NCBI GenBank assembly: GCA_016290135.1
Contig: JAEESW010000023.1
Span: 1-37,541 of the forward strand
Reading direction: 5' to 3'
Origin: a bacterium
GTDB lineage: Bacteria; UBP6; UBA1177
Length of the DNA stretch: 37,541 nt
A program made the translations under genes and the position numbers. Shown here one piece after another: positions 1 to 37,541 of this stretch. The notes below the pieces were generated by a model. That model was not told the origin of the DNA and made no database searches. It saw only the letters and a program-made list of their open reading frames with translations. Numbering within the stretch: position 1 is the stretch's first letter; each line of letters opens with the position of its first letter.

Positions 1-236
1 GCAGGAAATCCATACGGAAGAAGATCCGTCGTGTTGGTGGCATACTTCCCTTTCGCAATGAAATATTTTTCCTGAGCCGTAGCGGCTACAAGCATATTCG
101 ACTGCAGCTCATCGATCTTCGCATCATCAGAGAACGAAGAGAAGATCGGGACCGCAACAGCTGCCAAAATACCGATGATGCCGACAACTATCGCAAGTTC
201 GATCAGCGTAAAGCCTTTTGTTTTCAAGCAGTCCAT
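1..236 (-). CDS. Type IV pilin-like protein (PilE/PilA type), 3' end beyond window
   Basis: The first 78 residues are present and the frame stays open to base 1. A very short leader ends in Lys-Gly and is followed by FTLIELAIVVGIIGILAAVA, the classical class III prepilin signal: cleavage after Gly, Glu at mature position 5, and a hydrophobic helix. The next part (YFIAKGKYATN) is typical of major or PilE-like pilins. The ATG at 236 follows the stop of the preceding gene by one base, so it is translationally coupled as the last visible gene of the pilus operon. By position it corresponds to pilE of the Pseudomonas fimU-pilVWXY1Y2E cluster. Whether it is a major or minor pilin cannot be told without the C-terminus. 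Confidence 0.9.
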   Translation of the reverse strand, partial: MDCLKTKGFTLIELAIVVGIIGILAAVAVPIFSSFSDDAKIDELQSNMLVAATAQEKYFIAKGKYATNTTDLLPYGFP

Positions 237-237
237 A

Positions 238-1041
238 TCAGTTCTCCTTGCCTACAGGCGCGTTCTGCCGTTTGTCGAACTGTTTTTTATGCTGTTTTTT
301 GCCCTCTTCCTTCTTTCTGACATTGTTCATATTGACATTTTTCAAAGAATTTGTCTGAGACTCATGCCCGATAAAGATGGCTTTCGTCATCGAAACTGCA
401 AGACCGGCCCTGATAATATCCGGGATCCTGTATTCCTGTGCCCAGTCACTCTGGTTGAGTTCGTCAATGTTGTCAAAGACTCTTGCGCTTTTATAGGTAA
501 GTTTGTCGTTGTCGGGATTTACCTGAAAAACTCCGGCGAGCCATGTGTTTTTCATAAGCTCCTCTACCATCGGTATGGAAAGATAGTAATCTATAGACTG
601 TTTTTTCAGAGATTCCATAGTCTTTTCGGGGAGTTTGAAATCCTCGAGATTGTTGCGGAAAAGATAGTAAAGGGGAATGTATCGCATATAAGTCGTGACA
701 TTGTCGTCGAAGATCAGGAGAATGTTGTCAAGATAGAAAGTGATGCGCATTTTTCCGTCTTTGACGCTTGCCGCACGCAGAGCGTTGGCCATTCCGTGAG
801 ACCTGAAGTCGTCCTCTCTGTTCAAAGCCGTGAAAAGGTTCTTTATTTTCTCATTGGTAGCTTTGGTTTCATAGAGAGTGTTCTCAAAAGTCACAGAAAA
901 CGGAGTGACCTCTACGACCTGACCGACAAAAATAACAAACGGAAACTCCGAATAGGAATTTCCCGCGCCCGCGACCCTTTCCTCCGCGAAAAACGGGAAA
1001 GTCAAAGAAATGATAAAAATCAATGCAAGCAATTTTCTCAT
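238..1041 (-). CDS. Secreted hypothetical protein in pilus operon (pilY2 position)
   Basis: A 267-residue protein with a clear Sec signal peptide (MRKLLALIFIISLTFPFFAE) and no lipobox. I do not recognise a domain. The body is soluble with mixed charge, and the last 35 residues are very rich in Lys, Gln and Asn, so they are probably disordered and basic. AGGAGG lies 6 bases before the ATG and overlaps the TAG stop of the PilY1-like gene, which implies tight coupling. It lies between pilY1 and a pilE-like pilin, the slot of pilY2 in Pseudomonas, but PilY2 is only about 115 residues, so homology is not claimed. A periplasmic role in pilus tip assembly is inferred from context only. Confidence 0.85.
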   Translation of the reverse strand: MRKLLALIFIISLTFPFFAEERVAGAGNSYSEFPFVIFVGQVVEVTPFSVTFENTLYETKATNEKIKNLFTALNREDDFRSHGMANALRAASVKDGKMRITFYLDNILLIFDDNVTTYMRYIPLYYLFRNNLEDFKLPEKTMESLKKQSIDYYLSIPMVEELMKNTWLAGVFQVNPDNDKLTYKSARVFDNIDELNQSDWAQEYRIPDIIRAGLAVSMTKAIFIGHESQTNSLKNVNMNNVRKKEEGKKQHKKQFDKRQNAPVGKEN

Positions 1042-1050
1042 TTTATCCTC

Positions 1051-4000
1051 CTAATAGAGTTCATACCATTTGATAATATGCGTCGAATTCGTCTTTACCG
1101 TCAGCTCAGGCTTTCTGAAGATATCGGCACCGGCACCGAAAGTAAGGTCATAACCGTCTTTTGAAGCGATTATGCCGACACCGGTCGCGATACTGATATC
1201 CTTCTGGTCGAAGCTGCACTTTGACGGATCCCACTCACCTCTTGAGCCGTTCGCACCTGAAAGCCCTGTCGGCATGATGAGTCCCTGCGAACCGTCGAGG
1301 AGCATTCTCTCGTAGTTGCTGCTCGTTCCGAAGTTCTTGCACTGAGTCGCTCTCTTCGGGATGTAGGTGTTCCATGCAACCGTGTAGCTGTTTTTCGCGG
1401 TTCCGGATTTTCCGCCGTAAATATCGTAGGTTATCATCGGTTCCGTTATACCTTTTTCGCCCGCCTTCGAATATTCGGCCTTCTGCGCGTCAGTCATCTC
1501 TTCATAAGAAATGTTCGGCGGATAAGCAAAGGAGACGTTCCAGCCTCTCTTGTTTGTTATGAACTGGTTGGAATTGCCGCCTGAACCGTCGGTATTCTGC
1601 AGGAAATCGTTAGCCTTATACGCGACTGTATCGGATTCCGAAGAGGACTTCTTGTCATAGAAAACAAGGAATTTGCTCTGTTCGATGTACTTCGGGTTTG
1701 CAGCGTCGCCAGTTACCAAAGTGATCGGGATAAGATCGGTGTCGTTGCCCGGGTTGTATCTTTCAAGCGGCGGGAAGAAGTTCGTCGCAGTATAGCTTCT
1801 CGAGAACTCCGACCAGTTCGGATCTGAAGCCGCCGACGGATCCCTCTGAGCAAAGACAACCTTTGCAGTCCATTTTGAGTCATCGCTGTTGGTCACATCA
1901 ACTCTGAAAACAGTTCCCGAAAGATCGGTGAAGTAAACATACTCTGTATCGACGGCTGCCTTTCCGCTTGTATTGACAACAAACGGGACTGACGCGAACG
2001 ATGTTGCGAACCAAGCCTTGTCGGATTCTGCTATCCTGGTGCTCGGCGAAGTCTTGCTGAATTTGACGACTTCATTAAATTTCGTACCGTTGAACTTGAA
2101 GATCGAGAAAGAGTTGCCCTGAAGCTGTGAACTCATACACGAAGGTTTCTGCGAATCAGAAGTGAGTTTCGCCGGATCGTGACAGGTATCGTAACCGCCG
2201 GGAACAGCGAGATAGTAGTCAAGTTGATCAGCATAACTGCATGTTCCGCTGCACTTTCTGAATATCATCGCCTTGCCGAAGCTGTAACCGCCCTGGTTAG
2301 CGCCGGTCGTGTTTATGTTCTGGACGAATTTAGGCTGGTCAGGATCGGAAATGTCGATGACCGTGTAGCCTCTTCCGCCTCGTCTGTAACCGAAAATAAG
2401 GAACGCCTTTTCCCCATCGTTGATTATACCGTCATGGCTCTGGTCGATATGGAAGAATGTTATCGGCCCGTCGACTGTAGCGTTGAAGAAGATCCCGCCC
2501 TGCTTGTGCCCGAAATTGGAGATAGACTTGAGTGCGGGGCTCGGGATGTATGCATAGACCTCTTCGCCTGTAGCATCAAAAGCGTGGAGCATACCGTCGT
2601 TGGCTCCTGCGTAGATCCTTGTCGTTGAAGAGTTCTCGTAGTAGACCGCGACAGGCTTCGAGTGGATTATCGCTCCGAGAAGAAGCGGACGGATAGTGAT
2701 CTTGTTCTGCCTGTTGAAATCAATATTGAGCGGATCGTCGACCGTGATCGTGGCATTGCTCGTTCCTGCGCTGTATCTGACCTTTTTCCTTGCATCGACA
2801 GTGCTTCCGAAAGCATCGTAGCCGGCCATATAATCAAGGATCTTGTTGATATTTCTGAGTTCGTCTTCTCCGTCGCTTTCGTTTTCCTCTGTTACAAAGT
2901 TCAGAGTCGGACTTGCAGCGACAAAAGCATCATAAAGCTGAGATCCGCTTGTAATTTTGGTATTGAGTTTGGACATAGTTCCGCCCGCATCATAATAAAT
3001 ATTTCGCGGAGAATTCTGGAAATAAGGCCATGACCCTGATCCGGTGCTTCCAAGTTTCTGCGCCAGTTTGTAAGCTGCGCCGCCCATCATAAGCGTCTTG
3101 AACTGAGCCAGAGAATCTGCAGATTCACTGCTTGCAGCAGAGAAGCCGGTGCCGGAATCCTCCTTGCCGAAGCAGTCACGGTCTGATTCGAACTTCTGTT
3201 TTGTCCATGCACCGCAGGCTGCGCCGGCACTGTTGTCGTCAGTTATCGAACAGCCCTGACTGTCATCGTCGACCATATATTTTTTAAGGTTTCCGAACCA
3301 GAATCTGCTTACTTCGCCGTCGATCGGAACAGTGCCCGCAGAATAACTTTCCGGGCCCCTGTATTTTTCCTCGACATCGAACGGCTGGACAAGAGAAGAA
3401 GTCCAGTGAGGACGCCCTGAAACGACATCTGTCGGCTGCGGTTTAGTCATAAGATCGCCGAAGAGTTCGGTCAGAGTGTTGAATGTTCCTCCGTCACCTG
3501 TTCCGGAACTGCTCGGGGTCTCGGTAGTAAGACCGTAGTAATAGCCGCCGGTCTGAGACGCGACCTGTTTCAACAGCGAATTGTTGAGGAAATCGGCGTT
3601 GTCGTTGAAAACACCGTAATATTCGCTGAGCGCCCATTCGCCTATCGCAACGGAATGGACATGGTTGACAACAGGCTTGTTGGCATTGTCATTGGAATAG
3701 TTGATCGAATCGTCACGGCAGTTGTTGTTGTGACAGCCGCCGGCGACATTTTCAAAACCAACGATATTTTTGCAGAGCGCATCACTGGTCCTGCACTCTT
3801 CTTTACCCCAGAAAGAGTTGTTTTTTACAAAGTTTGCGACCTTCAGTATCGAAGTCTGATACCACTCTTTTTCGTAGTAGGGAGTCGCATTGGTGAGGTT
3901 TTCACCGACTTTCTTGACACAAGGCGCTTTCGGATCGGAACAGCTTACACTTGTGGAGGCGACTTTCTCGGAATTACTGATGATATCGTTGTGGTCGAAC

Positions 4001-7000
4001 TGAGGTTGTCCGCCTGAAATTATTACAGCTTCGTTCGTGAAGCAGGAAGCATCCTGGTTTTCGAAAGGTGATTTGTAAGGCTCGTTGCTGCCGTTGTTTA
4101 TAAAATTCGGATCGTACAAAGCATACATTCCGCCGAGATAACGCCAAGCCTCATAAAGAGTCTCTCCGAGAGTAGCGCCTCCGACAGCCTTTAGTTTCTT
4201 GACTTCGGCACGGAACTCGTCTCTGTCACTGTCAGCCGAGAAATCCTTTGCTCCGAAGATATACTGTCCGCCGTCGCTCATCGGGACTTTCATCCAGAAC
4301 TGCGGATAGTCGCAGCCGTTGTCCTGCTGACCGAGGTCTATTGCGCAGCATCCTGTTCCGCAGCTGTTGCAGTCTTCGCCTTCCCAGTTGTACATAAGGT
4401 CGTAGATACATGCCGGCTTTCTTTCCGCTACGGATGAAGTTTTGAAAGCACTTATAAATGTATTGTTTACAAGGCTCTTGCCTTTGACATAGAAACATTC
4501 ATTCTCGTACCATCCGTCATAAGGCGAATAGTAAGCACCGTCAGTCATATAAGGCGTAAGTTTGTATGAACCGCTTCCCGCCTCTTTGATGTGGCCGGTT
4601 ACAAGTTCCGCCATGTATCCTGAAGTCGTCGTCGTATTTCCGTTGGACGCAGTTCCGAACTGATATCCGCTGACCCAGCATTCAGTGTTGTTGTTGTGCG
4701 ACAGTGTGACCTTCTCCGGATTTTCAAGGTGGGTAAAGAGGTTCCTCTGTTTTGCAAGCTCTGTACAGCACTGCTCCATCTCCGTCCAGTTGGTGCTGTA
4801 TTTACAGTCGCTGCCGGAACACGGAGCTGACGGGCTGTCTTTCGCCGCACCGCAGTGGGTCCTTATCGCCGCAGAGCTCAAGCCGTTGTATTTGGTCTCG
4901 TTCATCATATAGAAGAAGGAAGCGCATTTCCACGGATCTTCATACACGATCGCATCTCTGCACTGCCATGAGCATGCGACTCTTGTCGCGATACCCCACT
5001 GGTCGACAGCTATCGTCTCTCTTTCCGCCGAACCCGGATCACAATATTCGACCTTGCCGTTGTTGCCGTTCTGAGCATTTATCAATGCCGGAGCCTGAGA
5101 TGCGCTCGGACAGCTCCTTCCGTCGACAGTCGCCGTCTGTCTGTGATAGAAAGCCGTTTTGCACTCATATTCGTTTATGATCGGGTTTTGAGCCGAAGCC
5201 GAAGTTTCCATTCGGTAGATTTCGTAGTAGGGCTTCGTCGGATCAAGGATGTCGTAACTCTGTTCTGCACCGCATTTGTATCCGTCAACAGTGTATTCAA
5301 GATCTACAACGACATCGGACGCCGCGAATTTGCAGCCTGTTCTGGTCGCTTCAAGATAAGCCTGGAGCGAATATCCGGAAGTTTCGCACTCGGAGAGAGT
5401 TCCGGAGGCAACGACTGCGCCTTCGGAGCAAGTTTCCGGCGTACAGGAATATGTTCCGAGCGGTTTGAGACAGTCGTCTCCGGTGCAACCGTTGCAGATG
5501 TAGTAAAGCGAGATCTTCAGGCTTTCCATGGGCTGCGGATTGGCTGTAGAGCTTATTCCGGAAAGAGTTTTTATTTTGACCTGGACCGGAATGTCGCTCT
5601 GGTAACTAAGACCGTCACAGCCCGTCACGCTGCCGGGCGCACCGATGATCTGCACCGAATTGCCGCTTACAGAAACAGAGTCGCTTCCCTGCGGAGCACC
5701 GCTTTTGCAACTGTCGCAATCCGAATCAGAGAGCTGAGGCTCTCCCGCTTCCGCACACGATATCGTTCCGCAGCAGTGGTTTTCGTCCTGGTCGTATTCA
5801 CTGTAATAACCGAGAGCGCAGGAGTAACTCGAATCATTTTTGCAGTGTTCGTCATCGTCCCTGCACTTCGGATCAGTGCACTGGTAAGTTTTACAGCATG
5901 TTTTTTCTGTAAAAGAAGCGGTCAGAGAGTCAAGAGTTGCAGTTGTTCCGGAGATATCTTTTCCGTCAAAATAGGAACAGAGCACATCGTCAAACTCTTT
6001 TGTCGCCTTGTTCCAATACAGACATCTCCCGCAGGCAGAACCTGATATATGGTGTCCGGAAGAAGATACGCCGCCTTCCGGTGCATCCTCGGGAAAAATA
6101 GAGAATCCGCTTTCAGTAGAAAAGCCTTTACATATTGCGGTATCAAACTTTTGATAACATTCAGCATTGCTCTGATCAGTACAGTTTTCTTTCAATTTAT
6201 ACTCGGAATCCCAGGTAGAAACGACCGCAGCACGTATCGCTTCAAGCTGTTCGAGACGTTCTTCGTCGTTGCAGCTCGAATCAGTCGGATCGCATATATC
6301 AGTCGGAAAATCGACATAGCAGAGAGACGGATCCTGAGCGCTTCTCGGATAGAACACCGAACCGAAGCAGTCGTTTGCGCCTCTCGATCTCGGCGGATAG
6401 GAAAAACTGTGGACATTTGCAAGAATGATCTTGACAGCATCAAGCGATGTCGCGTATTTCCAGTTGAGCCAGTATCCGCTCAGACCGCCGGTGCAGTGTC
6501 CGGTGTCATCACAGGCGTAGTCTTTTGTGAATTGAGAGAAAGGTGTGGAATAGAATTTATCCTTCCCGTTTTTATCCTTTCCGTCATACATCCTGTCTTT
6601 GCCGTCCGTTATGCAGTCCCAGTCCCTTCGGTCGGAATTGTCGCCGCCGGAAGGATTAGTCCAGTGTCCGGAGGTCGTATCGTTAAGAACATCACCGTCA
6701 GTGTCCTGGCTCCAGTCGTAGAAACAGAGATCTGCGTCGTAGGTCTCTTTCGGATTCCAGGGACCGACATACTTCGCATCGGCTGCAGTATGGGTCGTGT
6801 CTCTTCTGCCTGGCTCAGCGAACATGGTTTCGATCTTATTGCAGAAGCTGACCAGATTGGTCTGTTTCTGCCTCATCTGGTAGCATCTTGCCTGAACATC
6901 GGCGCATCCAAGGTCGACAGCGCAGCTTGCATTGGCCTCGACGTTACGGCACTGTTTGTAGGCGTTGTCACAGAGGATTATCGCCTTTTCGACATTCGCC

Positions 7001-7242
7001 TTTCCGTCAGCGCATGTATCCAGATAGTCGCTGTATGCGAAAGTGTTCATACTTTCCGATGTATCAAGAACAAAAATAGTGTGCGGCAGTTTCTTTGCGT
7101 TGGTTATCATTGCGGTGACATCATCCAGGAGACTGTCGCTCCCCGCAGATGCCGCAGCAAGTTCCGAAACGAAGAATAAAACGGCGGAAAGCACCAATGC
7201 CGGTTTAAAAAAACATTTGTTTTGTCTTGCATTTTCTTTCAT
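1051..7242 (-). CDS. pilY1: PilY1/PilC-like type IV pilus tip protein, giant cysteine-rich form
   Basis: A 2063-residue secreted protein with a hydrophobic signal around residues 12-33. The VWA MIDAS motif DTSES is at residues 60-64. A Cys-rich region (about 60 Cys by eye) spans roughly residues 70-1000. A second VWA motif, GGATLGETLYEA, is near residue 1020, followed by EAVIISGGQPQFD near 1080. The C-terminal PilY1 propeller begins near residue 1520 (IHSKPVAVYY, YAGANDGMLHAFD). It contains a calcium-loop-like DQSHDGIIND near residue 1602 and FGYRRGGRGYTVIDIS. PilY1 proteins sit at the pilus tip, act in adhesion and mechanosensing, and use Ca2+ to control retraction. Usual length is about 1,000-1,500 residues, so this one is exceptionally long because of the Cys-rich insert. 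It sits 11 bases after the pilX-like gene with an AGAGGTG ribosome site. Confidence 0.93.
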   Translation of the reverse strand: MKENARQNKCFFKPALVLSAVLFFVSELAAASAGSDSLLDDVTAMITNAKKLPHTIFVLDTSESMNTFAYSDYLDTCADGKANVEKAIILCDNAYKQCRNVEANASCAVDLGCADVQARCYQMRQKQTNLVSFCNKIETMFAEPGRRDTTHTAADAKYVGPWNPKETYDADLCFYDWSQDTDGDVLNDTTSGHWTNPSGGDNSDRRDWDCITDGKDRMYDGKDKNGKDKFYSTPFSQFTKDYACDDTGHCTGGLSGYWLNWKYATSLDAVKIILANVHSFSYPPRSRGANDCFGSVFYPRSAQDPSLCYVDFPTDICDPTDSSCNDEERLEQLEAIRAAVVSTWDSEYKLKENCTDQSNAECYQKFDTAICKGFSTESGFSIFPEDAPEGGVSSSGHHISGSACGRCLYWNKATKEFDDVLCSYFDGKDISGTTATLDSLTASFTEKTCCKTYQCTDPKCRDDDEHCKNDSSYSCALGYYSEYDQDENHCCGTISCAEAGEPQLSDSDCDSCKSGAPQGSDSVSVSGNSVQIIGAPGSVTGCDGLSYQSDIPVQVKIKTLSGISSTANPQPMESLKISLYYICNGCTGDDCLKPLGTYSCTPETCSEGAVVASGTLSECETSGYSLQAYLEATRTGCKFAASDVVVDLEYTVDGYKCGAEQSYDILDPTKPYYEIYRMETSASAQNPIINEYECKTAFYHRQTATVDGRSCPSASQAPALINAQNGNNGKVEYCDPGSAERETIAVDQWGIATRVACSWQCRDAIVYEDPWKCASFFYMMNETKYNGLSSAAIRTHCGAAKDSPSAPCSGSDCKYSTNWTEMEQCCTELAKQRNLFTHLENPEKVTLSHNNNTECWVSGYQFGTASNGNTTTTSGYMAELVTGHIKEAGSGSYKLTPYMTDGAYYSPYDGWYENECFYVKGKSLVNNTFISAFKTSSVAERKPACIYDLMYNWEGEDCNSCGTGCCAIDLGQQDNGCDYPQFWMKVPMSDGGQYIFGAKDFSADSDRDEFRAEVKKLKAVGGATLGETLYEAWRYLGGMYALYDPNFINNGSNEPYKSPFENQDASCFTNEAVIISGGQPQFDHNDIISNSEKVASTSVSCSDPKAPCVKKVGENLTNATPYYEKEWYQTSILKVANFVKNNSFWGKEECRTSDALCKNIVGFENVAGGCHNNNCRDDSINYSNDNANKPVVNHVHSVAIGEWALSEYYGVFNDNADFLNNSLLKQVASQTGGYYYGLTTETPSSSGTGDGGTFNTLTELFGDLMTKPQPTDVVSGRPHWTSSLVQPFDVEEKYRGPESYSAGTVPIDGEVSRFWFGNLKKYMVDDDSQGCSITDDNSAGAACGAWTKQKFESDRDCFGKEDSGTGFSAASSESADSLAQFKTLMMGGAAYKLAQKLGSTGSGSWPYFQNSPRNIYYDAGGTMSKLNTKITSGSQLYDAFVAASPTLNFVTEENESDGEDELRNINKILDYMAGYDAFGSTVDARKKVRYSAGTSNATITVDDPLNIDFNRQNKITIRPLLLGAIIHSKPVAVYYENSSTTRIYAGANDGMLHAFDATGEEVYAYIPSPALKSISNFGHKQGGIFFNATVDGPITFFHIDQSHDGIINDGEKAFLIFGYRRGGRGYTVIDISDPDQPKFVQNINTTGANQGGYSFGKAMIFRKCSGTCSYADQLDYYLAVPGGYDTCHDPAKLTSDSQKPSCMSSQLQGNSFSIFKFNGTKFNEVVKFSKTSPSTRIAESDKAWFATSFASVPFVVNTSGKAAVDTEYVYFTDLSGTVFRVDVTNSDDSKWTAKVVFAQRDPSAASDPNWSEFSRSYTATNFFPPLERYNPGNDTDLIPITLVTGDAANPKYIEQSKFLVFYDKKSSSESDTVAYKANDFLQNTDGSGGNSNQFITNKRGWNVSFAYPPNISYEEMTDAQKAEYSKAGEKGITEPMITYDIYGGKSGTAKNSYTVAWNTYIPKRATQCKNFGTSSNYERMLLDGSQGLIMPTGLSGANGSRGEWDPSKCSFDQKDISIATGVGIIASKDGYDLTFGAGADIFRKPELTVKTNSTHIIKWYELY

Positions 7243-7253
7243 TTCACACCTCT

Positions 7254-7877
7254 TTACAGCCTGTTTTCGCCGTCTCTTGAGAAGCAGCTTATCAAACCTA
7301 TTGTCTTCATTTTACCCAAAGAATAGCCGGAATTTGTATATCCCGGGATATCGGAAGCGGCATCTTTTGTAATGTTGGCGTTGCCGATTTCGATAATTTC
7401 ACGGACATCGACCGTGACATCGTAACATGCGTTTTTGTCACGCGAGAATTGTATCGTCGTGCTGTTCATACCGTTGATACCGTACATTCTGGCATTGGCA
7501 TCAGTGGTCAGCCTTCTCGCCACCGCACGGTATGCAAAAATCGGCTTTTCGCCTGAAGTTACCGAAATATCTCTCGGATAGTATCTGAAAGTTCCGTCGT
7601 TCGTTGAAGCATTACCGCCCATACCGCCGGAAATGGAGTATGCATCCTCGCACTCAAAGGTCGAATCGACAAGCTGCCTCAGCTCGCCGTTTACGATGTT
7701 TACAGCGGAATAGGCATAGGCCAAAAGTCTTCTGTCCTGAAGATCCTTGCCCGTAGTGTGGGCTGTTTCCGAAAGTCTGGCGACCGTCGCAAGAGCGATG
7801 ATCGAAAGACTCATCGTCATCAGGACAGTGATGAAAAGAGCGACACCTCTTTTTTTCACGGAATCTTTTTCAATCAT
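7254..7877 (-). CDS. PilX-like minor pilin
   Basis: A 207-residue protein with a basic leader and a long N-terminal hydrophobic helix (KKRGVALFITVLMTMSLSII, about residues 8-32). The start RGVALFITVL matches the PilX_N pattern, in which the usual Glu5 of pilins is absent. The rest is an extended globular domain. It lies between pilW-like and pilY1-like genes, as pilX does in Pseudomonas. The likely role is in the priming complex at the pilus tip that initiates assembly and displays PilY1. An AGAGGTG ribosome site precedes the ATG. Assignment rests on the helix and gene order rather than on similarity of the globular part. Confidence 0.8.
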   Translation of the reverse strand: MIEKDSVKKRGVALFITVLMTMSLSIIALATVARLSETAHTTGKDLQDRRLLAYAYSAVNIVNGELRQLVDSTFECEDAYSISGGMGGNASTNDGTFRYYPRDISVTSGEKPIFAYRAVARRLTTDANARMYGINGMNSTTIQFSRDKNACYDVTVDVREIIEIGNANITKDAASDIPGYTNSGYSLGKMKTIGLISCFSRDGENRL

Positions 7878-7887
7878 GTATCACCTC

Positions 7888-8943
7888 TTACTTTTTGACC
7901 TGATCTTCCAGCATCCTGAAATTAGCGAGATAGACGACCCGCTGAAAAACCGAAGCCGTATAGTTGGGATTTGTAAGTTCATAACAGTTATTAGTATTCT
8001 TATTGAAGATACAATATTTATTGGACATCGACGGAGCCGCATTGACATCTTTGGCTGTGACTCTGTCTTTTAAAGAAAGGAGGACGAAACCGAACCTGAC
8101 CGCTACGATATCGTTCCTCTCTTCAGCTGAGAAAGTCGTGACCCAAGTCCTTGATTCAACATCGCCTTCGATGGATTCCTTAAGGAATTCAAGAACAAAG
8201 AAAGGTATCTGAAAAGTCTGGTTCGCCTTATTGTCATATTCAAAATTTATAAGCTCGTTTTCAGCACCTGTCGGATTTCCGCTTGAATCCAGCTCTTTAT
8301 ACGTAAGTTTGAGCGATTTCGGATATGTATAAGTCAGCGCGTAGTAGAAATCCTCACCCGAAACAAGTGTCCCCGCGGGAAAACGCTGCTTGCAGGTCTT
8401 ACCGTCATCCGCCGACCATTCCTTATCGAAAGACTCCACCGTAACGATCGCGTTGTTTCCGCTGTAGCTCGGCGCCCCTATCTGTTTGGTAACATAGATG
8501 CCCTGCTGGTTGTGGATGTAAAGCTTGCTTATATTTGCATGGAACGCAGCACTGTTGAAGATCTTGAAAGTGCACGCGGGATACGTTCCGGAAGCGTCCT
8601 CCTGAAGTTTTGAGACCGGAGAACCGTAAGGAGAAAGATATGTGAACGAAACATGATCCTTTCCCAATCCGCCCCGGGGCGTTCCGCGAAGGATACCGAA
8701 AGCAGTGTCGCTCGTCTGAAGGTCGCCTATCTCACCGTTCAAGCCGATAAGTCTCATGGAATTTGCAAGCGTGTCCATGATCTGCTCTCCCAAAAGATTG
8801 ACAGAAACTCTGATCGATGAGGTCCTCTCGGTTTTCAACGAAGCTTCGTAAAGTTTATAGAAAGAGGCGATGACCGTAATGGTGAGAAATATGCTCACCA
8901 TAAGTTCAATAATGGTAAAAGCCCTGTTTTTTTCGATCTTCAT
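7888..8943 (-). CDS. PilW-like minor pilin
   Basis: About 351 residues starting MKIEKNRAFTIIELMVSIFL: a short basic leader, a prepilin cleavage site, Glu5, and a hydrophobic helix. The -1 residue is Ala rather than Gly. The frame extends to a TTG at 8958, but GGAG with a 6-base gap points to the second of two adjacent ATGs, at 8943. The length, large for a pilin, and the place between pilV-like and pilX-like genes fit PilW. The likely role is as a minor pilin in the tip initiation complex. It is coupled to the upstream gene, whose stop lies 11 bases before this start. Confidence 0.82.
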   Translation of the reverse strand: MKIEKNRAFTIIELMVSIFLTITVIASFYKLYEASLKTERTSSIRVSVNLLGEQIMDTLANSMRLIGLNGEIGDLQTSDTAFGILRGTPRGGLGKDHVSFTYLSPYGSPVSKLQEDASGTYPACTFKIFNSAAFHANISKLYIHNQQGIYVTKQIGAPSYSGNNAIVTVESFDKEWSADDGKTCKQRFPAGTLVSGEDFYYALTYTYPKSLKLTYKELDSSGNPTGAENELINFEYDNKANQTFQIPFFVLEFLKESIEGDVESRTWVTTFSAEERNDIVAVRFGFVLLSLKDRVTAKDVNAAPSMSNKYCIFNKNTNNCYELTNPNYTASVFQRVVYLANFRMLEDQVKK

Positions 8944-8954
8944 CATACACTCCG

Positions 8955-9524
8955 TCAATATTTATGATTGGATCTTACCAGCGGTATGGAAAGATAGTTG
9001 CATGCAGCCTCGGAATAATCTGCGAAACAGTTTTTGTCAGGATAGCCCTTTTTAGGCCAGTAGACTGAGACATCGACATGATAAAGTGTCGAAAGAAAAG
9101 TCCCCTGGGCAGCGTAAGTCTGCGTTTTATTGGCATAACTGTCAGCACGGACCGCCCTGTAGAACCTGTATGATCCGGTCGAATCCTGTGCTCCAAGAAT
9201 ATTGAAGGGGCTGTAGAGGAACTTGTCTCCGAAAAGTTTTGAATTCGTCATGACTGAGTCAAGCTGGGATGAAGTTCCGACAAGTGCAGTTTTCTGCGGA
9301 GTGGAAGTAGGATCTCCGACCATATCGCCGAACGATTCAAAAGACATCGAATTGATCTCGTCAACAAGGTTGAAAGCCAGAGCATGGGCAAACTGCGCCG
9401 ATTCATTGTCAAAGATCACAGCCATAGAGTGTGCGTGAAAAGCCATATACCCGAGCATCGAAGTTGTGAAAATAAAAATCGATATCATAACTTCTATAAG
9501 AGTGAAAGCTTTGATTTTATTCAT
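8955..9524 (-). CDS. PilV-like minor pilin
   Basis: A 189-residue protein starting MNKIKAFTLIEVMISIFIFT, a class III prepilin leader with Glu5 and a hydrophobic helix. Ala takes the place of Gly before the cleavage site. The pattern FTLIEVMISIFIFTTSMLGY is close to PilV/GspI-type minor pilins. It is followed by a segment of about 150 residues with few Cys. It lies second in the operon, as pilV does in Pseudomonas, with a strong AGGAAA-type ribosome site before the ATG. The likely role is assembly initiation of the type IVa pilus in the inner membrane and periplasm. Confidence 0.82.
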   Translation of the reverse strand: MNKIKAFTLIEVMISIFIFTTSMLGYMAFHAHSMAVIFDNESAQFAHALAFNLVDEINSMSFESFGDMVGDPTSTPQKTALVGTSSQLDSVMTNSKLFGDKFLYSPFNILGAQDSTGSYRFYRAVRADSYANKTQTYAAQGTFLSTLYHVDVSVYWPKKGYPDKNCFADYSEAACNYLSIPLVRSNHKY

Positions 9525-9533
9525 CTTTTCCTC

Positions 9534-10271
9534 CTATATATTCAGCGGATTGGCCGCAGAAGTAGTAAAAATCGAAGAATTGTATGAAGAGCTGTCCGAA
9601 AAAGCCGTGCAGACAAAATACTCTCCTGATTTGTCGACATCGATCCTGTACCAGATGGCGTCATTGGCCGTGCCGCTTATTTTTGACCTTACGACCGCGC
9701 TCATGACAAGCTGTTTAAGATGGTTGTCGCTGCCGCCGCATTTTCCGGGAGTCAAACTCGGAAAAGCGTCCGCCTTCGTCTTTACGACGCCGTTGGAATT
9801 GAAGACGAGCCTTCTCGAGAAACCTTCGTTGTCAGTATCGTTGTTGACAGCTTCTATCGAGACCGTATCCAAGAACAGATTTTTCTTGAGCAGTGTTGAT
9901 GTCTGCCAGCTCGCCGCCGTGTTTTCCATATCCTTTTTCTGATAGATCGAATACTCGTGCAGACCGAAGACTATCGCCGTCTGGAGCCTGATCCCGAGAT
10001 AGACATTCATGTCACCGCCTGTCGATTCGCCGGTCTCATCGTCGACTTTAACCGGAATCTTGATGACTCCGTTCGTATCGTCGCCTACGACAGTGTATCC
10101 CGCAACCGATCTCGCCTTTGAAAAATCGGAGAGAAGTTCCATAACTGCCTGAAGCCCTCTGTTCCTCGCATTCCACACCTGGACTTTGGGAACAGCCACA
10201 GTCGCGATTATCGTCAGAACCCCCATCGCGATCATCAGCTCGATCAATGAAAAACCTTTTGTCTTTCTCAC
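9534..10271 (-). CDS. FimU/FimT/GspH-like minor pilin, first gene of pilus operon
   Basis: About 245 residues. The frame is open from a TTG at 10286, but GGAGG followed by a 5-base gap favours the GTG at 10271, giving MRKTKGFSLIELMIAMGVLT. This has a Gly cleavage site, Glu5, and a hydrophobic helix ending AVPKVQVWNARNR, as in GspH/FimT proteins. The next stretch (LLSDFSKARSVA) is the typical FimT amphipathic continuation. It leads the operon, matching fimU of Pseudomonas, and lies directly downstream of the TATAAT box and direct repeats at 10306-10392. The likely function is as a minor pilin linking the tip complex to the major pilin. Confidence 0.85.
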   Translation of the reverse strand: MRKTKGFSLIELMIAMGVLTIIATVAVPKVQVWNARNRGLQAVMELLSDFSKARSVAGYTVVGDDTNGVIKIPVKVDDETGESTGGDMNVYLGIRLQTAIVFGLHEYSIYQKKDMENTAASWQTSTLLKKNLFLDTVSIEAVNNDTDNEGFSRRLVFNSNGVVKTKADAFPSLTPGKCGGSDNHLKQLVMSAVVRSKISGTANDAIWYRIDVDKSGEYFVCTAFSDSSSYNSSIFTTSAANPLNI

Positions 10272-10305
10272 GTCAGCCTCCGTCAAAAATCAACTCAAAA
10301 TTTTT

Positions 10306-10311
10306 ATTATA
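10306..10311 (-). promoter_or_regulatory. -10 box of the pilus operon promoter
   Basis: TATAAT reads on the minus strand 35 bases before the preferred GTG start of the FimU-like gene. At 16-17 bases upstream there is only ACGGAC/GACGGA, not a -35 hexamer. That position falls inside the promoter-proximal direct repeat. A perfect -10 without a -35 is the usual look of an activator-dependent promoter. The -10 is seen directly; activation is inferred. Confidence 0.6.
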
Positions 10312-10326
10312 AATACAATTAAATTT

Positions 10327-10392
10327 CGTCCGTCTGTGTAGAAAAGAACCCCGGAGTTTTCCGAAAAACGTCCGTCTGTGTAGAGAAATACC
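10327..10392. promoter_or_regulatory. Pair of direct repeats, candidate AraC-type operator
   Basis: The 16-base word CGTCCGTCTGTGTAGA occurs at 10327-10342 and again at 10369-10384. With its extension the match is 21 of 24 bases. The copies are 42 bases apart start to start, close to four helical turns, so they lie on the same DNA face. The proximal copy covers the missing -35 of the pilus promoter. AraC-family proteins bind direct repeats and often overlap the -35. The obvious candidate is the AraC-domain regulator encoded just upstream. Confidence 0.6.
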
Positions 10393-10472
10393 ATATTCGC
10401 TAAATAAAATCAAGTATTTGCTATTTTTTTATTTTTTTCTTGTTTTTATGCGTTTTTTTGAAGGTTTTTTTA

Positions 10473-13127
10473 CTATTTTTCTTGATTTTCGAGATTTTTC
10501 CGGAATTCGGCCGGAGTCATGCCTGTCTGTTTTTTGAAAATGTTGTTGAAAGTGGATTTCGAATTGAAGCCCGCCTCGATCGAAAGTTTCAGGATGCTTT
10601 TGTCGTCGTTCCTGTGGTCGCGCATCATCGAAATGACCTCTTCGAGCCTGTATGTGTTGACGAAATTGTAGAAGGTCTGACCGCAGTATCCGTTGAGGAC
10701 CTGGGAAAGCGTGTTTGCAGAAAGTTTCAGCTTCTTGGCGAGTTCCGGAAGAGTAAGATACGGATTTTTATAGAGTTTTTCTTTTTCCATCAGATCTTTT
10801 GCCTCTTTTGCGTAGGCTGCCGCGATCTCATCGTCAAGCTGATAGCCTTCATACTTCTGTTTTTCTCCTGGCACGTCTTTTTCCGGGTCAAAAAGTTCAC
10901 TTTCAGCAGTATTTTCAACGACTTCAGCATTAACATCGTAAAGCTCCGCGGGATCTTCCGCCTCTGCGTCAAGGCTCTCCTGCGGCAGCGTGTCCGGCTC
11001 TTGCAGAGAGACCGGCTGGTCAGGATTCGGCTGCGAAACAGTCTGAGAGCTTGGAGACTGCACCTCTTCCGGGCTCCCCTGAGATATCGGAGCCGGCTGC
11101 GAAGCAGTCTGAGAGGTCCCGCGCCCTCTCTTCACCGCGAAGAACAAAATTCCGGCAGCCAAAGCGGCCAGAACCGCCCAAACAGCATAACTTATTGATT
11201 TTTCTTCAATTTCATCATCAGAAGGCACACTTTTTTCCGGCACTGCAGAGTCAAATTTTTCAGGTCTTCTCCCGTTTTTCTTCAAAACCGCGATCCCTTC
11301 AAGGGTCGGGAACCACAGATCTCCGTTCCTGCGTTTCAGGACCGAAGGCTGGACTCCGCCGGTGGACTCGGGACGCCTGATCCCGTCATCAGAACCGAAA
11401 ACTTTGCATCCGACCCGGCCGTTTTCGCCGCGAGCCGCCTCAAGAACAGCTTTTTCTGAAAGAGAAAAGATCCCTTTCGTGCTTGAAAACCAGAGCTCTC
11501 CGAGATCGCCGGAAGTGATCCCGAGGATCGTGTCGCTGCACAGCCCTTTGCGGGAATCGACCCGCGAGATCTTCATATTTTTATCGATCAGAATGAGCCC
11601 GCTGTTCATCGTTCCGACAAAAACGGTCCCGTCGCCGCCGACATGGAGCGAGACTGGAACATCTGCTGCAAGTTCGTGATCTATTTCATGAAATTCGTCA
11701 TTTTCATCGAGCCGCCAGACCCCTTTCGAAGCTGCGAACCAAAGGTTTCCCGCTGTGTCTTCGGCAATAGAAGAGACAAAATCGGAATCATCACCGAATT
11801 TCCGGATGAGGCGCCATCCTTTTTTAGTGTAAAGATAGACAGAACCTCCGCTTCCTCCTGCCCAGAGGCGCGATTTTTTGTCGCGGAATATCGCACTGAC
11901 CGCATTCACGGCCGTTCCTTTATCGACAGGCATCCTACGGAAAACATTAGGTTTTTCCGGCAAAAATTCAATTATGCCGTCAGTAGTCCCGACAAGGATC
12001 TTCCCGTCTTCATTAAGGAACAGACCTCCGACAAAACGCCCGATGTCGCCTTTTCTGTCCTTCACATATTTGAATGTTTCATTTTCATAGACAAAAAGTC
12101 CGCCGCCGCGCGTCCCGGCCCAGACTCTACCTGAAGGATCTTCCAAAAGCGCGTAGACTTTTTCGTTCAGAAGACCCGATTCGCGCCCCAAAGTTATGAA
12201 TTTTCCAGGATAAAAGAGGGTAAGACCGCGACTGCCCGCGAGCCATACGAAACTGCCGTCGAGCATGACTTCCGAGGATGAGCCGACATCGGAACAGAAC
12301 GCTCCGCAGGGCTTCACGGCACCGTTTTCAACAAAAAAGAGAGTTCCGGCCGATGTAAAGACAAGGGTCTCTTCCCGGAAATCGATATCTTCGACAGGCT
12401 CTTTCGTCCCCGGGTCAGTGATCTTCTCACATTTTTTCCCTTTAATTTCAAGGATTTCGCCTTTTTCAGTCCCGACAAAGACCCTCCCTTCAGCCGCTTT
12501 CCCGGCCGTGATCTTAAGAGAGCTGCCGCTGCAGAGATTTTCCGAAAATCCGCTTTCACCGAGACTCCTCACTTCGCCGTTCTCAAATCCGGCGTAAAGA
12601 GCCGAACCGTCAGAAAAGAGTGAAGAGACCTGTGCTTCAGGAAAAGCCGTTTTTTTGCTCAACTTACTGATATCATTACCTTTTATTTCAAAGATCTCTT
12701 TACCGTCAGTTGCAAAAACGGTGCAGTCTCGCGCCGTCACGACATCAAAGATCCCGCGCCACGCAAAAAGTTTTTCCACCTTTCCGCCCGACTCAGAAAT
12801 TTCAGAGATTCCTGAAGCCGAAGCGACGAAAACTTTGCCGGTGCACCCTGACAAGCCGTTGATTTTATTGCTTAAAATCGCAGAACTTGTATTCGTAGAA
12901 AAAATTTCAGACGATCTTGAGTCTATCCGCACAAGCCCTTCCACTGTTCCTGCCCATACCAGACCGTCACCGTCGCGGTAAAAAGATGTGACATTGTTGT
13001 GGGGCAGAGCTGAAGATGACCATGTGCGCGTGGCGGAATGCAAAAAATCATAGAAAGAGAGTGCATCCCCGAAGATCCCGAAAGGAATCGAAAATAAAAT
13101 TGAGACGAAAATAAAACGACCAAACAT
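10473..13127 (-). CDS. Membrane-spanning one-component regulator: beta-propeller sensor, TM helix, AraC HTH
   Basis: An 884-residue protein. A signal sequence or first TM (residues about 1-21) is followed by many Reg_prop-type blades up to about residue 610, for example DGDGLVWAGTVEGLVRID, DPSGRVWAGTRGGGLFVY, KKSRLWAGGSGGSVYLY and DTAGNLWFAASKGVWRLD. A single TM helix lies at about 645-665 (AVWAVLAALAAGILFFAV), then an acidic Pro/Gln/Ser-rich linker to about 785. The end is an AraC/XylS double HTH (LTLPELAKKLKLSANTLSQV; SILKLSIEAGFNSKSTFNNI; GMTPAEFRKNLE). No histidine kinase or receiver is present, so it resembles a hybrid two-component sensor stripped to sensor plus DNA binder. It probably senses a periplasmic ligand and controls the pilus operon 202 bases downstream. 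A TTGACA at 13187-13192 (minus strand) may belong to its own promoter, but no good -10 follows. Confidence 0.9.
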   Translation of the reverse strand: MFGRFIFVSILFSIPFGIFGDALSFYDFLHSATRTWSSSALPHNNVTSFYRDGDGLVWAGTVEGLVRIDSRSSEIFSTNTSSAILSNKINGLSGCTGKVFVASASGISEISESGGKVEKLFAWRGIFDVVTARDCTVFATDGKEIFEIKGNDISKLSKKTAFPEAQVSSLFSDGSALYAGFENGEVRSLGESGFSENLCSGSSLKITAGKAAEGRVFVGTEKGEILEIKGKKCEKITDPGTKEPVEDIDFREETLVFTSAGTLFFVENGAVKPCGAFCSDVGSSSEVMLDGSFVWLAGSRGLTLFYPGKFITLGRESGLLNEKVYALLEDPSGRVWAGTRGGGLFVYENETFKYVKDRKGDIGRFVGGLFLNEDGKILVGTTDGIIEFLPEKPNVFRRMPVDKGTAVNAVSAIFRDKKSRLWAGGSGGSVYLYTKKGWRLIRKFGDDSDFVSSIAEDTAGNLWFAASKGVWRLDENDEFHEIDHELAADVPVSLHVGGDGTVFVGTMNSGLILIDKNMKISRVDSRKGLCSDTILGITSGDLGELWFSSTKGIFSLSEKAVLEAARGENGRVGCKVFGSDDGIRRPESTGGVQPSVLKRRNGDLWFPTLEGIAVLKKNGRRPEKFDSAVPEKSVPSDDEIEEKSISYAVWAVLAALAAGILFFAVKRGRGTSQTASQPAPISQGSPEEVQSPSSQTVSQPNPDQPVSLQEPDTLPQESLDAEAEDPAELYDVNAEVVENTAESELFDPEKDVPGEKQKYEGYQLDDEIAAAYAKEAKDLMEKEKLYKNPYLTLPELAKKLKLSANTLSQVLNGYCGQTFYNFVNTYRLEEVISMMRDHRNDDKSILKLSIEAGFNSKSTFNNIFKKQTGMTPAEFRKNLENQEK

Positions 13128-13197
13128 GGCGCCATTTTAAAAACTGGATTTTTTTTGGCAAGTTTTGCAGTTCATAACGACATATCTGTCAAAAAAG

Positions 13198-13225
13198 TGG
13201 ACTTCTCCGCTTTTCCGATTAAAAT
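13198..13225 (+). promoter_or_regulatory. Candidate promoter of the giant lipoprotein gene
   Basis: TGGACT at 13198 and TAAAAT at 13220 are separated by 16 bases, with an A/T-rich leader before the ribosome site AAAGGAG. Match to consensus is moderate; the 16-base spacing agrees with the other candidate promoters in this window. Confidence 0.35.
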
Positions 13226-13273
13226 AGATTTGGTTTTTTAAAAATTATTTTGGTTTTAATAAAGGAGTTTCTG

Positions 13274-16200
13274 ATGAAAATTCTCAAAATTTTTCTCTGT
13301 GCGGCTTTCATTTTCACGATTGCGGCATGCGAAAGTAAAGATGACCATCATTACGAGTATCCCGATGACGATCCGACGACCGAGAAAGGAAACATCGGCG
13401 ATCCGTGCGTAAAAAACGACGACTGTAAAGACGGACTTTTCTGCATAGACAAAAAGTGCGGCAGGCCGTCACCTGACGAAGATACGAACGACGATGACAA
13501 CGATGCTGACACTCAGGACGACACGAATCCGGACGACGACACCGATACCGACACTGACACCGGAGACCATGATGCGGATACAGATACGGACGACGACACC
13601 GATACGAACGATGACGACGAACCCGATGACACTGACACGCAACCCGATGAAGACAGTGATACGACCCCGTACAATCCGGAATGCGGAAACGGCATAACAG
13701 AAATGGGTGAAGAGTGCGACAACGGCTTTGCCAACAGCGATGAGCCCGGCGATTACGACTCCACATGCCGCACGAACTGCAAATTCGCAGGATGCGGCGA
13801 CAATATCACCGACAACAGTGAAGCCTGCGATGACGGAAACAGACTGAACGGCGACTACTGCTCGGCTGACTGCCAGACTGTCACCGGCTACTGCGGCGAC
13901 GGGATCCAGCAGAACAATGAGGAATGTGATCCGAAAGACGATCCTTACTGCTCAAACGACTGCTCCGAAATAACAGGTTTTTGCGGCGACGGCATAATTC
14001 AGTTGAATGAAAAATGCGACAAGGCCAATCCAGGCGAAGGCGGAGGCCAGGGCACAAGCCCCTACTACTGCTCGTTCGACTGCATGGAAATCACCGGATG
14101 GTGCGGCGATAACGAAAGACAGATCGAAATCGAAGAGTGTGACGACGGTACAAACAACGGAAAGTACAACTACTGCAACACGACATGCTCCAACAAGGTC
14201 TTCTGTGGCGACGGCATAGTTCAGCCGGCATACGAAAAATGCGATGACGGAAACAACGAGAACGGAGACTACTGCTCTGCCGACTGCCAGACATCATACG
14301 GCTCGTGCGGCGACGGTACCGTTCAGTGGTTTGAAGCGTGTGACAAGGCAAATCCCGGCGAAGGCGGAAAGCAGGGGATCGGCGCATACTGTTCCAACGA
14401 CTGCAAAACCGTTTTGGGAGAATGCGGCGACTCTGAAATTCAGACAAACGCCGGTGAAGAGTGCGATAATGGCGAATTCAACGGCAACACCGGTTGTCCT
14501 TACGGGACAGTTACCGGATGCGAAGTCTGCTCTTCTAACTGCAAAAAGATCCCCGGAATTCCGAGATACTGCGGTGACGGCGTGATCCAGGCTGGCGAAG
14601 TATGCGATCCGGCTCTCGATCCGTATTGTTCAAGCGATTGCAAAAAGATCGAAGGTTCGTGCGGCGACGGTATAAAACAAAGCTTCGAAGCATGCGATAC
14701 AGCTCTTGATCCGTATTGTTCGAGCGATTGTAAAAGAATCGAAGGTTCGTGCGGCGACAACACCAAAAACGGCAATGAAGAATGCGATCTTGGCTCCAAT
14801 AACGGAAAGACAGACTGTGCTTACGGCAATACAAGCTGCAAAGTCTGCACGTTGGAATGTAAGGAAGCAGACGGAACACCTCACTACTGCGGCGACCACA
14901 GAAAGGACGAAGCAAACGGAGAAAGGTGCGATGACGGATCAGAACTCAACGGCACATACGGCTACTGCAAATCAGACTGCACCGGTATCGGCGAACACTG
15001 CGGCGACAGCATCAAAAACGGCAATGAAGACTGCGACCTCGGTGAAGGAGTCAACGGAACGATAACCGACTGCGCTTACGGTGAAACAAGCTGCAAAGTC
15101 TGCACGTCGGGATGTAAGGAAGCCGACGGGAACACTTCCTACTGCGGTGACGGAAGGACAGATACGGCAAACGGCGAAGCCTGTGACAAGGCAAACGACC
15201 CATATTGCGCAGACGACTGCCGCTCTGTGAACGGCTATTGCGGCGACGGAATAAAACAGGACAACGAGGCCTGCGATGACGGCAATACTGTCGACGGAGA
15301 CTACTGTTCGGCTGACTGCCAGACAATTACCGGATACTGCGGCGACAGAGTACAGCAGACCAATGAATCTTGTGACAGCGGAGAAAACAACGGCAAATAC
15401 AAACTGAACTATCCGCCATACTGCAACAGTGACTGCAACGGCTACAGCGGATACTGCAACGACGGAAATATAGACAGCGCTGACGGTGAAGAGTGCGACG
15501 AAGGTCCGGAACTCAACGGAAAAATAAACTGCGAGTACGGTCAGACAAGCTGCTCTGTATGCAACTCCAGCTGCAAGATCCGCAGCGGCGAGACTTCATA
15601 CTGCGGAGACGGAACCGTTGATGCGGCAAACGGAGAAGTATGCGATGACGGCAACAATCTTGACGGCGACTACTGCTCGGCTGACTGCCAGACTGTTACC
15701 GGCTATTGCGGCGACGGAATAAAACAGGACAACGAAGCCTGTGACGACGGTAACAACGACAACAACGACTATTGCTCATACAACTGTCAGACTGTAACAG
15801 GATACTGCGGTGACGGAACGAGGCAGCTTAACGAAGCATGCGATAATGCCGATCCGAGCGTAGGTGCCGGAGAAGGTATCGGCGATTACTGTTCGTTCGA
15901 CTGTCAGCAGAGTTCCGGCTATTGCGGAGACGGAACAGTACAGACCAACGAAGCATGCGATGACGGCAACAATCTTGACGGCGACTACTGCTCGGCAGAC
16001 TGTCAGACTGTTACAGGCTCTTGCGGCGACGGAACAGTCCAAACCAACGAAGCATGCGATGACGGCAACAATCTTGACGGAGACTACTGCTCGGCAGACT
16101 GTCAGACTGTTACAGGCTCTTGCGGCGACGGAACGAAACAGGATATAGAAACATGCGATGACGGCGACGGAGTCAACGGAACATACAACCACTGTAACAG

Positions 16201-18577
16201 CAGCTGCGACGGATATATGCCGAGATGCGGTGACGAAAACATCGACACGGACTACGGCGAAGTCTGCGACGAAGGTGCGGTGAACGGAACATATCTCCAC
16301 TGCAGCAGTGACTGCACATACATTACAAGATGCGGCGACGGCGTAAAACAGCCGAATGAAAACTGCGACGATGGTGATGAAAACGGCAGTTACGGTTTAT
16401 GCAACAACAGCTGCACCGGAATCACCGGCAAATGCGGTGACGGTATCTGGCAGAACGATAACTGCGGAGGAGCCGAAGGATGCATCGAGATCACCGGAGG
16501 TCCTGAAGAGTGCGATTACGGCTATCAGAACGGCGCTACGGAATGTGAATACGGCAAGAAACAGTGCTACGTATGCACGTTATCATGCATGAAAATCGAA
16601 GGAAACACTTCCTATTGCGGCGACGGGAACATCGACTACGCTCACGGAGAGGCGTGCGACGACGGAGACGACAACGGCGATTTCGGCAAATGCGACACCA
16701 CCTGCAAAGAAGTCGTAACCTGGAAATGCGGTGACGGAAATATCGACTGGACTCACGGCGAAACATGCGACGACGGAGACGACAACGGAACTCCGGAGCA
16801 CTGCAATTCGACATGCAGCGGTCCTACTCCTTACTGCGGAGACGGAAGGACTCAGCGCGAAGACTGCGGCAGCTGGCCTGTCTGCAATGAAACTCTGACT
16901 GAAAACTGCTGCGAAGTCATTGAAGGAATGAGCGAAAAGTGCGATGACGGAGAATGGAACGACCGTCAGGGATACTGTTACAGCGACTGCTCGGGTTACT
17001 GCGGTGACGGCAAGATACAGCGTGAAGACTGCGGCTCGCTGCCTCTCTGCGATGAAAACACGACTGAAAACTGCTGCGTAGTTTCTGCAGGAGTAAACGA
17101 AGTCTGCGATGAAGGTTACGAGTTCAACGGGCAGATCGGTCACTGCAACTGGACATGCGACGACAACACTGCAGTCTGCGGCAACGGGATCGTTGAAAAG
17201 GGCGAAGCTTGTGACGACGGCGACGACAACGGAAAATACGGCAAATGCGATCCTTTCTGTAAAGGAGATCCTACGCTTAACGGCTACTGCGGCGACGGCA
17301 AAGTCCAGAAATCCGATCCGGAACACTGCGGCACACTGCCTCTCTGCACAGAAAGCGTGACACAAAACTGCTGCGAAATAAAATCATTCGGAGCCGGCAT
17401 TCCTGAAGAGACCTGCGATGAAGGCAAAGATAATAACGGATACCACGGTCACTGCAATCTCACATGCAGCGGCATATCTTCATGCGGCGACGGCGAACTC
17501 GGAAAGGACGAAATATGTGAACCTGGAACAATGGAATCTGCTTTCCAGTGCAATATGATCCCGCAGTTCAGCACCACAGATGAAAGCATAATGGTGACCG
17601 ACTGCGACTCCGACTGTATGCCGGTTTTTGACAACTGTGTATATGACAACAGCTATACGAGTCCGTTCTTCACTACAGGACAGATCTTGTGCTACAACAA
17701 TTCAGCCGCCGACTCATGTCCGGTCAACGAAACCGACGATTTCTACGGTCAGGAGCCGCAATTCAGCTATATGACTCACGATTTTGAAGTCATTGCCAAC
17801 GGTGAAATAATCGTCGACAACGCATCAGGACTTATGTGGCAGACCGACACGCCGTCGATCTATAGCGCAGAAATAAAAGAGACATATTACACCTGCGAAG
17901 CATCATCATCCTGCACTGCGACCGAAGCCGATTATTACTGCAGCTTCACCGACATAGGCGGATATTCCAACTGGAGACTGCCGACCGCTGCAGAGTTGTC
18001 GACAATCATGGATTACGCTTCGGCTTCACATCTCTACTCAGGCTTCACCAATACGAGCGGATCCTATTGGACAAGCGACGGTATCGTCTTCTCCAGCACC
18101 GACGGCACATCCTTCCCGTCAACAGGAACTGCGAAGATCAAATGTGTCCGCACGATCGACGACTCAGACAACGGCTGCACAGCGCTTCAATGTTCGGGAA
18201 AAGATGACGAAAGCACTTTCATACTTGAATCACCCGATATGACGATGCTGTTCAGGGAAGTTGACGATATGTACTTCACCTTCTGGCATTTTGACAGTCT
18301 CACAACCGGCGAATCATGGAAAAACGCGCTTGCGACCTGCGCCGCTTTCGACAACTCGAACGGCATCAACAAAATGAGACTTCCGACTGTCAACGAGCTG
18401 ATGTGGCTTATCGACAGAGAAAACGGAGGTTCTCTGATATACGGATTCGCGGGCAAAGCATGGACTTCGACGACATTCGCTACCGATCCGTCAAAGGCTT
18501 ACGCCGTAGATTTCTCGACAGGAAGCGTCGTCACGGATACGAAAGGCACCAACAATATTGTTATCTGCGTTGAATAG
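13274..18577 (+). CDS. Giant lipoprotein: acidic stalk, about 33 cysteine-rich repeats, two DUF1566 domains
   Basis: About 1767 residues from the ATG at 13274, which has AAAGGAG six bases upstream; the in-frame start at 13250 lacks a ribosome site. A lipoprotein signal ends TIAAC with Cys19 as the lipidated residue. A short Cys-containing segment follows (CVKNDDCKDGLFCIDKKC), then an Asp/Thr-rich low-complexity stalk to about residue 133. About 33 units of the Myxococcus cysteine-rich repeat type (CGDG..Q.NEACDDGNN..GDYCS.DCQ) run to about residue 1415. The C-terminus holds two DUF1566/Lcl-like domains with WRLPTAAEL and MRLPTVNEL motifs and Cys near each end. It is probably anchored in the outer membrane and rigidified by disulfides; the ligand is unknown. 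It is followed within 10 bases by a smaller relative at 18588. Confidence 0.92.
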   Translation: MKILKIFLCAAFIFTIAACESKDDHHYEYPDDDPTTEKGNIGDPCVKNDDCKDGLFCIDKKCGRPSPDEDTNDDDNDADTQDDTNPDDDTDTDTDTGDHDADTDTDDDTDTNDDDEPDDTDTQPDEDSDTTPYNPECGNGITEMGEECDNGFANSDEPGDYDSTCRTNCKFAGCGDNITDNSEACDDGNRLNGDYCSADCQTVTGYCGDGIQQNNEECDPKDDPYCSNDCSEITGFCGDGIIQLNEKCDKANPGEGGGQGTSPYYCSFDCMEITGWCGDNERQIEIEECDDGTNNGKYNYCNTTCSNKVFCGDGIVQPAYEKCDDGNNENGDYCSADCQTSYGSCGDGTVQWFEACDKANPGEGGKQGIGAYCSNDCKTVLGECGDSEIQTNAGEECDNGEFNGNTGCPYGTVTGCEVCSSNCKKIPGIPRYCGDGVIQAGEVCDPALDPYCSSDCKKIEGSCGDGIKQSFEACDTALDPYCSSDCKRIEGSCGDNTKNGNEECDLGSNNGKTDCAYGNTSCKVCTLECKEADGTPHYCGDHRKDEANGERCDDGSELNGTYGYCKSDCTGIGEHCGDSIKNGNEDCDLGEGVNGTITDCAYGETSCKVCTSGCKEADGNTSYCGDGRTDTANGEACDKANDPYCADDCRSVNGYCGDGIKQDNEACDDGNTVDGDYCSADCQTITGYCGDRVQQTNESCDSGENNGKYKLNYPPYCNSDCNGYSGYCNDGNIDSADGEECDEGPELNGKINCEYGQTSCSVCNSSCKIRSGETSYCGDGTVDAANGEVCDDGNNLDGDYCSADCQTVTGYCGDGIKQDNEACDDGNNDNNDYCSYNCQTVTGYCGDGTRQLNEACDNADPSVGAGEGIGDYCSFDCQQSSGYCGDGTVQTNEACDDGNNLDGDYCSADCQTVTGSCGDGTVQTNEACDDGNNLDGDYCSADCQTVTGSCGDGTKQDIETCDDGDGVNGTYNHCNSSCDGYMPRCGDENIDTDYGEVCDEGAVNGTYLHCSSDCTYITRCGDGVKQPNENCDDGDENGSYGLCNNSCTGITGKCGDGIWQNDNCGGAEGCIEITGGPEECDYGYQNGATECEYGKKQCYVCTLSCMKIEGNTSYCGDGNIDYAHGEACDDGDDNGDFGKCDTTCKEVVTWKCGDGNIDWTHGETCDDGDDNGTPEHCNSTCSGPTPYCGDGRTQREDCGSWPVCNETLTENCCEVIEGMSEKCDDGEWNDRQGYCYSDCSGYCGDGKIQREDCGSLPLCDENTTENCCVVSAGVNEVCDEGYEFNGQIGHCNWTCDDNTAVCGNGIVEKGEACDDGDDNGKYGKCDPFCKGDPTLNGYCGDGKVQKSDPEHCGTLPLCTESVTQNCCEIKSFGAGIPEETCDEGKDNNGYHGHCNLTCSGISSCGDGELGKDEICEPGTMESAFQCNMIPQFSTTDESIMVTDCDSDCMPVFDNCVYDNSYTSPFFTTGQILCYNNSAADSCPVNETDDFYGQEPQFSYMTHDFEVIANGEIIVDNASGLMWQTDTPSIYSAEIKETYYTCEASSSCTATEADYYCSFTDIGGYSNWRLPTAAELSTIMDYASASHLYSGFTNTSGSYWTSDGIVFSSTDGTSFPSTGTAKIKCVRTIDDSDNGCTALQCSGKDDESTFILESPDMTMLFREVDDMYFTFWHFDSLTTGESWKNALATCAAFDNSNGINKMRLPTVNELMWLIDRENGGSLIYGFAGKAWTSTTFATDPSKAYAVDFSTGSVVTDTKGTNNIVICVE
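13476..13674 (+). repeat. Asp/Thr-codon low-complexity stalk region
   Basis: The DNA is a run of GAC/GAT and ACN codons encoding alternating Asp and Thr (for example DTDTDTGDHDAD). It links the lipid anchor to the repeat domain. The same composition is found in the companion lipoprotein at about 18680-18990. Such tracts are prone to slippage. Confidence 0.75.
13680..17530 (+). repeat. Tandem cysteine-rich coding repeats (about 33 units)
   Basis: Units begin CGDG, CGDN or a variant and contain EACDDG or ECD-type cores. They range from about 28 to over 60 residues, the longer ones carrying an extra Cys-containing insert (for example the CNETLTENCCEV type). Most units have diverged, but the pair at 15923-16120 is nearly identical. 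The count is by eye and could be off by one or two. Confidence 0.85.
15923..16120 (+). repeat. Two adjacent near-identical 99-bp repeat units
   Basis: Units starting at 15923 and 16022 are each 99 bases (33 codons) and encode almost the same peptide, CGDGTVQTNEACDDGNNLDG followed by DYCSADCQTVTGS or a near variant. They differ at only a few synonymous or near-synonymous bases. A third, related unit starts at 16121. This is the mark of a recent unit duplication inside the gene. Confidence 0.85.
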
Positions 18578-18587
18578 GAGGACAATC

Positions 18588-19916
18588 ATGAAACTGAGGA
18601 AATTTTTCTTCTTTACGCTCGTTTTCGCGGCACTCGTCTTCTGCATAAGCTGCAAAGGGAAAAATGATCCCTATGCAGATCTGGACGATGACATAATCCA
18701 TGACGATTCCGACACATCGGCTGACACCGCTCCGGACAGTGATGACGACACCGGTGACACGACTGACGACAATACAGATACAGCGCCGGACGACGACACA
18801 GATACCGATACCGGCGATCACGACAATATTCCGGACGAGTCGCACGAGACCGATCCCGACCCGGTTGATGACAGTGACTCTCAGTCTCAGGATGAGGACA
18901 CAGACGAACCTGAAGACGATCCGAGCAACGATGACGATGCAGATACTGAAGAACAGGGAGACGAAGACTCGATCCCTGAAAAAGATGATCCGGAAACGAT
19001 CTGCACTGGTCAGACCCAGTGTTTTAGCAGCAAGCAGGAAATAAGCTGCCCATCCGCTCCTGAAGCTGATTTCTTCGGTCAGGATGCCCAATACGCAAAC
19101 AAGGGCTACTGCCTGAACAAGAGCTTCTCGACAACGAACGATCTTGTAACAGACAATATCTCCGGACTCATCTGGCAGAGAAAACTTCCGGAAGAAGGAT
19201 GTCCGAATCACGGTGACGGAACAAATGTGGTCGTATGCACAAAACAGGAGGCTGTCAATTACTGCAACAATCTGAACCTTGCCGGCTTTGATGACTGGCG
19301 TCTCCCGACTCCGGAAGAATTTGCGACGATCAAAAATTTCGGATCTGTCCCAGCCATTCATACAACTGCAGACACCGAGTATTTCCCGCTGCCGGCATCA
19401 AGTGTAAAGACTTTCTGGACAGGATCATCTTCAGGTTCAAGCGGAAAGAGCTGGTCAGTAGATTTTCTGAACGGAGAAACGAAAGACGACCAGAAAGATT
19501 CAACAGCTTTATATGTCCGCTGTGTCAGAGGAGAAGAACTTGCCAAACCGGTATTCAAAACTTTCCCCACAGACGAGGGAGAGGAGATAGTATACGATTA
19601 TACAAACGAATTGAGATGGACCAAAACTTTCGGCGAAGAGATGACATGGAAACAGGCTTTGAAATACTGTGAAAACCTTGAATATGCAAATGAAAAAGAT
19701 TGGAGGCTGCCTAACATAAACGAACTCGCATCTCTTGTTGATTATTCCATTTCAGGACCGGCTTCCGAATTTCCGGGTTTGATACTTGCCTATTTCTGGA
19801 GTTCTACATCGTATGCCGGATACCCGTCACAGGCATGGACCACCGACATGACTTCCGGAACAGTCAAGATATACAACGGGAAAACTTACTCCGCCAGAGT
19901 CATCTGCGTAAAATAG
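18588..19916 (+). CDS. Lipoprotein with acidic stalk and two DUF1566 domains
   Basis: 442 residues from the ATG at 18588, six bases after AGGAGG; the AG of that site is part of the TAG stop of the giant lipoprotein gene, so the two are co-transcribed and coupled. The signal MKLRKFFFFTLVFAALVFC is followed by ISC; Cys22 is the likely lipidated residue although Cys at -3 is not ideal. An Asp/Glu/Thr-rich stalk spans about residues 30-140. Two DUF1566/Lcl-like domains follow, with GLIWQR, DDWRLPTPEEF and YVRCVRG in the first, and LRWTKTF, DWRLPNINELASL, YFWSST and ARVICVK in the second. It resembles the ends of its upstream neighbour without the cysteine-rich repeats. Surface location is likely; the function of DUF1566 is unknown to me. 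Confidence 0.88.
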   Translation: MKLRKFFFFTLVFAALVFCISCKGKNDPYADLDDDIIHDDSDTSADTAPDSDDDTGDTTDDNTDTAPDDDTDTDTGDHDNIPDESHETDPDPVDDSDSQSQDEDTDEPEDDPSNDDDADTEEQGDEDSIPEKDDPETICTGQTQCFSSKQEISCPSAPEADFFGQDAQYANKGYCLNKSFSTTNDLVTDNISGLIWQRKLPEEGCPNHGDGTNVVVCTKQEAVNYCNNLNLAGFDDWRLPTPEEFATIKNFGSVPAIHTTADTEYFPLPASSVKTFWTGSSSGSSGKSWSVDFLNGETKDDQKDSTALYVRCVRGEELAKPVFKTFPTDEGEEIVYDYTNELRWTKTFGEEMTWKQALKYCENLEYANEKDWRLPNINELASLVDYSISGPASEFPGLILAYFWSSTSYAGYPSQAWTTDMTSGTVKIYNGKTYSARVICVK

Positions 19917-19928
19917 GTCCTATTTTTT
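19910..19928. terminator. Palindrome at convergent gene ends, possible bidirectional terminator
   Basis: AAAATAGG and CCTATTTT flank a single T, giving a perfect 8-base inverted repeat with T runs on both strands. The TAG stop codons of the plus-strand lipoprotein gene and of minus-strand lgt both lie inside it. The stem is A/T-rich and the loop would have to open to about three bases, so strength is doubtful. Confidence 0.45.
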
Positions 19929-20789
19929 CGTATTTTCAGGATTTTTCGTCTTTTTGAACAGCATAAAACCGCCGATAAAAAGAACGATCGAGATCCACTG
20001 GCTTGTGGAAAACATGAGAAAACTTCCGCGTATGTCGTAGCGCAGAAATTCGATTATAAAACGCGTCACCGAGTATGAAAGAAGGAAAATCGCCGAAATA
20101 TATCCGGGTCCCCTCTTTTCTTTCGAGCATGCAAGTTTCAACAAAACGATGAATATCACCAAGTTGCTAAACGAATGGATGAGCTGAGTCGGAATCAGCG
20201 GCTGGGTGTCGGTAAAAAGACTCGTGTGATCCGGATCGATGTGGAAAAGCGAGAACATCGTTCTTGAGCCTTGGGGAAAGCGTATACCGAACAACTGAGA
20301 CGGCCTTCCGAAGCAGCACCCTTCAAGAAAGCAGCCGATACGTGTGAGCCAAAGCCCGTTCGCAACACATATCGAGGCGGCATCCGCGGTCTTGAGGAAC
20401 GATCTTTTGTCGTGCGGATAGGCGATCATGGTAAAAACTGCGCCGGCAATGAATCCTCCCAAAAGTCCGCCGTAAAAAACATGCCCCGCAACAAAAGGGT
20501 TGAGCATCCTGGTAAAAAGATAGCTTATGCCGTTTGCCTTCAGACCTTCGAAATAAGTCATCAGCATCCCTTCGAAAAGGATGTGAAATATCTTTGAAAC
20601 GACCAGTGCCGACGGAACTATGACAAGGGGCATTCCTATCATCTTTTTCAAGCTCAGACTGAAGCGTTTCGAAGTCCAGATCATGATCGGAAGCGTCATG
20701 AAAAACGAAAAAAAGAGGATAGTCATGTATGCGCCGGGATAAGGCACAGCGAAAATTTCAAAAAGAGGCTTGAAAAGATCAGGATTCAT
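19920..20789 (-). CDS. lgt: Prolipoprotein diacylglyceryl transferase
   Basis: A 289-residue polytopic inner-membrane protein. Lgt moves diacylglycerol from phosphatidylglycerol to the lipobox Cys of prolipoproteins, the first step of lipoprotein maturation. Family marks are GHVFYGGLLGGFIAG, the signature TRIGCFLEGCCFGRPSQLFG, PTQLIHS and SYSVTRFIIEFLRYD (the conserved Arg-rich end helix). Where E. coli has HGG (His103), this protein has YGG. The ATG at 20789 has AGGAG seven bases upstream; a longer frame to 20849 lacks a site and would overlap more. The gene overlaps the ParA-like gene by 11 bases, so it is the last gene of the FHA-ankyrin-ParA operon. The window holds at least four lipoproteins it could serve. 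Confidence 0.9.
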   Translation of the reverse strand: MNPDLFKPLFEIFAVPYPGAYMTILFFSFFMTLPIMIWTSKRFSLSLKKMIGMPLVIVPSALVVSKIFHILFEGMLMTYFEGLKANGISYLFTRMLNPFVAGHVFYGGLLGGFIAGAVFTMIAYPHDKRSFLKTADAASICVANGLWLTRIGCFLEGCCFGRPSQLFGIRFPQGSRTMFSLFHIDPDHTSLFTDTQPLIPTQLIHSFSNLVIFIVLLKLACSKEKRGPGYISAIFLLSYSVTRFIIEFLRYDIRGSFLMFSTSQWISIVLFIGGFMLFKKTKNPENTKK

Positions 20790-22413
20790 GCGCCTTCTCC
20801 TGCTGAGAAGCGTCTTCAGCCGAAAGTTCCGGAACAGCCGACTCGGCATTTTTGGATCTGATATAGCCCGAGGCGATAAATTCAGTATTCGCTGAGTTCA
20901 GTTTCAGTGTTTTGCAGTACTGCTGGACAAAATTTTTCACATAAAGATCGGCGGGAAGCTGGTTGTACATATCATTTTCGATCGCATAAAGCACTGTGTT
21001 CGAGATCTTGGTGCGGGAAATTATCAGTTCATAAGAGATCCCGACTTCTTCGCGTATCTTTCTCAAAAGATCGCCGGTGATCGGCAGACCCCTGTATTTA
21101 TTGAAGATATTGTTTGCATCTATAAGATCGCCGTCTCCCGAAGACGAGACCTCCTTTTCGGCGCTCCGGCCGAACACGTCCTTTTTGACGAGGACTTCGC
21201 GTTTCTTCACGCGGTTGTATTTTTTGATGACTTCTCCGATGATGAAAATATCGGGAAAAGAAGTTTCAAGCGAAAGAAGATGGGTCGCGATATCCATGTC
21301 ATACTCGCGCCTTATTTCAGGATCGTTGAGTTCTTTGAAGATCGTATCTACAAGCGCGTTCAGGATAAAAAGGTCGCTGTCTTCGTAGATGTCGCGCAGC
21401 ATCGGATTGTCACTGACATAAAGTTTTTTGAGTTTTTCATACTGGTTGTTGATGTCAAAAGTCGAGCAGCCGCGGTCAAGACCGAACCACTCGTAATAGT
21501 TGAACGGGGTTATCCGCAGTTTCTTTTTGACCGAACTCTGCTGGAAAAGGCGCGAAGAGAGCGTGCTGACAAGATCGTCAAGTGCGTCGATGAATTCCGA
21601 GTTAGCCTCGAGGGTCACGACAGGTTTCATCGCCGCGATCGAAGTCGGAACAAGGTCGGAATAAGCTATCTCAGCGATACAGTCCGTGTCTATGCCGAAA
21701 CTGCTGCTTATTATAAAGCGGTAAAGCTGCGCGAGCTCTTTGTCTGCCGAATTGCGCATGCCGTTGTAGACTATGCCTATCTTGAGATCGGTCTCAATGT
21801 TCGCGATCTGGTTGGAATTTTTCGGAATAGCCTGGGAAAGCAGCACAAGAAGGTTCCTGAATGTAAAAAGATAATCCTTTTTTGCGCGCCGTATGTTCAG
21901 CGTTTCGAGCTGGATATCATACTTGAGTTCGAGATTGCGGAGCCTGTAGTTGACGAGCTCTCTGAAAAAATAGTTGCTTTTCTCGAACGAAACGAAATCG
22001 GGCGAAATGAACATGAGCGAATAGTCCGCTATTCCGATCACTTCCATAAGATCGGGATTCACGACCGAACCCATATCGATGAAGACAAAGTCAAACTGCC
22101 CCTGCCCCATCTCGCCTTTCCAGCGGATCAGAAGCTCGCTTATTTTCGAGCCCTGATGCTGCAGGTTGCTGAAAAAGCTGAGATTCTGATAGTTTGTCGA
22201 GATAAGCGGCAGCACCGAGAAATGCTCGGCGACTTCATCGGAAACAGCGATAGTCGGAAGATTAAGATAGGCGTGCAGAGTCCCGCCGTTCGGAGCCGCA
22301 TCAATAAGAAGGACTTTCTTTCCTTTCTGGGCAAGATAGATGGAAAGATTCGCGATTATCATTGAAGTTCCCGCTCCGCCCTTCGGAGAAAATGCTGCGA
22401 TCAGCTTTACCAT
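20779..22413 (-). CDS. ParA/CpaE-like ATPase fused to a J-like segment and a RodZ-type HTH
   Basis: 544 residues. Residues 1 to about 280 are a ParA/MinD-type ATPase. The P-loop SPKGGAGTS keeps the deviant signature Lys but has Thr where the second P-loop Lys should be, as in CpaE/TadZ-type proteins. Switch I-like LLIDAAPNGGT and Walker B FVFIDMGS follow. Residues about 304-375 look like a DnaJ J-domain (YYEWFGLDRGCSTFDINNQY ... LNDPEIRREYD) but lack the HPD triad. Residues about 445-530 match the RodZ-type HTH_25 domain (LLRKIREEVGISYELIISRT ... LPADLYVKNFVQQYCKTLKL). No TM helix is seen, so it is probably cytoplasmic. CpaE-type proteins position pilus or secretion machines at poles; a similar scaffold role is an inference. 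Confidence 0.85.
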   Translation of the reverse strand: MVKLIAAFSPKGGAGTSMIIANLSIYLAQKGKKVLLIDAAPNGGTLHAYLNLPTIAVSDEVAEHFSVLPLISTNYQNLSFFSNLQHQGSKISELLIRWKGEMGQGQFDFVFIDMGSVVNPDLMEVIGIADYSLMFISPDFVSFEKSNYFFRELVNYRLRNLELKYDIQLETLNIRRAKKDYLFTFRNLLVLLSQAIPKNSNQIANIETDLKIGIVYNGMRNSADKELAQLYRFIISSSFGIDTDCIAEIAYSDLVPTSIAAMKPVVTLEANSEFIDALDDLVSTLSSRLFQQSSVKKKLRITPFNYYEWFGLDRGCSTFDINNQYEKLKKLYVSDNPMLRDIYEDSDLFILNALVDTIFKELNDPEIRREYDMDIATHLLSLETSFPDIFIIGEVIKKYNRVKKREVLVKKDVFGRSAEKEVSSSGDGDLIDANNIFNKYRGLPITGDLLRKIREEVGISYELIISRTKISNTVLYAIENDMYNQLPADLYVKNFVQQYCKTLKLNSANTEFIASGYIRSKNAESAVPELSAEDASQQEKAHES

Positions 22414-22427
22414 TCAGTTCACCTCTA

Positions 22428-23141
22428 CTATAATTTTTCCTTTATTTTCTGTGTGTATGCCTCGATCTCGTCGAATGTCTCCCTGTCAATACGCCCGGCT
22501 TCGAGCGATTCAGCAGCATAGTCGAGCGCCGTTCTGCCGCTGTGGTCCTTTGCAAGCGGCGAAACTCCTGCGGAAATGAGGAATCTGACATAAGCCGGCC
22601 TCCCCTTTTCCGCCGCGATCAAAAACAGAGTCTTTTTGTCTTTGTCGCGCCTTTCGAGATCCGTCGATTTTCCGGCGAGCATCCTGAACAATCCGATGTC
22701 CTCTTCCACTGCAAGAGCCGCGAGAGTGTTTGCCGCGTCACGTCCGAAATTATCCTGAAGGTTTGCGTCGGCGCCGTTTTCAAGCAGGAACCGGGCACAT
22801 TCGAAAGAATTTCCGGCAGCGGCATAGTGAAGCGGAGTTTTTTCTGAGTTGTCCATTATTTTAAGGTTGGCGCCCGCCGCGGCCAGCTTTTTCAGCATCG
22901 TGCAGTCCTTTTTGGAAGATGCCGTCATGACTGCGTTACGCCCCGATCTGTCGGCAAAGTTGAGAAGTTCAGGCATCTTCAGAAAAATGTCAAGAGCCTT
23001 TTCGTCATCGTTTCCGACAGCCTCCAGAAGTCCCGGCCCGTCAGCCTCATATCCCGCTTTGTTAAGCAGAGAAGCGTTGTCTTCGGAACATGAGATCAAA
23101 ACAAAAACAATGAAAAGAATCGACAGAACAGAGGATTTCAT
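22428..23141 (-). CDS. Ankyrin-repeat lipoprotein
   Basis: 237 residues from the ATG at 23141, preferred over an in-frame TTG two codons earlier because it gives a proper signal peptide, MKSSVLSILFIVFVLISC, with Cys18 in a good lipobox (LISC). About five ankyrin units follow, the clearest being KTPLHYAAAGNSFECARFLL ENGADANLQD and KTLFLIAAEKGRPAYVRFLI SAGVSPLAKD. Ankyrin repeats bind proteins, so this is probably an envelope adaptor with its repeats in the periplasm. It sits between the FHA gene (24-base gap) and the ParA-like gene (14-base gap) in one operon. No strong ribosome site is visible. The partner protein cannot be named. Confidence 0.85.
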   Translation of the reverse strand: MKSSVLSILFIVFVLISCSEDNASLLNKAGYEADGPGLLEAVGNDDEKALDIFLKMPELLNFADRSGRNAVMTASSKKDCTMLKKLAAAGANLKIMDNSEKTPLHYAAAGNSFECARFLLENGADANLQDNFGRDAANTLAALAVEEDIGLFRMLAGKSTDLERRDKDKKTLFLIAAEKGRPAYVRFLISAGVSPLAKDHSGRTALDYAAESLEAGRIDRETFDEIEAYTQKIKEKL

Positions 23142-23165
23142 TTGCAAAACTTGCGTCTCAACGCA

Positions 23166-24053
23166 TTAAAGGACAAAAAAGAACACTGCGCCTGCGGCAG
23201 CTGCGGCAAGAAAAATAATTCCGAGAGCTATGGCGATCTTTTTGCCGGCGCCCGATCTGTTCACGCGGGTGACTTCGGTCTTCTCGTCCTGCTCCGCATC
23301 GTTGATGCTTCTTATTTTCCTGCCTTTTATATCTTTTCTCAGTTTTTCCTTTCTTGATTTCTCTGCCTCGAGCTGATACGGCTGCGGATCATAGGTCTCA
23401 TCCTTCTCGACGAACTCGAACAGAAAATCACCGACCCTGATCTCGTCCCCGTTCCTCATGTCGACGGAGTTGACTTCGGTATCGTTCACGATGAGCGGAT
23501 AGTCCGCATTGTAGTCGCCTTTTACAAGAAGGTAGATGTTGCCGTCGAAAACGATCTTTGAATGTATCGGCGGGATATCTTCGGATGAAAGATAGACATC
23601 GGCGCTTGCGTGCGAACCTATTACAGTTTCTCTTCCGGCAAGAGGGAAGATCTTTCCGCCGAGATAGCCGTTCTTGGCAAGAAGAAGATTGTCCTGCGCC
23701 ACCTTTACGCCTGAAGCCTCGACTGCCGGCTGGACAGTTCTGAGAAGAGCTTCGTCGTCCTGTTCAAGATAAATGTTGTAATCGCCGGCGGTTATGACGT
23801 TGCCGACAAAGATCTCGAGCTTTTCGCCGACAAGTTCGCGCTCGTCGACAAAAGTGTGGTTGTAGCTTCCGCGGTCGCAGATGATTATCCTTCCGTCAAC
23901 GATCTCGAGCTGGAAGTGATAACGCGACACATTCCTTTCATCCAGGACGAGATCGTTTTTCGGACTTCGCCCTACGGTGATAAGGTTACCGTTGAACTCG
24001 AAAATATTCAGTTCGTTTCTGTCGTTTTCGACTATGAGTTTCAGAACAGCCAT
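23166..24053 (-). CDS. Double FHA-domain protein with C-terminal membrane anchor
   Basis: 295 residues. The first FHA domain (about 5-98) has the full phosphothreonine-binding set: GRSPKNDLVL, VSRYHFQL and GSYNHTFVDE. The second (about 120-215) has VIGSHASADV and IPPIHSKI, lacks the SRxH motif and is probably degenerate for phosphopeptide binding. A charged linker (about 220-265) and one TM helix near the end (IAIALGIIFLAAAAAGAVFF) make it a tail-anchored inner-membrane protein with cytoplasmic FHA domains. FHA proteins read Ser/Thr kinase signals; no kinase is encoded in this window. It is the first gene of the minus-strand operon running to lgt, driven from the symmetrical promoter at 24085-24112. 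Confidence 0.9.
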   Translation of the reverse strand: MAVLKLIVENDRNELNIFEFNGNLITVGRSPKNDLVLDERNVSRYHFQLEIVDGRIIICDRGSYNHTFVDERELVGEKLEIFVGNVITAGDYNIYLEQDDEALLRTVQPAVEASGVKVAQDNLLLAKNGYLGGKIFPLAGRETVIGSHASADVYLSSEDIPPIHSKIVFDGNIYLLVKGDYNADYPLIVNDTEVNSVDMRNGDEIRVGDFLFEFVEKDETYDPQPYQLEAEKSRKEKLRKDIKGRKIRSINDAEQDEKTEVTRVNRSGAGKKIAIALGIIFLAAAAAGAVFFFVL

Positions 24054-24084
24054 TAAAACCTCTAAAAAACATTAAAGCCCGTTT

Positions 24085-24112
24085 CTTATAACACACTGAA
24101 TTTTTTTTGCAA
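24085..24112 (-). promoter_or_regulatory. Candidate promoter of the FHA-ankyrin-ParA-lgt operon
   Basis: On the minus strand TTGCAA (24112-24107) and TATAAG (24090-24085) are 16 bases apart, and the FHA gene starts 32 bases further on. The -35 is palindromic and is also used by the plus-strand promoter. Confidence 0.5.
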
Positions 24113-24134
24113 AATATAAGTGATTTTCTAAAAT
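24107..24134 (+). promoter_or_regulatory. Candidate promoter of the M18 aminopeptidase gene
   Basis: TTGCAA at 24107 and TAAAAT at 24129 are separated by 16 bases. The -35 hexamer is the same six base pairs as that of the divergent promoter. Confidence 0.5.
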
Positions 24135-24179
24135 ACCGCGTTTTTTTGTTATCTAAAAACCTTTAAAAGGAGTTTGCAA

Positions 24180-25466
24180 ATGAAGAAGGAAATCAAACAG
24201 CTTGGTCAAGAACTAATTGATTTTATTGACAAATCACCGACAGCGTTCCATGCGGCGCAGAATATTGCCGAAACTTTGACAAAAAACGGCTTCACCGAAC
24301 TCGACGAGAGCGAGCCGTGGAAGCTTGTTAAAGGAAAAGGATATTTCGTCAGAAGAAACAGCTCTTCACTCATCGCATTCAGGCTCGGGACCGAGGCTCC
24401 GGTGAACACAGGCTTCAAGATCGCAGGCGCACACACCGACAGCCCGCTTCTCAAATTGAAGGAAAACGCAGAAAATATTTCGGCGGGATGCGTCAGAGTC
24501 ACGACCGAGATCTACGGCGGTCTGCTCGTCTACACATGGCTTGACAGAAATCTCGGCATCGCCGGCCGCGTCATGGTCAAGAGCAAAAACGGCGAAGTCG
24601 AAAAACTCGTGAACATAAACAGACCCGTTGCAATAATCCCCTCGCTTGCGATCCACATGAACCGCGAGGCGAACAAAGGGTTCGAATTCAATCCGCAGAA
24701 CCATCTCCAGGTCATTCTGACGGCTGACAGCGAAGCAAAAAACGTTTTGAAAACGCTCGTTGCGAAAGAGATCGGCGAAAAACCGGAAAATATCGGCCAG
24801 ACAGACCTTTTCGTCTACGACCTGCAGGGCGGAACTTTCGGCGGGATCGATGACGAGTTCATCTCCACCGGCAGACTCGACAACCTGCAGATGTGCCACT
24901 CGATCATGACAGCGTTCCTTGCCGCGAAACCCGGCAAAGCGACGACTGTTGCGGCTTTCTACGACAACGAGGAGATCGGCTCGAGGACGCCGATGGGCGC
25001 AGATTCCTCTTTCACGAGGACTATTTTGGAAAGGATCGTCGCACTCACTTCAAAAGGTGCGGACGACAGATTCGTCGCATTTTCGAAGAGCTTCCTCATC
25101 AGTGCCGACGGCGCCCACACGCAACACCCGAACTTCCCTGAAAAGCACGATCCCGCTTACGCTCCGAAAATGAACAAAGGTCCCGTCATCAAATTCAGCT
25201 CGAGTTTCAGATACGCGACGACGGCGGAAACAAGTTCGTGTTTTGAACAGCTCTGCGCAGGCGCAAAAGTTCCGTGCCAGAAGATAGCCAACCGTTCCGA
25301 CGTCCCGTCAGGCAGCACGATAGGCCCGATGTCCTCAGCCGCTCTCGGCATTAAAGCGGTCGATGTCGGCAACGCGATGTGGGCTATGCACTCGATCCGT
25401 GAGACCGCAGGAACGAGCGATCATTACTACATGACAAAGGCGATTGAGTATTTCTTCGGAAAATAG
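24180..25466 (+). CDS. apeB: M18 family aminopeptidase
   Basis: 428 residues, the usual M18 length. This is a cytoplasmic di-zinc exopeptidase that removes N-terminal acidic or hydrophobic residues from peptides. Visible M18 marks are GAHTDSP (His85, Asp87), the GGIDDEFISTGRLDN segment, DNEEIGSRTPMGADSS with the Glu-Glu pair, ISADGAHTQHPNF, and a C-terminal TSDHYYMTKAIEYFF with the last metal His. The start is the ATG at 24180, seven bases after AAAGGAG. The gene stands alone and is divergent from the FHA operon. All expected active-site motifs are present, so it should be active. The substrate preference, and so the symbol, is by family only. Confidence 0.92.
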   Translation: MKKEIKQLGQELIDFIDKSPTAFHAAQNIAETLTKNGFTELDESEPWKLVKGKGYFVRRNSSSLIAFRLGTEAPVNTGFKIAGAHTDSPLLKLKENAENISAGCVRVTTEIYGGLLVYTWLDRNLGIAGRVMVKSKNGEVEKLVNINRPVAIIPSLAIHMNREANKGFEFNPQNHLQVILTADSEAKNVLKTLVAKEIGEKPENIGQTDLFVYDLQGGTFGGIDDEFISTGRLDNLQMCHSIMTAFLAAKPGKATTVAAFYDNEEIGSRTPMGADSSFTRTILERIVALTSKGADDRFVAFSKSFLISADGAHTQHPNFPEKHDPAYAPKMNKGPVIKFSSSFRYATTAETSSCFEQLCAGAKVPCQKIANRSDVPSGSTIGPMSSAALGIKAVDVGNAMWAMHSIRETAGTSDHYYMTKAIEYFFGK

Positions 25467-25507
25467 GGCAAAATTTTTTGATATTTTATTTTTTTTTGCT
25501 AATCTCT

Positions 25508-25535
25508 TTGCCGATGTTTTTTTGTTGCTTTAAAT
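25508..25535 (+). promoter_or_regulatory. Weak candidate promoter of the HEAT-like lipoprotein gene
   Basis: TTGCCG at 25508 with TTAAAT at 25530 (16-base spacing) or TAAATT one base later. The 94-base gap is very T-rich, so chance matches are likely. Confidence 0.25.
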
Positions 25536-25560
25536 TCCATCATTTTTTTAAGAGGTTGTT

Positions 25561-27480
25561 ATGAAATTGAAAAGTTTGATGCTTTTGGTTTTGATTCCGG
25601 TTGCAATGATGCTTGTTTCATGTAATCCGGAAGACGAGTACCTTGGAAAACTCTACTCGAAAGACACGAGAAACTACGCTATCCAGGGGCTCAAAAAGAT
25701 GAAAGGCGAGATCGTGAACATGGATAAAGCCTGCACGAAGCTCCTCAGGCTCGACAAAACTCCCGAAGCAGGTCTGGCTGTCCTTACGGCAGGCGAGATC
25801 GGCTGCACCCAGTCAGTAGACAGGATCAGCGAGATCGTTGATGAGTGTCTGGCTACGACAAACGTAAGAAACCTTAAGACACTTGAAAGTGCCGCTATGG
25901 CTTTCGGTCTTCTCGAACAGCCGGCTGCAGTTCCGACACTTGCGAAGTACTTCACGCTCCAGACTCCTGAAGTCCTCGCTCCCGGAATGCGTGAAAAAGC
26001 GGAATCTGTCGCAAAACGTGCTGCCATCGAAGCTTTGGCAAAGATGCCGAACGAAAGCAAGCACCTTATTCCCGAGATCCTCAAAGTTTTCGATTCGAAA
26101 GTCGAAGATTTCGGTACAAAATACACCACGGCGGGTCTTCTCGGCGAATGGAGAGATCCTTCGACTGTCCGCCCGCTCGTAACAGCTCTTTTCTACGAAG
26201 AGCAGGGATTCAGCCTTTTCCCGGAAGCAAGAAAATCGCTCATCAAACTCGGCAAAATGGCTGAAGAAGAGCTTATCAAGGCTTACAACGGCGAAAACCC
26301 GAAAGTAAACGAGATCCAGAACGACAACAAGGAAAGAGCTACGAAACAGTTCTGCCCCGAATACATCGGCAACGAAGAAGCTAAAAAGAAAGGCGAATGC
26401 CCGAAAGACGACGAATACATGGCAACGATCGCTTCTATCGAAACGACGACCAAACTCAAAACTTCGATCGTTCTTGCCGACATCCGTTCGAAACAGGCAG
26501 TCGACATGGTCATCAAAGAGCTCGAAACACAGCTTGCGACCGACAAGAAACAGCCTTTCCTTGCTGAGCACCTTGCAGTCCAGCTTGCAAAATTCGGCGA
26601 CTTCAGAGCTACCGACACGCTTCTCAAAATGGTCAGCAAGAAGTTCACGAAAGACGCAACCAACGACAAAAAATCCAAAGGCCAGCTTTCAAAAGAGGAA
26701 AAAGCTCAGGCTAAGCTTGCAGACAGAGGCCAGGAAATTTCGATCATGATGAAAGGCGCGGAAGCTCTCGCTATCCTCGGCGATCCGAAAGCTCTTCCCT
26801 ACCTTGAAGAAGTCATCAAGCAGAAACCGGTCTCCGAATACAACGAAATGAACGAAAAGATCATTTTCTACGAAGCTACCGTTTGGGCTGCAGACGCTCT
26901 TACAAGAATGGTTTCCGATCCGGAAATGGCTGACAGATTCATCGGGATCGCAAAAGGAGTCATCGAAGAAGGCGAAAAATATGTCGCTAACGTCGAAAAG
27001 AAATCGGCTGAAAAAGTTAAAAAGGAACTTCCTGTAGGTCAGGAAATTTCTAAAGACGATATGGACAAGAAAGTCAAAACAGAATCGAGACTTGACGTAA
27101 ACTACGATTCGACCAACAAGACAGTTGAAATGTTCAAGAGATTCGTTGACAGAGCAGAAGCTGCAAAAGAGTGCAAAGACGACAACGCATGCTATGTTGC
27201 AAAACTTGGCGACAAGAACCCGGCAGTCGTTGAAAAAGCTGTCTATATGCTCGGCTACTCCGGCAAACTCGGCGACTACAAAGAACAGCTCAAACCTGTT
27301 ATGAAACACGCTGAACCCTATGTCCGCGAAGCTATGTCGGTCGCTCTTCTTAAAACAGAGGATAAAGGATTCGCTCCTATTCTTGACGAAGTCCTCAAGT
27401 CTGAAGGCGACAAGGTCGAATACGCTGCTGCTATGAAGGAATTCAAGGCAATCTCCAGCTACCTCAGCTCTGTAAACTAA
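25561..27480 (+). CDS. HEAT-repeat-like lipoprotein
   Basis: 639 residues with a lipoprotein signal, MKLKSLMLLVLIPVAMMLVSC, Cys21 lipidated. The rest is almost entirely helical with alternating hydrophobic and charged positions, Lys/Glu/Ala-rich. Helical repeat pairs resemble HEAT/PBS-lyase-type repeats, for example AGLAVLTAGEIGCTQSVDRI, AVPTLAKYFTLQTPEV, GLLGEWRDPSTVRPLVTALF, AEALAILGDPKALPYLEEVI and AVEKAVYMLGYSGKLGDYKE. Such solenoids are protein-binding scaffolds. AGAGG precedes the ATG. The lipid anchor puts it in the periplasm or outer membrane. No enzyme motif was seen, and its partner is unknown. The next gene starts 48 bases on and may be co-transcribed. Confidence 0.85.
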   Translation: MKLKSLMLLVLIPVAMMLVSCNPEDEYLGKLYSKDTRNYAIQGLKKMKGEIVNMDKACTKLLRLDKTPEAGLAVLTAGEIGCTQSVDRISEIVDECLATTNVRNLKTLESAAMAFGLLEQPAAVPTLAKYFTLQTPEVLAPGMREKAESVAKRAAIEALAKMPNESKHLIPEILKVFDSKVEDFGTKYTTAGLLGEWRDPSTVRPLVTALFYEEQGFSLFPEARKSLIKLGKMAEEELIKAYNGENPKVNEIQNDNKERATKQFCPEYIGNEEAKKKGECPKDDEYMATIASIETTTKLKTSIVLADIRSKQAVDMVIKELETQLATDKKQPFLAEHLAVQLAKFGDFRATDTLLKMVSKKFTKDATNDKKSKGQLSKEEKAQAKLADRGQEISIMMKGAEALAILGDPKALPYLEEVIKQKPVSEYNEMNEKIIFYEATVWAADALTRMVSDPEMADRFIGIAKGVIEEGEKYVANVEKKSAEKVKKELPVGQEISKDDMDKKVKTESRLDVNYDSTNKTVEMFKRFVDRAEAAKECKDDNACYVAKLGDKNPAVVEKAVYMLGYSGKLGDYKEQLKPVMKHAEPYVREAMSVALLKTEDKGFAPILDEVLKSEGDKVEYAAAMKEFKAISSYLSSVN

Positions 27481-27528
27481 CTTTTCCGCATACAAGATCC
27501 GTTCATTCTCAACATTTGAGGTTTTCAA

Positions 27529-29397
27529 ATGAAGATAGCCATCGTCAATGTCAATAAGTCAAGAGTGATAAAAAACACGGAATACCATGTTTTTACCGCG
27601 AAGACTTTTGTTGAAGCGAGATCGTGGAACGAAATAGATGTTGAAATAGTCAACGTCTACATGACCGACGATATGTCGACTTCCGCCGGTACGATCGAAA
27701 ACCAGCAGGCCGATATCGTCGTTTTCAGAGTGCTTTACTGGAATGCCGGATACATTATGAAACTGGCGAAATCGTGCCGCGGCACAAAAGCCGTAAAAGG
27801 GCTTTGGGGCTACGACACATTCGCCAATCCTGAGGAATATCTCAAAAAGGATTTTGACTTCATAATCCAGGACGAACCGGAGCTTTCGCTTTATGAAATG
27901 GCGATGCTGAAACGGAACGGTGAAAGTATCGGAAAGGCTTCGGGGATAGTTTTCAAGGACAAGGAAAGCCGCTCTTTCGTCTATGGCGAGAGCCGCGTCC
28001 TTGCAGATCTCGATGCTATTCCCTCACCCTATCTCAACGGAATGATACCGGTCAGCGAAACGACTTCCGTCTATTGGGAGATCGCCCGCGGATGTCTCTT
28101 CAAATGTGATTTCTGCGTTGATTTCTCACACGGCGGCAACCTTCGCTATCACAGTTTCGAATACCTTGAGAAAGAGTTGAAATTCTTCGCTGAAAAAGGG
28201 GTGACCCAGCTCACCGTCGGCTGTCCGATCGCAAATCTGAGCCACCAGCAGTTCAGCAAGATACTCACGATGATAAGCGATTATCTGCCGAATGCGCTTT
28301 TTGAGATCCAGGTCAGACCGGACCTTCTTTCGAAGAGCGACATCGAGACTCTCGCGGATATGAACGTTTTCCTCAACATCGGCCTTCAGACATCGAACCA
28401 GAAAGTTCACGAAAATCTTCTGACATCATTCAATGTCGAAAAGGCTCTTGCCAATATCAGGTATATGGCTAACTATCCGACACTTATGTTCGGGATCGAT
28501 ATTATCGCAGGTCTTCCGAGGATGAGCTACGATGATTTTCTCAACGACCTTGAGACTGTCTTCAACCTCTGGCCGATCTCGATAAACCTTCTCCGCCTTT
28601 CGATGTATCCGGGGACAAAGATCTACAACAGGATGCGGGAATTCGGCTACACTGTTGAAAATTCATACCCCTATCTTGCCGTTGAAAGCGCGCAGTTCAG
28701 CAAAAAGGACATGGAAAAAGTGGATGAACTTTCCGACGGCATCGACCTGCTTTACAACAAAGGGCGCATGGTCTCGATAATCACGATGCTCGCAAAAGGT
28801 CTGGAAATGCCGTGCCATGAGATCGTGCTGCGCTGGAACAAGTGGATCAGAAAACAGGCTCCCGATATTGCCGTAACCGATGTCGAAACGATCGAGTATT
28901 CGCGTCTTTTCAGCTATATCCACGAGTTTTTCTCGTATATTTTCGACCGTTTTCAGAAGAAAAAACTGTGGCCTGTCGCTTCCGATCTTTTGAAGCACAA
29001 CCACTTCTACACAACTTCGCTCATGGTCGAGAGCGAGGACAAGGTGGCAATGCCTTACCAGCTTGATTCCATCTGCGACACCACTGTATTCGGCATCAAC
29101 GACTCCGCATTTTTCGACAAATTCTCTTACGACATCGAAGATCTGATCGACACAGGTTACATCGACCTCAAAAAGTATGTTTCCGAAGTCGATAAGGAAG
29201 AACTTTACGGGATCGTCTACCGCATTGACGGCGCAGTTTTTACAAAAGTCATTGCCGAAGAGGAGTTCGCCGTCTTCGACTATATCCGTTCGCACGGAAC
29301 GGCGACTTTTGCCGAACTCAAGAAAAAATTCAAAAAGGTCGATATCCTCAATATCGTCTACACCTGGGGTGAAGACGGTGTCATCTATGTAGTTTAA
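27529..29397 (+). CDS. B12-binding-type radical SAM protein
   Basis: 622 residues. The N-terminus (about 1-150) resembles the cobalamin-binding Rossmann domain of class B radical SAM enzymes: MKIAIVNVNKSR, QADIVVFRVLYWNAGYIMKL, GLWGYDTFANPEEYL and FIIQDEPELSLYEM. The radical SAM core begins with ARGCLFKCDFCVDFSHGG, whose Cys189, Cys193 and Cys196 would bind the [4Fe-4S] cluster. SAM-binding strands follow (FEIQVRPDLL, VFLNIGLQTSN, FGIDIIAGLP). The C-terminal 200 residues resemble the DUF4080-type tail of related proteins; this is my recollection of the family. The substrate is unknown. A GAGG site lies nine bases before the ATG. Its TAA overlaps the stop of the convergent gene. Confidence 0.88.
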   Translation: MKIAIVNVNKSRVIKNTEYHVFTAKTFVEARSWNEIDVEIVNVYMTDDMSTSAGTIENQQADIVVFRVLYWNAGYIMKLAKSCRGTKAVKGLWGYDTFANPEEYLKKDFDFIIQDEPELSLYEMAMLKRNGESIGKASGIVFKDKESRSFVYGESRVLADLDAIPSPYLNGMIPVSETTSVYWEIARGCLFKCDFCVDFSHGGNLRYHSFEYLEKELKFFAEKGVTQLTVGCPIANLSHQQFSKILTMISDYLPNALFEIQVRPDLLSKSDIETLADMNVFLNIGLQTSNQKVHENLLTSFNVEKALANIRYMANYPTLMFGIDIIAGLPRMSYDDFLNDLETVFNLWPISINLLRLSMYPGTKIYNRMREFGYTVENSYPYLAVESAQFSKKDMEKVDELSDGIDLLYNKGRMVSIITMLAKGLEMPCHEIVLRWNKWIRKQAPDIAVTDVETIEYSRLFSYIHEFFSYIFDRFQKKKLWPVASDLLKHNHFYTTSLMVESEDKVAMPYQLDSICDTTVFGINDSAFFDKFSYDIEDLIDTGYIDLKKYVSEVDKEELYGIVYRIDGAVFTKVIAEEEFAVFDYIRSHGTATFAELKKKFKKVDILNIVYTWGEDGVIYVV

Positions 29398-31292
29398 GGT
29401 CTTTTTTCCGTAAAAACAGTCTCAAACAGAAGAAGGAACGCTTCTTCCGAAGCATCGGCCGGTTTTTCGGTATTTATCGTTTTTGTCGATCCTTTATCCG
29501 AAAAATAGAGGAATTTTTTGTCAAAACCTATCGATCTTTCCTTTCTTTTTTCAGCAAAAAGGCTCTGTCCCCACCACCCTGCCGGCTTTTCGATACCCAA
29601 AATGTGGGCGATCGTCGGCGCAATGTCGGTCTGGTCGGAGAGAGTCGCAAGATCGGTCTCCGGAAGCTGCCGCTTCGTCAGGACGATGAACGGGATCCTG
29701 GCCAGATTGCTGCGCGGATGCCCCGGTATTTTCGCTGTGACATTGTTTAGCGGGCACGAATGGTCTGCCGAAACAACGATGAGCGTAGAGTCGTCAAAAA
29801 GTCCCTCTCTATCAAGTTTTTCAATAAAGCCGGCGATATCGAAATCCATCCGGTCGACGGATGTAAGCCAAAGTTTTGCCGCTTTGTCCTTTATGTTGCC
29901 TGTCTTCGGAGCCTCGGGATACTTCAGATGGAGGTATCTCATCTGCCCGGCAGGGGGGTGAGTGTCTGTTCCGAGGATCGAGACAAACAGTTTCTCATCA
30001 CGGTTTTTCTTAATATATTCAACAACTTGATCATAAAGGACCCTGTCTTCGAGCCCCCAGCCGTAGATATATTTTTTCAAGTTTTCATCGGCAAAAAAGT
30101 CTTCACGGCCGATTATTTCGGAAAACCCCATATTCTGGAAAACAAGGTTTTCGTTGGCAAAAAATTTGGATGCGCTCCTGATGAAGACCGGCTTGAAACC
30201 GTGCTTTTTCAGGATCTTCGGCAGTGAATTTCTGTGTCCGGTCGGCTCCTGAATATTGTAGTTCGGATGCGAATCGAATATGACCGTCAGCCCCTGCAAA
30301 GTCGGACTCCCGCTTGTCGTCATGTTGGTGAAAGTGCGTTCCATTATATCGCTGCGGCAGAAAAAACTGTTCGCAAAAGAAGCTTTTATTTTGTCGTTGT
30401 AACATGGGAGCGCTTCGAGCGAAAGCGATTCCGTAAAAATATAGATGACCCTTGAATATTCACCGAGATCCAGCTCTTTTTCATCATTCTTTCCAAGGTT
30501 CAGTCCGCGGTCACTTATCGTTTTTCTGTATGGCGCGATGTCATTCGTAACTGTAAAATCCTCAGAAAAAAGGCGGTAGTCGCCGACAAATTTTTCCGTC
30601 ACCGGAGTAAGGACCTTGAATCTTTCGCCCAAAGCGGGAAAGATAACGTCGGTAGTGAAGTCTATCCACTGATTCTGCGTGACATAGTATAGCTGCGCGT
30701 TCCTAAAACCGGTTATGACACGGTCGAAGCGTTCGTCTTTATCGAAGAGCGATGATGCGGAAATATTCAACAGATTCAGGAGGATACAAATCGCGAGCCA
30801 GAACAGCGATTTTTTGAAAAGATCATCTTTAGGGATCTTTCTTATGCAGAAAAATGAGGCTGCGAAAACCGCTGCGACAAACGTAAATATCGCTGCAAAT
30901 CCGTACCATGGAACAAACGAAGTTACGCTGTAAGGCGTGATCAGAGCGAAATGGCTGCGCTCGACGAGTGTGTTCCCGAAGTAGTAAAGCAGTATGTCGG
31001 CAACGGCGAGAGTCGCATTCGCAGCGACATACAGCGCCGGGATGAAGGCTGTTCTGAACACGGCTTTGAGCGCAAGCAGAGAAAAAAGGAGAAAAGCTGC
31101 GTCAAAAAGAAGTTTTACCGTAAAATGAAAGAAGACGTCAGGATCCGTTATGGAAAAGCCGTTTTTCTGAGAGGCTATGACAAGAAAAATGATGTTGAGC
31201 ACCGTAAAAAACACCACGGCAAGCACTTGAAAAGCATCGATCTTCGGAAGAAATTTCTTCAAGAACCCTGTGACTTTCGTTTTATCCGGCAT
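29394..31292 (-). CDS. LTA-synthase-like alkaline phosphatase/sulfatase-fold membrane enzyme
   Basis: 632 residues. About five TM helices lie in the first 215 residues, followed by an extracytoplasmic sulfatase-fold domain. The fold marks are the metal Glu288 (IFTESLS), a candidate nucleophile Thr331 in SGSPTLQG (the usual place of the catalytic Thr), GTDTHPP and VVSADHSCP (metal Asp/His). LtaS-type proteins transfer glycerol phosphate from phosphatidylglycerol; relatives make cyclic glucan or lipid A phosphate decorations, so the true acceptor in a diderm is uncertain. The start is the ATG at 31292 with GGTG upstream; a longer frame to 31427 has no site and no TM logic. It is convergent with the radical SAM gene and divergent from the DUF58 gene. 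Confidence 0.88.
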   Translation of the reverse strand: MPDKTKVTGFLKKFLPKIDAFQVLAVVFFTVLNIIFLVIASQKNGFSITDPDVFFHFTVKLLFDAAFLLFSLLALKAVFRTAFIPALYVAANATLAVADILLYYFGNTLVERSHFALITPYSVTSFVPWYGFAAIFTFVAAVFAASFFCIRKIPKDDLFKKSLFWLAICILLNLLNISASSLFDKDERFDRVITGFRNAQLYYVTQNQWIDFTTDVIFPALGERFKVLTPVTEKFVGDYRLFSEDFTVTNDIAPYRKTISDRGLNLGKNDEKELDLGEYSRVIYIFTESLSLEALPCYNDKIKASFANSFFCRSDIMERTFTNMTTSGSPTLQGLTVIFDSHPNYNIQEPTGHRNSLPKILKKHGFKPVFIRSASKFFANENLVFQNMGFSEIIGREDFFADENLKKYIYGWGLEDRVLYDQVVEYIKKNRDEKLFVSILGTDTHPPAGQMRYLHLKYPEAPKTGNIKDKAAKLWLTSVDRMDFDIAGFIEKLDREGLFDDSTLIVVSADHSCPLNNVTAKIPGHPRSNLARIPFIVLTKRQLPETDLATLSDQTDIAPTIAHILGIEKPAGWWGQSLFAEKRKERSIGFDKKFLYFSDKGSTKTINTEKPADASEEAFLLLFETVFTEKRP

Positions 31293-31368
31293 ATCACACC
31301 AAATCCAAGGAGCCGAGATCCATCGTAACAAGTCCGGCTGTAAAAGCGGCACCCGGACAGGATCCAAA

Positions 31369-31396
31369 ACAATAAAAATTAAATGGACAAAATCAA
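31369..31396 (-). promoter_or_regulatory. Weak candidate promoter of the LtaS-like gene
   Basis: On the minus strand TTGATT (31396-31391) and TATTGT (31374-31369) are 16 bases apart, with about 75 bases of leader. The hexamers match the consensus poorly. Confidence 0.25.
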
Positions 31397-31431
31397 TAAA
31401 ATCTTTTGAGACGCGCTTCGCTGCCACATCT

Positions 31432-31459
31432 TTGAGTTTTTCGGCGGAATCGTTATAAT
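31432..31459 (+). promoter_or_regulatory. Candidate promoter of the DUF58-queA operon
   Basis: TTGAGT at 31432 and a perfect TATAAT at 31454 are separated by 16 bases. The GTG start lies 26 bases after the -10, so the leader is short. Confidence 0.55.
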
Positions 31460-31485
31460 CATCGGTCTTTTGTGAAGGTAAGATC

Positions 31486-32790
31486 GTGAAAAAGCGGCAT
31501 TACAAGTGGTTTTCGGCGTTTTACAGGCTGAACGATAAAATAGAAAGAAAATTCACGATGACCGGCCAGGCTCTTGTTCTGTGCGCTTTTGCCCTCATTT
31601 TTTTCGGTCTCAACACCCGCGTCAGCATGCTGTTCGCCGTTTTTGCCGTCTCGATAGCGCTGCTTTTGACCGACGCGCTTTCCCTCTTGTTCATAAGGTC
31701 AGATTTTGAATTCGAAAGGTTCCTGCCTGAATGCGTGCCGATCGGGAAGAATATGACTTATCCTGTGATCCTGCGTGAAAAAGGCGTGAAGAACAGTTCC
31801 GCGAACCTTTTTTACACCGAAGTCCCGGCCGCTCCGATACCCGATTTTGAAGTTTTCAATGCAACGAAAGAACCGGGAGAAGAAAAACGCAACGCCTTCG
31901 ACCGGAAAATGGGATATTACCGCTGGAAATGGCTCATCACGAAGAACCTGGGCGGGAAATATGCCGAATTTGCCGTTACCGGCAGAAAATCCGGAGGAGG
32001 GATCATGTTTGAAGCCTCTTTCCTGCCCGACAGACGCGGAAAGATCAGTTTCGGCGGTGCATACATCTTTCAGAAAGGGATCTTTGGACTTCTGAAAAAA
32101 GGAAAGATCATTCCTAACCCAGGCAGTTTCCTCGTTCTTCCCGAGATAAAGGAACAGTTCGAGATCCCTGAAAACGAAGGAGGGCGGACAAATGAAAAAA
32201 GCGAGAAGACCCGCGAGACTCAAGAGACGGGAAGCGGTTTTGAACTGAAAGCCCTCAGAGATTTCGTTCCCGGAGATTCGATAAGGAACATCCACTGGAA
32301 ATCGAGCGCTAAAAGCGGTCAGCTGAGGACGAAGGAGTTTTATAAAGAAGTCGATTCAGGCTCGATGATGTTCATCGACAACTTTTTCCCGGAGCGCTAC
32401 AGTGAAGATTTTGAGAAGATACTTTCGGCGGCCGCATCTCTCCTGAACGCGATGCAGAAAGATGACAATCTGCCGCAGGTCCTTTTTGTCGGAAGAGAGA
32501 GCCGCGAGATCCCCGACAGTTCAAAGAAGAGTTTTGCCGGAGCCCTCGCGATGCTGGCTCTTGCAGGCAACGATGCGGAAAACACTCTTGAAAGCTGCCT
32601 TGAGACCCTTTTTGAAGCCGCGCAAAGCGCCTCCACGATCTTCTTTTTCACTTCGCGATACGACAGATCAAAAGAAAAAGTGATGAAAGAATTTGCCGGC
32701 AGCGGAGTTTCACTCAGGATATTTTACTCCGGCAGCGCTGAAAGCAGCGGTGAACTCAGCCGATACGAAACAAAGATAGATCTACAATAA
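31486..32790 (+). CDS. DUF58 family protein
   Basis: 434 residues starting with GTG, seven bases after AAGGT. Two TM helices lie at about residues 28-68 (ALVLCAFALIFFGLNTRV, MLFAVFAVSIALLL). The DUF58 core motif is at about residues 252-285: LKALRDFVPGDSIRNIHWKS, continuing with SAKSGQLRTKEFYKEVDSGS. It is followed by a VWA-like region (MMFIDNFFPERYSEDFEKIL) that keeps Asp but no full MIDAS. DUF58 proteins usually stand beside a MoxR AAA ATPase and transglutaminase genes and act in envelope or cofactor-insertion processes. Here neither is adjacent; queA follows by 16 bases and is probably co-transcribed. Cytoplasmic localisation of the core is inferred from the two helices. Confidence 0.85.
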   Translation: MKKRHYKWFSAFYRLNDKIERKFTMTGQALVLCAFALIFFGLNTRVSMLFAVFAVSIALLLTDALSLLFIRSDFEFERFLPECVPIGKNMTYPVILREKGVKNSSANLFYTEVPAAPIPDFEVFNATKEPGEEKRNAFDRKMGYYRWKWLITKNLGGKYAEFAVTGRKSGGGIMFEASFLPDRRGKISFGGAYIFQKGIFGLLKKGKIIPNPGSFLVLPEIKEQFEIPENEGGRTNEKSEKTRETQETGSGFELKALRDFVPGDSIRNIHWKSSAKSGQLRTKEFYKEVDSGSMMFIDNFFPERYSEDFEKILSAAASLLNAMQKDDNLPQVLFVGRESREIPDSSKKSFAGALAMLALAGNDAENTLESCLETLFEAAQSASTIFFFTSRYDRSKEKVMKEFAGSGVSLRIFYSGSAESSGELSRYETKIDLQ

Positions 32791-32806
32791 TTTACAGGAC
32801 GGAAAA

Positions 32807-33847
32807 ATGGATACCGAAATTTTCAACTACGAACTCCCTGAAGAGCTGATCGCCGACGATCCGTCGGAGCGCGGCACAGGCAAAATGATGGTGCTCGACA
32901 GAAGTGCAAAGTCGATAACTCACTCCGATTTCAGCCTGATCACCGGTCATATCGATGACAATACAACTGTCGTCTTCAACTCGACAAAAGTCATTCCGGC
33001 GCGTATTTTCGGGCAGAGAGCGAGCGGCGGAAAAGTCGAGTTCCTTCTTCTCAAAGCGCTTGAGAACGGCTCGTGGCAGGTGATGGTCAAATGCTCGAAG
33101 CACATCGGAAAAGGAGAAGTCGTCTCTTTTCCGCATGGACTTTCAGCAGAACTCACGTCAAGAAACGAGCAGTTCGCCGATGTCAGATTCTCGCTCGGAG
33201 AAAACGAGCTTTTAGACTATCTCGACAAATTCGGCGACATCCCGCTCCCTCCCTACATTCTGAAAAGGCGCAACGAAAAGCACAGCAGGCCCGACGACAA
33301 AGAAAAATATCAGACGGTATACGCCGAAACTGCAGGTTCTGTCGCGGCTCCGACAGCGGGACTCCATTTCAGCAGAGAGATCATCGAAAAGATCCGGGAG
33401 ATCACCGGCGGACATGTTGAAAACGTCGTTCTGGATGTCGGTCTCGGGACTTTTCTGCCTGTAAAAAGCGAAAAAGTCGAAGAGCACACGATGCATAAAG
33501 AGCATTTCGTGATAGACGGAGCGACTGCGGCCCGCCTCAATGCCGACAAAGCCGCGGGAAGAAAGATACTCGCTGTGGGGACCACGACTGTCAGAGCGCT
33601 CGAAAGTGCGGCTCTTGCCCCCGGCAGGATCGGGCCTTGCGACAAAGAGACCGGGATCTTCATCTATCCGGGATACGAATTTCGCTTTACCGATGCGATA
33701 CTCACGAATTTCCATCTTCCGTGCAGCACGCTCCTTATGATGATATCGGCTTTTGCAGGCAGGGAGTTCGTCATGGAAGCGTACAGAGAGGCTGTTGAAA
33801 ACAGATACCGTTTCTATTCATACGGAGACTGTATGCTGATACTCTAA
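32807..33847 (+). CDS. queA: S-adenosylmethionine:tRNA ribosyltransferase-isomerase
   Basis: 346 residues, the usual QueA length. The enzyme moves and isomerises the ribose of SAM onto preQ1 in tRNA, giving epoxyqueuosine at position 34. Family marks seen are FNYELPEELIADDPSERGTG, VFNSTKVIPARIFGQR, GGKVEFLLLK, the YQTVYAETAGSVAAPTAGLHF segment, DVGLGTFLPVK, HTMHKEHF, VGTTTVRALESAA, TNFHLPCSTLLMMISAFAG and the closing FYSYGDCMLIL. The ATG follows a GGACGG-type site. It is the second gene after DUF58; no tgt or other queuosine gene is adjacent. A break in T-rich DNA follows it. Confidence 0.96.
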   Translation: MDTEIFNYELPEELIADDPSERGTGKMMVLDRSAKSITHSDFSLITGHIDDNTTVVFNSTKVIPARIFGQRASGGKVEFLLLKALENGSWQVMVKCSKHIGKGEVVSFPHGLSAELTSRNEQFADVRFSLGENELLDYLDKFGDIPLPPYILKRRNEKHSRPDDKEKYQTVYAETAGSVAAPTAGLHFSREIIEKIREITGGHVENVVLDVGLGTFLPVKSEKVEEHTMHKEHFVIDGATAARLNADKAAGRKILAVGTTTVRALESAALAPGRIGPCDKETGIFIYPGYEFRFTDAILTNFHLPCSTLLMMISAFAGREFVMEAYREAVENRYRFYSYGDCMLIL

Positions 33848-33942
33848 GCTGGAAAAAGCCCTTTTTTGATACACAATTCACATTCCGGGATCAAGTTTGT
33901 TTTATTTATTTCGGAAAATCGCCGTTTTTTGTATATTTTTCT

Positions 33943-33970
33943 TTGACTTAATTTTTTCACTCTCTATAAT
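33943..33970 (+). promoter_or_regulatory. Strong candidate promoter of the wHTH-receiver-HD-GYP operon
   Basis: TTGACT at 33943 and TATAAT at 33965 are separated by 16 bases. The -35 matches consensus at five of six bases and the -10 at all six. The ribosome site AGGAGG follows about 43 bases on. The remaining 33848-33942 is A/T-rich with only a weak AAAAAG/CTTTTT hairpin. Confidence 0.7.
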
Positions 33971-34021
33971 TTCATGTTTTTGAGTTCCTTTAACCAAAAC
34001 ATTTTTTTATAGGAGGTCATT

Positions 34022-34606
34022 ATGACTTATTTACCGCTTTCCTACTTGCTCGGATCAAGAGCTAAAGTAGACATCATCAGAATTCTTGTGAACAAACAGA
34101 ATTACACAGGAAGAAAGATCGCCGTTCTCAGCAGCACAAATCCAAACTCAAACAAGAAGGCTCTCGATTTCCTTATCGAAACCGGTCTTGTTTTGAGAGA
34201 ACAAGTCGGCAACGCTTATCACTACAATCTTAACGATAAGCACTTCCTTTACGAACCGATAGTCAATCTTTTCAAAGAAGAAGAAAAAACCATCAACAAG
34301 ATCATGAAATGCGGCGCGGCTTTCATCGAGGAATTTGCTCCGAAGACACTTGCAGGCTTTGTATCCTACCTCAGGAACAATGTCGTTCTCACAGTGCTCG
34401 CCCACTCTTTCCCGGTAAAGGATCTCAGCAACTACATCTACGAGAAAACAGGTTTCAGAGTTCTTGTAAAAGTTATCGACACGATCTCGCTGAACGAGAA
34501 ATCGGTTTCCGACTACGCTGAAAAGATCTATTTCTGGAACAACTACAAATCGATCGTAAAAATGCTCGATTCCAGAAATATTGTTAAGACTTTCTTTAAC
34601 TTCTAA
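34022..34606 (+). CDS. Winged-helix DNA-binding-like protein, first gene of signalling operon
   Basis: 194 residues. The N-terminal 70 residues look like a winged HTH: YLLGSRAKVDIIRILVNKQN, KIAVLSSTNPNSNKKALDFL as helix-turn-helix, and GLVLREQVGNAYHYNLNDKH as the wing. The rest (about 85-194) could be a degenerate nucleotidyltransferase-like fold of the kind seen after such wHTH domains, but the catalytic GS and DxD motifs are missing, so this is weak. There is no TM helix or Cys cluster. A perfect AGGAGG site lies before the ATG. It is coupled with a receiver protein (15-base gap) and a tandem HD-GYP protein. It may be the output or a regulator of that pair. Confidence 0.75.
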   Translation: MTYLPLSYLLGSRAKVDIIRILVNKQNYTGRKIAVLSSTNPNSNKKALDFLIETGLVLREQVGNAYHYNLNDKHFLYEPIVNLFKEEEKTINKIMKCGAAFIEEFAPKTLAGFVSYLRNNVVLTVLAHSFPVKDLSNYIYEKTGFRVLVKVIDTISLNEKSVSDYAEKIYFWNNYKSIVKMLDSRNIVKTFFNF

Positions 34607-34621
34607 GGCTTGGAGGCAACT

Positions 34622-35038
34622 ATGAACAAGAAAAACATAAACGTCCTTATCATTGATGACGAAGAGAGCATCCTTTCCAGCCTCCGCAGACTTCTTGAAG
34701 ACAAAGGATACAATGTCGTTACATACACGAATCCGTCTGCAGCGATCGAATACATGAGAAACAATATCGTCCACATCGCCCTTGTCGACATCACGATGCC
34801 GACCATCGACGGTCTTTCCGCTCTCAGCATGATGAAAGAGGTCAACGGCCTTACGCAGATCATCATGATGAGCGCTTACGCTACGACCGACAGAGTCATC
34901 GCAGCTCTTGAAAACGGTGCCAACGATTTCCTTCTCAAACCGTTCGACAACCTCGGACACATCGTATCGATCGTTGAAGAATCAGAAAAGAAGCTTGTCC
35001 GCTGGCAGGCTGTTATCAAACAGCTTGGAGCTCTCTAA
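34622..35038 (+). CDS. Stand-alone response-regulator receiver domain
   Basis: 138 residues, essentially one CheY-type receiver. The acidic pair Asp12-Asp13 (LIIDDEES), the phosphorylation site Asp56 (ALVDITMP), Ser84 in MMSAYATT and Lys106 (LLKPFD) are all present, so it should be phosphorylated normally. No output domain is present. The ATG at 34622 has GGAGG five bases upstream; an earlier in-frame TTG at 34610 overlaps the Shine-Dalgarno. Its stop is followed immediately by the GTG of the HD-GYP gene, so together they act like a split RpfG-type REC/HD-GYP regulator. No histidine kinase gene is in the window. Confidence 0.93.
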   Translation: MNKKNINVLIIDDEESILSSLRRLLEDKGYNVVTYTNPSAAIEYMRNNIVHIALVDITMPTIDGLSALSMMKEVNGLTQIIMMSAYATTDRVIAALENGANDFLLKPFDNLGHIVSIVEESEKKLVRWQAVIKQLGAL

Positions 35039-36313
35039 GTGACTATTTATCCGCAGGCAAGACTCACCCAGCTCCCCATTCAGGATGTAGATTTTCCATC
35101 TTCTTTTGCCGCAGATTTTGTTTCCGAATTCGTCAAAGCGTGCGAGCTCGACAATTCAGGCCGCGGGATCTATCACAGCTGGAAAGTCTGCATTATCTCC
35201 TGCAGGATCGGCAGAAAACTGAATCTTGACAAAAATTCGATGAAGGAGCTTTTTTTCGCTTCGCTCCTCCACGATATCGGCGGAGTCATGGTCGGAGGTC
35301 ATGTCATCGACCTTCTGACACAGATCCCGGACATCTACGGGCAGAAAAGCAATTTCCGCATATTTGCACATCCGCACAGAGGAGAAACGATACTCGGCAC
35401 ATTCCCTACTTTCAGGAACATCAGCGAGATCGTCGGGACTCATCACGAATTTTTCGACGGCACAGGTTTTCCGAAAGGTCTGAAAGGCGACAGGATCCCG
35501 CTCGCTTCACGGATAATCAGAGTCGCTGATGCTGTCGATATAGCTATGCAGGTCCATTCTGCGGAAGATCCGGATGAGATCATATCACTGCTCGGGATCT
35601 TTTCAGGCGAAGAATTCGACCCTGATGTCTATGACATTTTCATAGATCTTGTTAAAAACGAGGCTCTTTTCGACGAAGTAAAGACTGATGACGTGATCGA
35701 AATGAATATGACGGCACTCAAAAAGGAGATGCACGACCACCATCTGCTCTCCTCGCCTGATACACTCAACCGTTTTTTCAAAATGGTCGCATCCATTGCG
35801 GACAACCTTACATCGTCGGAATACAACCACTCTCTGCGCGTGGCAGAGCTTTCTGTCCAGGCGGCATACCTGATGGATCTCAACGAAAGTGAGATTCTGA
35901 CTATCCGCTGGGCTTCCTTCCTCCACGACATCGGCAAGATCGCGGGAAACCGTTCCATCTACCGCAAACGGGAAAAGCTCACGGATGAAGAGTGGCTGAC
36001 TGTCAAGGCTCATTCGCAGAAAACTTACGACATACTCAACAAAGTAGCCGGAATGGAAAAGATAGCCTACTACGCCCTCTATCACCACGAAAACCAGGAC
36101 GGATCAGGCTATCCCGAAGGTCTGAGAGGAGAAAAGATCCCTCTTGCTTCAAGGATCATGCACGTTGCGGATGCCTATGACGCAATCACTTCAAACCGTC
36201 CCTACCACAGGAAGAAGCAGCAGGAAGACGCCCTCAGCGAACTTAAAAAGAACGTCAACAAACAGTTCGATCCGAATGTCGTCGAAGTTTTTTCCAAATT
36301 TCTGATGTCATAA
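35039..36313 (+). CDS. Tandem HD-GYP domain protein
   Basis: 424 residues beginning with GTG directly after the receiver stop. Two HD-GYP modules are visible. Module 1 (about 50-190) has His78-Asp79 in LLHDIGG, AHPHRGETIL, and HHEFFDGTGFPKGLKGDRIP at His135-136; the HD-GYP Lys after HDIG is Gly and GYP is GFP. Module 2 (about 255-424) is canonical: FLHDIGKIAG (His296-Asp297), KAHSQKTYDIL, HHENQDGSGYPEGLRGEKIP (His349-350) and VADAYDAITSNRPYH. HD-GYP domains hydrolyse c-di-GMP (or cGAMP) with a metal centre. Module 2 is expected to be active; module 1 may be a weak or regulatory copy. No TM helix or sensor is present; the upstream receiver is the likely input. Confidence 0.93.
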   Translation: MTIYPQARLTQLPIQDVDFPSSFAADFVSEFVKACELDNSGRGIYHSWKVCIISCRIGRKLNLDKNSMKELFFASLLHDIGGVMVGGHVIDLLTQIPDIYGQKSNFRIFAHPHRGETILGTFPTFRNISEIVGTHHEFFDGTGFPKGLKGDRIPLASRIIRVADAVDIAMQVHSAEDPDEIISLLGIFSGEEFDPDVYDIFIDLVKNEALFDEVKTDDVIEMNMTALKKEMHDHHLLSSPDTLNRFFKMVASIADNLTSSEYNHSLRVAELSVQAAYLMDLNESEILTIRWASFLHDIGKIAGNRSIYRKREKLTDEEWLTVKAHSQKTYDILNKVAGMEKIAYYALYHHENQDGSGYPEGLRGEKIPLASRIMHVADAYDAITSNRPYHRKKQQEDALSELKKNVNKQFDPNVVEVFSKFLMS

Positions 36314-36388
36314 AGTTTTTTATTTCACTAAGCCGCAAAGTAACTCAGAAAATCATCAGACTGTTTGAAGAATAGTCCGCTTTTCTGC

Positions 36389-36416
36389 TTGCCTGTTTCA
36401 AAAAATCAAATATAAT
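36389..36416 (+). promoter_or_regulatory. Candidate promoter of the EGF/LRR gene
   Basis: TTGCCT at 36389 and a perfect TATAAT at 36411 are separated by 16 bases. A GGAGG ribosome site follows at 36444. The 140-base gap holds nothing else I can identify. Confidence 0.55.
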
Positions 36417-36453
36417 TCAATGTTTTTTATTCATTTTTATTTCGGAGGCCGCC

Positions 36454-37541
36454 ATGAAGAAATCGTTTTTATTTTTTGTCGTATTTTTTTCTTTCTTGTC
36501 TGTTTCAGCCGGCTGGGGCGATGACCTCTGCGAAGATGTGACCTGCTCGGGTCACGGCGAATGTCAGGAAGACGGTGAAAATGAATGGTGCGTATGTGAT
36601 GAAGGTTATATTGCAAGCGGTATGAACTGCATTTTAGGCTGTGACGGTGTTACTTGCAGCGGTCACGGTGTCTGCTCGGTCGTAAGCGGTGCGGAGGTGT
36701 GCACTTGCGAAGCGGGATTTAATGCAACGGGACTCAACTGTATTCTGAACGAGGCTTCGACGGTCGATACTCTTGCGATACTCAATGAAACTGACTGCTA
36801 CAACACGGGAAACTGCCATTACAGGCTGATTTTTGCGACAAATGCGTATAGTTTCAATCCTTCGATTGCTTCTCTTTACGACATAATCGTTAATGTTCTT
36901 GATTCCGAAAACGTGTGGCACAACTACCGGAAAACAGTGGCGCAGTGCGTGACTGAAGGTGTATGCGACAATGTTGATGCTCAGTATGTCGATTTCTGGT
37001 TCCAGCATGAAGTGAACGGCAATCAGTATATAACTGTCGAGGTTCTGGGCAACGGTGACGACGCCAGCGACGACATGTACCACGATGTTCTGATTGATCA
37101 CTGCTACGGTATAAACTGCGGGACCGGCGGAAGCTGTGACGGCACTTCGGGTTATCCCGTCTGTTCCTGTGATTACGGCTATGTTCTTCGCGGCGGAATA
37201 TGCGAGGAGGGCTGGTTTGAGGACGAGAATCTTGCCGCAGCCGTTGTAGAACTGCTTCAATACAAAGGTTATGATGTTGAAACGGAAACGGATATTGATC
37301 CTGAAATGCTTGAGGACATAGATTATCTGGCATTAAATAGGAAAAATATCTCGTCTTTGGTTGGAATAGAACTGTTTTCTTCGCTCACTGTTTTGGATAT
37401 TTCTGGAAACAACATTTCAGACTTGTCTCCGCTTGCGGACTGTGAAGAACTTGTGATTCTCAATATGTCCGGCAATCCTGCAAGTGATTTGTCTCCCTTG
37501 AGTACTCTTCCGCTTGTAAGCCTTGATATTTCATATTCGGG
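36454..37541 (+). CDS. Secreted EGF-like and leucine-rich-repeat protein, 3' end beyond window
   Basis: The frame is open from the ATG at 36454 (GGAGG five bases upstream) through the window edge, giving 362 codons so far. A Sec signal (MKKSFLFFVVFFSFLSVSAG) is followed by two tandem EGF-like modules, CEDVTCSGHGECQEDG... and CDGVTCSGHGVCSVVSG..., each with six Cys and a C.CxxGY/F ending. A third EGF-like module (CYGINCGTGGSC ... CSCDYGYVLRGGIC) follows a spacer of about 120 residues. Then internalin-type leucine-rich repeats begin: LTVLDISGNNISDLSPLADC and LVILNMSGNPASDLSPLSTL. It is probably a surface adhesion or interaction protein. Anchor type and total length are unknown because the end is missing. 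Confidence 0.9.
   Translation, partial: MKKSFLFFVVFFSFLSVSAGWGDDLCEDVTCSGHGECQEDGENEWCVCDEGYIASGMNCILGCDGVTCSGHGVCSVVSGAEVCTCEAGFNATGLNCILNEASTVDTLAILNETDCYNTGNCHYRLIFATNAYSFNPSIASLYDIIVNVLDSENVWHNYRKTVAQCVTEGVCDNVDAQYVDFWFQHEVNGNQYITVEVLGNGDDASDDMYHDVLIDHCYGINCGTGGSCDGTSGYPVCSCDYGYVLRGGICEEGWFEDENLAAAVVELLQYKGYDVETETDIDPEMLEDIDYLALNRKNISSLVGIELFSSLTVLDISGNNISDLSPLADCEELVILNMSGNPASDLSPLSTLPLVSLDISYS

Follow-up and report, generated by a model that had tools for sequence, protein, structure and literature searches.

What does a MinD-like protein do once its nucleotide site has lost catalytic residues and its chain continues into two further domains? This question is raised by a gene in the window analysed here, that is, the whole 37,541-nucleotide stretch of DNA, which derives from a rumen bacterium (genome of 2.47 Mb in 66 contigs, 98% complete). 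A sequence-only reading of the window had described an ORF with ParA-type, J-like and RodZ-type HTH parts at 20779-22413, naming no strand. We confirmed this ORF of 544 aa at 22413..20779 on the minus strand. It is real, orthologues being present in 20 of the 28 genomes of the phylum, which is more than chance. Its product is a degenerate MinD-like/J-like/HTH_25 fusion protein devoid of any hydrophobic or transmembrane segment (maximum 19-residue hydropathy 1.32).

The fusion gene starts about 15 bases past the end of an ankyrin-repeat gene, and its own end is overlapped by the start codon (ATG at 20789) of the gene for Lgt, prolipoprotein diacylglyceryl transferase (19920..20789, minus strand). 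Owing to this short gap and the overlap, FHA, ankyrin, fusion and Lgt genes can be regarded as one tightly packed minus-strand run. The first gene of the run (23166..24053, minus strand) codes for a protein with an FHA domain and a hydrophobic segment at its C-terminus and stays near the fusion gene throughout the taxonomic order. The ankyrin-repeat protein (22428..23147, minus strand) carries a lipoprotein-like signal and is confined to the genus of the source organism.

Elsewhere in the window, a type IV pilus-like cluster occupies 1051-10286 on the minus strand. One of its products has 2063 aa and matches PilY1 below threshold, and several of its ORFs have pilin-like starts; N_methyl was found in the protein encoded at 9534-10286. 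A single chain with regulator propellers and, at its C-terminus, an AraC-type HTH is encoded at 10473-13127 (minus strand). A cysteine-rich protein of 1775 aa with DUF4215 repeats and C-terminal Lcl_C is encoded at 13250-18577 on the plus strand and adjoins a second Lcl_C protein (18558-19916).

Residues 1-290 of the fusion protein (21544..22413, minus strand) form a domain of MinD/ParA (SIMIBI) fold, as expected of deviant Walker A ATPases. In Pfam searches of the 544-aa protein, CbiA (1.3e-9) and AAA_31 (9e-8) both exceed their cut-offs in this N-terminal part, and CBP_BcsQ exceeds its cut-off as well. The predicted model of the full protein (mean pLDDT 78) matches FlhG, MinD, NifH and BcsQ, and the top fold matches of the MinD-like domain are the FlhG/MinD structures 4rz2, 4rz3, 1hyq and 4v02 (target TM-scores 0.70-0.78). 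The "ParA/CpaE-like" label given by the sequence-only reading thus stands in its first half. We reject its second half, since the score with the Actino CpaE model is 19.2, where 154 would be needed, and the N-terminal receiver-like domain characteristic of CpaE/TadZ is absent, the ATPase domain beginning at residue 1.

The deviant Walker A motif reads KGGAGTS (residues 11-17; 22363..22383, minus strand). Its signature lysine is retained and the P-loop lysine is replaced by threonine, just as had been claimed from the letters. A second change had been missed: the DxD motif is altered to DAA (residues 38-40; 22294..22302, minus strand), so that the first aspartate is kept and the second is lost. 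In MinD, the second aspartate of DxD is a catalytic residue. Ten of ten diverse orthologues from the phylum show KGGxGTS and DAA without variation, and none has the P-loop lysine of the KGGxGK[S/T] consensus or the complete DxD. The aspartate of the switch II/Walker B motif FIDMG (residues 111-115; 22069..22083, minus strand) is retained. Mean column identity amounts to 0.94 in the P-loop versus 0.68 across residues 1-290. Since threonine and DAA do not vary in these ten sequences and the pocket is conserved above the domain average, the degenerate site seems to be held by selection.

The J-like domain (residues 305-372; 21298..21501, minus strand) and the RodZ-type HTH_25 domain (residues 449-508; 20890..21069, minus strand) follow. 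HTH_25 is clearly recognised by Pfam (7.1e-16, 58.2 bits versus a cut-off of 24.6), whereas DnaJ remains below threshold (E 0.0079, 16.7 bits versus 27.8). Failure of the J profile had been named beforehand as a refutation, and the single sequence comes close to it; it is overturned by relatives and by fold. The DnaJ cut-off is passed by five relatives. Two, from G071 and G370, are J-HTH proteins; the other three, from G400, G273 and G470, are triple fusions and carry all three domain types in a single protein, each above its Pfam cut-off. In the predicted J-HTH model (mean pLDDT 88), the J part matches 5nro (target TM 0.86) and 6rzy (0.83) and the HTH part matches RodZ 2wus (0.77) and YmfM 3fym (0.71), with Foldseek E-values of these short domain matches above 0.001. 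We therefore reject the possibility that the J segment is a chance match. Taken together, the profile check proposed by the sequence-only reading returned CbiA, AAA_31 and HTH_25 in the protein itself and DnaJ in relatives, and structure prediction yielded the MinD/FlhG, J-domain and RodZ folds.

The J-like domain was said to lack HPD, and indeed this motif is present in none of 28 aligned J-HTH sequences. As it is missing throughout the family, stimulation of DnaK is unlikely. The HTH_25 domain carries an aromatic pair, Y491-x3-F495 (20929..20943, minus strand), which is retained in all 28 aligned J-HTH proteins and is the counterpart of the MreB-contacting pair F60/Y64 of E. coli RodZ (PMC4047632). 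This agrees with the RodZ-type assignment made earlier.

Distribution within the phylum is uneven. Three genomes of family f4 yield weak ParA matches only. No orthologue was detected in five congeners of the source organism, among them G026 and G019. Only G026 is more than 90% complete (96%); three are below 85%, and the locus in G019 is broken by a contig end just after MtnA. Clade-wide loss in these congeners is thus not secure, with G026 the sole fair case. In the G026 assembly neither the fusion gene nor the FHA orthologue was seen, suggesting that the module is dispensable there.

In four sister genomes (G004, G011, G012 and G013), two adjacent genes, MinD-like and J-HTH, are found instead of one fusion. 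The order of genes in sister genera is a 353-aa protein of no assigned family, FHA, MtnA, TPR/transglutaminase lipoprotein, MinD-like, J-HTH, Ser/Thr kinase with PEGA domain, HSP33-like (in some) and NAD kinase. The gene between FHA and TPR/transglutaminase genes is MtnA-like, of the IF-2B family (L047:4146-5201 and equivalents). The source genome has its kinase orthologue, with about 66% identity, at an unlinked site on contig C64 (L226:8511-9908), where it adjoins polysaccharide-export-like genes.

The combination also occurs beyond the phylum. Searches with J-HTH profiles revealed an HPD-less J-HTH_25 gene immediately downstream of its MinD-like neighbour in f44, f48, f53, f67, f77, f111, f153 and f185; counted by family, the pair or fusion occurs in at least eight further families outside the phylum. 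Triple fusions of about 510-600 aa are common in the phylum of G400. The fusion protein conforms to this arrangement, in which a MinD-like part precedes an HPD-less J and HTH_25 in the same chain or in the next gene, and the "unusual architecture" of the sequence-only reading does not hold, the trio being widespread. No relevant description of it was found in open-licence papers. It is seemingly undescribed and, far from being an isolated curiosity, looks like a scaffold for cell organisation that has yet to be studied.

MinD-like partners outside the phylum mostly retain KGGxGK[S/T] and DxD, and the fusion protein can therefore be seen as a degenerate branch. In a tree of 44 MinD-like domains, some of them on long branches, sequences of the phylum form one group (100/100), to which G413 is nearest; G413 likewise lacks the P-loop lysine and the second aspartate. 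On this tree, a minimum of six changes is required to account for loss of the lysine, five for loss of the second aspartate and four for fusion state. The repeated losses make turnover look dispensable in several branches, and repeated fusion or fission, together with adjacency elsewhere, suggests that the halves work as one unit. Linked loss of the two residues, an impression given by the motif table, did not stand up on the tree (median p 0.5 in a sign test); in L144 and L147 the second aspartate is lost and the lysine retained. Genes next to the pair in other phyla, where read, code for HNH nuclease, pseudouridine synthase or patatin-like proteins and not for FHA or kinase. The ORF after the J-HTH gene of G076 is patatin-like (L126:1193-2101), and a similar start is present in G071 (downstream end of L088).

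How should the lost residues be interpreted? E. coli BcsQ (MG1655) has RGGVGTT and DAC, i.e. the same replacement of P-loop lysine by threonine and the same loss of the second aspartate. BcsQ is described as a sandwich dimer with bound ATP that contributes to activation of cellulose synthase (PMC11470070). For E. rectale TadZ, ATP hydrolysis is reported to occur without either lysine (PMC10482377). Given both precedents, nucleotide binding or turnover is not readable from sequence alone. The proposal that the protein is a scaffold and not an enzyme is thus plausible, and loss and invariance of two catalytic-site residues speak for it, but the step from a missing lysine to a missing enzyme does not hold, as BcsQ binds ATP and TadZ is reported to be active.

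The reading we prefer, to which we would give about even chances, is that the protein is a non-cycling structural dimer displaying a J-like/HTH_25 adaptor, likely in an FHA/Ser-Thr kinase setting and with MreB as a possible partner. The degenerate SIMIBI domain, of MinD/FlhG/BcsQ type, would serve as a structural dimer, either locked with nucleotide or needing none, and would bring two cytoplasmic copies of the adaptor together. Protein docking, and not a DnaK co-chaperone function, would be the role of the J-like and HTH_25 parts, probably in the surroundings of a membrane FHA/Ser-Thr kinase signalling module. We infer dimerisation, absence of turnover, binding of partners and a connection with kinase signalling or MreB from several lines. 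A non-cycling dimer is favoured by loss of two residues and by the seeming dispensability of turnover in several branches. By analogy, BcsQ with the same double change serves as an ATP-bound dimeric regulator. The setting is suggested by FHA and kinase genes around the MinD-like/J-HTH pair in sister genera; against this reading stand the unlinked kinase orthologue in the genus of the source organism and the lack of the module in G026, and since neighbours differ in other phyla, partnership with FHA/kinase may not be general.

With the TadZ report as precedent, turnover might be slow rather than absent. The protein might accordingly be a working atypical ATPase, which binds and slowly hydrolyses nucleotide and cycles as a MinD/ParA positioning motor, with some other residue, possibly Lys145, in place of the missing lysine. 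Signature lysine, first aspartate and switch II aspartate are all retained, and K145 does not vary among the ten orthologues, the same position being occupied by asparagine in many partners outside the phylum. However, P-loop lysine and second aspartate are both gone and any role of K145 is conjectural, and we consider this explanation unlikely, albeit the strongest competitor.

Somewhat more doubtful still is that the protein is a cytosolic substitute for RodZ. In this view, HTH_25 would bind MreB, and the MinD-like dimer would stand in for the membrane anchor and the periplasmic portion of RodZ. MreB is encoded in all 28 genomes, and the 20 gene-bearing ones show no full-length HTH_25 match besides the fusion or J-HTH protein; family f4, which lacks the gene, has a short RodZ-like HTH_25-transmembrane protein. 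RodZ fold and aromatic pair are in accord with this view, but conservation of the pair in every J-HTH protein aligned does not single out the fusion protein. Moreover, G026 and other congeners have MreB without fusion gene or full HTH_25, and G071 encodes a J-HTH protein plus a transmembrane RodZ-like protein. A DNA-bound regulator or chromosome-associated factor, with HTH_25 on the DNA and dimerisation provided by the ParA-like part (compare large ParA with N-terminal HTH), is suggested by the HTH fold and by the common pairing of ParA-type proteins with DNA binders, but it is highly improbable, as HTH_25 is best known as the protein-binding domain of RodZ and the FHA/Lgt/kinase surroundings point to the envelope.

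We put forward a broader scheme as a long shot. The pair of MinD-like and HPD-less J-HTH_25 proteins would be an undescribed system for positioning or assembly, widespread among bacteria; within this taxonomic order it would have lost turnover, become fused in several genera and, as the sole HTH_25 replacing RodZ, come to couple a membrane signal from FHA and Ser/Thr kinase to MreB or to some other partner in the cytoplasm.

Double loss at the catalytic site together with a conserved pocket is more interesting than the architecture. MinD/ParA proteins place many things in bacterial cells, and a branch that seems to have dropped catalysis while its pocket is under selection would test the need for ATP turnover. 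With catalytic residues lost and halves fused more than once, the pair represents a natural experiment, in which split and fused forms allow joint work of the halves to be tested.

Finally, the fusion protein can be compared with known systems. TadZ/CpaE, which are implicated in polar positioning, belong like the fusion protein to the ParA/MinD superfamily and have an altered Walker A; the fusion protein differs in the absence of a receiver domain and scores far below the cut-off of the Actino CpaE model. It shares with RodZ the HTH_25 domain, in sequence and fold, and the aromatic pair, but has neither transmembrane helix nor periplasmic domain. FlhG and MinD are its closest folds and the signature lysine is common to all three, whereas they lack the J-HTH tail and their P-loop and DxD are intact (PMC9178275). 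With BcsQ, structures of which are among the fold matches, it has in common the MinD-type fold, the lysine-to-threonine change in the P-loop and the lost second aspartate. On the other hand, BcsQ has also lost the signature lysine, has BcsR as its partner, is encoded in a cellulose operon and carries neither J nor HTH_25. The MinD-like plus J-HTH_25 pair of other phyla mostly retains KGGxGK[S/T] and DxD and has different neighbours, but here the likeness extends to all three domains in identical order, with a J part that lacks HPD.
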